Positions 1 through 64,000 of a stretch of 64,000 bases of DNA are shown one piece after another. The DNA comes from Gautieria morchelliformis (lineage: Eukaryota > Basidiomycota > Agaricomycetes > Gomphales > Gomphaceae), in contig WHVA01000005.1 of the NCBI GenBank assembly GCA_015179125.1, positions 372,001-436,000 on the forward strand, given 5' to 3'. Below the pieces are notes generated by a model that was given only the letters and a program-made list of their open reading frames with translations, was not told the origin of the DNA and did not search any database. Within the stretch, counting starts at the first letter, position 1. The number at the start of each line of letters is the position of its first letter. The translations under genes were made by a program, and so were the position numbers.

Positions 1-85
1 GGCATAAACTATACAGTGGGTCCCTAAGGGGCCCACTGGGATTATGTAATAACTATTGTACATGTAGATACACAGGTTATTTACA
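1..85 (-). repeat. 3' LTR of element A, truncated by the window edge
   Basis: Nearly identical to 8951-9035. Minus-strand start is TGTAAATAACC, directly after a purine-rich tract. If it has the length of the right copy (215 bp), about 130 bp lie outside the window. Confidence 0.85.
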
Positions 86-100
86 CCCTCCCCCTCTATA
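86..100 (-). other. Polypurine tract of element A
   Basis: On the minus strand TATAGAGGGGGAGGG ends exactly where the LTR begins. Such a tract primes plus-strand DNA synthesis in LTR elements. It fixes the LTR boundary and the orientation. Confidence 0.8.
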
Positions 101-118
101 GACAACTATAGGGGTCAA

Positions 119-2100
119 CTATGACTCATAGAGGTCATCCATGAGGGAGTCCTCTAGAGTGGCTGATACGATGACGTCCTTGTCGTACGGGGCCGGTGGA
201 ATGCGTGACTCCTCCGGGGGCACCTCCGCGTCATCGGTGGTGATTGGGTGAGGCTGGTCAGCCTCACCACTAGCGGCGGTATCCGCTTGGGTGATGAGGC
301 CAGCGTCCTCGCGGAGCATGGCCTCAACGGCTGGGTCCTCAGTCTGAGGAGGGGGCTGGAAGCGCGCCAGCTCTTGGTCGAGCTGAGCGTGAGTGAGGGG
401 TCGCATCACCGTGGCCCTCACATGGCTGGTCTCGATGACCTTTTGTTGGCCCTCGTGGGCGGCGGCACTGAATGCTGCGCCGGTGATGCTGCGTTGAACA
501 TAGTGTTCAATGCGTGCCACTCGCTCGCGAGTGACCCCTGCATAGCGGGCCAACCATCTCGCGATCTCGGTGAGGGGGATGTCGGGGCCGGCTCGGCCCT
601 CCACAGGGAATGGGCCCGTGATGGAGAGCCGCAGGGTGGTGCTCTGAGGCGTCAGCACTTCCCTGGCGTCGACAAAGCTCGACCATTGGTCTATTGAGCC
701 GAATAGGTCGAGTAGCCTCGCCCTGAGAGGTGATGCGACCCCTTTGACCTGGGGCGCAAGGGCCTTCAACCACATCCAGACATCCATGTCGTCTAGGTTG
801 AAGGTGCCATCCGCGTTGTCACAGATGGCGGATGGGATTCCTTCAGGGTTGTGTACCCAACCAGGAGGGCCGCGATATCGTGCGGGGTACCGCCCGCTAT
901 CACGAGACAATCCCTTTTGGGATTTTGAGCGCGTTGTTCGCGCTCGATGTGTTTGAATACGCCGATCATCTCGCGCGTACGCATGATCTGTGGCGTTTCT
1001 TTTGCCCACGCTATGAGTTCGACAAAGCGTGGGTCGTCGAGCGGGCAGACGTCGTACCATTGAGTACGATGCTGTTGGGCCTTTCCTACTGGCCATGGTA
1101 GGAGGCCCGTCTCGGAGATCGGTGGATCTCCGAGTGGGATGAGCGTCCCCTCCCCCAGGTAGGGAGGGTGAACTGTCCCCACTGGTGGAGGCAGGGCCAC
1201 GCCAGGCCCGATGTACTGGGCCTTGACCTGCGCTATCCGCCGTTGAAGGGTGAGGTCGTTGACATTATGCGACGATGACACCGCTAGGTAAGCGCTAATC
1301 GCGCTTTCCCTCGCAATGGCTAGCCCATTGACGGTGTTGGGGGTGCCGCGCACTTTCTTGCGCTTTTTCTTTGGCTGCTCTGCCAGCCGCTGTGCCCTTT
1401 CCGGGTCGTACGTCTTCCAGACGGACGAGTCTGACTCCCATCCATCTGGGACGCCGTACGCAGAGTCGGAAGGCGTGCTATGCCCTTCCGTCGTTGTCGT
1501 TGTTGGGGTCGGTGCCGACAATCGGGACGCTAGTCCCGATGTTGCGCGCACCGGCAGAGGCACCGTCGCGTGAAGTGATGATGGCCCGGCTACTGGGTCC
1601 ATAGCCAGGTCATGTCGCGGCCTTTTTGAGGCAACGTGGGCCAGGGTAACCTGGAGCTGGGCTGCGCTTAGCTGTTGCTCCAGTTCCTTGATCCTGGCGC
1701 GCTCGGTTGCGAGCGCGTCATCGCGGTCTTCGACTGCGCGTTCCAACTCCTTGACCTCTTTTTTAAGGTCGTGGATGTCCCGGAGGGGCTCTTCTCGTGC
1801 GTCACGTGCGATGCCCCTTGCGAGCCATCCCCAGGCTGCATCAACGGCGTCACCGATGTCTTCGTCCCGCAACTTGACCTTGTGGGTGGCTGTCGCGGCC
1901 CTTAAGTGCGCGACGTAGTCCGTGCACATTGCGCAATCATCTGGGTGGACGATGGCGAGGGCATCCTCCCATCCCACGATCATCCAGTGCTCCTGGTCTA
2001 TTGGAGCACGGAGAATGTCTGCGGCCCCCTGTCTCGGGGCCGTTACTCGCGTTGTGGACGTTGACGGATCAACGTCCATCCCATCTTTGGGGGGCATCAT
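119..2100 (-). pseudogene. Additional sense ORF of element A, coiled-coil protein, frameshifted
   Basis: Lies between the pol stop and the 3' LTR, where some retroelements carry an env-like or accessory ORF. Starts ATG at 2100 and reads 435 codons to 793. A second frame, open from 1096 to 119, carries on the same acidic, proline-rich composition, and the switch is near 850-870. Read through one indel the protein would be about 660 aa. Residues about 110-165 form a heptad-like charged segment rich in Glu, Lys, Arg and Asp (predicted coiled coil). A lysine/arginine run near residue 245 could be a nuclear signal. No signal peptide or membrane segment is visible, so it does not look like an envelope protein. 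I do not recognise the family. Confidence 0.6.
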
Positions 2101-2221
2101 CTTCGTGAGGATGATGGTGGTTAGCTTCCAAGAAGCGATGCGCCCTCAGAGAGATCCGAGGTGAAAATTTTTAACCGCGCCGTGGCCGGTGCATCACGTG
2201 GTCTGCACGTGACAGACGCAT

Positions 2222-3991
2222 CTAGCGGCGTCTGGGGAGGTCACGTGGCTTGCTCACCCCCCTAAGCTCTAGATAGCTATCTAGGGCTTCAAGGTCCTGG
2301 CAGGATGACATGGGTTCCCATGTCACGTCGCCTAAGGTCCAACAGACCTGGAACTCCAGGTCCGTCGAGTTTATCCATCAATGTGCGATAATCTCGTCGA
2401 CGAGCCACTCCTCGTCGTCATTCGCTCCGAAGTCATAAAATGACTTGGCCTCACGATGGGGAAACAATTCGTCGTTGTTGGCCTCGTATCACCATACGAG
2501 GCTTGAATGGAAGACCGGTGAAATGCAACGGCTTTTCAGCTCGTCGGGAAGATCAAGGGTCACCGTCGAGGCGTCGTTGTGAGCCTCAATGACGCGGTAT
2601 GGTCCGATGTACCGCGGGACTAGTTTTCTGGCTCTTCCTTTTAGAAGAGTTAGGTTTTGTGTCGAAAGGTAGATGCGGTCATTGGCTGTGTACCTGTCGC
2701 TCGCCGTACGTTTCTTGTTTGCATGAAACGTTTGCATCACTCGATTCTCTATGATTGCATCATGTGCCAACATCAGGTTCCATTTTGCCTGATGTGCGAA
2801 CCGGGCTACCCCCTTGAACGGGGTGTCCACGGCTATGGGGAGGTCTATCCGCGGCATATAGCCGTGGTTCAGCTCGAACGGTGCGAACCCTGTGGTCGCG
2901 CTGACATTGCTGTTGAGGGCGACCTCAACCATTGGGCATTTCAATGCCCAATCCTTCTGGTCGTCTCTGACGACCGCACACAATATCTGGGCGATCGAGT
3001 GGTTTGCCCGCTCAGTGGCTCCATCTGTTTGGGGATGGAAGGCAGTTGACATGAGGAGCTTAGTCCCCATGAGTGGCTGTAGTTCACGCCAGAAGATCGA
3101 CGTGAACTTCGAGTCTCTGTCCGAGACGATGGAGTCGGGAACTCCGTGGAGTCGAATGACCTCCTTCAGAAACAGCCAGGCTACTCCCTTGGCTGACATG
3201 CTCGTCGTGGTTGGTACGAGGTGTACGAGCGACGTTAGTCGGTCGATGACTACCATCAGGTAGTCACAGTCGTTGGATTTGGGCAGGGGCCCCATGAAGT
3301 CGATGCCAATAGACTGCCACGGCCTATCTGGAATGGGTAGGCTGTGTAGTAGGCCTTTGGGTCGTTGTGGTCCGGTTTTCATCATCTGACACCTCGCGCA
3401 CGATGTGCAGAACGCTTCTATGTCTGGGCTCATGCCTGGCCACCAATATGCTCTTTGAACGTAGTTCGAAGTCTTCAGATGGCCGTAGTGGCCGACTATC
3501 TGATGTGCCCGATAGATGATAATTTCGATCAGCTTCCTTCCCCCTTGAAGAACAGAGCGGGGGATGGCAATGATGTCTCTTTTGAGCTGGTTCTTAGTCC
3601 AGATCAGCCTGTCCCGGATCCCGAATCTCGGGTGCACGTTCGGGTGCACCATGATCTTTGTGAAAATGGTGTCCCTGTGGTACGCGTCTCATAGGACCTT
3701 AGCCAGGTCTACGCCTTGCTTGACGACCCGGCGCAGGGGCGCGCCGTCATTTCCTGGGGCGATGGCTCTGACGTCATCGTCGTCGTCGCGTGACACAGCG
3801 ACATTCGCGGGCTCTGGTGAGCCCTCGTTTAGTGCGGTGGATTCCGTTACTCTCGCCTCTGTCTTCTCAGCGAGGCGTTTAGAGCGTCTTGTCGCCGCTG
3901 TTCGCAGCTCGATATACCGGTCGGTGGGCAATAACTCACCGTCCGGGTCTAGACGCGCATCCGCGTTCACGAAGACGTGGTCCGGGTGATT
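2222..3991 (-). pseudogene. Element A integrase with C-terminal chromodomain
   Basis: Integrase catalyses insertion of retroelement cDNA. Visible are the HHCC zinc-binding part (GHYGHLK, then CTSCARC), and the core with Asp in DFMGPL, Asp in SDRDSKF and Glu in GATERAN, matching the DDE triad. After the core the frame continues into a chromodomain-like segment about 2270-2470 (DEEWLVDEI, then TWEP), which targets chromoviruses to heterochromatin. Three in-frame TGA codons interrupt it (3691-3689, 2491-2489, 2380-2378); in each place CGA would restore a plausible Arg. The frame ends with TAG at 2224-2222. Confidence 0.85.
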
Positions 3992-5564
3992 GTCGTCACT
4001 CGTGTCGCTCTCGTAGTAGCGCGACAGGCAGTCCGCTACCTTGTTCTCTACACCATCGACATGAACGGTGTTGAAATTGAACCGGGAGAGAAACTCCCAA
4101 TAGGCTCTTCTGGGTCTTGAAGTACTCGAGCCCTTTGTGGTCTGTGACGAGGGTGAACCTTCATCCCAGCAGTTTGTCCTCCCATTTCATGAGAGCCTCA
4201 AGCACCGCGATTGTCTCGTGCTTGTGAGTCCGGTAGTGTTGCTGAGCAATGCTGAACTTCTTTGACAAGAAGCCAGCAGGTCGACAAGTTTTCCAGTCCG
4301 GACCTTGGCCGTAGACCACACCAACGCCAGTTTTTGATCCGTCAGTGATCACCCAGATCGGCTCTGGGCACCTGGCATCTACTGGACGCAGGATCGGGGC
4401 CTTACAGGCCAATGCCTTAATGCTTTGCCAGCATTTGTCCAGTAGTGGTGTCCATTCGAATGGATGGTTATTACGTGCACAGCCCGATAGTGGGGTGGTA
4501 TATGCGCTAACATCTGGCATGTAGTGTGCCAGATACTGTACTAGCCCGAGGAAACGCTGGACGTCGTTGAACGTCCGTGGCCTGCGCCACTCGCGGATGC
4601 GTTGCATCTTGTCCTCGTCGGCATGTACCCCTCGGCCATCGATGATATGGCTGAGACACTCCATTCGGATGGAATAGAGGTCCACCTTTTTCTTCCTCAG
4701 GAAAAGGTGATTCTTCCTTAGTCTGTCAAAGACGATGTAGAGGTGCTCTTCATGCTCTTGTATTAAGAGCGAGAATATGAAGATGTCGTCCATGTATACA
4801 TGGAAGAAGCAACCTATGCAGTCGTGGAAAATGGCTGTCATCAGCCATTGGAATGTTGATGGGGCGTTACAGTCCCCCATCTGTATCACCTGGCTCCTGA
4901 ATGTGCCAAGGATCGTGGCAAAGGCAGTCTTTGCTACGTGATCCAGATGGATCCGGATCTGCTCGTATGCTTCTGACATATCGAGTTTTGTTCGATACCG
5001 ACAGTGAGCCATGTCGCTGCAGATGATATCCTGATCCGGGAAGGGCGTGACGTCCTTCACTGTGTTCTTGTTCTGCTGGCGTAGATTGAAGATGGTTCGC
5101 AATGTACCGTTCTTCTTCGGCACACACAGCATGGGCACTGCCTGCTGCGTGACTGCCGGAATCCACCACTTTGCAGTGGTGTATCGTTCTATCTTAGCCG
5201 ATAGTTCCTCTCGGAAGTGTTCGGGGCATTTCAATAGTCGATACCGCATGTGCTTGTTGGGATTGATGAGGTTGATCTCATGGTTGATCTCCCGTAGTGG
5301 CGGGAGTTCTAATGGAATTCCACTGACTAAGTCAGTGATTCGTTCCATCCATTCCTCATGGAGGCGAGGAAGGTCATTATCCGTGAGGATGATGGTGGTG
5401 GTTGGCTTAGAAGCCATTAGGCGCTGTGTGCGTCTATTAGGTCCCGCGGCACGTGGAACTGCTTTCCTCTTCCCCATCGCTTTCACCGTTAGGTGAGAGC
5501 GCCTCTCCCTACGGTTGTAGGGTGAGTTCGAGGACGAGTCGTCCTGCGACTCATCCTCCTGGCT
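3992..5564 (-). pseudogene. Element A reverse transcriptase and RNase H
   Basis: Open from 5486 to 4161 (441 aa). The RT catalytic motif is YMDD in HVYMDDIFIF (about 4786-4815). The RNase H part shows TDGSKTG and the conserved HKHET block, and continues after a TGA at 4163-4161 with VTDHKGLEYF. A small indel near 4118 then changes frame before NFNTVHVDGVENK and CLSRYYESD, the usual RNase H end and linker. The RT active site is intact but RNase H is broken by the stop and frameshift. It shares its frame with the protease upstream. Confidence 0.88.
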
Positions 5565-6361
5565 TCAATGAGCCAGGTTAGGCTTCGATGCCTGGGTGAT
5601 TCTGCTCACCCATGGCCCCTTGTCCTTGTTCGTCGATATATCGTCGTTGAACGATACCTTGCCCGTGGGGATCACTTCATTCCCCTTGCGGATCGTCCCT
5701 GGGCTTGAGAAGTCCAGGGTTATGCCGAATCTCCTTAGGAACGGTGTCCCTAAGATAGCGTCGTAATATTCGATGTTCGCTACATCGAAATATTCGTCGT
5801 ATGTCTCACGACCAAATTTGATGGTCGTGTTCGTTCCATAGTTGACCGTGGAACGGCTGCCTATGCAGGCTAGCTGCAGCGCGATTGGCTGCTCCAGGGA
5901 GAATGTCTTCATCCCTGTAGCTCGCGTGAATTCAGGGGATAGCAGTACCCCTTCGCTGCCGCTATCTAGCAGGCAGTGGGCTTTTACGCCGTTTATTTCC
6001 CAGTACCCCGATAGGGTATGGTTCTCACTGCGCGGGCGCGTTGGCCACATCCTGTGTTTGCTTCGGTGGTGATACACTGGCTCTGACGCACGTGCTCCCA
6101 TGACCTTCGTGGTGGTTTCATCCTCCAGCGCGAATCTGATCACGCTGGACCTGTAGGTGGTGTCTTCCACCTCCTCATCCCATTCATAGTATTGGGACGG
6201 CTCGGGGTCCCACTCTTCAGCGGGCGTGTCTCCGTTTTACGGAGTGTCGTTGGGTTGGGTATCACCCTCCCCCTCTTCATCAATCTGTTGAAGAGAATTT
6301 TGACCGAGATCCATCATCTCCGGATCCTCGGCCTCATCGTCGTGCCTCGCGGCTGCTGTCC
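5565..6361 (-). pseudogene. Element A protease region of pol
   Basis: Open frame from 6170 to 5565, in the same frame as RT. An aspartic protease signature is visible (HCLLDSGSEG, about 5940-5970), followed by a retropepsin-like ILGTPFLRRFG block. This enzyme cleaves the polyprotein. The frame is open upstream towards the gag stop except for one TAA near 6230; gag and pol lie in different frames, consistent with frameshift expression, but no slippery heptamer was seen. The TGA at 5567-5565 separates it from RT. Confidence 0.82.
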
Positions 6362-8689
6362 TTATACTGGATCTAAGCCGGGGGCATTCTGCCTTTTGTG
6401 GCCAGGTTGGCCGCATTCAAAGCACGTGGTGTTGCTTTGGTTGCCGCTGGGTCGATCGTTAGGCTGGCCCAACACTTTCGTTGGTGGGGCAGGTCGTGGG
6501 GACGACCCTGACGCTTGAGGCTGTTTAGCTTCAGGTGGGCGTCCAGCCTGTGCTGGGCGTGAGGGCGGTAGCTGTGGTCCTGTTCCACTTCTTGCGAACA
6601 GGCTGGGCCTGGTCAGGCCCGTTTGTGTCAACGGCTTGCTCCCTGTGAGCCGGGCAGTGCTTGCCATTGCTGCTGCGCTTTCTGCGTGGCGCATCCCCAT
6701 GTTGTATCGGGATGCCTCCTCGATCATCCGGGCCATCTCGAAGAGTTGCTCTATTGAGCTGCTCTCGGCATTATAGCCCTTTTTGAGGACCTCGTTGCGC
6801 AGCGTTTCGCGCAGCGCTGATACGAACCGTCTCCGGAACGTGTAATCGTCTGGCGGCTGTATCATACGTGCCACGTATTTCGTGAGCTCGTTCAGCATTT
6901 CCTGAACGGTTTTCATGCCCTGCATGACCGCGTCGAACTTATTCGATGCGTGATGGTACGTCAGTGTGTGCAGGAACCTTTTTTGAAGGCCTTGCATCAC
7001 AGTTTCCAGCGTCCAGCTGCGGACCTGGCGATCGAAGCGTTCAACGTTTCGAAGGAACCACTCCTGGGCTTCACCGGTGAGGCGAGTGCCCACGTAGCCG
7101 ACCTGCATGTCGATGCTGGTTGACCCTAGGAGGCAATTCATTTTCAGCCATCGTAGGATGGCTGCCACGAAGATTTCAAACTCTTTGAGGTCAGATCCCC
7201 CAGCATATGGCTCGGGGTGAGCCAATTTCACACCGGCTTTCGCTAGCACAGACTTCTCTGGGTCTGTGTCCGCGGCGCCTGCTAACGCCACGTGGATCAT
7301 CCATGTGATCCCGTCGTACAGCTCCATTGGTACGACGTCGGCCTGGTCAGGGATTCCCTGGCCTTCCGTTGGGGCCATGGATCGCTCGCGCGGTTGTGAC
7401 GCCGTGCGGGGCAGGCTGTTATATGCCCTGACGGGCCCCAGGCCCAGATCGGGCTCGGGATCGGGAGCATTTTGTGCTCTCGGTTCTGGGAGCATTTTGT
7501 GCCTGGTGTCCCCGGTCAGTCCCACGTTGCGGATCTGCAGCCTGCTGTTGTAGGCTGCGCGCGCCTGCCGTGCATCCTGTACGGCTTGCGTGAGCTGCTC
7601 GTCGGGCAGCTGAGCGGTGTGGCTGGGGGCCACTGTCTCTTCAGCGTTCTTCGCTAGTAGCTCGAGTGCCCGTGTGTGGCGGCGCATGGCTGCGGCTTCT
7701 TTATGCTGCCAGTGTGCAACTTCGAGCTCTAAGCTCTCGGTCGTCGTTTCAGAGTCAGGATCTGAGGTGACCTGCTCCCTAACGATCTGTTGGATCGTTT
7801 TACGGCTGTCCGTTGGGGCAGCCCATTGCTCTTGAGGTTCATTCCCGAACCTTACGTCCTGTTCGACCGGGACGGCTGGCGGCGGCATTCGCTGCTTGTC
7901 CCACTCCTTTCGGCACGGGTCTTCCACGTCGCGACTGCGTTCGTTGGTTGCGGACTGTCGCGAGCTTGGACGAGTTGTGTCGCGTTCACTGCGTGGGTGG
8001 AGGGCTTTCTGGACGTCCTCCAGCGTGGCTGCGTCTTGCAGCCTGATCTCCTCCGCCTGGTGGAGTTCCTTGCCGATTGCCATTAGGGCGGCGGCGGTGT
8101 TGTCAAGCTGCGATGCCAGCTGATCGTGCTTGTGGTGCGTCAGCGTGCTTCGGTGCAGCGCAGCCTGCACCTGTTTGTTCAGGGCCTCTGCCGTCTCGTG
8201 GTCGATGGCGTGAGCCCTCGAGCTCTTGTGACTTGAGCTTGAGTATTCCGAGTCCTGACCATCGTCTGGGGCTCGTGTTTTTTGCCGTCATCCTCCTTCA
8301 GGGACGATTGTCGTCACTCTACTTCGTGAGCGTCGGTTTGAGTTGTGGCTTTGTGCCCACCTCGACGTTGTTGCTCTACCGTCTGACAACGGCGAGACTT
8401 CTCTGCCCTTTCCTTTGTCTCTGGGCAGAGAGGAATGGGGGGGCGGCACCGGCTCGTTGCCCGGTGTCGTCTCTTCCTCGGCCACGCTCGATGAGATGTG
8501 GTTGGGGTTTTCCTCGTCCTCTACTGAGGGGATGAGGGCGGTGAGGTCTACGATCTCTCCGTCTTCTATCATCCTGGACTCTTGGTCCAGGGTAGCGTCA
8601 GCCGTCGTGTCACTGGGCTGCGCCTGGGGCGTGGACCTCGAGCTCGTCGCTCGTGTCCGTCTTCGACTGCGTGGAATCATCATGCTCAC
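6362..8689 (-). pseudogene. Element A gag polyprotein with internal TGA
   Basis: Begins ATG at 8689 with a basic, serine-rich N terminus (MSMMIPRSRRR) and stops at TGA 8290-8288. The same frame then continues to 6362 with no other stop. The C-terminal half has the retrotransposon gag capsid region (GYVGTRLTGEAQEWFLRNVE) and ends in a CCHC zinc knuckle, CFECGQPGHKRQ; the last Cys position falls in NAPG and is degenerate. Gag forms the intracellular particle and binds RNA. The stop is probably a recent mutation. Confidence 0.85.
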
Positions 8690-8820
8690 AGCCGACAGTA
8701 GAGGGTCTACTGGAGGGTCTCAACGATGTTTAGTCGTCGACGCAGCGATCTTTTCAAGATTGCTTCGAATCCACTATCGGTTGGTCACGTGGCGATCAAC
8801 CGCAGGATAGTTCAAAAAGG

Positions 8821-9035
8821 TGTAAAGGATGTCGATCTTATGACCTTGTATCACAAGGGCACTACAGAACTTGGCCAATGAGTGGTATTCTGAATGCTAC
8901 GTAGTGACAGGTAAGAGTAAGATGTGATGGGGGCCGCTGGTCGGTTCCCAGGCATAAACTATACAGTGGGTCCCTAAGGGGCCCACTGGGATTATGTAAT
9001 AACTATTGTACATGTAGATACACAGGTTATTTACA
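8821..9035 (-). repeat. 5' LTR of element A
   Basis: 215 bp bounded by TGTAAATA (minus-strand start) and TTTACA (minus-strand end), an inverted TGTAAA/TTTACA pair typical of LTRs. Only 85 bp can be compared with the other LTR. The internal region starts left of 8821; no standard tRNA primer site was recognised there. Confidence 0.75.
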
Positions 9036-9800
9036 TTTCCCCCCCTCCTGGTTGGAAGACGCTGGGGTCTGGGAACCGTGTCAGCCCCCAGGTTAGGGTC
9101 TGGTTGGCCATTCATGTTGGCTGCCTCGGTGCGTTGGTGCTCAGGTGAAGACATCACTGCTCAGAAGCTCACTTCTTGGCTCTCCTGCCCTGCCAGTTGG
9201 GGTTGGGGTTGGTTAGTTGGATGATGCCGGGCTCTGAGGGCAGCACCAGCCCCCAGGTTGATGTCTAGTTAGACGGTCAGCTTCACTGCCAAGGTGCATT
9301 GTTGCTCACATGGGGAGTTGGGGTTGGGGTTCGATTCAGTATTCCATTGAGTTGCCTCGGTGCATGGAAGCAGATGAAAAATGTGGTTGAATGGATGGGT
9401 GATCCTTGTTCCTCAACCCCACACACTTTACCATGCGCATGTGTGTGCATGAGCAGGCACATACGGTGGTGGTGAGTGGGGTGGGGTGTGTGTATGCGCA
9501 GCCTCATGCGCACATTGGGGGCGGTGGAGGATGAGGTGGTGGTGTGTGGGAGTGGGTGGCGGCATCGCGTGCTGTGGTGATAGCCGGTGCGTGCAGGTGG
9601 AGGGCACTGGTAGTGCCCAGGCAGGTCATGTGACCTGGCCTGGAATACTCCATCAAGTTTGCAAGTCACCTGCGCCATTCCGATGGCCAAACCTGGACTC
9701 AGTAGGTTTTTAGATGCCAGGTAACCTGGACTTGTGGGGTTTGGATCTGCAAGTTAAAATTGCAGGTAGAACTGCGAGTCACCTGTAGAAACCTGGACTT
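9036..9800. other. Unassigned stretch beside element A
   Basis: No supported gene. It contains G/T-rich low-complexity sequence (several GTTGGGGTT runs, 9195-9330) and a twice-repeated CAGCCCCCAGGTT motif (9083, 9247). The phrase ACCTGGACT recurs near 9689, 9725 and 9792. Just outside the LTR, 9036-9050 is C-rich and would read as a polypurine tract on the minus strand. Confidence 0.5.
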
Positions 9801-10411
9801 GTGGACAGCCCTGCTGACAACTTCAAGGCCATTTGTGCTTATATCAAGAAGCAGCAAGTGGCCCTAGCCAAAATCATTCTCCACATCAAACCATCCCAGC
9901 TTTCTCAGGGCCATTTCAGTAACCCAATGGAGATTTGGGAGAATCTTGAGCAAGTCCATCGCACTTGTGGATTTGTGACCTGCCTTGCCCTTCATTGTGA
10001 ATTCCTTTATATGGAGAAACATGACGACCAGGTGATGAATTCATGGATTGCCAATGTCAAAATAATGTGTACTGTCTTGATGCTCCCAGAGTTATGGTTA
10101 TTGATGAGGACATCATTCTCTCACTCACATCTGGACTACCAGATTTGTATTCCACACTCATCGTCATGCTCGACAACCTTCCCCCAAATGAACTTATGCT
10201 TCCAAATGTCATCACACATTTTTTGAATGAGGAGGTGTGAAAAAATGCTCATGAAGATGTTGTGGAACTCCCAGGGCCTGTCTATTCTGTACAAGATGTC
10301 AAGAACAAGAAAATCAAGATGCAACTTTCCAAAATTACTTGCTACAGTTGTGGCAAGAAAGATCACTACAAGTCTAGTCCAGACCCAAAGAAGGATAAAA
10401 CAGGTGATTAA
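9801..10411 (+). pseudogene. Ty1/copia gag remnant (UBN2-like)
   Basis: Residues from 9801 resemble the N-terminal copia gag domain (SNPMEIWENLEQVHR, then LHCEFLYMEKHDDQ). Near 10080 the frame shifts to IDEDIILSLTSGLPDLY and LDNLPPNELMLPNVI, both typical of this family. A TGA at about 10238 is followed in frame by a zinc knuckle, CYSCGKKDHYKSS, whose last Cys is Ser. It ends at TAA 10409-10411. No protease or polymerase follows before the LTR, so pol has been deleted or was never present. Confidence 0.75.
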
Positions 10412-10465
10412 GTTGTAGCTTTTTTGTTCTGAGTACCTCTTGAATTTCTGCTGCTTGAGGAGGTG

Positions 10466-10609
10466 TGTTGAGATGTGAGTGATGTCACATTGGTGTCATC
10501 ACCATCACTCATTGTGTCAAGACGAGTATATTAGTTAGAACTGAATGTACATTACTCCTCAGGCTGTTGTAACCTGCCACTACCTCACTTGTTTTCTATC
10601 ACTCACACA
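10466..10609 (+). repeat. Copia-type LTR (3') after the gag remnant
   Basis: Starts TGTTGAGATGTGAG, directly preceded by the purine tract GAGGAGGTG, and ends in CTCACACA. About 144 bp. The short length and TGTTGAGATG start fit small basidiomycete copia LTRs. The matching 5' LTR was not found upstream. Confidence 0.6.
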
Positions 10610-11214
10610 TCTGAAGGTGGGATCCATTTCCCTCAGATCACATCACCCCCATCTGCGATATGGACCTTTCCCCACCTTGTAACCTCCTCAGCTAAAATGT
10701 GCTTGATAATGGCCAACAGTTTGTTGAACATCATGCTAAAGAATACCACAAGTTGTTCTTAAATTGCTGTATGTATGAGTTTGAAGTGTGCTTGTTTCGG
10801 CCAGCACAGGCAAAGATCCGGGTCTATTATGTCACAATTAAAGAGCATTTCATAGAAAAGGGCTGTGACTGACATCCATCAACCACTTCTTCATGGGCAG
10901 AGATACCGGTAAGTGGCTTTGTGGAGTCAAGGACATCTGAGAGTTGGTAGTGCAAAGTGATGTGCACTAATTGGCTGAGTTGGACAATGCACTTGTTGAG
11001 AACAGTGTAGGGTTTTTATTTAGATTTTATGGCAGGAAGGATCCATGGAAACACTCCATGCTGAAGGACCAGTTCACCTAGACTGGTCCTGTTCACTCAA
11101 TGTCATCTGTAAGATGGAGCAAGGCATGAACAGTGATCTGGCATGCAGTAAGCCATTCAACAGAGTACTGGTAATAATATCTGGAAATGCCAAGTAGATG
11201 TCAGGTTATGAAAA
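10610..11214. other. Unassigned sequence, possible eroded coding remnant
   Basis: A broken frame between 10700 and 10930 reads protein-like for short stretches (for example HAKEYHKLF) but has stops and no motif I recognise. No gene is called. Confidence 0.3.
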
Positions 11215-11262
11215 TGTTGAGTACCCATTCCTGAGTCTGGTCCCGAAGCCTCGGCTTCTGTC
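11215..11262 (+). repeat. LTR fragment of the element D family
   Basis: About 48 bp match the start of the LTR at 61757 (TGTT..., CCCATTCCTGAGT, then CCCGAAGCCTCGG). The rest is missing. From 11263 to about 11700 I see no gene or repeat. Confidence 0.6.
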
Positions 11263-11719
11263 AGCAAGCCCATATTATACCACACTTGACTGTAGCCAGG
11301 GCCATCACTTGGTACTTACCAGCAACCCTGCCCTTCCCTGATCTCCCTGACCCCCAACCAACCCTGGATGTTGCATACTGTGTGAGCTGCTTCACTTCCG
11401 ACATTTTTCCAAAGCAGAAGGTGGAAGCAGAGCAGAGGTGATAAAGCATGCAGAACTGGTGGAAGTTTTTCTGGAAACGGGAATAGAGAGATGAAGGGAA
11501 AATAAATGACAAAGTGAAAATGCACAAAACTTCACACACATCTAATTCATCTTAGCCTTCACCATCACCTCAGCTCAGTTCACACAGATACATCACAGCC
11601 ATTCATCAGATCACCTTTGAATTTTATTCCTCTTCAGTCTATGGAGTCCCCCATGTCTAATATATCATCACAATAGTCACTCGACTTGGAAGATATTTGA
11701 TGACATGTTGAGCTTCATA

Positions 11720-11970
11720 ACATTGTTCATCCCCGATCGTAACCATGCATCACCACAACCATCCGTGACCACCACCATCCGTGACCACCACCAAAATGCA
11801 CCGCACCCAACGGTGACCGCAAGCATGCTTCACCACAGTTATCCATGCCTGCCACCATCCTACAACCCAACCCACAGCCAACGGCAACGCTGCCTCATCG
11901 CAACCCTCCATCACTGCAACCATCCTTGCCACAACATTTAACTGCAACCATTCTTGACCGCAGCCAACCA
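11720..11970. repeat. Degenerate tandem repeat, CCATCCGTGACCACCAC type
   Basis: Imperfect units around CCATCCGTGACCACCA, drifting into CCATCCTTGCC and CCATTCTTGACCGCAG. ORFs here follow from the repeat and are not coding evidence. The reverse-complement motif dominates 12650-13320. Confidence 0.6.
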
Positions 11971-12649
11971 AAACCTGGAACAGGGTGATGTTTGCGATCT
12001 CCGCTGAGATCCCCAGGGTTATACGGTGAACATGCGGGTGTAAACGCTGCTGATAAATGTGAGGTCACTCGGAGAGGGCGGCGAAGGAATCTTGTACTCA
12101 TGGGTGGATCAGCACGTGGTGCGATTGCTTCCATCCAACGCAGGCCAATGCCACCAACTAGATGCAAGTGGGCCCCAGGCATCATGCGGTGATCACGCAG
12201 GACAGTCTAAGAAGAATATATTAACAGATAGAATGATTCAATAATATTACTCACCGGGAGCCTGGCCTGTACCCAGGGCATCATCCAGATCGCAGCTGGG
12301 ACGACTGTGGCCGTCATGACCACAGACATGGCATACATGATGCGGCTATCTCCTGCCGCCACCGGAGATGTGGTGCGCAAGGTATCGAAGTTTAGAGATA
12401 GCTTGAACATATATGTTGGGTATGATGGATTGCAAGTGCGAGAGCCAACGCCTTTTTTTCGAACTCCGCCGTAACCCTATTTCGAGCTCCGCTGCCGGAG
12501 CGGTGGTGACCGAGTGCGACAGCAAATCACATACAGGTGGGGTGCAATGGAAATAGCATACAGGTTCTGTGACATGACCAGAGGCTGAAGAGGTTTCCTG
12601 AGTAGCCTAGTGACTATCCGCATACACGGTCCAATCACCCAGTCATACC
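11971..12649. other. Unassigned spacer between two repeat tracts
   Basis: Short ORFs of about 60-100 codons on both strands, none with a recognisable domain. No LTR or TIR ends were seen. Confidence 0.3.
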
Positions 12650-13320
12650 ATGTCCACCTATCCCAACCGCCTAACTCAAGATGGTTGCGGTTTGGGTTTG
12701 GTCATTGCCTCATCAATTCATCGGGTCAGGGATGGTTGCCATCATGAGTTGCTGCCTTCAGGAATGATTGCGGTGAGGAATGGTTGTGTTCAAGTGTGGT
12801 GGGCATCATGGATGGCTGCAGTCAAGGATTGTGGCGGGAAAGGATTGGTGTGATCGTGTGTGCTTGCGATCGTCATGGGTCCAATGATGGCTGTGGTGAG
12901 GAATGTGGTGGCAATCATGGATCCCTGCATGCAGGTCTGGTTAGTATGATGATGTGGGGTTGCCATCGCGTTGGGTTCCCTGATGGCTTCGTGCAAGAAT
13001 GGTTGCGATCAAGGATTGGTGCGGTCAAGGGTGGTGGCAATCATGCATGGTTGCGGTGATGCATCATTGCGGTGATGGATTTTTCTGGTAGAGGAACGTT
13101 GCAGTCATGGATTGCTGCAGGCAGAGTTCGTTGTGATTAGGCTGAGGGTTGGCATTGTAGGATGGTTGCGGGCAGTCATGGCTGCGGTGAAGATTGGTTG
13201 CGATAAGGGGTCATTGAGGTCAATTGGGGTGGTGATCATGGATCCTTGCGGTGATGCATGGTTGTGAGAAGGGATCGTATTCCAGGTGGAGTTAGGGGTT
13301 GCGGTTCGGGTTAGTTGCGA
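12650..13320. repeat. Degenerate tandem repeat, GGTTGCGGTCAAGG type
   Basis: Runs of imperfect units built on ATGGTTGCGGTCAAGGATTG with variable spacing (about 20-35 bp). The motif is the reverse complement of the 11720-11970 tract, so the two tracts face each other across about 0.7 kb. Confidence 0.6.
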
Positions 13321-13413
13321 CAGTAGGGCCATACAGCTATGGACTTCTGTAGAGGACAGGAATTATAGGCAGTAGGTTCGGACTTGGTGCTCAACGAAGA
13401 CTAGAAATTAATT

Positions 13414-13450
13414 CACTCTCTCAGTGAATTTAGTTGTCACTGAGAGAGGG
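13414..13450. repeat. Palindrome CTCTCTCAGTGA / TCACTGAGAGAG
   Basis: Two perfect 12-bp arms separated by 9 bp. The same palindrome occurs at 62328-62361 and partly at 62445-62470. Here it runs into GAGAGAGGGGGG, which could serve as a polypurine tract for the LTR-like sequence starting at 13456. Confidence 0.55.
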
Positions 13451-13455
13451 GGGAA

Positions 13456-13830
13456 ATGTGTCTCATGCGCATGTACTACTAGCCGGCGCTTTAGCGCCCG
13501 TGAGGCCACGGTGTGCCATGCTAAGCGCCCATAGAACGTAGCGCATTAGTGAACAGCCGCAGCTCAAAAAGGAAACTTGTCCACAACCACCCACAAAGGG
13601 TCGGTTGGACAGAACATGAAAAGAAGTAGAAATACAGCTTCGAAAAATCAAAGAAAAATTTGACAAATCATAGAATGAATGTCAGCATGGTTTCAAGTCA
13701 AAATCAAAAGAAATATGAATGGTGGAATCTATTTGGCTTGATTTTGGTGCAGGAGTATAAATGCACCCAACACCTTCCACCAATGCGGTCTTCACCCAAG
13801 GCTGAATGGTATCACTGATACCCTGTAGCA
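13456..13830 (+). repeat. LTR-like sequence after a purine tract
   Basis: Starts TGTGTCTCATGCGC directly after GAGAGAGGGGGGAAA and ends GTAGCACA. A TATA-like GAGTATAAATGC lies near 13751. About 375 bp. No matching target duplication was seen and no partner LTR is in the window. Confidence 0.4.
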
Positions 13831-13989
13831 CAGACCTCGTTGCTTATTGCGGTCTTGCAGAACTACCCTCATCTGGCGTTGCACACTATGTGAAATGCCA
13901 GCTCCCATGATTGCGCTCATTCAGCACTTCTGGGAGCCAGTTTCACTATGGTCCCATAGCAGTATGGTCTCAACGAACTGCGTGCTTGG

Positions 13990-14350
13990 AAAAATGTGGT
14001 CTTCTACGACTGCGGCATTCCACCACTGCGGGCTCCGACCACTGTGGTCTCTCAGGACTGCGGTCATCCACCACTGCAGACTGCTAGAACTGCGCTGTTC
14101 TACCGTCCGATGTTCCACCATTGCAGTCTTCAACCACTGCGGTCTGCCACCACTGCGGGCTCCCCCACATGGGGCCTTCGAAGACTGTGGTCTTCCACCA
14201 CTGTGGCCTTGTACCAATGCAGCCTTTGACGGCCCGAACCCCAATCCCTGCGGGCTTCCACCCCCTGCAATCTCCCAGCACATCGATCTTCTCACACTGT
14301 GCGCTCTCACCACTGCGATCTCTCACCACTGCAGTCTCCTAGCACTGTGG
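13990..14350. repeat. Degenerate tandem repeat, CCACCACTGCGGTCT type
   Basis: About 20 imperfect units of 15-18 bp around CCACCACTGCGG / GACTGCGGTC. The 174-codon ORF across it is a repeat artefact. The flanks 13831-13990 and 14360-14690 have no recognisable feature. Confidence 0.65.
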
Positions 14351-14689
14351 TCAGACCACCGCGGTCATTAATGACCTACCAAATATAATGTCATGCAGCA
14401 TAGACCGCCAAATCCAATGACCCTGACACCAGGCTGTTGCCTTAATGTTGTGAAGGTGTTCGTGTTCATGCCTGGCTGGCGTCATTCACCATTTTACTAC
14501 ATGCATTGGTGCATTCAACCCACAATTCCCATCATTTGATCTCTAGATCATACGCATATTGCGATGATTCATGTACTGTGTGTGCGCTACATTGCCTGGT
14601 CCAGAAACTGCCCATTGGGATGATACACTAGTGCAGCGCTTGGTGGTGGCTGCGGTTCCAGGTTATATACTAACGGAGTTGCAAGCATG

Positions 14690-15930
14690 GCTAGCGTACT
14701 ACCATTAAGCCAGATAATTATAATAACACGTATAAAATCTACTGCAGATAAATTTACAATAGAATATATTGATTAAATACAAATATATATTTACAATGAT
14801 GTACGCAGATGAAAAATTATATAAAGAAATGATTCTTAAGAGAAAATTTAAAAATGTAATAAATTTTTAAAATGAAACTTTTTATAGCTAAATGGACAGA
14901 AAAAATAATCTTATACATACCCCTAATCCCCAAAAAACAAGAATTCTTTGTTTTTTATCAGCATATGAATCAGCTCTCAAGAATGTTCGTAATGAAAATA
15001 GCATGGAAAACCCATGGTATGGTTGGAGGATACTATCATGTCAAGAGGATCAATTTAATATATAAAAGTCAATATCTTTCTTACATACTTTGTTCATATG
15101 TGTAGAACCAGGTTCCCTCTTCTGGATATATGCTGCCATTATCTCATTGTTACTAAGTTCATGAGTATCAGGATAAACATATCAAAACATATCAGTACAT
15201 GGACACTTCTGCATATGATATGTAGAGGCAATTAGAAATGGTACTAAGAAGAGAAAATGGCAATACCTTATTTCATAGTTAAAAGATACTTTACAATGAT
15301 GATGGAGTAATGAGTTATAGACCTATACTCACCATGGAAATAAACTGAAGAATATATAATACAGATATAATTCAATAGAACAGATGACCGAGCAAGTAAG
15401 GGCTCTATTTATTAACAATACTCATGATAAAATAATAGGAGTAATAGCTATCATTTATAGATGGCCATATGATGTATATTCTAGATTAGTAAAACATCCT
15501 AAGAAATACTCTAAACCCAACAAGGGCTATAAGAGATTTATTTTATGAATACTCCAAGGAAAGAAGATATAGATGGTTCAATGGGATAAGAATCAAACTG
15601 ATAATATAAAGAGGTTTATTAGTAAGATTAGACAATTAATGTAAGATGAAAAACAAACTCATATTTAAAGTATTACTGCTGTATTCAACACGCAATAGAA
15701 CAGTAGTTGGATGTCCCTTTCATAGACAGATTACAAATAAAATATGAGATGAATTTAACCAAGGTAGGTTTCATGGGTTATCTTTAGCAAAAGTCTCCTG
15801 AAATACTATGGATATGATGTGAATTTTGTCATTGCTAATATAAAGATGGATTTAGAATGACAATATATGATGGGTATAAAAGAGACAATGAAATAGATAG
15901 GGGAAAAGATCTTACAGAACACTCACTAAC
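14690..15930. other. AT-rich block of unknown origin
   Basis: Base composition falls sharply against both flanks, visibly about two-thirds A+T over 1.2 kb. Short protein-like stretches occur on the plus strand: an open frame from about 15384 to 15549, a 27-codon piece near 15520-15600, and a frame near 15790-15880 needing TGA read as Trp. Frames are broken. Composition fits mitochondrial DNA, a mitochondrial plasmid or a relic element, but no mitochondrial gene was recognised. Confidence 0.45.
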
Positions 15931-16566
15931 ATTCAACCAAGTATTATAAGAACTAAAAATACTGTGAAATACCATCCATAAACGTCAAGGTATCCCACCA
16001 CCCATTGCAGTTGAGGTTGGGGGTTGGCTGCGATGTCACTGCAATCACGATCACCGTTGCAACGATACATCTGGTGCATTGCAGGCATTGAGCAGGGCCT
16101 GACTCGGCCATACATTTCATTCAATGTCCTTCATAATTGTGCTACCGTGCGATTTCATACAACATTGGGGTCAAGGGACGCAGGTGTCATGCATGGCTCA
16201 GTAGTCGCATCAGCGGGGACCCAAGGATGTCTGGCGAATTCACTGTCTCCCAGATGTCTTATATGTATCAGCACCTCCATTGCGACCGCAGGTGTCCGTT
16301 ACTTCCATGTTTGACACTTAAGATATTAATTGGGTTCTGCAGCCATATACTGATAATGCATTATATTGCATAGTCACATGCAATCTCCACAAATGTGCTA
16401 TATTCAATGAATTTCCATGGAAAAGACGGTGAACTCGTATAAATGTGGATCACCCGTATGGCCCATAAGGCAAATATTATATTTCCAATTACCAAGATGA
16501 CGCAAATTAGAATTATATATGATATATATCCACACCCCCCCCCTCCCCCCCCCCCCCCTCACTCAC
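15931..16566. other. Unassigned, with a poly-C tract
   Basis: No supported gene. Bases 16537-16558 are nearly pure C, interrupted by one T. Confidence 0.4.
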
Positions 16567-16990
16567 TCCTTTCCAGATATTCTTTCATGTCTGTTTGCCA
16601 CTCCTGCCAATTAAGAGTGGCCCTCTGTAGAGCCAACAGCCGGGCATCTCCTTGAGCTGTAAGCTGCGCGAACTTGTCCGTGCGCTTTTGGTGTTTATTC
16701 GCAGGTCCAGGGGGCGGTGTACTGTCCATATTTGCACATTTCTCTGAATAACATCGCGATCAGTTGCTACATGAGCTCCGATGTAGATGTCACTTACTGC
16801 CTTTTGCACGTGGAGTCGCCTGCATGCTCCCAGGAGCATTAAGCTTTTTTCCCTTTGCAGGTGCCTTCCGTACCAGGATAGATGGACCAGGGGTTGGCAG
16901 CTCAGAAATGGGGGCAGGTGATGCGGTGGGCACGGCCACAGCCACCTTGCCAGCAGCCTGGCCCTTCTTGGAGGATGTTTATAAATGTCA
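16567..16990 (-). pseudogene. Intron-bearing gene fragment, unknown product
   Basis: On the minus strand a frame beginning ATG near 16730 reads MDSTPPPGPANKHQKRTDKF and continues to about 16568. Upstream, an alanine/proline/lysine-rich exon (about 16990-16812) ends at GTAAGTG, and an ATTCAG acceptor lies near 16745, giving a plausible short intron. Content is charged and low complexity. The style resembles the zinc-cluster genes at 17975-20381, to which it may belong, but no cysteine cluster is visible. Confidence 0.35.
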
Positions 16991-17208
16991 TATATATGTA
17001 TATATAACTTAGCTCATCTATATTTCATAAAATATATCACAATTGAGGCAGTTGCCAGCATCTGTAAGACATGCTTAATCCTAGCCCTAAAGTTCTTTCT
17101 CACAGTCTGCTGCTCCCCCAGGAAAGGGTGTATACCCCATTGTATAAACATCAATAGTTGCATATGTTATCTCATTGCCAGAATGGCCAGGACTCGGAGT
17201 GCGCATTA

Positions 17209-17310
17209 ACTCGAGCGCAGTGAGAAGGGACTCGGATATGAAGCTTGCGCGTGAACTCGAGCGCAGGAACAGAATGGAACTCGACTTGATGCGCATAGAC
17301 TCGAGCGCAT
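17209..17310. repeat. Three 45-bp imperfect repeats with ACTCGAGCGCA core
   Basis: ACTCGAGCGCA occurs at about 17209, 17254 and 17299, exactly 45 bp apart, each preceded by a GCGC motif. No larger gene context is recognised. From 17340 to 17960 the sequence is AT-rich without a supported feature. Confidence 0.55.
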
Positions 17311-17974
17311 GGTAGTGACCGACAATGAAGCGATGGATTACTTATGTGACTACCCAACTACCATATACACGAGTAGATAGGGGAAGCGGAGTTTTGGATC
17401 AAATGTGAGATCCGGGCGGCGAAGTCACGCCATTACAATAAGCTAAAACTACGAGTTTATAAGAGCATATCCTTGTACTATACATGCATATTATTTTAAA
17501 CATACCTTCTAATCAGATCTCTCAACCATATATAATAATATAGTACAGGTATTGTCCATACTTGCTTCTATATTCTGTGATTGTACATCTAACATGTTCC
17601 ATATATACTTCTAACATGTACACATATGGTCCATACTTGCCTCTACATTCTATCATCATACATGTAACAAGCTTCATATATACTTTTAATATATAGTCAT
17701 CCAAATCCTATCTGAAATTGCTCTGTTATCTGAATACACACCATGCTTTAGCACATACAACCATATTTTTAAAATATCAGAACATTCAATAAAATTTAGG
17801 ATATCCACAATATACAAGTTGCTCAAAATGATGGACTATGAATTCGGTTAGGGTTGATATTTTAAAAGATATCTAATATATCCTAGAAGAATGTACATTG
17901 TTGTCAATGTGAACATCCTCCCTTCCAAGCTACCAGCACAGGCTTGGTCGCGGGCAACCCACCTATGGGTGGTG

Positions 17975-18960
17975 ATATGTAAACTACAAAGTTATCACCA
18001 ATGAAAAGCATTCAAGTAACACCCGTTTTTATCCATGATGCACCATCCACACATGAGGCCATCAAGACCTCCACATTCGTGTTCTTGACGCAGGTGATGC
18101 ACGGCTTGGTGCGAACAGCCTTGGAACCCTAGGAAGGTAGTGTGAGTGTCATATCAAATCCGCTTCATGATGCATCACATGTATATATATGTCCTTACCA
18201 TGCAGGATCGCATTCTCCAGATATCCATATTCTGGAATAGTCTTCGGGATGGACTGGTCAAGCAAGTTTGGAACTCGCCTTGTCCGTGGCCTGCCTCTCG
18301 TCGTTGGTGGTTCAGCTGAGATGCACATAATATTGAGCCTCGTTCCATTTTGCGATAGAGGACTGTGATTACATACCGGGTGCCACGGCATCATCACCCG
18401 CATTCGTGGGATCGATGGTCACAGTCTTCGCAGGGAGCTTCCTTTTCTTCCAACCCCTCGTCGCTGGGGGTCTTGCAGGCGGAGCATCAACCTCTTCCTC
18501 TGTGTAGTATAAGTCGTGCACAAACAAGCAATCCTTCTGCACCTACCACCTTCGTCCTGATCAGCTGCTGGCGAAGCCCCAGGGGACTGGGAGGTTCAGA
18601 GCCTTGGGAACAGACAGGTGATTGGGGAGCTTGATTGTCTGGGGAAGAGACCGTTGCCTTGGGCTCTTCATGTGCATCCACATTCCCAGGTACATCTTCC
18701 CCATCAGTTGCCCCAGGCTCTTCAAGTGCATCTGCATTCCCAGGTACATCTTCCACATAATGGTTCCATTCAGCCTGCAATGGAGAGTTAGCTTGCTGCA
18801 GAGAATCCTTATGAATGACCTACAGAGGTCAGGGTGATATCATGGTTCTCTAGCCAGTGCTGTGCTTGCGCCAACCTGTTGCGTAGCTTGGTATAGAGCA
18901 TGCTTCTATCAGCAATGTCCTAGGGCACCCTACTCAGTCATGCAAGATAGTCGAACTGTC
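17975..18960 (-). pseudogene. Zinc-cluster gene family, copy A, module 2
   Basis: Reading leftwards, exons are separated by canonical short introns: GTAGGTCA...TTGCAG near 18780-18815, GTATGTAA...TCTCAG near 18320-18380 and GTAAGGAC...TCCTAG near 18130-18200. The middle exon holds two 18-residue repeats (VPGNADALEEP and VPGNVDAHEEP, 54-bp period). A basic exon follows (ATRGWKKRKLP, then RGRPRTRRVPNL), and the last exon has Cys residues in CITC, then CGGLDGLMCGWC and NGC, a damaged CX2C...CX7CX2CX6C cluster. A small indel there shifts frame. Copy B on the plus strand at 47582-50065 has the same exon order. Function unknown; DNA binding is an inference from the cysteine pattern. Confidence 0.5.
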
Positions 18961-19138
18961 CCAAATAGTCCATTACAATGTGACCAATAACATTGAGCTG
19001 CATGCGATTTTGCTCTTCCTGGAAAGGGAGAGTGGATGTGTGCTCTGGGATGGGAGATGAATGTAGTTGTGGGTATGATTCTGCACCTAGTAGTATATAT
19101 CAGAAGGGGAGGAAACAATGATATAGTATCATCCTTGC

Positions 19139-20381
19139 TCACCTGCAATGGGAACTACACAAGCAATGTCTGCAGAATCTCCTTGAGTGTCCCGTGTGCT
19201 GCGATTGACAGAACTCCACATTGCCCATATTTTCCCCTTGGCTGGGAGTTTTCGTCAAGAGGCATCCACTGTAAGTTGCGATAGTCTCAGCACAGGTGGG
19301 TAGACCTCGATTCCCACCATATCGCACATTTACCTGGACTGTTGCCACATTGAAGGTCCATAAGCTCACACCTGACACAGCGCTTTCCGTCAACGCCGCT
19401 GCAGCTGCGATTAGCCCTAGCACACAGCACGCACGGGAAAGGCCACCATATCACACGGTTCTGTGGCTTTCATGTCATTCTGTATAGGAAAGGACATTGA
19501 AATGGGCCAACTGACCTGAAAAAGCACTTGTACACCTCATATGGTAACCCCATCTGGGTATCCTGGGCATACATATTTGCCTGTGCATGAACTTAATGAG
19601 TTTATGGTACTAATGATAACTACTGGATGTACCCATCTCTCATCGCATCCTCCACCTTTGTCCTCCAAGTTCTCAAGGACTCCATAGCATCCATCACAAT
19701 ACGCGCGACGGCATCTCCCTCGTCTTGAAGTTCCCACCAGGTGGCATCGTCCAGCTTTCGCCTCTTCTCCAGCGGAGCACTCTCTGCGTCCTCAGAAGCC
19801 TCACATTTCTTCAGGTTAGGCGCTGCAGGTAACTTAGACGATGATAGAAAATTATTGGAATTACATACAGTTCCATCCTGACATGCGACCTACTGGTTGC
19901 GTCGTAGGCGTGCCTGGAGCGTGAGTACTGGGGCCCGGCTTATGGTCACAGAGGGATGGACAACTGGCAGACTGAGAGCAGGAAAATGGCCCTCGGGATC
20001 CTGATAGATACCAAGAGGGCTGGCGCTCGAAGCGATGGAAATTGTCACACTATTTGCTATTGGCACATCTCCTGAGACTATATGAGCACCAGACACATTG
20101 GATGGCTCAGCAGTATCAGGTGACAGGGGCGCGGTGGATGGAAGGGGTGTCAGAGCTGCCAGGGAACCTTCTGAAGTCTGAGGAATAGCTGTGGTTGCTG
20201 CCACCTGGGATATCGGCATCAGCCACGCTTGGCCAATCAGAGATAGCGCGTCTGTCGGCAGATGATATCGGCCATGACGTCGACAGGCACCATGGAGGTG
20301 TGGGCACCAAACACTGCAGAGGTCCATAGACTGCACAGGAGCACTGGATATTACGGAATGATGACAGAATGTCATTTCCAA
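19139..20381 (-). pseudogene. Zinc-cluster gene family, copy A, module 1 (Zn2Cys6 type)
   Basis: The clearest exon runs from an AG acceptor near 19456 to a GTAAATG donor near 19335. At 19433-19347 it encodes C-X2-C-X6-C-X7-C-X2-C-X6-C (CVLCARANRSC, then CVRCELMDLQC), which fits the fungal Zn2Cys6 consensus. Upstream exons include a Ser/Pro/Ala-rich segment (20381-19890) and a conserved WWELQDEGDAV / RTWRTKVEDAMRDGYI block (19770-19626), followed by a GTAGTT...CACAG intron. The same block occurs in copy B at about 44020-44130. Zn2Cys6 domains usually bind DNA in nuclear regulators; here that is inferred. No complete ORF could be assembled with certainty. Confidence 0.5.
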
Positions 20382-20862
20382 TACATATGCTCAAGAGCTG
20401 CCCCACAGAAGAGGCACAAAGATGGTTATTTCATCGCCAAGGGCAGCAGCATATATGTTGCACAAGAGAAACATAGCTTTCTTTTTCTATTGTACTCCAT
20501 GACATGTCCAACTAACTATTATCCTAACACCATGTAGACAGGAGCTTTGTATAGTAGATACAAGACTCTATTCCAAAGCCTATCACCCCTGTGAATATCG
20601 CCATCTTTTTTTTATGGGTTTATGACTGCAAACAGTCACCCCTTTATATACACTTCGACCCATTCACTCAGTATCCTGAACACTGGTAGTCATTACTATC
20701 ATAGTATAAATAGCTACCACAAATGCATGAATAAATCATCCAGAAATTACTGTTTCACCCCCTGAAGTAACTGTAGACTTGTTTGATAGCTACAGAGCTT
20801 AGCTCTCGATATTTTTCTCTAAATCTTCGTTGAGAGATTATCATTGCCTACTCTAAACTATC
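20382..20862. other. Unassigned spacer
   Basis: No ORF with a recognisable domain; mildly AT-rich. It separates the zinc-cluster remnant from the PD-(D/E)XK-like gene, both on the minus strand. Confidence 0.35.
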
Positions 20863-22105
20863 TCAAAAGTGAAGCCTTTTGAGCCACTCATTCTCTTGAT
20901 TGAACCCACTTTTCCATCGACATGATCGGATGTACTCCTTCACAACTGTCTTGATGGTGGGGGGTCTCCCAAGGATAACTGCCTCAGATAGCTCCTCTCT
21001 AACCAGTATCAAATAGAATACAGGTGCAGTGCCATGCATGATGATCCTGGGGAATATCTGTCCTGAATAAGCTTGGTAAGGTAAAAAATGTTAGAAAACT
21101 AACGAGCTTACCATTTCCTTTAGTGTTCCCAAATCTGGTCCCGAAGCCTTGGCTTCAGTACTCATTCAGGAACCTCGGGTTTCACTTAGCTTCCTTCAGG
21201 TTTCTCTTCGCACCTTCCATCACCCCTGACTTCCTTTTCTAGTTATTTCCCCATTTGCCTGACCCTTTGTTCCCCTGTCCATTGATCCGATCATTGACCC
21301 CTCTCAACCCTGTACGCTACTTTACTATATAGACCCCCAGTCCATGTATCGTAGTTCCCCAGTTCAGATATCAAATTAGCTTCTTGTACATTAGACCCCT
21401 CTGCTTGATATCAAATCCGATCCTTGGCATTTAGCCGAGACCATTCCCAAAATTAGGGCGGACCACTGAGTGGGCACAACCCACAAGGTTGAACTTCAGC
21501 CAAGCCCTCTGACTGGAGACCCGAGTTCAGCCTTGGTAAAGCCAAACTACAGTATGACTCACAGTCTTAGCATTCAGGTGAGGGAGTTTGGCTCCTCTCC
21601 TCAACCTGTTGTTGTGTTGGAAAGGGCCGATCGCTTCTGCGATCAGCTGAGGAGTCACGTCCGAGGTATTTTTCACAGTTTTATCCTCCTGTAGGAGCAT
21701 GAGGATGCTGCTAAAACTGTCTGACAAATAGATGTCAGGCTTTGCATAGGTTTCCACCTCACACATAGTGAGGGGGAGCTCTTTGTGGAGGCCTATATAC
21801 TGTGTCTGGGATGTGTAATGAAGATGGGACAGAAAGGTGCATGCGAAGAGATCCACAATGGCCTCCTCAGGAGAAGATGAGGCAATATATATGAGATTGG
21901 CAAGGTCCCTAGTGAGATGGTCAGTGATATCTTTTCTGTCCTTCTTTGTCAGAAATTCAGAATCGATGGGGATCTGAGGAAGGCTTGGAATTTGAAAAAA
22001 TGTGGGGACATCACAGGGCAGGATTGTAATGGAATAGTCAAGTAATTCAGCACTTGTCCAGTGACATCCTGATTTCGCTGTGCGTATTCTGCGATCACTG
22101 GCCAT
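20863..22105 (-). pseudogene. PD-(D/E)XK nuclease-like gene split by a solo LTR
   Basis: ATG at 22105. The exon runs through PDIYLSDSFSSILMLLQEDK and QLIAEAIGPFQHNN, which I recognise as an agaricomycete family with a restriction-nuclease-like fold (PD...ExK core; the QEDK block supplies E and K). A 449-bp LTR interrupts it after KLPHL. Beyond the LTR the exon resumes for a few codons, meets GTAAGC at 21111, has a CTAAC branch-like site, and rejoins in frame at an AG acceptor with exon 2 from 21057 (IFPRIIMHGTAPVFYLI), stopping at TGA 20865-20863. The intron is 54 nt. Without the LTR this would be a spliced gene of about 245 codons. Function in fungi is unknown. Confidence 0.65.
21124..21572 (+). 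repeat. Solo LTR of the element D family
   Basis: Starts TGTTCCCAAATCTGG and ends TCTTAGCA. Shares CCCGAAGCC, GGAACCTCGGG and CCCAAAATTAGGGCG blocks with the LTR at 61757-62709. Flanking bases TTTAG (21119-21123) and TTCAG (21573-21577) differ by one transition, consistent with an aged 5-bp target duplication. Confidence 0.75.
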
Positions 22106-22224
22106 GGTGGTGTGGGAAGAAAGCAGAATGTTATGGAAGCTTCGTTACCACGTAAACATTTATAGTGACTCCTGCCTCAGAATTATATTTCCTCTCTAAG
22201 CTATGCCCAAGCATCTTGTCTGCA

Positions 22225-22292
22225 TAGCTCAACGGTTAGTGCTTGTGTGTGCATATAACTTTTCTCACCCATCACTGCGCTCGTTCAATTCC
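22225..22292 (+). repeat. tRNA-like pol III promoter, possible SINE head
   Basis: TAGCTCAACGG at 22225-22235 fits a tRNA A box and GTTCAATTCC at 22283-22292 fits a B box, about 58 bp apart. Acceptor-stem pairing is not convincing, so this is not called as a tRNA gene. An AT-rich tail follows. It could be a tRNA-derived SINE or a tRNA relic. Confidence 0.35.
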
Positions 22293-22299
22293 TGTTGAG

Positions 22300-24030
22300 C
22301 ACACTTGTATATGCCTACATAACAAATAATACTGTACATGACTGCATCACACTTTATATATACCTACATAATAATTAGCAATATATGTCTGACTGTAACA
22401 TTTCACAAATTTACTGAACTTAACAAAATGCCATAACATGTAAACTTATTATACCATTGGCACCTTAACACTTAAGTTGAAGCTGCGTGAATTGTGGGGG
22501 AAGAAGGTTGAATAACAATGTAAATTGATTTAATGCATAATGATTAATCTCTCAACATTACTTATAATGTTACCTATATGAATCCTCTTTCAAACCAGTA
22601 AGACCATATGTTGATAGTTGTCTACCTGGTTGTTAGGTAGTTAGTTGTTAGGCCCTAGTCAGTAAAGATTAGGACATATTAATTTAACATATATTCTAAA
22701 ACCGGCTACTCCAACGTGGGTGACTGTGGTGTGCATGCCAGTTGCAGGCTGTGGGAAAAGGGTGCTCGTATTGGCCGTTCGATGGCGGAACGAACTCGCA
22801 CGGCTAGTGTCTAAAGTTGAGACCCGAGAGCCCAACATTTTTAATTGTTCAAGGGTGTGCGATGGACATTCTACATGTGAATTATTGATTCAAACATGGG
22901 GAAACGTGGAGGACGCTTGGCTTACTCGGTGTTGTTCAATAAGAGGCTTTGTCAAGGTCTGGTTCTGTTCATCCAGCCATGCACCAACAGAGTTCATTGT
23001 CAACTCAAAGGTAGTAAATAAATACAGCTAACTTGACATATTTCTGTTTTTTTTAAACACTTGAGCATGTCAATTTCGACAGCAATGGATTTCTGCAACA
23101 CTCTGGTGAGCGCCAACAAACATGGATGAACAAATACGACAACCTACCATATATGTAAGACTTGCCATGCACCAGCCCTTGATGTCACCCATGTGCTCCA
23201 GGGCAAGTGGAGGATATTGATTGAGCAACCACTCAGCATATGGGGTAGGGTCTCCAACATCAATCTTTGCAGGTCGGGTATATGTCCTGGGCGTGTTGGA
23301 TGTCATAGTGAAGTTGTGGATGTAATGTAAAAGGCAATTGGACATGCATGTCATGTGCAACCACCAGCGTCCCTCGGCAACATAAGCCGCCAGGTGATGT
23401 TGCAGAGACAGTATGAAGATAATAGAAAATTGCCATGTCCGATATACAATGTTTCTCACAATTTTGGATGGTACTCTATTTACATATTATCTCCCTCCCC
23501 AATCGAGCACAAGGTGAAGAAAGCCCTGTCACTTGTGCAGAAGCCATCACTTACCAGTGTGACAGAGTTCTCTAGAGTTCACTGCCTGATTCCTTCCAGC
23601 TGACAACGATTCACCTGTAATAAGCATTTCAAGTGACTCCAACGAGGAAGAAGGTAATCCATTTCAGCCAAGGATGTCCGCGATTCACCGGTATCTCAGT
23701 GGATCATGCATGGTCTGAGTGCAGCTGTGATAGGTTGCACCTTGGCATCATCCCCACCTGTCGCAGTCTCACCTCGTAGGTCCATCACAACTGTTATGTG
23801 ATGTGCAACTTATCCACGTTCTCACAGCTCCTCCTGGCAATCGTGTGACTAATAAGCATGATTCAAATGATGCACAGGCAGCTATTGGAGGCAATAATGC
23901 ATGTAAGGAGATGCTCCTGGAGCAGGGGAGCCTTGTGGATACTGAATTGGGTGACATCCTTGATTGCCTCTCTTCCTGGAGGCAGAAGCTGACACGATTA
24001 ACCGAGGACAGCATGGAACAAGCCTCTTAC
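22300..24030. other. Unassigned region with short ORFs
   Basis: 22300-22690 is AT-rich without genes. An unrecognised 103-codon plus-strand ORF lies at 22720-23031, a 129-codon minus-strand ORF at 23070-23459 (contains PTPYAEWLLNQYPPLALEH) and a 77-codon plus-strand ORF at 23803-24036. None shows a known domain. They may be exons of eroded genes. Confidence 0.3.
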
Positions 24031-24307
24031 TGTTGAATGGTGATATTAGAAGCCCTATCCATTCTACATTTCCTCTAATTTTCTTGGTATTTTTCCCTCC
24101 AGTAGTTAGTGACTTCTTGTTGACTCTTTCCTTTGTATCTGCGGGTTTTGGCATGCGTACATAAGCCAAAACGCACGAGCTAACAGCTGGGGAGTGTGGG
24201 AGAGTGCCCCTTATCTTGTGCACTCACCACACATCCCCAGACCTGCTGGGGTGTGTGTTAGGCTTATCAGGCTTGTTTTAAAGCTCCTATAACTTCGCTT
24301 TTTTACA
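24031..24307 (+). repeat. Solo copia LTR
   Basis: Starts TGTTGAATGGTG and ends TTTTTTACA, matching the LTRs at 24888, 30934 and 32533. Flanks CTTAC (24026-24030) and CTTAT (24308-24312) are a 5-bp duplication with one transition. It marks a past insertion removed by LTR-LTR recombination. Confidence 0.82.
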
Positions 24308-24887
24308 CTTATGCCTTTATTATCTAAGAAACCTTGGCCAACATCACCTTATGTAATGATACACATTGAATTGAAAGGCCTCAAACCACGCGGCGTGCGA
24401 TAAAGAAAGTGTGTGGCAATTATATGTGTGATCATATATACACAGAATTTCCATCATGGGTGTGGCTGGGGGTGCCTGCTCACATACAAGCGACAGGTCC
24501 CTCTGGTGGTAATCTGCGTTAGCGTCGTGATAATGTCTCAGTGCACATGATGATCTCATACAACAAGCCATCTACACTCTTTGGAAGAATGAATAACATG
24601 CTGAGCCTGGTGTTTGCTGCCAAGTTGAAATGGGACATGGTTGCCAGCATCCAATTGGCAGGGACAGACCTGGTCCTCTTTGCTATGGTCGTGCAGGCAT
24701 GTGTGGCTGTAGGTGTGATAATGGCCACAGTGATGATTATTCATATCATCTGCCAATGGTGCTTAGTGATGTGGTCACATGCCAGTGGCACAGTGGCAGG
24801 GACAGATGTGGTCTCATGGCTATGGTTGTGCAATCATGTGTGGCTGTAGGTGTGATAATGGCCACAGGGATGATTATGCACCTCATT
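24308..24887. other. Unassigned, with an imperfect tandem duplication
   Basis: A segment containing GTGTGGCTGTAGGTGTGATA and GGCAGGGACAGA occurs twice, about 140 bp apart (about 24645-24750 and 24780-24880). No domain recognised. Confidence 0.45.
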
Positions 24888-25286
24888 TGTAAAAAGGCGA
24901 AGTTATAAGAGCTTTAAAACAACCCAGATAAGCCTGATAAGCTTAACAAACACCCCAGCAGGTCTGGGGATGTGTGGTGAGTGTTAGAACGCAGACGCAG
25001 ATGGTGATAGGCAAGGCCGATGGAACTGTATATATATTACATAATACAGAACTCATACGATGACGTGTCGCCTCCACAGCACATCAACAGTGAGTGCACA
25101 AGACAAGGGGCACTCTCCCACACTCCCCAGCTGTTAGCTGGCGCTTTTTGGCTTATGTAAGCAGGCCAAAAAGCGCAGATACAAAGCAAAGAGTCAACAA
25201 GAAGTCACTAACTACTGGAGAGAAGAATACCAAGAAAATTAGAAGAAATGTAGAATGGATAGGGCTTCTAATATCACCATTCAACA
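24888..25286 (-). repeat. 3' LTR of the copia element, carrying a nested insertion
   Basis: 399 bp against about 280-340 bp for its sisters; the excess is the 108-bp insertion at 24982-25089 plus one duplicated 5-mer. The minus-strand purine tract lies just right of 25286. Confidence 0.85.
24982..25089. mobile_element. 108-bp TG...CA insertion with GTGAG duplication
   Basis: Starts TGTTAGAACGCAG and ends ATCAACA. The flanks are GTGAG on both sides (24977-24981 and 25090-25094), and the sister LTRs have a single GTGAG at this site. TATATATA lies inside. Size and ends suggest a very small solo LTR of a family otherwise absent here. Confidence 0.75.
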
Positions 25287-25322
25287 CTCCCACCTGATAA
25301 TAGAGCTCTGCATTCCTACACC

Positions 25323-25748
25323 TCACAGCCTTTCAAGGAACGCCGCCTCAATCTCCTCCAGCTCCTCCAATGTCCCCCTCCGCAGCATCTCAAACCGCTC
25401 CTCTTCTAACACTCCCAAGTCTACGGCAGGAGTCACCTCTTCCACCTTCGGCATATCAGTCCTCATCCACCGTCACAAAATCCCTGTTGCCCATAAGAAC
25501 ATGGCATGCCACCAATCCTTAATGCGAACTTGTGGTATCAGTGGTATGAATGATATATGACTGCCTGAATGAGCAGTGTCGCAAGGAGATGATGGTAGGG
25601 TGTCGAAGCCGGGTGGTAGAAGGTCTGAATTGGACTGGGTAGTGACCGGAGACAAGTGTACTGGTGAGGGATATGTGATAGAAGGAGGTGGCGGTGATTG
25701 GATGAAACTGATGGAATCGGGAGTAGATGGGTGCACTGAGAGGCACAT
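25323..25748 (-). pseudogene. Third ORF of the copia element, minus-strand copy, one TGA
   Basis: Homologue of the ORF at 32071-32496. First ATG at 25748; a TGA at 25475-25473 stands where the sister copy has CGA, after which the frame continues (PKVEEVTPAVDLG, EAAFLERL) to TGA at 25325-25323. Ser/Pro-rich N-terminal half, acidic helical C-terminal part. Unknown function. Confidence 0.5.
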
Positions 25749-25878
25749 GGATATGCTGATTGCAAATGTACAGTGTTGGTAAAGATAAAACAAGGTTTGG
25801 CGCAGTCTGAAAATAATTAGCAACTGTAAACTTTATTTAGCGCTCCAGGCACTAAACAATGCTCAGTGCAACAAATCA

Positions 25879-28800
25879 TTATAGCATTAGTCCTAGCATT
25901 TTCCTGCAGCGTTCAACCTTGACCTTTGTCAACGACTTTGTCAACATGTCTGCTGGCATCTCATCGGTGGGAATGTGAGCAACTGAGATTTTTCCTTCGG
26001 TGACCACATCTCTCAGCCAGTAGAAGCGCAAGTCTAGTTGCTTGAGTCTCCCGTGGTGTTCAGGATTCTTAACAACTTGAACTGCTGACTGGTTATCAAT
26101 GAAGAGTGTAGAGGAACCTCTAGGTTTCCACCCAATCTCAGTGAACAAATTTCGCAACCAAAGGATCTCTTGGCCTGCCAAGACAGCTGCAATGTATTCT
26201 GCCTCTGTGGTAGACAGAGTGACCATGGTCTGCAATTTTGTTCTCCAACTGATGGCTCCAGTTCCCATTTTAACCACATATGCACCAGTGGATTTACCAC
26301 AGTCTTTGTCTCCACCATGGTCTGCATGTGAGTATGATGTAAACAGCTGGGTTGACTGTGTCAAGCCCGGCTTGTATGTCAGCTTGTAGTCAAGGGTGCC
26401 CTTCAGGTATTTGAAGAGGTGCTTGACAGCTGTCCAGTGTGCCATGCCAGGATTGGAGTTGAATCTGGCCAATACTCCCACCGCATATGCTATGTCTGGA
26501 CAGGTTGCAGTAGCCAAATAAAGCAAGGATCCCACTGCGTGAATATATGGCTTGTCTTTCATGAATTCAACCTCCTCCGGTGTAGAGGGAGCCTGTTCAG
26601 TGGACAGCCTGCAGCCAGGATCCATAGGAGTAAAGACTCTATAGCAATCAGAATGACCATATCGCTCCAGAAGGTCCAAGGTATACTGCTTCTGTGAGAG
26701 TGTGAGTGTGCGCTTGGCTCGGTCCCTCTCAATGGAAACTCCAAGGAGGAAAGACGTAGGACCGAGGTCCGTAAGTTTAAAACACTTCTTCAGCTCATCC
26801 TTCACACGCCGCATGGCTTCCTTGGACTTAGATGCAATGGTCAAATAATCCACGAAGACGGGGATGATGACCTTATCATCACCCTTATGGTATACCCAAA
26901 TGCTATGGTGTCACCTCACTTTGACAAAGTCCATCTCCCGCAGCTCTTTATCGAGATTCTGATGCCAGATTCTCCCAGATTGCTTCAGACCATAGATGCC
27001 TTTGAGAAGCTTGAGGAAATCATCATAAGCACCCTGGTGGAACCCCTCAGGTTGCTCCATGTAAACTTCCTGATCAAGTTCTCTGTTTAGGTATGCAGAT
27101 GAGATATCGATGCTCTCGAGCTCCATGTCTTCAATGGCGGCCATTGCAAGCACAGCATGCAATGCAGCCCATTTAGCAGTGGGTGCAAACGTCTCAGTGT
27201 AGTCAAAGCCAGGCCTCTGGGCATATCCTTTGGCCACCAACCTTCCTTTGTAGCGATCAATGGACCCATTGGCTTTTCGCTTGATGAGAAACACCCATCG
27301 ACTGCCAATGGCCTTTCTGCCTGGGGGCAGTTTGGAAAGTTTCCAGGTGCCATTGTCAAGCTGAGCTTGGATCTCATTATATGCAGCTTTGAACCAATAT
27401 TCTGCATCAGGGTGTCTCATGGCCTCCGCAAATGACTTGGGATCTGTGCTGTGGGCAGAGACCTTGAGTGCAGCCTGGAACGCACACTCAAAAGCATCAT
27501 GTGCACTGAGCACTGTATCAGTCTGAGCATGAGTATAAAGAGATTCTTCTCCAGAATCAGCAGGTTGGGAGGGTGCTGGAGATGACTCCTCCTCACTTCT
27601 AGATTCAATAGCAGGAGTTCCCTCTCTATATGTGGTGGCTTCCCACCATCTGCCAGGAGGGCGTCGCTCTCGCAAAGGATACCGTCTCATTGGAGGTGGA
27701 GGTGTAACTCCCTCAGAGTCTGAGTCTGAGTCAGAGTGAGAATCATCCAAGCCATCACTGGGGTCAGGAGAGACAGCTTCTGGAGGCTCTGGGAGAGGTG
27801 CAGGAACAGCTCCCACCTGATTAGGTATATCTCCTGCCTTTTCCTGTACCTCTACCTGAGGTGGACGTCGCTCCACTTCAATAGTAGTAGATGGTTCTGG
27901 AGGGGGAACTTCTGGGAGTGGTGGGTGGGTTTGCCTTGTTAAACCTGGGAAGATACGCTCATCAAATTCAGCAGTGTTGCTGATGATAATCTTCCTGGTC
28001 AGAGGATTATAGAACATCCACCCTTTATACTCGGCAGGATACCCAATAAAGACACATTTCTCAGTATGAGAACCAAGGGGTTTGCGCTTGTCCTTCTGGA
28101 CATGAACATATGCTGTGCACCCAAAGACCCGTAAATGAGAAACATCTGGTTTACCTCCATAAAACGCAGTGTAGGGAATTTCTCCCTGCAATGCTGATGT
28201 GGGGGACCTATGTCTCACATGGACCAGGGCTGGCACAGCATAACTCCAGAAGGAAGTTGGAAGGTGAGATTCCGTGAGCATGGCAATGGCCTGCTCTTGG
28301 AGAGTCCTGTTAACACGCTCTGCTACCCCATTCTGATGGGGTTCATTCCGCACAGTGTGCTGGCGTGCAATTCCAGCAGTAGCTAAGAACTTGTCAAATT
28401 CTGTGGACATGTACTCTCCTCCCTTGTCATCTCGCAATGTCTTTATCTTCTGAGACGTGCCATTTTCCACATATGCCTTGAACCGCTTGAATGCATCAAA
28501 TGCATCTGACTTTGCCTTCAGCTTGATGACCACCCATAGCCTGGTGGCATCATCAATGAAGGTGATCCAATACCGATAGCCATCCTGTGTAACAGGCATG
28601 GGACCATGGAGGTCAGAATGGATTAAAGCAAGTGGCTCAGTAGCATGGAAGTTTGCTGTCTTGTCTACTACCCAATGTTGTTTCCCTGCAAGGCAGGGCT
28701 CACAGATGGGGTCTGGTGTTGCCTGTGACTTAATAGTCAGACCGGTGACCACCTCCTTTGACACCAAATGATGGACATCAGGAAAGTTCAAGTGTCCAAA

Positions 28801-30135
28801 ACGACGGTGCCATAAGGTTATGTCCAGAGGACATGTGCTGAGCAGCCTGGCAAATTCTGTCGTTGGCTGTGTGAGACCATCTAAGTGGGCTGTATTGTTT
28901 CCAGTTACTGTGGCAGTGAAGAGGAGGTTTCCTTGCCGATTGAACAACATCTTGTTTCCCACAATAGACACATGGAAGTGTTTATGTCGAGTTAAATACA
29001 AGACAGACAGAAGGTTACTTCTCAGAAGGGGAACATGCAAGACTCTTTCAAATTCCAGCAGACGCTTAGGTAGTCCATTTACAACTGGCTTAAACCTCAC
29101 AGATCCAACCCCTGCTGAATGGATGGTTTGGCCATCTGCAAGACGAATAGGTAGTTGGAGGGGTTGGTAAGTTGTGAACCAGTCACAATAAGGTGTCATA
29201 TGTGAAGAGGCACCTGTGTCTGCAGTCCAGTCAACATTTGCCTCGACAATTAGGGCATTTGTGGGACTAGTGGGATCTGGGAGAGAGATACTTGCGTTGC
29301 CTGCAAATTCCACCTGGCTAGCTTCCTCCTCCTGCTCAGCCTGCTTGGCCTGCTCTGGCTTCTTCTTCCCCTTCTCTTTCTTCTTAGCCTTCCTCTCCTT
29401 GGCCTCCTGCTCAGCCTGACGCTTTGCATCCCTATATTTGAAGCAAGTTTCCAAGGTGTGGCCAGATCTAGAGCAGAAGTCGCAGGCAGAGGATGACTGT
29501 GGAGTCTGGGCAATCTGAGCAGATTTCATGGCAATGGTAGTAGAATCAGTGCCACGTGGAGCACGGTTTTGCTGTTCCAAGATCATAGCTTCTTTGACGG
29601 TCTGATAGTCAAACTGAGGAAGCAACATGAAGGCGGATTTGAAGGCAGTATACTCCTCAGGGAGTGCCCTAATGAGTGCCATAGCAGCCAGTTCTCCGTC
29701 CATGTCATCAATGGTGAAACGCAAATCCTGAACCTTGTTTATGGCGTCATCAACTCTGGTCATGAGAGCATTGAGCGTCTCGTCATCCTGTTTCCTGATG
29801 CTGAACAACCCGTCCAAAGCATTAAACCTGGTGGCAGGACGCTTCTGGAGGTGCACAGACTCCAGTTTACGCCACATCTGCACAGGATCTTCCTCCAAGC
29901 CCTTGACATGGACTTTCTGAGATGCTTCCAAGGCCAGATATATCTGTCCGGCTGCAATATCCCTGTCCTTTCTCCAGGACTTTAACTCTGCCATCTCTGT
30001 GACGCCAGGCTGAGTGTATTCCCCCTTCACCAGACTCCAGACCTCTTTGGTCATATGCAATGCACGCATCTCTCCCACCCATGTATTATAATTTCCCTCC
30101 CCAAGTGTAGTGACACGGTCACTGTCCTTTCCCAT
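25879..30135 (-). pseudogene. Copia Gag-Pol polyprotein
   Basis: ATG at 30135 (MGKDSDRVTT). Order: UBN2-type gag; zinc knuckle CDFCSRSGHTLETC; protease with WTADTGASSH; integrase with the LWHRRFGHLN/CEPC zinc part and D, D, E in HSDLHGP, LRDDKGG and NGVAERVN; RT (GSRWVFLIKRK, VAKGYAQRPG); RNase H ending in PADMLTKSLTK. About 1,400 codons in one frame. Two lesions are visible: an in-frame TGA at about 26913-26911, and the RT motif FVDD reads FVDY (about 26851), losing a catalytic Asp. Gag and pol share one frame, as in many copia elements. The copy should be inactive. Confidence 0.93.
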
Positions 30136-30195
30136 GACGCAGTCAACTAACACTAATAACTGAAAGACGAGCAGTTGTGACACTCCCCAACTCAC

Positions 30196-30921
30196 TGGGA
30201 TGACTACCAGGATATTGTCAGGTGAGATAAAAGGTGACTCAACAGAGAGAACACCCTCAACAGTTCAAATCTATAACACAGCAGTGTCAGAGACGACACA
30301 AGGACCTAAAATCAAAGGGAAGAAATGGGTTGCAAGTGAGGGAATGGCGGAGAAAATGTGAATTGCCAGGATTTGATCCAAATGACAAATGGATTGGACC
30401 AAACGAAAGAGCGCCCTTCACTTAGTCTTGGACAAGTGGGAGGCGCCTATCAGCGCACCAGTGGAGGCTCAGGGAAGCGAAATTTGCAGAAGTGTTCAGA
30501 ACAGCAAGATGAGCACAAATTCAAGATTTGACCTTTGCAGCCTAACCCTTCAAGCTAATCCCTCAAATATTGGACCCAAAGCTTCTTAGGAGCGTCAACT
30601 ACCCCCCTAGCGATCCAAATAAGCGCCCAGATAAGCGGTTGGAGCATGGGGTCCAAAAAGTGCGAAAATGCAGTCAATGAGGAGGCTGATAAGGGCACAC
30701 AAGGTGGATGGAGGTCCTGGGAGGTGTCCTAGGTGGATCTGGAGGTGCTGAAGCGAGTGGTGACACTATAAGAGGTCCTAGGAGCTTATCAGGGGGTCCT
30801 GAGGCGAAATCTGAGGGGATAAATGAGGACCAAGGGTGGCAGCAATGACAGAGGAGGTGTAGGAGGTGCAGGAGGTGTCTGATAAGGCTTTAGATTGTCC
30901 TGTAGGGCAGTTTAAAGGCCG
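30196..30921 (-). other. Leader region of the copia element
   Basis: About 0.73 kb between primer site and gag with no supported ORF. Contains GGAGGTGTCC/GGAGGTG-type purine-rich repeats (30700-30880). Confidence 0.5.
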
Positions 30922-30933
30922 GGGCCCATAACC
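30922..30933 (-). other. Primer binding site, initiator tRNA-Met half molecule
   Basis: On the minus strand GGTTATGGGCCC follows the LTR end directly. It is complementary to the anticodon stem-loop of initiator tRNA-Met, the half-tRNA priming known for Drosophila copia and yeast Ty5. Confidence 0.65.
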
Positions 30934-31274
30934 TGTAAAAAAGCGAAGTTATAGGAGCTTTAAAACAACCCAGATAAGCCTGATAAGCCTAACAAACACC
31001 CCAGCAGGTCTGGGGATGTGTGGTGAGTGCACAAGATAAGATTATACAGCTAGATACATCATACCTGGGGATGTGTGGTGAGTGCACAAGATAAGGGGCA
31101 CTCTCCCACACTCCCCAGCTGTTAGCTGGCGCTTTTTGGCTTATGTAAGCAGGCCAAAAAGCGCAGATACAAAGCAAAGAGTCAACAAGAAGTCACTAAC
31201 TACTGGAGAGAAAAATACCAAGAAAATCAAAGGAAATGTAGGATAGATAGGGCTTCTAATATCACCATTCAACA
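30934..31274 (-). repeat. 5' LTR of the copia element
   Basis: 341 bp. Contains an internal duplication of the GGGGATGTGTGGTGAGTGCA segment separated by about 25 bp of unique sequence (31013-31085), absent from the sister LTRs. Its outer end abuts the truncated plus-strand copy at 31275. Confidence 0.88.
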
Positions 31275-31943
31275 TATATTCATGCCGTGGGATCCTTGCT
31301 TTATTTGGCTACTGCAACCCGTCCAGACATAGCATATGCGGTGGGAGTGTTGGCCAGATTCAACTCCAATCCTGGCATGGCACACTGGACAGCTGTCAAG
31401 CACCTTTTCAAATACCTGAAGGGCACCCTTGACTACAAGCTGACATACAAGCCAGGCTTGATACTGTCAACCCAACTGTTTACATCATACTCACATGCAG
31501 ACCATGGTGGAGACAAAGACTGTGGAAAATCCACTGGTGCAGATGTGGTTAAAATGGGAACTGGAGCCATCAGTTGGAGGACAAAATTGCAGACCATGGT
31601 CACTCTATCTACCACAGAGGCAGAATACATTGCAGCTGTCTCGGCAGGCCAAGAGATCCTTTGGTTGCAAAATTTGTTCACTGAGCTTGGGTGGAAACCC
31701 AGAGGTTCCTCTACACTCTTCATTGATAACCAGTCAGCAGTTCAAGTTGTTAAGAATCCTGAACACCACGGGAGACTCAAGCAACTAGACTTGCGCTTCT
31801 ACTGGCTGAGAGATGTGGTCACCGAAGGAAAAATCTCAGTTGCTCACATTCCCACTGATGAGATGCCAGCGGACATGTTGACAGAGTCGTTGACAAAGGT
31901 CAAGGTTGAACGCTGCAGGAAAATGCTAGGACTAATGCTATAA
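31275..31943 (+). pseudogene. Truncated copia RT C terminus and RNase H
   Basis: Open from the junction to TAA at 31941-31943. Encodes ATRPDIAYAVGVLARFN, then the RNase H blocks YSHADHGGDKD, STTEAEYIAAV and DNQSAVQV, and the PADMLTESLTK end. The sequence is uninterrupted but lacks everything before the RT thumb, so it is not functional alone. Confidence 0.88.
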
Positions 31944-32070
31944 TGATTTGCACTGAGCATTGTTTAGCGCCTGGAGCGCTAAATAAAGTTTACAGTTGCT
32001 AATTATTTTCAGACTGCGCCAAACCTTGTTTTATCTTTACCAACGCTGTACATTTGCAATCAGCATATCC

Positions 32071-32496
32071 ATGTGCCTCTCAGCATGCCCATCTACTCCT
32101 GATTCCATCAGTTTCATCCAATCATTGCCACCTCCTTCTATCACATATCCCTCACCAGTACACTTGTCGCCGGTCACTGCCCAGTCCAATTCAGACCTTC
32201 TACCACCCACCTTTGACACCCTACCATCATCTCCTTGCGACACTGCTCATTCAGGCAGTCATATATCATTCATACCACTGATACCACAAGTTCGCATTAA
32301 GGATTGGTGGCATGCCATGTTCTCATGGGCAACAGGGATTTTGCGACGGTGGATGAAGACTGATATGCCGAAGGTGGAAGAGGTGACTCCTGCCGTAGAC
32401 TTGGGAGTGTTAGAAGAGGAGCGGTTTGAGATGCTGCGGATGAGGACATTGGAGGAGCTGGAGGAGATTGAGGCGGCGTTCCTTGAAAGGCTGTGA
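32071..32496 (+). CDS. Third ORF of the copia element, intact copy
   Basis: ATG at 32071; 141 codons to TGA 32494-32496, with the frame open further upstream from 31996. N-terminal half rich in Ser, Pro and Thr; a Trp-rich patch (IKDWWHAMFSWATG) in the middle; acidic, Leu/Glu-rich C terminus likely helical. It sits between pol and the 3' LTR, about 130 bp after the pol stop. A CTAAT branch-like site and TTTTCAG acceptor-like site occur at 31998-32012. No family recognised. Retained in both copies, but the copies are too similar for this to prove selection. Confidence 0.45.
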   Translation: MCLSACPSTPDSISFIQSLPPPSITYPSPVHLSPVTAQSNSDLLPPTFDTLPSSPCDTAHSGSHISFIPLIPQVRIKDWWHAMFSWATGILRRWMKTDMPKVEEVTPAVDLGVLEEERFEMLRMRTLEELEEIEAAFLERL

Positions 32497-32532
32497 GGTG
32501 TAGGAATGCAGAGCTCTATTATCAGGTGGGAG

Positions 32533-32818
32533 TGTTGAATGGTGATATTAGAAGCCCTATCCATTCTACATTTCCTCTAATTTTCTTGGTATTTTTCTCT
32601 CCAGTAGTTAGTGACTTCTTGTTGACTCTTTGCTTTGTATCTGCGCTTTTTGGCCTGCTTACATAAGCCAAAAAGCGCCAGCTAACAGCTGGGGAGTGTG
32701 GGAGAGTGCCCCTTATCTTGTGCACTCACCACACATCCCCAGACCTGCTGGGGTGTTTGTTAGGCTTATCAGGCTTATCTGGGTTGTTTTAAAGCTCCTA
32801 TAACTTCGCTTTTTTACA
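32533..32818 (+). repeat. 3' LTR of the plus-strand copia copy
   Basis: 286 bp, TGTTGAATGG to TTTTTTACA, preceded by the purine tract AGGTGGGAG. Confidence 0.88.
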
Positions 32819-32837
32819 CCACCTTGGCCCCCAGGAT

Positions 32838-33434
32838 AATGGTGCAATATGCAAGCATGACCATGGTGTGGGCTCTAATGATCTCATGGACCGGAATTTT
32901 GTCCATGCCTTGGACAAAATGTGTGGCCATTGTGTTCTGTGTTGGATGTTGGGGGAGCACATTGCAACACATCATGTGGGTGATTGTTTCTCAGACGCGA
33001 AGCAGTGATTATTTGAATACAACATGACATACAATGTCCCTGGAGGCCTGTACATCTGCTACAGATGTCTGGTCGATATGTTGCACCCACCAGCAGAACA
33101 CAACCCTAAGAGCAAAAATCAATGCACTTACTCTGATATTTTGGCTCCCACAGCCTTTGCCTCGTGGGAGCATGCTGAGTGTCAGCAAGTGCTGTATGAC
33201 TTTCGGCCCTTGTGCCCAGAGGATGAATGTCTAGTCTCCACCCGTGAACAGTACGCCAAGTGGCTCCTCAAGAAGGGTGAGGGCAGGGGCCTCATGAATC
33301 TCGCACTGGTCTTCACCTCCTGTTTTATTCCAGTAAAGTTGCCACTGCGGTCTTCCCTCCGCCATCATAGTGGGACCAATAACGATGACTGGTATATGAT
33401 ATTCCTGTGTGCTTTGCTCTCGTGTTATCCCTGA
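32838..33434 (+). pseudogene. RecQ-like helicase C-terminal remnant
   Basis: One frame reads from about 32838 to 33434 with a single TGA near 33007. The order of cysteines and flanks (MCGHCVLCW, CF, YICYRCLV, MLHPPAEHN, QCTYSDILAPTAF) resembles the cysteine-rich C-terminal tail of RecQ-type helicases common in mushroom genomes, often near telomeres. No helicase domain is present upstream, where the copia LTR begins at once. The family match is from memory of the pattern only; a domain search would settle it. Confidence 0.45.
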
Positions 33435-33494
33435 TGCTCCCTGCAACTGTTTTTCGAATGTCTGTTTTCTTGATCTCCCTTTCATTGTGCATGT

Positions 33495-34205
33495 TGTTAC
33501 GTATTGAGATTTCCGCTAAGTCGGAACTGGAAAGGACAGCGGCTTCAACTTGTAGGTTGCTGCCCCCAATGAACTATCGTCCTAAGTATTTCGGAACTGA
33601 GTCGGAAGTCAGAAAGTACTGAACCAAAGATTTGGTCGGAACTTGAGTCGGAACTGAGGTGGAAGGCGGAAGACGGAAGGCGGAGGGACTGAGATCTTGC
33701 TAGACTCGCTGTGCTAAGAACAGGAGATGGAGCGAAGGAAATCAAGTATCGAAGGCGATTATCTGATTGCAGAATAACAGACATACATGAGGGGGTTTTT
33801 ATACAAAGAGCTGAGACAACAGGTAATGATAGGGTACTAAGCAAATTCCGGAGGAAGCGGAAGTCGAGTAGACAATGCGTGGGAACTAACTATTTGGGAA
33901 CAATGGGACTACAAGGGGGTTTCGGGGTAAGGTAGAACAATGGCAAAGAACAAGGGGTGGGGAAAACATATCTGACAACGAAACACAGGAGGGCCGGTCA
34001 TGTGGTCTTGATGAACGGTGAGGTGGGTCCGGTGGGTCCGAGTAATAGAGTTGAAAGAACAAGGGAAATGTACAAGGGGCGGAATGTCGGAAATATCGGA
34101 GGGGCGGAATGTGTTGCGGAAATATCGTAGGGGCGGAAGGTGTTGCGGAACTGAGGGTCGGAAGTCGGAATGAACGGTCAGAAGTCGGAATGAACGGTCG
34201 TAACA
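33495..34205 (-). repeat. 3' LTR of element B
   Basis: 711 bp. Compared by eye with the 5' LTR it shows about a dozen substitutions and a few small indels; most substitutions are CG to TG or CA. Confidence 0.93.
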
Positions 34206-34218
34206 GTATCTCCCTTCT
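34206..34218 (-). other. Polypurine tract of element B
   Basis: Minus strand AGAAGGGAGATAC immediately before the LTR start TGTTACG. Confidence 0.65.
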
Positions 34219-34325
34219 AAGGTCGAGCCCCGCGAGACCACAAGTCGGATCACGTGACCTGTGAACAAACGCGTCGGAGTTCGAAAGATAGGCGGGAAAC
34301 AAACGCGTCTTCATCCTTATCCATT

Positions 34326-37048
34326 ATGAGCTCCCAACCAGACCTCAGTAAAATGTCCAGCACTGAAATGGAGAAGTATTTCGACGACCTTCTCGCGCAG
34401 AAGAAGCAGGCTGAAAAACAGGCGGCCGAGGAAGCTGCGCGGAAAGAGAAGGAGCGACTGGAGGAGGAGCGCAAGGAGAAAGAGCGCAAGGAACTGGAGT
34501 GTCGGGAACAGGAGCGGAAGGAGAAGGAGGAGCGTGACCGTAAACGTCGCAAGGAGGAGTCGCGTGTCCGCGAAGAACAGCGGAAACGGGACGCGGCCAC
34601 AAAAGCTGCGGAAGACAGGCCGCGGCGGAGAAGGCGGGAAAAACCCGGGTGAGTCGGAAACGTCATGTGCTTAGTTCTGATGCTGACAGAAGAACTTGGC
34701 AGAAACTAATTGTTGAATCCGATTCCGAGCCGGAGTCGGAAGACACCGCGGAAAGCACGCCGTCCCCTGAGGGGAAGGGGAAACAACAGGAAGTATTTCC
34801 TGTACTGAACCTTGTGGCGGATCGGGAAAGGAGGGCGGACGAGTTTCAACAGGCCAGGAAGGACAAAATGGCCCGCATCATCGATCTTCGGGAGTTGGGA
34901 CCGGAGAATCCCGCGACCCGGAAATGGAAGACGAGGGACGGGGAAGAAGAAAAGGCTCCTTGTGACACATGCGAGGTGAAGGGGCGCGATTGCGTATGGT
35001 CGGAGAATCCGCGGGAAACCGCCTGCGAACTGTGCCACGACAAGAAGAGGCGGTGCGTTGTGGACGGCTGTTCCACGAGGGTTGAGCGGAAAAGGCGGAA
35101 AGTCGAGACCGAGGGGCCAGAGACCCCAAAGTCAAAACCAGGGCCGAGCGGGAAGAAGACGGCGGAAGGGGTTCCGGCGACCGGGAAGGCGAACATGTTG
35201 CCTCTGCTTGACATCTGTTTTGGAACCCTTCAAGACTTTGGTGTTATTGCTAACACTTCAATCTATCAGAACGTGTCGTTTACGAGACTCAAAGAATATT
35301 AAACAATGCTGCAGCACAACTCTTAATATTTGTACCTTGGTTTCAATCCCCGTAAAAACTAGTCCAAGTTAATACGGATGGGAGGCAATGCGTTTCTTAG
35401 CAGCACTGAACAATAAACTAAAAGACTGTAGGTTCAAGGACACTATCGGGGTCCAAGCGTATTCCAAAATATAAAGGAATGTACTTGGCAGGCGAGTTTA
35501 TAAATGGACTGCCCTGATAATCTACCAGCGCACAGCAATAAAACGAGAGGCAAAGAATAGAATCTAAGGCGGCTTTTACAAGTAACAGGAATTGACTTGT
35601 GAAAGATATTAACCAGGAAAATCAACTGATCAACTCTCTCGGGTATTGGAGTGCGAATGGCAAGACTATCAATTGACAGACTCACTCTGTAGAATTACAC
35701 CCGGAGGATTAGTCTAGGTGGCTAAGCAGAAAAGTATCTACTTAACAAGGAATTGGACACTAAAGTAAGTGAATAACCCTAGCTGGGGTTAGCAGCTTAG
35801 TAAGATGCAAGTCACACGAGTCACGTGTAGGATAGAAGCAGTAGATTGCTAGATTTGATTCTTCTAGGGGGTCAGAATGGCCTCCTTTTATATTGTAAAT
35901 TACACAGGATTACGTAAAATGGGGAGCTTCTATCTATTAGGCAAGTGATGTCATAAGTAAATATTTGCGCAGCTAAAACACACCCTCGTAACTATAGTGG
36001 TGTGTTTGTGCAAGGAAATTAAGAATAGATAGCCAATCACCTTCCCTGATTTGCACTGCCCAGCATAGCCTTACACAGCCCTGCATAGCCTTGCATAGCC
36101 CTGCATAGCCCTGCACAGCCCTATGATGTCAAGGGTCCTATTTCAGGGGTTGTGGCACTAAGCTTGGAGGCTCAGCATCCAATAAGATTGCTTGATTATG
36201 CACCCTAGTTTTGGCTCTGCATATCATTGGGCAGTCTTGCACACAGCCTTACACAGCCATGGTTGCTATGAGGCAAGTCATGTGTCTGCTGGGTTTGAAC
36301 TATATTTAAGTGTACAGGCTTGTGTAAGCTGCACCGGATATTCCCAATCTCACCAGCTGAGATTGAAAGAGCCAAAGTGTCGGAGTTGTGGGTGTTTGAG
36401 GCCGTGCGGCTCTGAATAAGCGCGTTCGAGGATCGCTCCGGTCGGAGTTTGAAATTGAGCGCCGATGACAAAGTTATGGACTCTCATGGGTTCATAGCCT
36501 TTGTCAAACACAATAAAGCAGTTTTGAGCCAAGGAGGTCAGGACAATTGGCGAAAAATGCAAGAAAATTCAAGGAATATTCTAAAAACAGTTCCCCATCA
36601 AAGCTGCGTGTATTGGCTGATGTTAAGATGGGAAAAAGGTTTTTACAGACTTTTTAATGCTTTTTTCGAGATTTTTAAACTAGAAAGCTGGTTCCTACAC
36701 AACATCGCTGAGTCTCTGAGGGGTATCCGGAGATCCCAGCGCGGGATCCGGAACACACTCGAGGAGATGTCCGTAGTTCAACAGCAACAGCTGTTGACCT
36801 TCCAAAACCAGATGACGGTTTTGTCGGCGGTTGTGGAGCAAATCAAGCGGGACTTCCAGTGGCGGAACAACATGCTCCGGGAACGAATGGAGTGGAGGAT
36901 GCAGGAGGAGGATGGGGGAGAAGCGGGTCCGAGCCAGATGGTGGATACGAGGGTGGAGACAGAGTTGGCGAATGTGCCGATAGGGCATGTGCGAGAGGGT
37001 GCGGAAGCGGAGAATGAGGAAGAGGCGGAAATGATGAGGGAGGAGTAG
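34326..37048 (+). pseudogene. Antisense spliced Zn2Cys6/coiled-coil gene of element B, split by insertion
   Basis: Runs opposite to gag-pol between the 3' LTR and the end of pol. ATG at 34326; exon 1 encodes a Glu/Lys/Arg-rich coiled-coil-like protein. A 41-nt intron (34649-34689, GTGAGT...GACAG) joins exon 2 in frame (phase 2). Exon 2 has acidic/Ser sequence, then C-X2-C-X6-C-X10-C-X2-C-X6-C (CDTCEVKGRDC, CELCHDKKRRC), the Zn2Cys6 spacing, followed by a basic stretch. At 35215 a 1,486-bp insertion with ACATC repeats splits it. Skipping the insert, the frame resumes at 36707 with a Gln-rich helical segment and an acidic tail, ending at 37046-37048, for 396 aa in all. Probably nuclear and DNA- or chromatin-binding (inference). 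Element C has a counterpart. Confidence 0.7.
35216..36701. mobile_element. 1,486-bp TG...CA insertion with ACATC duplication
   Basis: Begins TGTTTTGGAACC and ends GGTTCCTACACA, a 12-bp imperfect inverted pair. ACATC flanks it (35211-35215, 36702-36706). Homologous to 60011-61569, which has its own duplication. No transposase or polymerase ORF. Contains an 11-bp-period run (CATAGCCCTG, 36060-36122). Most simply a large solo LTR; a TIR-bearing non-autonomous element is the alternative. Confidence 0.8.
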
Positions 37049-37177
37049 GGTGTCAAAAGACTTGTAGATAATTTCTTGAAGTGTCGGAAAATAGAGTAAC
37101 AGAAGATTAATCGGATTTTACCAATGACTTGAGAACTGTAAGAAAGCAATGGGTGTCGGAAATGATGTCGGAATTGA

Positions 37178-40100
37178 CTAGGGCGCGGAAATGGGGCCAG
37201 GCTTATCAGGATAAGACTTGTGAAAATCAGAGACGAGGTCAGAGGCGTGGTCTAGTTCCGTGGCGGAAATCCACAAGGTCTCTTCGTCGGTGTTTTCATA
37301 GCCTGTCCACTTGACTAGGTACTGGAGTTGGCAGCGGTATCGTCTGTCGAGCTTGGAGTTGAGAATTTCTGAGATCTCATATTCCGGTTCTCCGTCGATG
37401 ACGACTGGCGGAGGCGGAGGTTGTTCTCGATTCGGAATTGCGTTCGGAACTGCTGGCTCAAGCATAGAGACATGGAGTACCGGATGTACTGCGCGCATAT
37501 TGTCAGGAAGTCTGAGAGTGAAAGAACGACTGCCGGCCTTAGCGATGATCTCGTAAGGGCCAAGGTATTTCTCAGAGAGCTTCTTCGAGGGGCGAGTGGT
37601 GCGGAAGTTTTCAGCTTTGACAAAGACTTTGTCGCCTATCTCGAATGCCGGTTGCAGAAGTCGTTTCCGATCAGCGGAAGTTTGGTATCTCTTTTGTGCA
37701 GCGGAAATGTTCTCTCGGAGGTGTGGTGAAGGTCGTCAAGTTCCACAACGAAATCTTGGGCTCTTGCAGAGGCGAGGTCGCGTTCAGGGTGGATGGCAAG
37801 ATTCGGGTGGTAGCCTTTGTTGGCGTAAAAGGGTGAGATTCCGATGGTGGTGGAAGGCGCATTGTTGTAGGCAAATTCCGCTAGGGGAAGAAGGTCGGAC
37901 CAATTGCTATGTTGGTAGTTGCAATAGACACGGAGATACTGCTCAAGGGTCTGATTAGTACGTTCCGTCTGTCCGTCTCCTTCGGGATGATAACCGGAAG
38001 TGAAGTGGAGCTTCATGTTGAGAGCCTTGCCGAGCGTGTGGAAAAAGGATGACATGAATTCGGAACCACGGTTGGAAGTGACATGGGAAGGAATTCCGTG
38101 CTTGGAAAAGTCGTGGAGCACGAAGAGCTGTGCGAGTTGGGCGGAAGTTATGGTGTCGTAGGTCGGAATAAAGATGGACTGCTTTGTAAGGCGGTCAACA
38201 ATTACTAGAATGGTATCGTAGCCAGATGACTTAGGAATTTTCTCAATGAAATCCATGGATATCGAATTCCACGGTTGTTCCGGGATCGGAAGTTGCTTCA
38301 GGAGGCCGTAGGGTTTGTGACGTTGAGGCTTGGCTCGCATACAGGTGGTGCATGACTTGCAGTAGTCTTGGACCATCGTGCGGAGGAGAGGCCAAATGTA
38401 GGTACGTCGGATTATGTCGAGGGTTTTGTTCTGGCCTTGGTGTCCTGAGAGCGGGTGATCGTGGCTTTGCTGGAGTACGCGAAGTCGTAGATCGTTGGTA
38501 TCCGGAATGTAAATCCGGGACTTGTACTGGAGAAATCCGTTGGAATTGAGGGACCATCCAGGACTGGTAGGGTCATCGAGGTGGGCTGCGGAGATGGGGT
38601 CGGAACGAAGTGCGGAATGGATGTCGGAATGGAGAGACTCGGTGTCCATAATAATTGAGGCGTGGAGTAGCGGAAACTGCAATGCTGTAGCACGCAGGGA
38701 CGATGCCAGTTGCTCAGTGGAGAATACTGGGCGGAAATTGTGCAGATTAACGCTGGCATAGTCGCTACTTCCCTCTTTTGGGTAGACGTCCCAACGTCTA
38801 GTGAGCGTGTCGGGTTTTGCTCCGAGCTTTCCGGGGTGGAAGTAGATCACCATGTTGAACTGTGAGAGGTATTCAGACCAGCGGACTTGACGGCAAGTCA
38901 AAATCTTAGTAGTTGCAAAATACTCAAGGTTCTTATGATCCGTTACAACGTCGATCGGATAGGTTGGACCTTCGAGGTAGTGTCTCCAAATTTTGAAGGC
39001 TTCGAAAATCGCAAGTAGTTCCTTATCGTGGACGTCGTAGTTGAGTTCCGGGGCGGAAAAGGTGTGGGAATGAAAGGCGATCGGATCAATTTCTCCGTCG
39101 TCGGGGGAAATGATGGAAAGAATGGCGGCTAGCGCGTAGTCGGAAGCGTCGGTTTCGAGTACAAGTTGGGCATCAGGAATCCAGAAACCGAGTATGGGAG
39201 CCGTGGTGAAGGCCGATTTGAGGGCTTCAAATGCGGAACAGCATTCCGGAGTGAAATTCCATGAGGCACCCTTCCTGGTGAGACGCGTGAGCGGAACAGT
39301 AATGTCGGAAAAATTATAAATGAAACGCCGGTAAAAGTTGGCAAAGCCAAGGAAGGACTGCACATCCTTAACACGTCGGGGTTCCGGCCATTCTTGAATT
39401 GCCTTGACCTTGTCCTCTGCCATGGTAAGACCCGTAGGGGAGAGGATGTAGCCGAGGTATTCGACCGTGTCGCGATGCCATTCACATTTCTCTGCTTTTG
39501 CGTAGAGATGATGTTTGCGTAGACGGCGTAGTACTTCGCGGACATGTTCCCGATGTTTTTCCGGTGTGTCGGAATAGATGAGGATGTCGTCAATGTAGAC
39601 TAGGACGCATACGTCAAGGAGGTCGGAAAATACGTCGTTCATGAATCACTGAAAAGCAGCGGGAGCATTGGTTAGACCAAAAGGCATGACAACCCACTCA
39701 AAAGCACTGTAGCGGGTGCGGAAAGTGGTTTTCCACTCGTCACCTTCCCGGATGCGGACAAGGTGATAAGCGTGCCGGAGGTCAATTTTGGTGTAGATCT
39801 TCGCCCTGCGGGGAGTGTCGAGTAGGTCGGAAATGCGCGGAAGCGGATATTTGTCCTTCTTAGTGAGGGCATTGAGTCCACGGAAATTGACGCAGAGGCG
39901 GAGAGATCCATCCTTCTTCTTGACGAAGAGGACCAGAGCGCCGTGCGGAGACAGCGAAAGGCGGATGAAACCCATGTTGAGATGTTCATCGACGAACTCT
40001 CGGAGAGTTTGGAGTTCACTTTGCGAAAGAGAGTAGATCGGTCCAAGGGGCGGAGATGCTCCTTCTTCCAAATCTATCTTCAGATCGTAAGGTCGATGTT

Positions 40101-40884
40101 CAGCAGGTTTATCGGCTTTGGCCTTATTGAACATGTCCGGGAAGTCACGATATTCTTCCGGAACTGAGCTCATGTCGACCGGAGCGGAAGTCGAGGCGGA
40201 ACGAGCCTTGACTGAAGCCGAATCGGAAAGGTGAAGCTGGAAAACGGTCGTATCCTCTTGCCGTTGCAATACGCGGAAAGCGGTGGTGGAAACGAGCGCA
40301 ATTCGAGGAGCTTTGAGGGACGGAGGTGCTAAAGCGGGACCGGAGTGCGGAACTGAATCCACGAGCGGAGTTGCAGAAGAGGCCTGAGCCATTTTTGCGG
40401 ACGACGTCGGAATAGACGGAAGTTGATCCGGGGTACGGAACTGTATTTGACCCAATGCCCAGTTAATCGACGGATTATATCGGGTGAGCCAATTGTGTCC
40501 TAGTACAACGGAACAGCTAGCATCTAGCGGAGTAACGTAAAACGTAACTTCATGGTTGTCCCCAGTAGCGAAACGGATAGACAGATCCACGACTTGAGAG
40601 ATTGCCGTGTTGGAAGACCCGTCGAAAAGGCGGAGCGGAATAGTCGGAATGTTGCGGGTCGGAAGTTTATGTTTCAAAACAAAGTTGGAATCGAGGAAAC
40701 AATGAGTCGAACCGGAGTCGATCAATGCGGTAAACGGGGGTGCGGAAATTGTGTCGGAAGTGAGCGGAACAGAGAGGGAGTCGGAGGACGAAAGAGCGGA
40801 TGCGTTGAGTTTAACCTCGTTTGTCGCACGAATGGGGCCAACACAGCCCTCAGCTCGTGCGGAGGCTGGAGGACTGCTGACTAT
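37178..40884 (-). pseudogene. Element B Pol: protease, RT, RNase H, integrase, chromodomain
   Basis: Enters in the -1 frame at the gag stop. Protease [12 protein letters not shown] with VYIDDILIYS (about 39590); RNase H ETDASDYALA; integrase zinc part (HPLSGHQG, CKSCTTC) and core DFIEKI...ERTNQ. The second catalytic Asp is Asn (TSNRGSEF, codon 38073-38071), one CpG-type change. A TGA at 39648-39646 (AFQ-stop-FMNDV) replaces the Arg of PAAFQRFMN-type relatives. A 1-nt indel near 37722 changes frame before the ISAAQKRYQTSADRK region, and the chromodomain follows (EYEISEIL, VKWTGYEN, 37450-37200). Stop at 37180-37178. Four independent lesions make it inactive. Confidence 0.93.
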
Positions 40885-42290
40885 TTTTTTGAATCCGCAG
40901 CGGGAGCCGCTTCGGATTTCTCTTCCATCTTTGCTGTGCGGCCCTTGGCCTTAGCAGCGGAGGCGGAAGCGCGAGTGCAGTCGCGAGCGACGTGACCGCC
41001 TTTGCCGCAGAAAAGGCAAAGGTTGTTGTCCATGCGACGCTGACGTTCTACAGGGGTTAGTTTTCCGTCCTTCCCAAGTTTGTCGGAAAGGTCCGGAGTG
41101 CTTTTCTGGGCGTTGGCGTTGGAACCAGAGGCCTGGTTGTTGCGAGGGGTGGAGTTGTTGTTCCAGTTGCCGGAGTTGGATCCGGAACTGTTGTTGTTGT
41201 TGTTGTTTCCGGAGTTGTTGTTTCCGGAATTGGTCTTCTTCTTGTCTTTATCAGACTTCTTGTCGGAAGACTTGTCGTTCTTGCTCTGGGTGGAGGTTTC
41301 GCGAGCGACCTTGGAATGTCTTTCCCAGTAGTGCGAATTGATGGATTGGGCGAGGTTGCGGAGGTCGGTAAGGGTGGCGGGTTTTCCGACGCGGGCAATT
41401 TCATCCTTGATGCGGGATGGCAAGCCCATGTAAAACTGGCGTCGGAGTGCGGCTTCTCCCCATCGGACTCAAGGAGCAAGCTGCTGGAACGTGACAATAT
41501 ATTTAGCTATCTTATGAGTGTCTTTCATTCGAAGCTTATCGAGTTCATTTTCCGCATCGGCTTCCATATCAAATGGTCCGAAGTTGCTGCAGAGTTCGGA
41601 AACGAAATTGTGGTAATCGTCGGCCCAGTCGACGAGAGCGAACGGATCCATGAGGGCGGGTTCGAAGTAGTCGAGAGCCATGCCTCGGAGATAGGAAAGG
41701 GCGTAATTGACCTTTCGTTCGTCATCGGGAAAGGCGTCGGGACGATCACGGAAATTGAGTTGAAGCTGGACCAGAAATGGCTGGAGCTTCTTGGGGTTGG
41801 AACCGTCGAACTGATCTGGTTCGCAGACCTTTGTCTTAGGGCGTGGTGGTGGTGCTTGGGCCGGGCGCTGAAGTTGTCCGGCTAGCATGGCGATGGCTTG
41901 TGCAAGATCCGGAACTGGCGCGGGCGGAACTGGGTTGGCAGGAATCTGAGGTGGAATTGGAGGTGGAGGACCGCCGGGTGGGCCACCATGAGGGCCGCCT
42001 GGAGGGGGTCCTGGTGGAGGTGGTGGTGGTGGAGCTGGGCATCGGAATGACGCTGCTGTTTGTTCGCCGCTGCTACTCGTCGAATTCCCATCATAGTCGG
42101 GATTGTCGTCGGGATTAGCGTTGGGAACTTCTTCGAATCGTTGCGGAAAAGCATCGGAGAGCTCATCGTTGGCATGAGAGCTGCCGGAGGGTTCCGCGTG
42201 CCTTGGTGCTGCAGATCTGAGACTGCCAAAATAAGAGAGAGCTTCCACAGCTCCTGCTCGAGCTGAAGTAGCTATGGTACGAGGAGGCAT
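40881..42290 (-). pseudogene. Element B Gag
   Basis: ATG at 42290 (MPPRTIATSARAG). Pro-rich linker, then the capsid domain (CEPDQFDGSNPKKLQPF, LRGMALDYFEPAL, NFGPFD), an Asn/Ser-rich linker and zinc knuckle CLFCGKGGHVARDC. One in-frame TGA at 41471-41469 (QLAP-stop-VRWGEAAL) where CGA would give Arg. The capsid is homologous to the gags of C and D. TAG at 40883-40881. Confidence 0.92.
40884..40890 (-). promoter_or_regulatory. Candidate -1 frameshift heptamer A_AAA_AAA
   Basis: On the minus strand seven A residues precede the gag TAG (40883-40881) in the register TCA AAA AAA TAG. Slipping back one base opens the pol frame (ATA GTC AGC ...), which is open from here through the protease. Confidence 0.65.
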
Positions 42291-42323
42291 AGTGATAGTT
42301 ATCGGGTGGGAATCAGATAATAC

Positions 42324-43020
42324 TGTTACGTATCGAGATTTCCACTAAGTCGGAACTGGAAAGGACAGCGGCTTCAACTTATAGGTTGCGCCCCCGATGA
42401 ACTATCGTCCTAAGTATTTCGGAACTGAGTTGGAAGTCAGAAAGTACTGAACCAAAGATTTGGTCGGAACTTGAGTCGGAACTGAGGCGGAAGGCGGAAG
42501 GCGGAAGACGGAAGGCGGAGGGACTGAGATCTTGCTAGACTCACTGTGCTAAGAACAGGAGATGGAGCGAAGGAAATCAAGTATCGAAGGCGATTATCTG
42601 ATTGCAGAATAACAGACATACATGAGGGGGTTTTTATACAAAGAGCTGAGACAACAGGTAATGATAGGGTACTAAGCAAATTCCGGAGGAAGCGGAAGTC
42701 GAGTAGACAATGCGTGGGAACTAACTATTTGGGAACAATGGGACTACAAGGGGGTTTCGGGGTAAGGTAGAACAATGGCAAAGAACACTGGGTGGGGAAA
42801 ACATATCTGACAACGAAACACAGGAGGGCCGGTCATGTGGTCTTGATGAACGGTGAGGTGGGTCCGGTGGGTCTGAGTAATAGAGTTGAAAGAACAAGGG
42901 AAATGTACAAGGGGCGGAATGTCAGAAATATCGGAGGGGCGGAATGTGTTGCGGAAATATTGTAGGGGCGGAAGGTGTTGCGGAACTGAGGGTCGGAAGT
43001 TGGAATGAACGGTCGTAACA
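42324..43020 (-). repeat. 5' LTR of element B
   Basis: 697 bp, TGTTACG...CGTAACA. The internal region begins GTATTATCTGATTCC on the minus strand directly after the LTR; no classical TGG primer site is seen. Confidence 0.93.
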
Positions 43021-43270
43021 CATGTTCAGGTTGCTATTGCCACTGTTCCTATCATCATGCACCCTGAAATTCATAATCCATATGTGTACAACATGTGTGA
43101 CAAGGCAGGCGCTATGTATTAGATTGTCTGCGATTAACCACCCTCATGGCCATTATCGCACCCACAGCAAGTGGACTTGACAGCCATGCCTGTGGATGGC
43201 GTCTGACCCACAATCTGGAATGCACTCCCATTGAAGGTGAGTTTGCATAACAAGAGCTCTAAAGGTCTCG

Positions 43271-44661
43271 GTGATTGAATTTTGGCCAGATTGTCCCCTA
43301 GGCCCACCTCCTGATGGTGATCATGGTGCCCCTGGGCCTGTCATGCATCCAACAGTATCCCACCCACCTGATGCTTCCCAGGGTGCCACACCTGACTGCA
43401 GTGCTCATTTGACACATTCGCAAGAGACACAGGCCCTTCCTGGGATGACCCAATCCTCTTCAGGGGATTCCAGTACCCATGCGGAAGCGAGCGTGGGGAC
43501 CAATGCATCTCCTCAAACATCTGAGGTGTTTCTGGAAAGAATTTCCCATTATGCAGTCACCATGCCGCTGTCCCATCTACCCACCCAGGCATCACATGCG
43601 GACGTGGAGCATCTTGTAATACCTGTGTGACCCAGCCCAGGCCCCAGGCTCCGCCCCAACCCCCTGTCGAGCCAGGAGAGGGGCCTATGTCCACTAGTGC
43701 CTCTATATTCTCATTCCCCCAGGGATATGACTATGGACCATGCCACGGCAGGCAATTTGTCCCCACTCAGTAATCCTGCTGTGCCACCAACTGCGACAAT
43801 GTCTATGACTAGGCCTCAACCCAATACTCCGAGCCCATAGACAGCTACCCCATGCGCTGGAGGGAGTACATTTCAATCTAATCGTATATTATTTGCATCA
43901 CTAAGATACCCTTCTAAAATCCTTGCAGAGTCTACTTCAAGGAAGTGGGAAGCTCCTGAGGATAGTAAGAGACCTGAGGCCAGGAAAAAAACAAAGGCTG
44001 GAGTATACAAGCTGGTGGACACTTCAAGACGATGGAGATGAGCTTATGTGGACCATGATAAATGCGGTGGAATGTGTGAGAACCTGGAGGACCCGAGTGG
44101 AGGATGCTATCAGAGATGGGTATATTCCGTAGCTATGACTAGTTTAATACACTTATTTCTCTCCTCAATAAGTGTACCCACAGGCAAGAATGCATGGTAT
44201 GCATATCTATATGGAGCGACTGTGCAAGGCATACAGCTACTATTCCAGGTTCATTGGCATGTTTTCATTAACCGTTGGTATACTCATAACCATTGGTATA
44301 CTCAATGCAACCATTATGCTGGAACCATGTCATCTGGCGACTGTTCCTTTGCGCAATAGTGCTGTGGCTAATCGCAGCTGCAGCGGTGTTGCCGGAAAGT
44401 GTTGGTTGTGTCAGGTGTGAGCTCATGGATCTTCCCTGCGAAGACACTCTAGGTAAATCTCAGTTATGGTAGGACTAGATTTCACCTGAATACACTGGTA
44501 CCACTGCCCCAACCCAGTCGACCCCATACATAGAAAGACCCAGGCAAAGGGGAAAACAAGGGCGAAGTGCACAACTGTCCATCGCAGTGCACGGCAGACT
44601 CCAGGCAATTCTGCGAATGTTGCATGTGTGGGTCCTGGGGAGTGTCATAGTGAGCAATGGG
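43271..44661 (+). pseudogene. Zinc-cluster gene family, copy B, module 1
   Basis: Homologous in exon order to the minus-strand copy at 19139-20381. A Pro/Ser/Thr-rich exon (from 43271) is followed, after a CTTGCAG acceptor near 43928, by a basic exon and the conserved WWTLQDDGDEL / RTWRTRVEDAIRDGYI block (44020-44130), a GTAGCT...CCCACAG intron, then a half cluster (CVRCELMDLPC, CX2CX6C) near 44405-44440. Frames are broken around the first half of the cluster. The gene is interrupted at 44662 by the CACTA-like element. Confidence 0.45.
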
Positions 44662-45119
44662 CACTGGAGGCATAGTAAGTTTTTTTTTGTCTGAAAAACT
44701 GGTCAACAACTGTAAAGATTTTCCAAATATTTTTAGCATTTTTTATGTAAAAAAAACTTCAATAAAATTTCAAGTTTTTGAAAGCTTCACCGCGCTTTAG
44801 GCCAAAAGGTCGCCTGAGGATTATTGGTACAATTTTTAAATAATAATCAAATATCATCTGAAAGTAGCAATGGGGTATCGCTGGGTTTATTCCTGGCTCA
44901 CGTTTTATATAGCGTCCGTGTGAATATTAATTGCTAGCTCTCTCAAGCATTGATCAAGCATATTGCATTGCATCAACTTAGGCTCGTTCTGGTGGCAGAA
45001 TCACGACGACACGCGTACATGCGTCGTGCGCATCCAATACTCAGCCACTTTGCTACGAGCTAGAGCTTAGGCTGGTTCCTCACCCTCTGGTACCTGGAAA
45101 CGCAGCTTTTCCAGCACCA

Positions 45120-46025
45120 ATGCCTGGCCTTCGTCGCTGTCCATGCTCACTGTGTAAAGACAGTGACCTACCTTGGCAGCATAGCCGGATCATCAAACGG
45201 CACTTGGAAACGGATGCTGAAGCTCTAGAGCTGGCCAAATCTTCTCATGTCGGACAGAACACTCTAAATTTCAATCCAGATTGTCAGGATAATGCACATC
45301 ACATCTCTTCCCTAGATCATCAGGATCTCGAGTTATCTACCGGCATTGACATGATCAAGGAGACACAGGAGCTTGAGAATGAGAATCTCAATGCTTACTC
45401 TGATCAGGATGGTATGTCATATGACTTTGATGTTGATACATGATGTTTCAGAGTCACACTCGGAACATGAGCATGAACCGGTGGGTCATCCCTTTGCACT
45501 GCATGACTTTGAGCCTATATCTGCTCTGCTTCATGGCCTACATCTCCACACCACCCCAAACTGACTCATGAATATGATGGCTTAGTTTTAGCTTCCTCAA
45601 AGAGTGAATCAGACAGTTCAGATTCCGATTCTGAGGCGGCTGACATTACGACAGATTTTATTTATCTCTCATGCTCAGTTTTTCCCCGTTTATGAACCAG
45701 GAGATACCTATGAAGACACTAATCCAGCCACCTTCAAAACTCCTCCATTTTTTTTCCAATTGTCCGCCAAGCATATATTCATGCCTTCATTGCTGGAGCT
45801 CTTCGTGGGGCTATGCATTCCCTTGTCCAAGCTATGCTCGAGGGCTCGAAAAGTATTATTGATTCATTCTTCAAGAAAGACAGCTCACTGTATCCGGCAC
45901 CCAGTAGCCGCTCCTTAAGCCTCTCAGATCACTCATGGGTGTTGAGGAGTGATCCGAGAGGCCATAGAAAGCCGGGCAAACAAAATTCTATCATTCATAG
46001 TGAGTGCATTCTTTCTAGAATATAA
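45120..46025 (+). pseudogene. CACTA-like transposase N-terminal remnant
   Basis: ORF from 45121 (MPGLRRCPCSLCKDSDLPW) carries a C-X1-C-X2-C group followed by Arg/His, as in the N-terminal zinc region of fungal CACTA transposases. It ends at 45441-45443 after an acidic tail. Further broken frames (DSSDSDSEAADITTDF, RQAYIHAFIAGALRGAMH) continue to about 46025. The catalytic part is missing. Assignment relies on the cysteine pattern and its place between TIRs. Confidence 0.4.
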
Positions 46026-46122
46026 CAATATAACACTCACATTTAACGTGTTATTACGCTGCTACTGGTTATTGTGATCCCTGGCATCGTCCTCTGCCTC
46101 TTCCTCGGCTATTGTACCTCCT

Positions 46123-46664
46123 TCAGACACCCTTTTGACCTGTGTGAGAGTTCTCTTCAAGGGCATAAAATGGCATGTCGAGCTTGGTAAGATCCTCGTA
46201 TTGTGCAGTCAAGGTTCCTAATATACTCTCATTTTCATTGTCCAACGTTCTCATGTGAGCCAGCTTATTCACCAGTTCTTCAATGTCTTTGATTTGCTGT
46301 GTCAACCCAGGGATCGTTGATTCTTCAAGCATCCCGATTGTTTTTCCAATGGTCATAACTGTTGTTTTGAGGTCTGTAACACTGTCCTTAATTCCCATCG
46401 AAGGAAGTCGGAGCACTGAGAGGGCGGTGCTAGGAATGGCCGGTCTCCTCCTAACAGAGCAAGCTTCGTATGTGTCAACAAATTGGAAGGAACCATTGAA
46501 TCATGACACTGCAAGCCTGTAGATGGATGTAGGCTAGGCTTAGCTTTCTTTGGAGGTGGAGTCACCCTTTGTCTATCGTCTGTATCCTGATCTGACGTGA
46601 CTTCTTGCTTGTCCAGCACAGTCCGCCTCTTCTCGACATGAAGACGAGGGTGTGGTAAAAGCAA
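46123..46664 (-). pseudogene. Coiled-coil accessory ORF inside the CACTA-like element
   Basis: Two overlapping minus-strand frames (46664-46353 and 46416-46123) join near 46420 through an indel or intron. The first is Pro/Ser/Lys-rich; the second is helical with heptad-like spacing (GLTQQIKDIEELVNKLAHM). Opposite in direction to the transposase remnant. No family recognised. Confidence 0.35.
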
Positions 46665-47109
46665 TGCGTAACTGTGAGTGCTACTGAACAGTTATTCGTG
46701 TTACTAATTTGGACATGACAACTCTAAATGTCAGTGCAACGTTTGATCGCTGCATGAATGGTGGCACTTGAGAGGCCGCAAGTCGAGCAATGATGCCAGT
46801 GTAGCCTCAGCCACCACAGGGAAGGATTACTTGGCTATTCTTTGTTATATACCTCTTTCTATCAATTTTTCTTGCAATTATTGAGGCTGCAGCTGGCTAC
46901 CTAGCCAGGCAATAGCACCGGTGATAGATTCTTGTGTGCAGAGATCTAGTTGAAATCTTGGATGAAATTTGGGTTACATGCTGTTTTTATTTTGGACAGA
47001 AGGTCAAATCTCGCGACCGCATAATTTGGGTACTATTCGGATTACTTTCCGATAATTTTTGGAATTACACCCAGATATTGGCTACCCAAAATTTAGAGTG
47101 AAGCGTGGT

Positions 47110-47456
47110 GCTTTCTCGGTGCCAAAAAATTGTGATAAGATTGTAAAAAAAAAGTGCAAAAAACTTTAAAGAAACCTATAGAAAAATTCAAAGTTTTTTT
47201 AGACTTTTATCGATCAAGAAACTCTGTGAAAATCAAAGTTTTTTATGGTTTTTTATGTTTTTTTATGGTTTTTGATGTTTTTTTTATGACTTTATTTTTT
47301 TTTCACAAAGAAACTCATAAAAAATGCATAAAAAACCTTGATTTTCACAGAGTTTCTTGATCGATAAAAGTCTGAAAAAAACTTTGAATTTTTCTATGTG
47401 TTTCTTTAAAGTTTTTTGCACTTTTTTTTTATAATTTTATTTGGGATTGAGAAAGC
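47110..47456. repeat. Long A/T-rich hairpin in the CACTA-like element
   Basis: Near-perfect inverted arms of about 120-130 bp (left from GCTTTCTCGG at 47110, right ending GAGAAAGC at 47456), with matching blocks such as AAAGTGCAAAAAACTTTAAAG and CTGTGAAAATCAA, and a loop of poly-T/ATGG repeats near 47245-47330. Either a subterminal structure or a nested foldback element. Confidence 0.7.
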
Positions 47457-48074
47457 TTTAAAAAACCTGAAAATTTATTGAAGTTTTTTTTACATAAAAA
47501 ACACTATAAATATTGGGAAAATCTTTACAGTTTTTTGAACAGTTTTTCAGACCAAAAAACCTTACTATGCCCCCAGTGGGGTATTATTTATCATTATGTA
47601 CATATAGTCTAAGATATTATACAAGGCCCCGGAACCTCGACAGCACAACATTCACATCCCTGTGTCCAGTCACGAGAAATAGAACCCAATCGTATCTATG
47701 GTCTCACGGCGCTTAGTGACATTGGTGTAATCCTGACAGACTATTTGGGACAGGCTGCGTGTGATCTTGATGACTGGCAGAAACAAGTTGTGGCTTTCAT
47801 GGAGGATTCCATCCTGAGTGTGTGAGATAGGCTATACTGCATTCTATTTGTTCCCCATCCCTTGCGATAATGTTACTTCAATAGACAGTACAATACTCAA
47901 TTCAATGCTATAATCAAACTTGCCGTGAATGCACTGACCAGGCAACATGTCACGTGGTCACGCCTGTGCCTAATTGCGCAAACTTTGACCAAGCATCCAC
48001 CATTACATTGATGATATCCCAGCGAGGTCAGCCATGTCCCAGGATCTGTCAGAGGAAGACATTGTGAGCACTAC

Positions 48075-48376
48075 CATTGGAGGCATATAAAAGTTTTCTT
48101 GTCTGAAAAACTGTTCAAAAAACTGTAAAGATATTCCAAATTTTTTTAGCGTTTTTAATGTAAAAAAACTTTCACATAGAAAACACAAAGAAACCCATAA
48201 AAACCCATAAAAAAACATGAAAAAACCATTGAATTTTTTTACAATTTTCTTGCTCAACAGAAAACACAAAATTATGTTAAAGTTTTTTTACATTAAAAAC
48301 ACTAAAAAAATTTGGAATATCTTTACAGTTTTTTGAACAGTTTTTCAGACAAGAAAACTTTTATATGCTTCCAGTG
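48075..48376. mobile_element. MITE of the CACTA-like family, TSD TAC
   Basis: 302 bp with about 95-bp inverted repeats (left CATTGGAGGCATATAAAAG, right ends TATGCTTCCAGTG). TAC flanks both sides (48072-48074, 48377-48379). TIR blocks GTCTGAAAAACTGTTCAA and ACTGTAAAGAT match the element at 44662, its likely source of transposase. Confidence 0.88.
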
Positions 48377-49274
48377 TACCAAGGTCATAAGGACCACCTG
48401 CTCCAAGCTTCTTGCTCTGTGTCCTATGGAGAACACTGCAACCAAGGCTGACATAGAGCAGTGGTGCAAGGATGCTGCGGTGGCATTGGTAAGTCTCTGC
48501 ATTTGTCAGCAAAGTCCATCTCTGAGGACACTACACTAGGCCACCGCAGATTCAGTGATGATGCCAATCATGCGCCAAGTAGGCAGGCATAGAGGGCAGT
48601 CAGTATGCAATACCAGGCACGTATTCTGACCTGGAAGAAAGAGAGCTGCAAGCTCAGACATGGCTAGCCAAGAAAGATGGCGCTCTGGACTCAGTGAGTG
48701 ATCCATTCTTAATCCTGGTAGCAGGCTGTCACCTGAGTGCAGGCTGAATGGCAGTCTGGTGTGGGGGATCACCCTGCAATTAAGGCTCTGGCTCAACAGT
48801 CTGCTTCACCTGCCCATTCCCATGAAGCCAAACAGCCTCGCGCCTGTCCAGAACCTGACCCAGCACACCCACCTGTGTGTTCCCCAGGAGCTGCACAGTC
48901 CCCAGCCTGTGATCCAGATGTATCGGACGATGGTGGTATGTGCTCAAGCCTTCATTGTGTATGTACGCTTAATTACACACAGAGGACAAGGTGGAACCAC
49001 CACCTGCGCAACCACCAGTGACCAGGTGTCCCAAGAAGATTGTGATTCAGGACGCTCCTCCCATGGACGATGGCAGTGGTATGCTTGATGGAAAGGCAAG
49101 GCGCAGACACAGAGTGCCCAACAATAGCAAGGGTGTGAGCATTACCCGGACAGCATCCCCCGGGGTTCAAGACAAGCGCAACATGGCCAATACCACTCTA
49201 TCCGCGCCTCTAACGATGCTTCACTTACTTACGCCAGGTCTCAGGGAAATTCAGTATCTATGTGGTAAATTGAG

Positions 49275-49518
49275 TGTTGGGATCTGGAGATCCCGAGTGG
49301 CACTTCGGTGTGTTGACGCGTCGCACTCGTAGACAAAGGATGAGTGGAAGCCCAGGGATAAGGAAAAGACAAAGGACAAAGGACTCAGGAGACAATAGGA
49401 TAAATTATAATTAGCACAAGGCTTTCATGTATATAAGGCAGTGACTGAAGGTCGCTGCCGCATCATCGAATCTACTAGGACCCCAAACTCTAGTCTACTT
49501 CGAGCTATATTTACAACA
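49275..49518 (+). repeat. Short LTR-like insertion
   Basis: TGTTGGGATCTGG at the start and TTTACAACA at the end give inverted TGTTG/CAACA ends; TATATAAGGC lies about 80 bp before the end. Flanks TTGAG and CATGT do not match, so insertion is not proven. Confidence 0.45.
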
Positions 49519-50488
49519 CATGTATTTTACAGCGGGCCGTACACATTTGATACCGCGGGGGTCTGGTGGTTACCCCTCCCTCCACGTCCACCTGCACCAC
49601 ACATCCCAGCACCGCCCTTCCTTGCTATTCTGCCACTATCAGATGATCCCCCCGTGACCAAAGGCAGCCCTCGGAAGCGGAGATCTCCCAAGGGCATCGA
49701 CCAATTTATCCTAAAGCATACAGATACCCACCGGATGCGATCCTGCTTGGAAAGGACATTTGGATCAATGTGAGCATGGTTTGGAATCCATTGAAGCTCT
49801 CCGGACCCTGACAACACCTTGCCAGCGTTCCAAGGTTTTTTGCGACAAGGCCTGCACTGCCTATGCCAAGAACTTGAACCAATGTGGTGGGATTGGTGAG
49901 CTAAAGTGCGGGAGATGCATTGCAGATAAGAAGGGCTATTACCTGGTTGAAGGTAAGCATTCTGTGGCCAACCATTGCATTGAGACTGAGTTGATAGTAC
50001 ATATCCACCAAATTAGGTGGGCTGATCTCAGGCACAATTCACAAGGCACCAGGGAAATAGGCTAAGGCATTGGGGAAGGCAAGCGACCCTGCAACAACTC
50101 GATCGCCTGCCCCACAATCTTAGCCATCGACACCTAGGGCTGGTCCATCGATTGCTGTCTGGCGGGGCCCAACCCAAGGCAACAAGGGGGAAGTTGTGGT
50201 GACCAAGCAGGCAACGCCTGGTAGAAAAGGTAGTGAGTTTGACTTATGTCTCCACCCATGTTAGACCTAACAGCTATGTGATTCAGAAAAACGGGCGCAC
50301 ATGGACAGTAGGCCGCCTCCGGCACCCGGGAAAAAATGACAGAAGCCTACAGACTCCATGAACGAGTTCAATGAGCTCCCTGAAGAAGGAGGTTGGCAAT
50401 TAGTGAAGATGCAAAAGGCCACGGAGGAATGGCACAAGGCCACAGAGGAATGGCACAAGGCCACAGAAGAATGGCAGGGGTGGGAAGC

Positions 50489-51051
50489 TGTAAGGACCCG
50501 GCCTTTGGCCGGCTACTTACCGGTAGAACCTTCTTCCGAGCCCCAAGCCTTGTGATATCCGTGCCCGAGTACATATGATACTTATCCGCGCCCGAGCCCG
50601 AGCCCGAGCTTGAACTCATATCCGACCTTGATCCCATGCCCATATCCCCCTTAGTTACTGATTCCGCTCCATCACGCATCATTCGTATATTACCTCGCCC
50701 TGACCTCGGTCTCCTGACCCCGCCCTGACCTCCACTAATCTGTTCGCCCCTGACTTGCACCTCGTCCGTATATAACCCCCTTGTATGCATTCCTACTCCT
50801 CAGTCGGAAAATCAACTATCGTGTCCCTTCGATCCCTAGCTAGTTTCTACGCCTCGCCTCTTAAGCTAGAACCTCGCCTCTTATTCGTTTACCTCCGAAG
50901 TTGGGACTCGTGCGTAGGGTCGGTGCAGCACATAAGCTGAAGCCAAGTCCCTCTCCGACTTCCCCATCCAAACCTCGCCCTGTAACCTCGGACCTTGACT
51001 TGGGTTTCGTCCCCGACCTCGGTCAACCTTACGACGGATCGTATCGTAACA
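50489..51051 (+). repeat. 5' LTR of element C
   Basis: Starts TGTAAGGACCCGGCC, ends ATCGTAACA. A TATATAACCC motif near 50770 is a possible TATA box. The internal region starts GTATTTTCAGACTGC. Confidence 0.95.
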
Positions 51052-51094
51052 GTATTTTCAGACTGCTTACACCCTACGTATCCCTTTTTTCACG

Positions 51095-52327
51095 ATGTCC
51101 ATGATAACTCGTTCTCGCACCCTTCGGGGTATCTCAGAACAGCAACGTTTCTCGGAAGCCCCCGATGACTCACCCCCGTCCCCGGGGATACCCCTCGCAG
51201 ACCCCGCCGAGCCTAGTAACAAAGGCAAAGGTAGGGCTAACCTCGGTGACCCTTCAGGTGATCCAGGTGATGGCTCTAGAAGTTCTGACAACGATCGGGA
51301 CCTCCCCAACCTTCCGCCCGAGGACCTCGGTGACCTCGAGGACAACGAGCTTATGCGTCGAGTGTTCATCAAACTCGCGAAACCTCGCGAATCCGAAGCA
51401 CGAGCCAAGGTCAAGGAACCGGATAGTTATGACGGTACTGACCAAGCCAAGCTTCGCACTTTCTTCCTTCAATGTGTACTCAACTTCAGAGATCGCCCCA
51501 CCGCGTTCAAGACTGGGGCCTCAAAGGTGCAGTATGCTATTTCTTACCTGTCCGGCTCGGCTCTGCAATATTTCGAGCCGGCGATCCTCGGCGAAGTCCA
51601 ACCCGAGCCAGATTGGCTCGAGGACTGGGACAGCTTCAAGGCCGAGCTCGAGCTTAACTTCGGCCCATACGACAACGCGGCCCAAGCCGAGATTGACCTC
51701 GAGAAGATCGTTATGAAAGAGCACCACAAGGCCGCGCGATTCTTTATCGATTTCGCCCGAGCTTCGACTCGGACTCAGTGGAACGACGCGGCCCTCCGAC
51801 ACTTTGCCTATAAGGGCTTGGCCAAACGAATCAAGGACGACTTACTTCACTTCCCTCGATTCCGCAGCCTCGCCGAGCTTAGGAACTTCGCGCTGGAATG
51901 CGATAGCCGTTACTGGGAGCGAAAGGAATACGACGCCATGATCAATGGTCGTAGCTCCCAGCCTGCACGCACCCCTAATCAGTCCAGTAGCAATGCCACT
52001 AACAACCACCAGCCTTCCAGTGGTTCCAATAACAATAAGAACCGCAACAAGACTAACAACAGCGGCAAGGGTTCCAACAACAACAACTCTTCAAACAACA
52101 AGAGCCAGCCCGACATTTCGAGCAAACTCGGGAAGGATGGCAAACTGCTTCCCGAGGAGCGCCAACGTCGGGTCGACCAAGGCCTTTGTCTGCTTTGCGG
52201 CACCAAAGGTCACGTCGTCAAGGACTGCCCGAAGAACAAGTCTACCAATAGTAGCGGTTCTAAAGGTCGGGCAACGAAGACCCCTAACGAGGGGACTTCG
52301 GCCTCCATTACGGAGGTGAAAAAATAG
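51095..52327 (+). CDS. Element C Gag
   Basis: ATG at 51095, 410 aa, intact. Acidic/Pro-rich N terminus (MSMITRSRTLRG), capsid domain (YDGTDQAKLRTFFLQC, YLSGSALQYFEPAI, NFGPYDNAAQAEID), Asn/Ser-rich linker and zinc knuckle CLLCGTKGHVVKDC. Forms the particle and packages RNA. Stop TAG at 52325-52327 follows AAA AAA, the proposed slip site into pol. Confidence 0.95.
   Translation: MSMITRSRTLRGISEQQRFSEAPDDSPPSPGIPLADPAEPSNKGKGRANLGDPSGDPGDGSRSSDNDRDLPNLPPEDLGDLEDNELMRRVFIKLAKPRESEARAKVKEPDSYDGTDQAKLRTFFLQCVLNFRDRPTAFKTGASKVQYAISYLSGSALQYFEPAILGEVQPEPDWLEDWDSFKAELELNFGPYDNAAQAEIDLEKIVMKEHHKAARFFIDFARASTRTQWNDAALRHFAYKGLAKRIKDDLLHFPRFRSLAELRNFALECDSRYWERKEYDAMINGRSSQPARTPNQSSSNATNNHQPSSGSNNNKNRNKTNNSGKGSNNNNSSNNKSQPDISSKLGKDGKLLPEERQRRVDQGLCLLCGTKGHVVKDCPKNKSTNSSGSKGRATKTPNEGTSASITEVKK
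52318..52324 (+). promoter_or_regulatory. Candidate -1 frameshift site G_AAA_AAA before gag TAG
   Basis: Register GTG AAA AAA TAG. A one-base backward slip enters the pol frame (ATA GGT AGC ...), which has no stop until the protease. Same placement as in element B, where the heptamer is A_AAA_AAA. The leading G makes this a weaker match to known slippery sites. Confidence 0.5.
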
Positions 52328-55300
52328 GTAGCAACCTCGGAACCACACGATCTGAGGATTGCGGTAACCTCACCCGTGTGCTCAGACTCAGCGCCGCTTC
52401 TCATTCATTGTCCAAAGATTCCCTTAATGTAGATCTAACCTCGCCTTCGCTTCCCAACGTCGCTTTTGTTGCATTAGTTGACTGCGGGTCCTCAGACTGT
52501 TTTATTGAATCCAGATTTGTCCAGAAGTACTCCATGCCTGCTTATCCTGTCTCTCCTATACCCTTGAAACTATTTGACGGTAGTACTAACACTACCATTA
52601 CCCAAGCTCTAGACCTCTGCATTTGCTTTCCGACCGGCGAACAACAATGGGTTACCTTCTACGTAACCTCGCTCGACTCAAGTTGCTCGATGGTACTTGG
52701 CCACAACTGGCTCACCCGCTACAATCCGTCGATTGACTGGGTATTGGGCAGTATTATTTTCAAGACCATCGACCTAACAACGACTCCAGCGACCCCGGCG
52801 ACGTCAGCCCGCTTAGCTTCGGCTACGACTTCGACCTCGCCTACGGCATCTTCGCCACCGCCTCCGACCTCGCTTCCGAAATTGCAAGCACCCCTCGTTT
52901 CCCTAATCAATGCACCCGCTTTCATGCGCGCATCTCGATTGGAAGGGTCCGAAGTGTTTCAGCTCAATTTGGCTTCGCCTGAGCTCCTCGCCAGAGGGGC
53001 AACATCGGGAGGAAGCTCTTCCGAGCTTCCTGAGAACGTTAAGAAACATGTTCCCGAAGTATATCACGAATTTGCAGATGTGTTCAGCAAAGCATGCGCT
53101 GACACTCTAGCTCCCCACCGACCTCACGATATCAAAATCAACCTCGAAGAAGGGACCTCGCCACCTATCGGTCCCATCTACTCTCTCTCAGCTTCCGAAC
53201 TCAAAGCACTTCGCGAGTTCATCGACGAGCATTTAAACATCGGTTTCATCCGACCTTCACGCTCGCCTCATGGTGCACCGGTATTGTTCGTTCGCAAAAA
53301 AGATGGCTCACTTCGGTTGTGTGTCGACTTCCGAGGTTTGAACAAAATCTCAAAAAAAGATTGGTATCCATTGCCATTGATTGCTGACTTACTTGATGCT
53401 CCAAAGAATGCTCGCATCTATACGAAAATTGACCTTCGTCACGCTTACCACCTCGTACGGGTGGCCGAGGGTGACGAATGGAAGACCGCCTTCAGGACTC
53501 GCTATGGGTCTTTCGAATGGTTGGTCATGCCATTTGGTCTCACTAATGGCCCTGCTGCCTTCCAGAGATTCATGAACGAGGTGTTCGCCGACCTTTTGGA
53601 CGTTTGTGTGGTGGTATACTTGGATGACATTCTAATCTACTCCAGTGACCCCTCCAAACATGTTGAACATGTCAAGGAAGTCTTGCGACGACTACGACTC
53701 AACAACCTCTTCGCCAAAGAAGACAAATGCGAGTTCCATCGCGACTCGGTTGAATTCCTCGGCTACATACTCTCTCCCGAGGGCCTCACTATGGCAGATG
53801 ACAAAGTAAAGGTCATTCAAGACTGGCCTGAACCTCGCAAAGTTCACGACATCCAATCCTTCCTCGGCTTCGCCAACTTCTACCGACGTTTCATTCACAA
53901 CTACTCCGACATCACCATTCCTCTCACCCGACTTACCCGCAAGGGTACCCCTTGGAATTTTTCCGAGGATTGTCGACGGGCTTTCAACCTGTTGAAGAGG
54001 GCGTTCACTACCGCCCCTATCCTTACTCACTGGATTCCTGACCTTCCACTGATCGTAGAGACTGATGCATCAGATTATGCCTTAGCGGCAATCTTATCAC
54101 TACGAACCTCAGAAGGCGAACTTCATCCCGTCGCTTTCCACTCCCGCACATTCACCTCTACCGAGCTCAACTACGATGTTCACGACAAGGAGCTCCTCGC
54201 CATTTTTGAAGCCTTTCAACGCTGGCGACACTACCTAGAGGGCTCAGGCGAACCAGTTGACGTTATCACCGATCACAAGAACCTCGAATACTTTTCAACT
54301 ACGAAGCTCTTGACCCGTCGACAAGCTCGGTGGTCGGAATACCTTTCCCAGTTCAACCTCGCCATACGCTTCCGACCAGGTCGCCTCGGAACGAAGCCTG
54401 ACTCTCTCACTAGACGATGGGACGTCTACCTTAAAGAGGGGAATAGCGACTATGCCACCATAAACCCGCAGAACCTACGGCCAGTGTTTACTCAGCACCA
54501 GCTGGCATCGTCCCTTAGAGCTACTAACCTCGCTCCCATCGTGCTCCGAGCCGCTTCACTGCTTGATACCGAGCAGATCCGAGCTGACATACTAGCGAAC
54601 CTCCCCTCGGACCCCATAGCCAAGTCGCACCTCGGCTTGGTTAATGACCCGAGGTGGACCACAGACCCCGAGGGTTTCCTCAAGCTTGACAACCTAACCT
54701 ATGTTCCAGGGGCCCAAGACCTTCGACTTCGCATCCTGCAATACAAGCACGATCACATCCTCTCGGGACACTTCGGGGTCAACAAGACCTTGGAGCTGAT
54801 CCGATGAGACTATACTTGGCCGGGGATTAGATCCTTTGTCAAGGATTATTGCAAGACGTGTACCACTTGTATGCGAAGCAAGCCACAACGTCACAAACCC
54901 TATGGTCTCCTCAAGCAACTTCCTGTTCCCGAGAAACCTTGGAATTCCATCTCTATGGATTTCATTGAGCAACTCCCCCCTTCATCCGAGTTCACCTCCA
55001 TCCTAGTGATTGTTGACCGCTTCACTAAGCAGGTTATCTTCATTCCAACCACAGACAAGATAACCTCGCAAGAGCTCGCTCACCTCTTCGTTCTTCATGT
55101 CTTTTCAAAGCATGGAGTCCCCTCGCACGTCACCTCGGACAGGGGTTCCGAGTTTGTTTCGCGCTTCTGGCGTTCCCTAGGGAAAGCTTTGGACATGCGG
55201 TTGCATTTCACCTCGGGATATCATCCCGAGGGTGACGGTCAGACCGAGCGTGCTAACCAAACTTTGGAACAGTACCTCAGGATCTATTGCAACTATCAGC

Positions 55301-56037
55301 AGTCCAATTGGGCTTCGCTCCTTCCCCTAGCCGAGTTCGCCTACAACAACGCGCCTAGCGCAACCACCGGCGTCTCCCCATTCTTTGCCAATAAAGGCTA
55401 CCATCCGAACCTCGCAGTTCACCCCGAGCGCGACCTCGCCTCGGCACGAGCCCGAGACTTCGTGGTTGACCTGGACGAGCTTCACCAAGAACTTCGCCAC
55501 GCCATCCTCGAGGCTCAGAAAACTTACCAAGCCTCGGCCGATGTTCGTCGCAAGCCCGCTCCTGATTTCCAAGTAGGATCCCTCGCCTTTGTGAAGGCAC
55601 AGTACTTTCGAACAACTCGGCCTACCAAGAAGCTCGCCGAGAAGTTCTTGGGTCCTTTTGAAATCATTTCCCGAGCGGGTACTCACTCCTTCACCCTTCG
55701 ACTTCCAGAACACATGCATTCAGTCCATCCGGTCTTCCACGTATCTATGCTCGAACCAGCCTCGCCCAACACCATACCAAACCGAGTTCAGCCGCCTCCG
55801 CCCCCAGTCGTTATCGACGGCGAACCCGAGTTCGAGGTTTCCGAAATCCTCGACTCGAAGATCGATAATAGACGCAAGAGCTGCAAATTACTCTACCTTG
55901 TTAGGTGGACTGGTTACGAAGGTACCGACGAAGAAACCTCGTGGATCCTCGCTTCCGAGCTTGATCATGCCTCGGAGCTGGTCACGGATTTCCATGACTC
56001 TTACCCGGGCAAGCCCGGCCCTTTGACTGCTCTATGA
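52324..56037 (+). pseudogene. Element C Pol: protease, RT, RNase H, integrase, chromodomain (one TGA)
   Basis: Continuous frame of about 1,237 codons except TGA at 54805-54807. Protease LVDCGSSDCF; RT with VVYLDDILIYS (YLDD codons 53616-53627); RNase H ETDASDYALAAILS and the TDHKNLEYF block; integrase zinc part (HDHILSGHFG, CKTCTTC) and DDE core (DFIEQL, SDRGSEF, DGQTERAN), all catalytic residues present; chromodomain (FEVSEILDSK, VRWTGYEG) near 55820-55960. The TGA lies between the zinc-part histidines and cysteines, where element B reads Arg-Arg-Thr, so CGA to TGA is likely. Otherwise it looks functional. Confidence 0.94.
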
Positions 56038-56078
56038 TCATTTTCCTTTGTTAACCCCCATGACCCCAGTAGTTAGAT

Positions 56079-56098
56079 AAAAAAAAAAAAAAAAAAAA
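56079..56098 (+). repeat. A20 run after the pol stop
   Basis: Twenty consecutive A residues 42 bp downstream of the pol stop, in the convergent space between pol and the antisense gene. Confidence 0.9.
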
Positions 56099-56164
56099 CC
56101 CTCGCAATCGAACAACAAAAAATCGATAAAAAACCAAGAAAAGCCTATTATTCCATTTACTAGT

Positions 56165-57284
56165 TCACTCCACCATCCTCATATCCTCTCCCTCGCTCCC
56201 CTCGCTACCCTCACCTGACTCCTCCTCATTACTACTACTACTTCGCTCCACCAGACCCCCATGTCCCCCATGATCTGCCAAGTCCCTCGCCCCCTGCATC
56301 CGCTTCAAATAATTCCGCCTCCTCCTTATCCTCATGAACTCCACATCCGCCCTGTTCATCCTGTCATTAGCAGCCCTAAACTCCCCTAGCAACTCGCACA
56401 CCCTCTCCCCAACCTCGCCAACCTTCTGTCCCACATCCCTCACCGCCGCTATCAACTCCCTCATCTCCGCACTTCGCTCCGATCTTTTCGTCTTCTTGTC
56501 CTTTTTCGCCCTCCGACCTCCAACCTCGGTTTCTGTCTCCTCACGCTGCCTCACTTCCCCAGTCTCCTTACCCTTCTCCTCGCTCAACCTCGCTTCCATC
56601 CGCTCTACCCTCATCTCGAGGCTCCTCTCGACCCAATCACTCGAGTCGTCGTCCTCTGCAACTTCGTCCTGAACCTTGGCCTCTTTCCTCGGCCTCGGTC
56701 CATCCTCGGCCTCCTCGCTCCTCGCTCGCTTCTTGCTCGCGGTACCCGCCTGACCCTTGCCTGGGGTTGCCTTGCTGCGGCGACCTTGGGCGATACTACA
56801 ACCCAAGGAACGGGTCCTGCACCACACGCAAGCACCCTGGTCGGCGAGGCCGAAGTCGAGACTAACGGCCCGAAGGCACGTATAGTCGCGCTCTTCGCAG
56901 CGCGCGCACCTCGCCTCGGCCTTGGTCGCGAGCTGCCACTCGCGAGGTCCCCCGTCGGCGAGCTTGTACCCGTATAGGGACAAGTCGGTCGGGTGGTAGG
57001 AGAATAACATGCGTTTATACTAGACAAATCAGCAGCGCCCATGATTAGACAACTACGGTACTCACCTTCTTTCCACTCGGTCCTTCCTGCCACGGCTGCC
57101 GCATGTCGATGGCCCCCGTCTCATCAATTGGCAATGTGCCAACCTCGGGTCGATCCTCAGGCGTAACCTCGCCCGAGGCTCCATTCTCCTCAGACAACAA
57201 AGTCTGGTCGAACGCGTTGTTCACGCTGTTCTCGTCGACGGCTGAGCTGAAGAGGGCTTGAGGGCGCACCATATTAGTTGGCAA
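56165..57284 (-). CDS. Antisense spliced Zn2Cys6/coiled-coil gene of element C
   Basis: Opposite to gag-pol, starting ATG at 57284, 162 bp from the 3' LTR, and ending 128 bp from the pol stop. Exon 1 (57284-57066, 73 codons) is acidic; a 46-nt intron (57065-57020, GTGAGT...GTCTAG, with CTAAT branch-like site) joins in phase 0 to exon 2 (57019-56165). Total 357 aa. Exon 2 has C-X2-C-X6-C-X15-C-X2-C-X6-C (CARCEERDYTC, CVWCRTRSLGC), a Zn2Cys6-like cluster with a long loop, a Lys/Arg-rich segment, about 120 residues of charged heptad-like sequence and an acidic tail. Intact. Same place, direction and domain order as the element B gene. DNA binding and regulation of the element are inferences. Confidence 0.72.
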
Positions 57285-57432
57285 TGGGGTTCGCTGCCTT
57301 CCTACCCACCCTTTTTTCCAACCTCGGCTACGATTTAAGCTTCGCCTTTCCGGCTACTTAACATCGGACCGAGATCTAGATTCAAGGATAGGCGAACCTT
57401 GTTCACATTACGGCCTCGAGGGTCTCGGCCAT

Positions 57433-57445
57433 AAGGGGGGAATAC
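57433..57445 (+). other. Polypurine tract of element C
   Basis: AAGGGGGGAATAC immediately before the LTR start TGTAAGG. Confidence 0.75.
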
Positions 57446-58008
57446 TGTAAGGACCCGGCCTTTGGCCGGCTACTTACCGGTAGAACCTTCTTCCGAGCCC
57501 CAAGCCTTGTGATATCCGTGCCCGAGTACATATGATACTTATCCGCGCCCGAGCCCGAGCCCGAGCTTGAACTCATATCCGACCTTGATCCCATGCCCGT
57601 ATCCCCCTTAGTTACTGATTCCGCTCCATCACGCATCATTCGTATATTACCTCGCCCTGACCTCAGTCTCCTGACCCCGCCCTGACCTCCACTAATCTGT
57701 TCGCCCCTGACTTGCACCTCGTCCGTATATAACCCCCTTGTATGCATTCCTACTCCTCAGTCGGAAAATCAACTATCGTGTCCCTTCGATCCCTAGCTAG
57801 TTTCTACGCCTCGCCTCTTAAGCTAGAACCTCGCCTCTTATTCGTTTACCTCCGAAGTTGGGACTCGTGCGTAGGGTCGGCGCAGCACATAAGCTGAAGC
57901 CAAGTCCCTCTCCGACTTCCCCATCCAAACCTCGCCCTGTAACCTCGGACCTTGACTCGGGTTTCGTCCCCGACCTCGGTCAACCTTACGACGGATCGTA
58001 TCGTAACA
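57446..58008 (+). repeat. 3' LTR of element C
   Basis: Same length as the 5' LTR; four transitions separate them, all at CpG positions. Confidence 0.95.
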
Positions 58009-58215
58009 GAAGCTCACATGAGGAAATGTATGGAATGCATGACCTGAGCTCAGAGGTGTCAATGATGGGATTGATGGGACTTTGTAAAACCTACTCATAA
58101 TCAATGGATTATCTTGAGCTCAGGAGTCAATGGGGGTATTTGATCAAAAAACATAATGCCTGGCTTGGTGCATCATCGGTTTGCACCATATCTCGCAGGG
58201 CACTTCATGGCCATG

Positions 58216-58876
58216 TGTTATGTATCGTAAATCCCGGAGATCGGAACTAGAAAGGACAGTGGCTTCAACTTATGTGTTGCGCCCCTGATGAACTATCGTC
58301 CTAAGTATTTCAGATTTGAGTTCCGGAGGTCGGAGAAGGCAGAGGTCGAGAGAAGGGTACTGAGAGTCAAAGGTTGGAGAACAGAGGTTGGAAGAGGCCG
58401 AAGACAGAGTATCGAAGGCAGAGAGGGAGATAGAGCTTGCAAGACTTGCTATGCTAAGAACAGGAGATAGTGCGAAGGAGTTCATGTATCGAAGTTGATT
58501 CTCTGATTGCAGAAATGGAGATATACATGCTGGGTTTTATACAAAGAGCTGAGACAACAGGTAATAGGGTAGTACTAAGCAAATTCCGGAGAGTAATGGA
58601 GAACAAGGGGACAATAAGGGGGTGCAGGGTAGAGTAAGAATAATGGCAAAAGAACAAAGGGTGCATAAGTACAATGGACATTGGAACAAATGGAAATCTG
58701 GAAATGGTATCTTGCTGTGCTAAGGGTCAAGTACAGAGGCCGATAAATAGAGTCGTCCAGGGGTACTGAAGAACAAGGGGTTGAGGTCGTGGGATGCGGA
58801 GGTTGCGGAATAGAGTTGGAGGTGCTGCGAGGTGTTCCGGAGTTGGCGGAGATGGTCGAGTGGCATGGTCATAACA
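58216..58876 (-). repeat. Solo LTR related to element B, TSD CCATG
   Basis: TGTTATG...CATAACA ends, and shared blocks with the B LTR (GGACAG.GGCTTCAACTTA, GATGAACTATCGTCCTAAGT). CCATG occurs on both sides (58211-58215, 58877-58881). A diverged relative of B that recombined to a solo LTR. Confidence 0.9.
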
Positions 58877-59786
58877 CCATGTGGACCCACACTGGGCAGT
58901 TATCGCCTGTATTCAGGATCTCGACACACATTTACCACCACCTACTATTGGTGGCATTACCGCAATATATCATTTAGCACTACAATATTAGCTGGATTTA
59001 AGGGATAATATAACCCTCATGGTCTAACATCAAATGGTAACGCAATTGAGGACTAGCGCAATGTGATGAACATGGTTTATTCTCCATTACCGCAGAGCAG
59101 GCAATTGCCAGGCTATGTGTGTTATAACTATGCACTGTATTCACCAGTGCATTCTGTATTATCACCATCCGGAAAGCAGACGTTGAATATGGGACCGATA
59201 CAATACCTTCTGCAGTGTACACGTATGGATATTGTTTTTTTTTCATCAAATGTATTGCAGGATCACGGCCAGCACATTGCCACCAGGTATCATTCTCCCA
59301 TGGGTGACAATGCCTGGCTTGGCGCGTCATCCTTTTTTACAGTATCCAGCAGGACATTGAACAGCACACGGCATCAGCTTCCATCATCCCCTTTTCTGTG
59401 CTTACTATCAAGTACATTTGCATAACCCACAGCCATGTGTATTATGGTGGGCTTCTCTGGACAAATTGTGTGACGACTGTGGGTGTGGGGATATCAGCGT
59501 GTATGATGTATGGCAAATGGAAATATACCAGGATTTCAATCGATCCAGTTTGACACTATTTCACCTTGCAGGGCTATGCTTGAACAACATGCTTGTCATG
59601 GTGGGTGACAACCATGGGGTATTTTGGCAAGTTTCCAGTGACATTGATGGCCATCCCAGGTATGAAGATACATCTTTGCTGCAGTACATTCCGCCACTCA
59701 TACCTTTCGCCCTCTTATGCGTCGATGGCGGTGTTTAAAGCGCTCTCTGCAAAAGCACTGTGGGGGTTGGGGGGTTGATGTGCATT
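58877..59786. other. Unassigned repetitive DNA
   Basis: Around 59310 ATGCCTGGCTTGG.GC.TCATC repeats the sequence at 58158 just before the solo LTR, and a related phrase occurs near 14470. ORFs at 59063-59425 and 59418-59738 have no recognised domain. Confidence 0.4.
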
Positions 59787-60010
59787 AGGCATTCTATTAC
59801 TGCGCACACAACAGCATCCACTGGGTTGGCATTCATGTTGCATTTCCACGCTGTACAACATCATCTGCTATGGGTTGGGATGCAAAGTTGGGACCCCTCC
59901 TGTGAGATTATCCCATGGTCACAAATCATGCATAACATCCAGTGGCTCCGGAAAGGCTATTAGCACTGGGCTGGCGCTCATATTCCATTACTGCCCTGCA
60001 CAACAGCATC

Positions 60011-61569
60011 TGTTTTGGAACCCTTCAAGACTTTGGTGTCAGAGCTAACACTTTGGTCTATCAGAACGTGTCGTATATGAAACTCAAAGAATATTAAACA
60101 ATGCTGCAGCACAACTCCGGAAATAATTTAATATTTGTACCTTGGTTGCAATCCGCGTAAAAACTAGTCCAAGTTAATACGGATGGAAGGCAATACGTTT
60201 CTTAGCAGCACTGAACAATAAACTAAAAGTCTGTAGGCTCGAGGATGACTATCGGGGTCCAAGTATTCCAAAAAGATAGGAATGGCTTCACAGGAGAGTT
60301 TGTAAGTGAAATGACCCGATTAACGTCAATGCACTGCAATAAACGAGCGACTAGGGTTTAAGAAGTGACTTGTGAAAGTCACTGAACAGGAAAGTCACTG
60401 ATCAGTTCGTCTCAGGTATTGGAGAGCTAATTGACAAGGAAATCGATTGTCAGACTCACTCTGCAGAATTTCACCTGGAGTGTTAGTCCGGGTGGCTAAG
60501 TAGAAACGCAACTACTTAACTGAGAATTAATACACTAAGTAAGTGTAATAACCCTAGCTGGGGTTAGCAGCTTAGTAAGCTGTGCAAGCTTGGCAAGTCA
60601 CACGAGGTACGTGGATAGTAGATGATGATGTATTGGCTGATTCACTGCTAAAACTGCAGGCTATTTATACTGCATCTATCTAGCTTATGTAACTACTGCT
60701 AGGAACCTTGTAGAAGCTTCTACTACTGTGAAGAACCTTGTGGAAGCTTAGAGAAGCTTCAGGAAAGGTTTGGAAACTATTGGAAGGCTGTGGAAGGTTC
60801 TATTGCTATATTGGGTTAAAGTCACAGCTCTGTGACAGTAAAGCTAAGAGTATGTAAGAAACTCCCACGCTCATGTGATTATCATGTGACGAAGGAAAGT
60901 CATGTGACTTCAAGCTGGATTGAGGTCATGTGATGGTGTCATGTGATTGTCAGGTGACCGTAGATAATCAGGTGACTTTGAGGTCAGGTGATTGTCAGGT
61001 GACTGTAGATAATCAGGTGACTTTGAGGTCAGGTGATTGTCAGGTGACTGTGGATGATCAGGTGACTTTGAGCTTTGAGGTCATGTGATAGTCATGTGAC
61101 CATGGGGGATTCTTAGCTAAACTATCAAGAGATTGTTGTATCTTGTGGACCCAATGTGAGTGTAGCTATGGCACAGCACAGCCTAACATAGCCTTGTTGC
61201 TATGGTAGCATTGGGCAGAGTTTGTATTGCACAAACTGTGTTGTAGAGGCTTGGGAATAAATTGCCATTTCCAGAGTGCTGAGTCCGAACCGGTAGAGTG
61301 TCCACAGGCTCGAGTTCGGGCTCGCGCGCGTCGGAGTTTGAATAAGCAGAGTTGTGGATACATGTGGATTCATAACTCTGCTGCAACAGAATAGAAGTGT
61401 TTTGAGCCAAAGACTTCATTAGAAATGGCGAAAAAATGGTAGGAAATTAGAGGAAGTTTAAATAGTTCATCCCCAATGATAGCAATACCAGTATGCTATA
61501 TTTTAAGGTCACTATTTCGAAAATACATGGAATTTCTCCTATTTGACCGGCAAAGCAGGATCCCATACA
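60011..61569. mobile_element. 1,559-bp TG...CA insertion with GCATC duplication
   Basis: Sister of 35216-36701: starts TGTTTTGGAACCCTTC and ends GATCCCATACA. GCATC flanks both sides (60006-60010, 61570-61574). No ORF of note. About 70 bp longer than its sister, partly from the 45-bp repeats at 60943-61075. Confidence 0.82.
60943..61075. repeat. 45-bp minisatellite, three units
   Basis: Unit of the form GATTGTCAGGTGACTG, TAGATAATCAGGTGAC, TTTGAGGTCAGGT, repeated about three times inside the 60011 insertion; surrounding GTCATGTGA motifs extend it loosely. Confidence 0.75.
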
Positions 61570-61756
61570 GCATCCACTGGGATGGCATTCATGCTCAATT
61601 TCTGTGCTGGACAACATCATCTGCTGTGTGTTTGGATGCAGAGTTGGGACCCCTCCCCTGAGATTATTGCATGGTCTCACGTCATGCATAACCTTAAGTG
61701 GCTGCAGAAAGCCTATTAGTGCCAGGCTGACGCTCATGTTCCATTACCATGCTGCA

Positions 61757-62709
61757 TGTTAAGACCCATTCCTGAGTCCGGACCCGAGGCCTCGGCCTCG
61801 GATCTCGCTCAGGAACCCTTCTCGGCTTAACTCAGGTTCCTATCGGTTCATTATTCACCCTGACTTCCTTTCTTAGATAATCCTGTTCTATTTCTGATGA
61901 TTGTCCATCTACCCTTCTTCCTGCTCGATACAGGCATTGATGCCCTCTTTCCATTCCTTGCAATTAGTATATAAACCCTCCATCATGTACACTAAATCCT
62001 CAGTTCTGATAGTGACTTAGATCCTCGTATCTCTCCACTTCTCTGTCTGATCTATTGGGTGCATGCTCCTGCACCAAAATCAAGCATAATATATTTGATT
62101 TATTGTATGGTGTTCTCATTCTTTCTCACATTGTTCTTGTGCCATGCATCCACTTCCCTGATTATTTTCGAAATTTTCTGGTCACTCCTTATCTTTCTAT
62201 TTTGTTTTGTTTTCTTTATTTTCACAACCGGCTCCACCCAGCGGAGTTTGAAATGACTTTGACATACGAGCTCGTGGGTGCTAAAGGGCCGGGTGCACGT
62301 ATATGCATTCTGAGACAGCATAATGCTCCTCTCTCAGTGACAATAAATTCACTGAGAGAGGCAAGTAGTATTCTTTATTTTTTCATAGCATGTTGACCCA
62401 AAATCATGTAGTGAATTTGATTCTAGGTATTGTATTAATATAACAGTGACAATAAATTCACTGAGAGAGTGAATTTGATTCTAGCTTTCTAAGAATTCCA
62501 CAGAACCTTCCCTGCCATAACCTGAGTTGCCTACATGATCTCATTTCTGAACCTCGGCTTGAAGCCCAATCCGTTCCCAAATCCATTTCCCAAAATTAGG
62601 GCGAAACACTGTATTGGGCACAACCTACAAAGTTGAAGCCAAGCCCTCTGTTCCCGAACCTCAGCTCGGCCCTTGTGTTGAGTCTTAAGTATGACTTATA
62701 TTCTTAACA
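61757..62709 (+). repeat. 5' LTR of gypsy element D
   Basis: TGTTAAGACCC...CTTAACA ends. 953 bp against 449 bp for the solo copy at 21124; the excess is about 62070-62480 and contains the CTCTCTCAGTGA palindrome and a duplicated GTGAATTTGATTCTAG, so it probably includes a secondary insertion. GTATATCAGAACTC follows the LTR. Confidence 0.75.
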
Positions 62710-62743
62710 GTATATCAGAACTCTCCACACACAGTTGTTCGAT

Positions 62744-63560
62744 ATGCCTATCACTAGATCTTACACCTGTGCCTGCGGTAGCCACCTTATCCCAACTATA
62801 GAGGCCCGCCATGCACGAAGTGCTTCACACCACCCCAAAAACCCTCCATTACGTCACTGATACGACAACCTCCCTCCATCTTCGAACTCATCTTAATGTT
62901 GAGTTATTGGTGCTGGTCACAGACGTATCAGTGAGGTTCCCAAAGATCCCCACGGTGAGTCCCCCAACCCTAGTGACCCTGGAGATGGTGGTCATGGTGG
63001 CGACGACGACTCCAGTTCTGAGCACAACTCCAATCCTGATGCAGAGGCCCTGAGACCGAACCTTAACCTGAATGCAGAGGCAGACGGCGAGGAACAGGTT
63101 GGGCGCCACATGCTCACGGCTTTGGAAAAGCTCGCTGACAATGGACTTGGTGGAGGAGACCGAGCTGATTCAAAGGCAAAGCTTCGGGAACCTGACCAAT
63201 TTGATGGTTCAGATCCAAAGAAACTCCGAGGTTCCCTTCTCCAGTGCACGTTGAATTTCTGTGCTAAACCCCAAGCTTTCCAAGATGGTTCTGTGAAAGT
63301 AAACTATGTTCTGTCCTTCCTCAAAGGAACGGCTCTTGACTATTTCGAGCCCTTCCTTACTGATGACCCCGTTAATGAGCCCCTCTGGGCCTCGGATTAT
63401 GGCATCTTCATGGAAGAGCTTTACCTGAATTTCGGTCCCTACAACCAGGTCGCCGATGCTGAGGTAGAGCTCGAAAACCTCGTCATGAAGGACAGCCACA
63501 AGCCAACTCGGTTTTTTGTCAATTTCTACAGACTCGCATCCATGCTCCAGCACAATCACC
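62744..63560 (+). pseudogene. Element D Gag, N-terminal stops and truncated
   Basis: ATG at 62744 (MPITRSYTCACGS), then three stops in frame near 62850-62900, and an open frame through an acidic segment to a gag capsid domain (EPDQFDGSDPKKLRGS, FLKGTALDYFEPF, NFGPYNQVADAEVELE) close to elements B and C. After LASMLQHNHRVEAA (about 63570) homology stops and unrelated sequence follows. Protease and the rest of pol are absent. Confidence 0.82.
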
Positions 63561-63643
63561 GCGTTGAGGCGGCAGGTATTCATAGTCCGAATAGACACCA
63601 ATCGCCGGGTTTAGGGTGGCTAATCGTGGGGCATGGAGAGTAA

Positions 63644-64000
63644 GGAAGCGGATCACGAGTACATCTGCCTGATCATTAATAGGCTTTCATTCTGGAGACG
63701 TTCAATATCCAAGTACAGCTTACCATCAGACGGGCAAACACAAGGTCTATCTAGTCTTCAAGTGCATTCCTTGCACAGGCGGCTACCATATGTAGTCACA
63801 TGTAGATAGATCCAGACATACCATGTACTCGTTGAGCATATAGATTCAGTTACAACCATTTACATCCACACATCTGAGCCACTCATACTCCAGTTACACT
63901 CTACTGGCTCAGAGCACATCTTAAATATATATCTCTGCACAATCCAAATCTGTTCTAGTACCTGCATTGCACTCCAATTAAATAGTACTATATGTACAGA
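63644..64000. other. Unassigned right edge
   Basis: No ORF, LTR end or repeat recognised. Confidence 0.4.

Follow-up and report, generated by a model that had tools for sequence, protein, structure and literature searches.

In the genome of Gautieria morchelliformis, the Ty3/gypsy chromovirus that we call element C carries, on the strand opposite to gag and pol, a spliced gene that encodes a zinc-cluster-like protein and, to judge from its sequence across copies, is almost certainly real and under selection, with a working intron. Antisense genes are also found in families B, E and G, and a short CpG-containing word is repeated through these elements; the word is dense, specific to the family and present in a preferred orientation, clearly so in B and C and less so in E. 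The reading that we favour, by analogy with known systems, is that the gene encodes a self-addressed DNA-binding protein which acts on the copies of its own family with a net anti-silencing effect, and we assign the whole of this chain a probability of roughly 0.4 at best.

The window, by which we mean the whole stretch of 64,000 nucleotides that was analysed, contains one copy of element C at 50489-58008, with the gypsy order of LTRs, TSD, gag, reverse transcriptase, RNase H, integrase and chromodomain (Table 1). Its two LTRs are identical at 559 of 563 positions, and its pol is interrupted by a single in-frame TGA (54805-54807). The antisense gene occupies two exons between 57272 and 56165 on the minus strand and lies between pol, whose stop is at 56037, and the 3' LTR. 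An earlier reading, made from the sequence alone, had placed a gene of 357 amino acids here; the gene and its place stand, and the length becomes 353 amino acids when translation is begun at the in-frame ATG at 57272. The six cysteines that it had described, spaced CX2CX6C-X15-CX2CX6C, are present at positions 38, 41, 48, 64, 67 and 74 of exon 2, and all six are intact in 46 of 50 copies. The charged, heptad-like sequence that it had remarked upon is also there, since the charged stretches, including the C-terminal charged region, look by eye like coiled coil.

Table 1. Positions within the window of the features of elements B and C.
Feature	Position	Strand	Remarks
Element B	33500..43030 (approximate ends)	-	layout as in element C
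Element B antisense zinc-cluster gene	34328..37048	+	decayed: frame-shifted and split by an insertion
Element C 5' LTR	50489..51051	+	TG...CA; preceded by TSD GAAGC at 50484-50488
Element C gag	51095..52327	+	Retrotrans_gag PF03732; zinc knuckle below cut-off
Element C pol	52288..56037	+	RVT_1, RNase H, integrase core, SH3_Tf2-1, chromodomain
Element C antisense gene, exon 2	56165..57019	-	284 codons and stop; zinc cluster, linker, conserved charged C-terminal region
Element C antisense gene, intron	57020..57065	-	46 nt; GTGAGT...CTGAT...TAG; GT-AG, phase 0
Element C antisense gene, exon 1	57066..57272	-	69 codons; ATG 57272-57270
Element C 3' LTR	57446..58008	+	followed by TSD GAAGC at 58009-58013
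Element C word CCTCG	50489..58008 (counted to 58010)	.	over LTR, gag, pol and antisense gene; 78 sense, 20 antisense

The case for a genuine gene is carried by its copies. Exon 2 matches at least 184 places in this 122-Mb genome, a lower bound because scoring covered 137 of the 573 candidates of a first look, and most of the matches listed are without a stop. Among the 30 best-matching C loci, exon 1 lies upstream of exon 2 in all 30, and the integrase/chromodomain end is convergent beside the antisense gene in 29 (the exception being L030). When these loci, which include the window copy, are combined with 20 drawn from more divergent matches, the resulting 50 copies have on average 0.18 stops in the gene frame of exon 2, as against 14.0 and 16.9 in the alternative frames of the same strand and 3.4-4.8 in those of the opposite strand; an in-frame stop occurs in seven of them. 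For 26 representatives less than 95% identical, drawn from the same 50 copies, dN/dS in exon 2 is 0.188 (codon bootstrap 0.150-0.233), and two shifted frames of the same DNA give 1.16 and 1.10. The stop counts per frame and the dN/dS values rule out a chance open reading frame, and the presence of many copies inside one element family rules out a single host gene. A dN/dS near 1 across copies had been named beforehand as an outcome that would count against the gene, and the value found is 0.19.

Constraint is not uniform along the protein. By segment, dN/dS in exon 2 is 0.144 at the N-terminus, 0.122 in the zinc cluster, 0.353 in the linker, 0.256 for residues 121-170, 0.116 for residues 171-246 and 0.202 in the tail. 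Exon 1, in 47 copies, gives 0.25-0.46 by bin at dS above 0.05 and 0.75 among near-identical pairs, and the integrase/chromodomain piece of C gives 0.08-0.34 by bin in 21 copies. Because the copies were collected by protein similarity, decayed copies are under-represented among them; it is unlikely that this bias alone is the source of a dN of 0.086 at a dS of 0.461.

The intron can be followed through the same set. In all 48 of the 50 copies in which it could be bounded, a donor GTRAGT (GTGAGT or GTAAGT) stands 45-48 nt before an acceptor YAG (TAG or CAG), and in 47 of the 48 a branch-like CTGAY (CTGAC or CTGAT) lies within the last 22 nt, the remaining copy, L072, having CCGAC; the 46-nt GT-AG intron with a branch-like site that had been proposed at 57065-57020 is thus borne out. 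The interior of the intron has diverged between copies, unlike its splice signals, and the donor is present even in four copies with an apparent frame shift in exon 1. Judged by these signals, the intron is real. Because the intron runs antisense to the genomic RNA, splicing would not remove it from the template of retrotransposition, and this would allow a retroelement to keep it.

Not every copy of the element retains the complete gene. Other full-length copies without the reading frame had been named beforehand as a further outcome against the gene. Among the matches listed, a convergent antisense match within 900 nt, with a median gap of 122 nt, accompanies at least 104 of 150 C-type integrase/chromodomain copies. 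Two of the other 46 were inspected, and both have the gene with its zinc cluster deleted. In L093 the deletion is in frame and the neighbouring pol frame has 1249 amino acids, and in L094 it is out of frame; zinc-less derivatives therefore exist, at least one of them beside an open pol. Both deletions have short direct repeats at their ends (overlaps of 9 and 14 nt), which by eye contain the family word.

The usual spacing of a fungal Zn2Cys6 cluster is C-X2-C-X6-C-X5-12-C-X2-C-X6-8-C. The X10 of family B and the X8 of family G fall inside this range and the X15 of C falls outside it. The pattern had been called typical of fungal regulators, which is too strong: the Pfam gathering cut-off for the Zn_clus family PF00172 is 21 bits, and among 18 C copies that were scanned none matches it at E<=1, while B reaches 12.3 bits in the window copy and 16.2 bits in L045 (four of six copies matched, best E 0.0071) and G reaches 10 bits, all below the cut-off. 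The element proteins resemble fungal Zn2Cys6 factors in their six cysteines and, by eye, in a coiled-coil-like stretch, and differ from them in that C combines X15 with an acidic first loop and in that the genes are element-borne and antisense. In our judgement the zinc cluster probably binds DNA. Protein searches, which need shared 5-residue words and one of which scored the best 8000 candidates by words in common, found no relatives beyond Gautieria, the only matches being the Gautieria proteins P0001 and P0002; P0001 is an annotated protein whose best place in the genome matches it at 92-98%. A search of solved structures gave two weak coiled-coil matches for B (E 0.076 and 0.14) and none for G.

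Element B has an antisense zinc-cluster gene of its own with the X10 spacing, as the sequence-only reading had stated; the separate intron that it had assigned to this gene is not supported, since the same bases are coding in open copies (L045). In such copies the gene has no intron and encodes about 410 amino acids, with a long charged N-terminal stretch, the zinc cluster and a second coiled-coil-like stretch. Its dN/dS is 0.19-0.36 by bin (11 copies, five of them with a stop), and the chromodomain is convergent with it at 27 of 30 loci (the exceptions being L039, L043 and L066). A profile comparison aligns the B and C antisense proteins over the zinc cluster only, and weakly (E 0.0088, probability 4.6%), as against an identity of about 75-79% between the integrase/chromodomain regions of the two families over longer uninterrupted matches. 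The insertion of about 1.2 kb which splits the window copy of the B gene (about 35212-36416) shares repeats D8/D9 with 60007-60245 and is probably another mobile element with two copies in the window.

Family G, at L092, has its own antisense gene, ending in CX2CX6C-X8-CX2CX6C, and family E (L005, L089 and L090) has one akin to it, in which no zinc cluster was seen by eye in two copies. The E piece and the G-type protein P0001 match the same places, C138 and C401 among them; E and G are not independent, and the sample of families is small. In the open reading frame lists no antisense gene was recognised for element A or the copia element, nor beside the family F pol in L091, the 3' LTR of F being unmapped. 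Two frames were not counted as antisense genes, a plus-strand frame of 162 amino acids at 209-697 opposite the sense ORFs of A and a minus-strand frame of 204 amino acids in L091. The P0001 match at C170:54657-56349 joins a G-type N-terminus to a C-type C-terminal region, beside a C-type chromodomain, which in sequence terms is an apparent domain swap between antisense genes.

The family-specific words emerged from an unbiased scan of 5-mers and 6-mers, in which the control for coding DNA was a set of synonymous-codon shuffles that keep both the protein and the codon usage; the coding sets overlap slightly, by about 40 nt in C and 100 nt in B. Over both strands, element C contains CCTCG/CGAGG 98 times against 25 expected, with 49 occurrences of ACCTCG, and element B contains TTCCG/CGGAA 131 times against 27 expected (106 sense and 25 antisense for TTCCG); in E and G the word is TTCGC, or GCGAA on the reverse strand. 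Against the shuffles the top both-strand 5-mer is CCTCG in the gag-pol of C (60 against 26.9, z 7.3), CGGAA in B (79 against 27.4, z 13.3) and GCGAA in E (33 against 15.6, z 6.8). The whole G locus has GCGAA 42 times against 11.9 under a dinucleotide model (z 8.6), and in G gag alone GCGAA ranks fifth against synonymous shuffles (z 3.2). No comparable word stands out in the controls A, copia and F, whose top both-strand 5-mers are unrelated words with z of 3.3, 4.1 and 3.5 and whose top 6-mers have z of 4.3, 4.7 and 4.2, and in copia single-strand counts TTGCA reaches z 4.4. Codon usage as the cause of the words is ruled out by the synonymous-codon shuffles, and CpG-richness alone by element A, which is CpG-rich and has no enriched word. 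As a separate observation, a 4-kb stretch of family F in L091 (C251:34000-38000) has GAGTCA/TGACTC 20 times against 3.3 expected, and this is not among the top words in the coding part of pol.

Each word stays dense throughout its own family. All 30 C loci have 9.1-16.1 CCTCG per kb and 1.3-4.7 TTCCG, and all 30 B loci have 8.7-19.5 TTCCG per kb and 2.2-5.1 CCTCG. Within C the density is 11-20 per kb in gag, pol and the antisense exons and 12-14 in the LTRs. Within B the density peaks in the LTRs at 23-26 per kb; it is 12-16 in gag, pol and the zinc part of the antisense gene and 6.3 in the coil part of that gene, and there are no words in the 138 nt before the gene or in the insertion. In the LTRs nearly all words are in the sense orientation, with sense:antisense counts of 8:0 and 7:0 for CCTCG in C and 15:1 and 16:2 for TTCCG in B. 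The complementary word also exceeds the shuffles for CGGAA in B (21 against 8.1, z 5.3) and for GCGAA in E (13 against 5.1, z 4.4), and does so more weakly for CGAGG in C (11 against 5.6, SD 2.0, in pol; 5 against 3.1 in gag). The commonest forms start with GCG on one strand, namely GCG-GAA in B, GCG-AA in E and G and GCG-AGG in C, and TCG-GAA in B and CCG-AGG in C are nearly as common.

On one strand the words recur at an average interval of about 90-95 bases. By eye there is no clear helical period in their spacing in C; in B there are 13 pairs at 12 nt. Were each word a selected site, its synonymous positions would be expected to vary less from copy to copy than those of comparable sites. 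When a real copy serves as the reference, word sites are not more conserved between copies than other CpG 5-mers, a result that speaks against this expectation: CCTCG ranks 8 of 15 in the C integrase region, where CTCGG ranks 2 of 15, and 4 of 10 in the C antisense exon, and TTCCG ranks 7 of 9 in the B gene. Either it is density that matters and not each site, or the enrichment has another cause.

CpG methylation followed by deamination usually leaves a low CpG content together with high TpG/CpA. Over whole stretches, the observed/expected ratio of CpG is 1.05 in C, 1.12 in B, 0.93 in E and 0.96 in G, and among the controls it is 0.95 in A, 0.33 in copia and 0.46 in F, with 0.48-0.49 in the flanks. 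At codon junctions the ratios are 0.94, 1.04, 0.93 and 1.13 (gag) for C, B, E and G, and 0.86, 0.23 and 0.13 for A, copia and F. In 2-kb steps along the window, the ratio is 0.26-0.66 outside A, B and C, and in the steps that lie mainly inside them it is 0.84-1.19. All four gene-bearing families have thus escaped CpG depletion, as has one of the three controls, and since that control is element A, where no antisense gene was recognised, the escape does not need such a gene.

In the favoured reading, transcription from an antisense promoter close to the 3' LTR would yield an mRNA whose protein would use its zinc cluster for DNA binding and its coiled-coil-like part to dimerise or to recruit. 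Its targets would be the CpG-containing words of its own family, CCTCG in C, TTCCG in B and TTCGC in E and G, for which the word data provide partial support; that the protein does read the word of its own family we regard, on the sequences, as an even proposition. The sequence-only reading had not mentioned these words, and they would supply its idea of a regulator with a concrete target. Since the words are spread through the family's copies, the protein would address the whole body of the element and not one promoter. The most likely effect would be to protect these copies against CpG methylation and silencing, much like the action of VANC proteins on the VANDAL elements of Arabidopsis, which are DNA transposons. 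CpG content bears on methylation indirectly, and the link from word to protein is one that we infer. In its fullest form this would be an element-wide anti-methylation system in which antisense zinc protein and CpG word have diversified together, partly by synonymous choice, as would be the case if a CG core shared by all families, with an extension specific to each, were read by related zinc clusters; we advance this version tentatively, with the odds rather against it.

The evidence must be weighed against what other explanations would predict. An ordinary auto-regulator, that is, a zinc-cluster factor which acts up or down on the LTR promoter as a form of copy-number control and has no role in the element body, would have the layout of many fungal transcription factors, a zinc cluster with a dimer-like stretch, and would find its sites in the sense-strand words of the LTRs (8 and 7 in C, 15 and 16 in B, where the LTRs are the densest part). 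It is nevertheless unlikely, because the gag, pol and antisense exons of C are as dense as its LTRs, gag, pol and the zinc part of B still carry 12-16 words per kb, and an excess of words over synonymous shuffles in gag-pol is something for which a promoter regulator has no need. The strong sense-strand bias of the words, 78:20 in C and 106:25 in B with the LTRs included, would also suit a signal in RNA, in which Gag or the antisense-encoded protein would bind CCUCG or UUCCG in the genomic RNA and so serve its packaging or stability. Against such a signal, which we hold to be improbable, stand the complementary words, which are likewise above the shuffles in B and E and more weakly in C; moreover, arrays in one orientation are also found in VANC21, a system that binds double-stranded DNA (PMC5735166).

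The words could also have nothing to do with the protein, which would then do something else, and could be a by-product of mutation or reverse transcription, through template switching at short repeats or escape from CpG decay. Their unexceptional conservation fits this account, as do the word-containing direct repeats (seen by eye) at the ends of the L093 and L094 deletions; that element A is about as CpG-rich and has no enriched word, and that families whose pol is closely related have different words, retained in 30 of 30 C and 30 of 30 B loci, makes it doubtful. Finally, the finding of no relatives outside Gautieria in the protein searches would suit a host gene captured by chance in antisense and without function for the element, yet such a passenger is very hard to reconcile with a dN/dS of 0.19, with splice sites kept across many copies and with distinct genes at the same place in several families.

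Two parts of the picture that we favour are already known from other systems. Antisense accessory ORFs between pol and the 3' LTR, with a TRP28 domain and predicted DNA binding, occur in plant Retand elements, which are non-chromovirus Ty3/gypsy (PMC11963269). Those elements differ from the present ones in host (plants, not fungi), in domain (TRP28, not a zinc cluster) and in that about half carry tandem-repeat arrays, and the main text of that paper, as available, mentions neither intron, "fung-" nor zinc and describes no dispersed family word (PMC11963269). Self-targeting through a dense word is known from VANC, in which an element-encoded protein is likewise paired with a dense, family-specific word in one orientation and related proteins have different targets; the sites of VANC21 lie at high density in the same orientation, and its function is suggested to depend on their density and not on each site (Hosaka et al., PMC5735166). 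The C antisense gene likewise provides an element-encoded accessory protein under selection. The VANC word is the 9-base YAGTATTAY, mainly non-coding and often in tandem repeats, and its binding was shown by ChIP-seq and EMSA (PMC5735166), whereas the words here have 5-6 bp, contain CpG and lie in coding DNA too, and binding by the fungal antisense proteins is inferred. Fungal transposons, including those of Agaricomycetes, carry TET/JBP dioxygenases proposed to act against DNA methylation; these are enzymes on DNA transposons (PMC12730594), in contrast to a putative DNA-binding protein on LTR retrotransposons. The available text of a paper on fungal chromoviruses (PMC2864245) does not mention the terms antisense, additional ORF, zinc finger or opposite. 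In the literature searched, which mostly did not extend to subscription papers, no intron-bearing conserved antisense accessory gene of fungal chromoviruses was found among the papers listed, nor was the combination of fungal LTR retrotransposons with an intron-bearing antisense zinc-cluster gene and family words.

If the favoured reading is true, LTR retrotransposons join plant DNA transposons in evolving sequence-specific proteins that find every copy of their own family and act on it, and the address is written into protein-coding DNA. It would also explain the CpGs kept by some elements amid CpG-depleted surroundings, would make antisense placement a way for a retroelement to keep an intron-bearing gene, and would furnish a natural collection of short zinc-cluster proteins whose predicted DNA words can be tested.

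Other elements of the window have features of their own. Element A, a gypsy element on the minus strand at 1-9044, has two overlapping extra sense ORFs after pol (793-2145 and 119-1264), over which no Pfam family passed the cut-off; with these and its kept CpG, it may carry a different counter-defence gene. The copia element at 24031-32831 contains an inverted partial second copy of itself (repeats I1 and I2). A further gypsy family, D4, begins in 61755-63643, with a gag frame at 62903-63643, and has among the matches listed many copies, often with stops; it is weakly enriched in AACCT/CCGAG, and the top single-strand word of its 741-nt gag is CCTGA (z 4.1).
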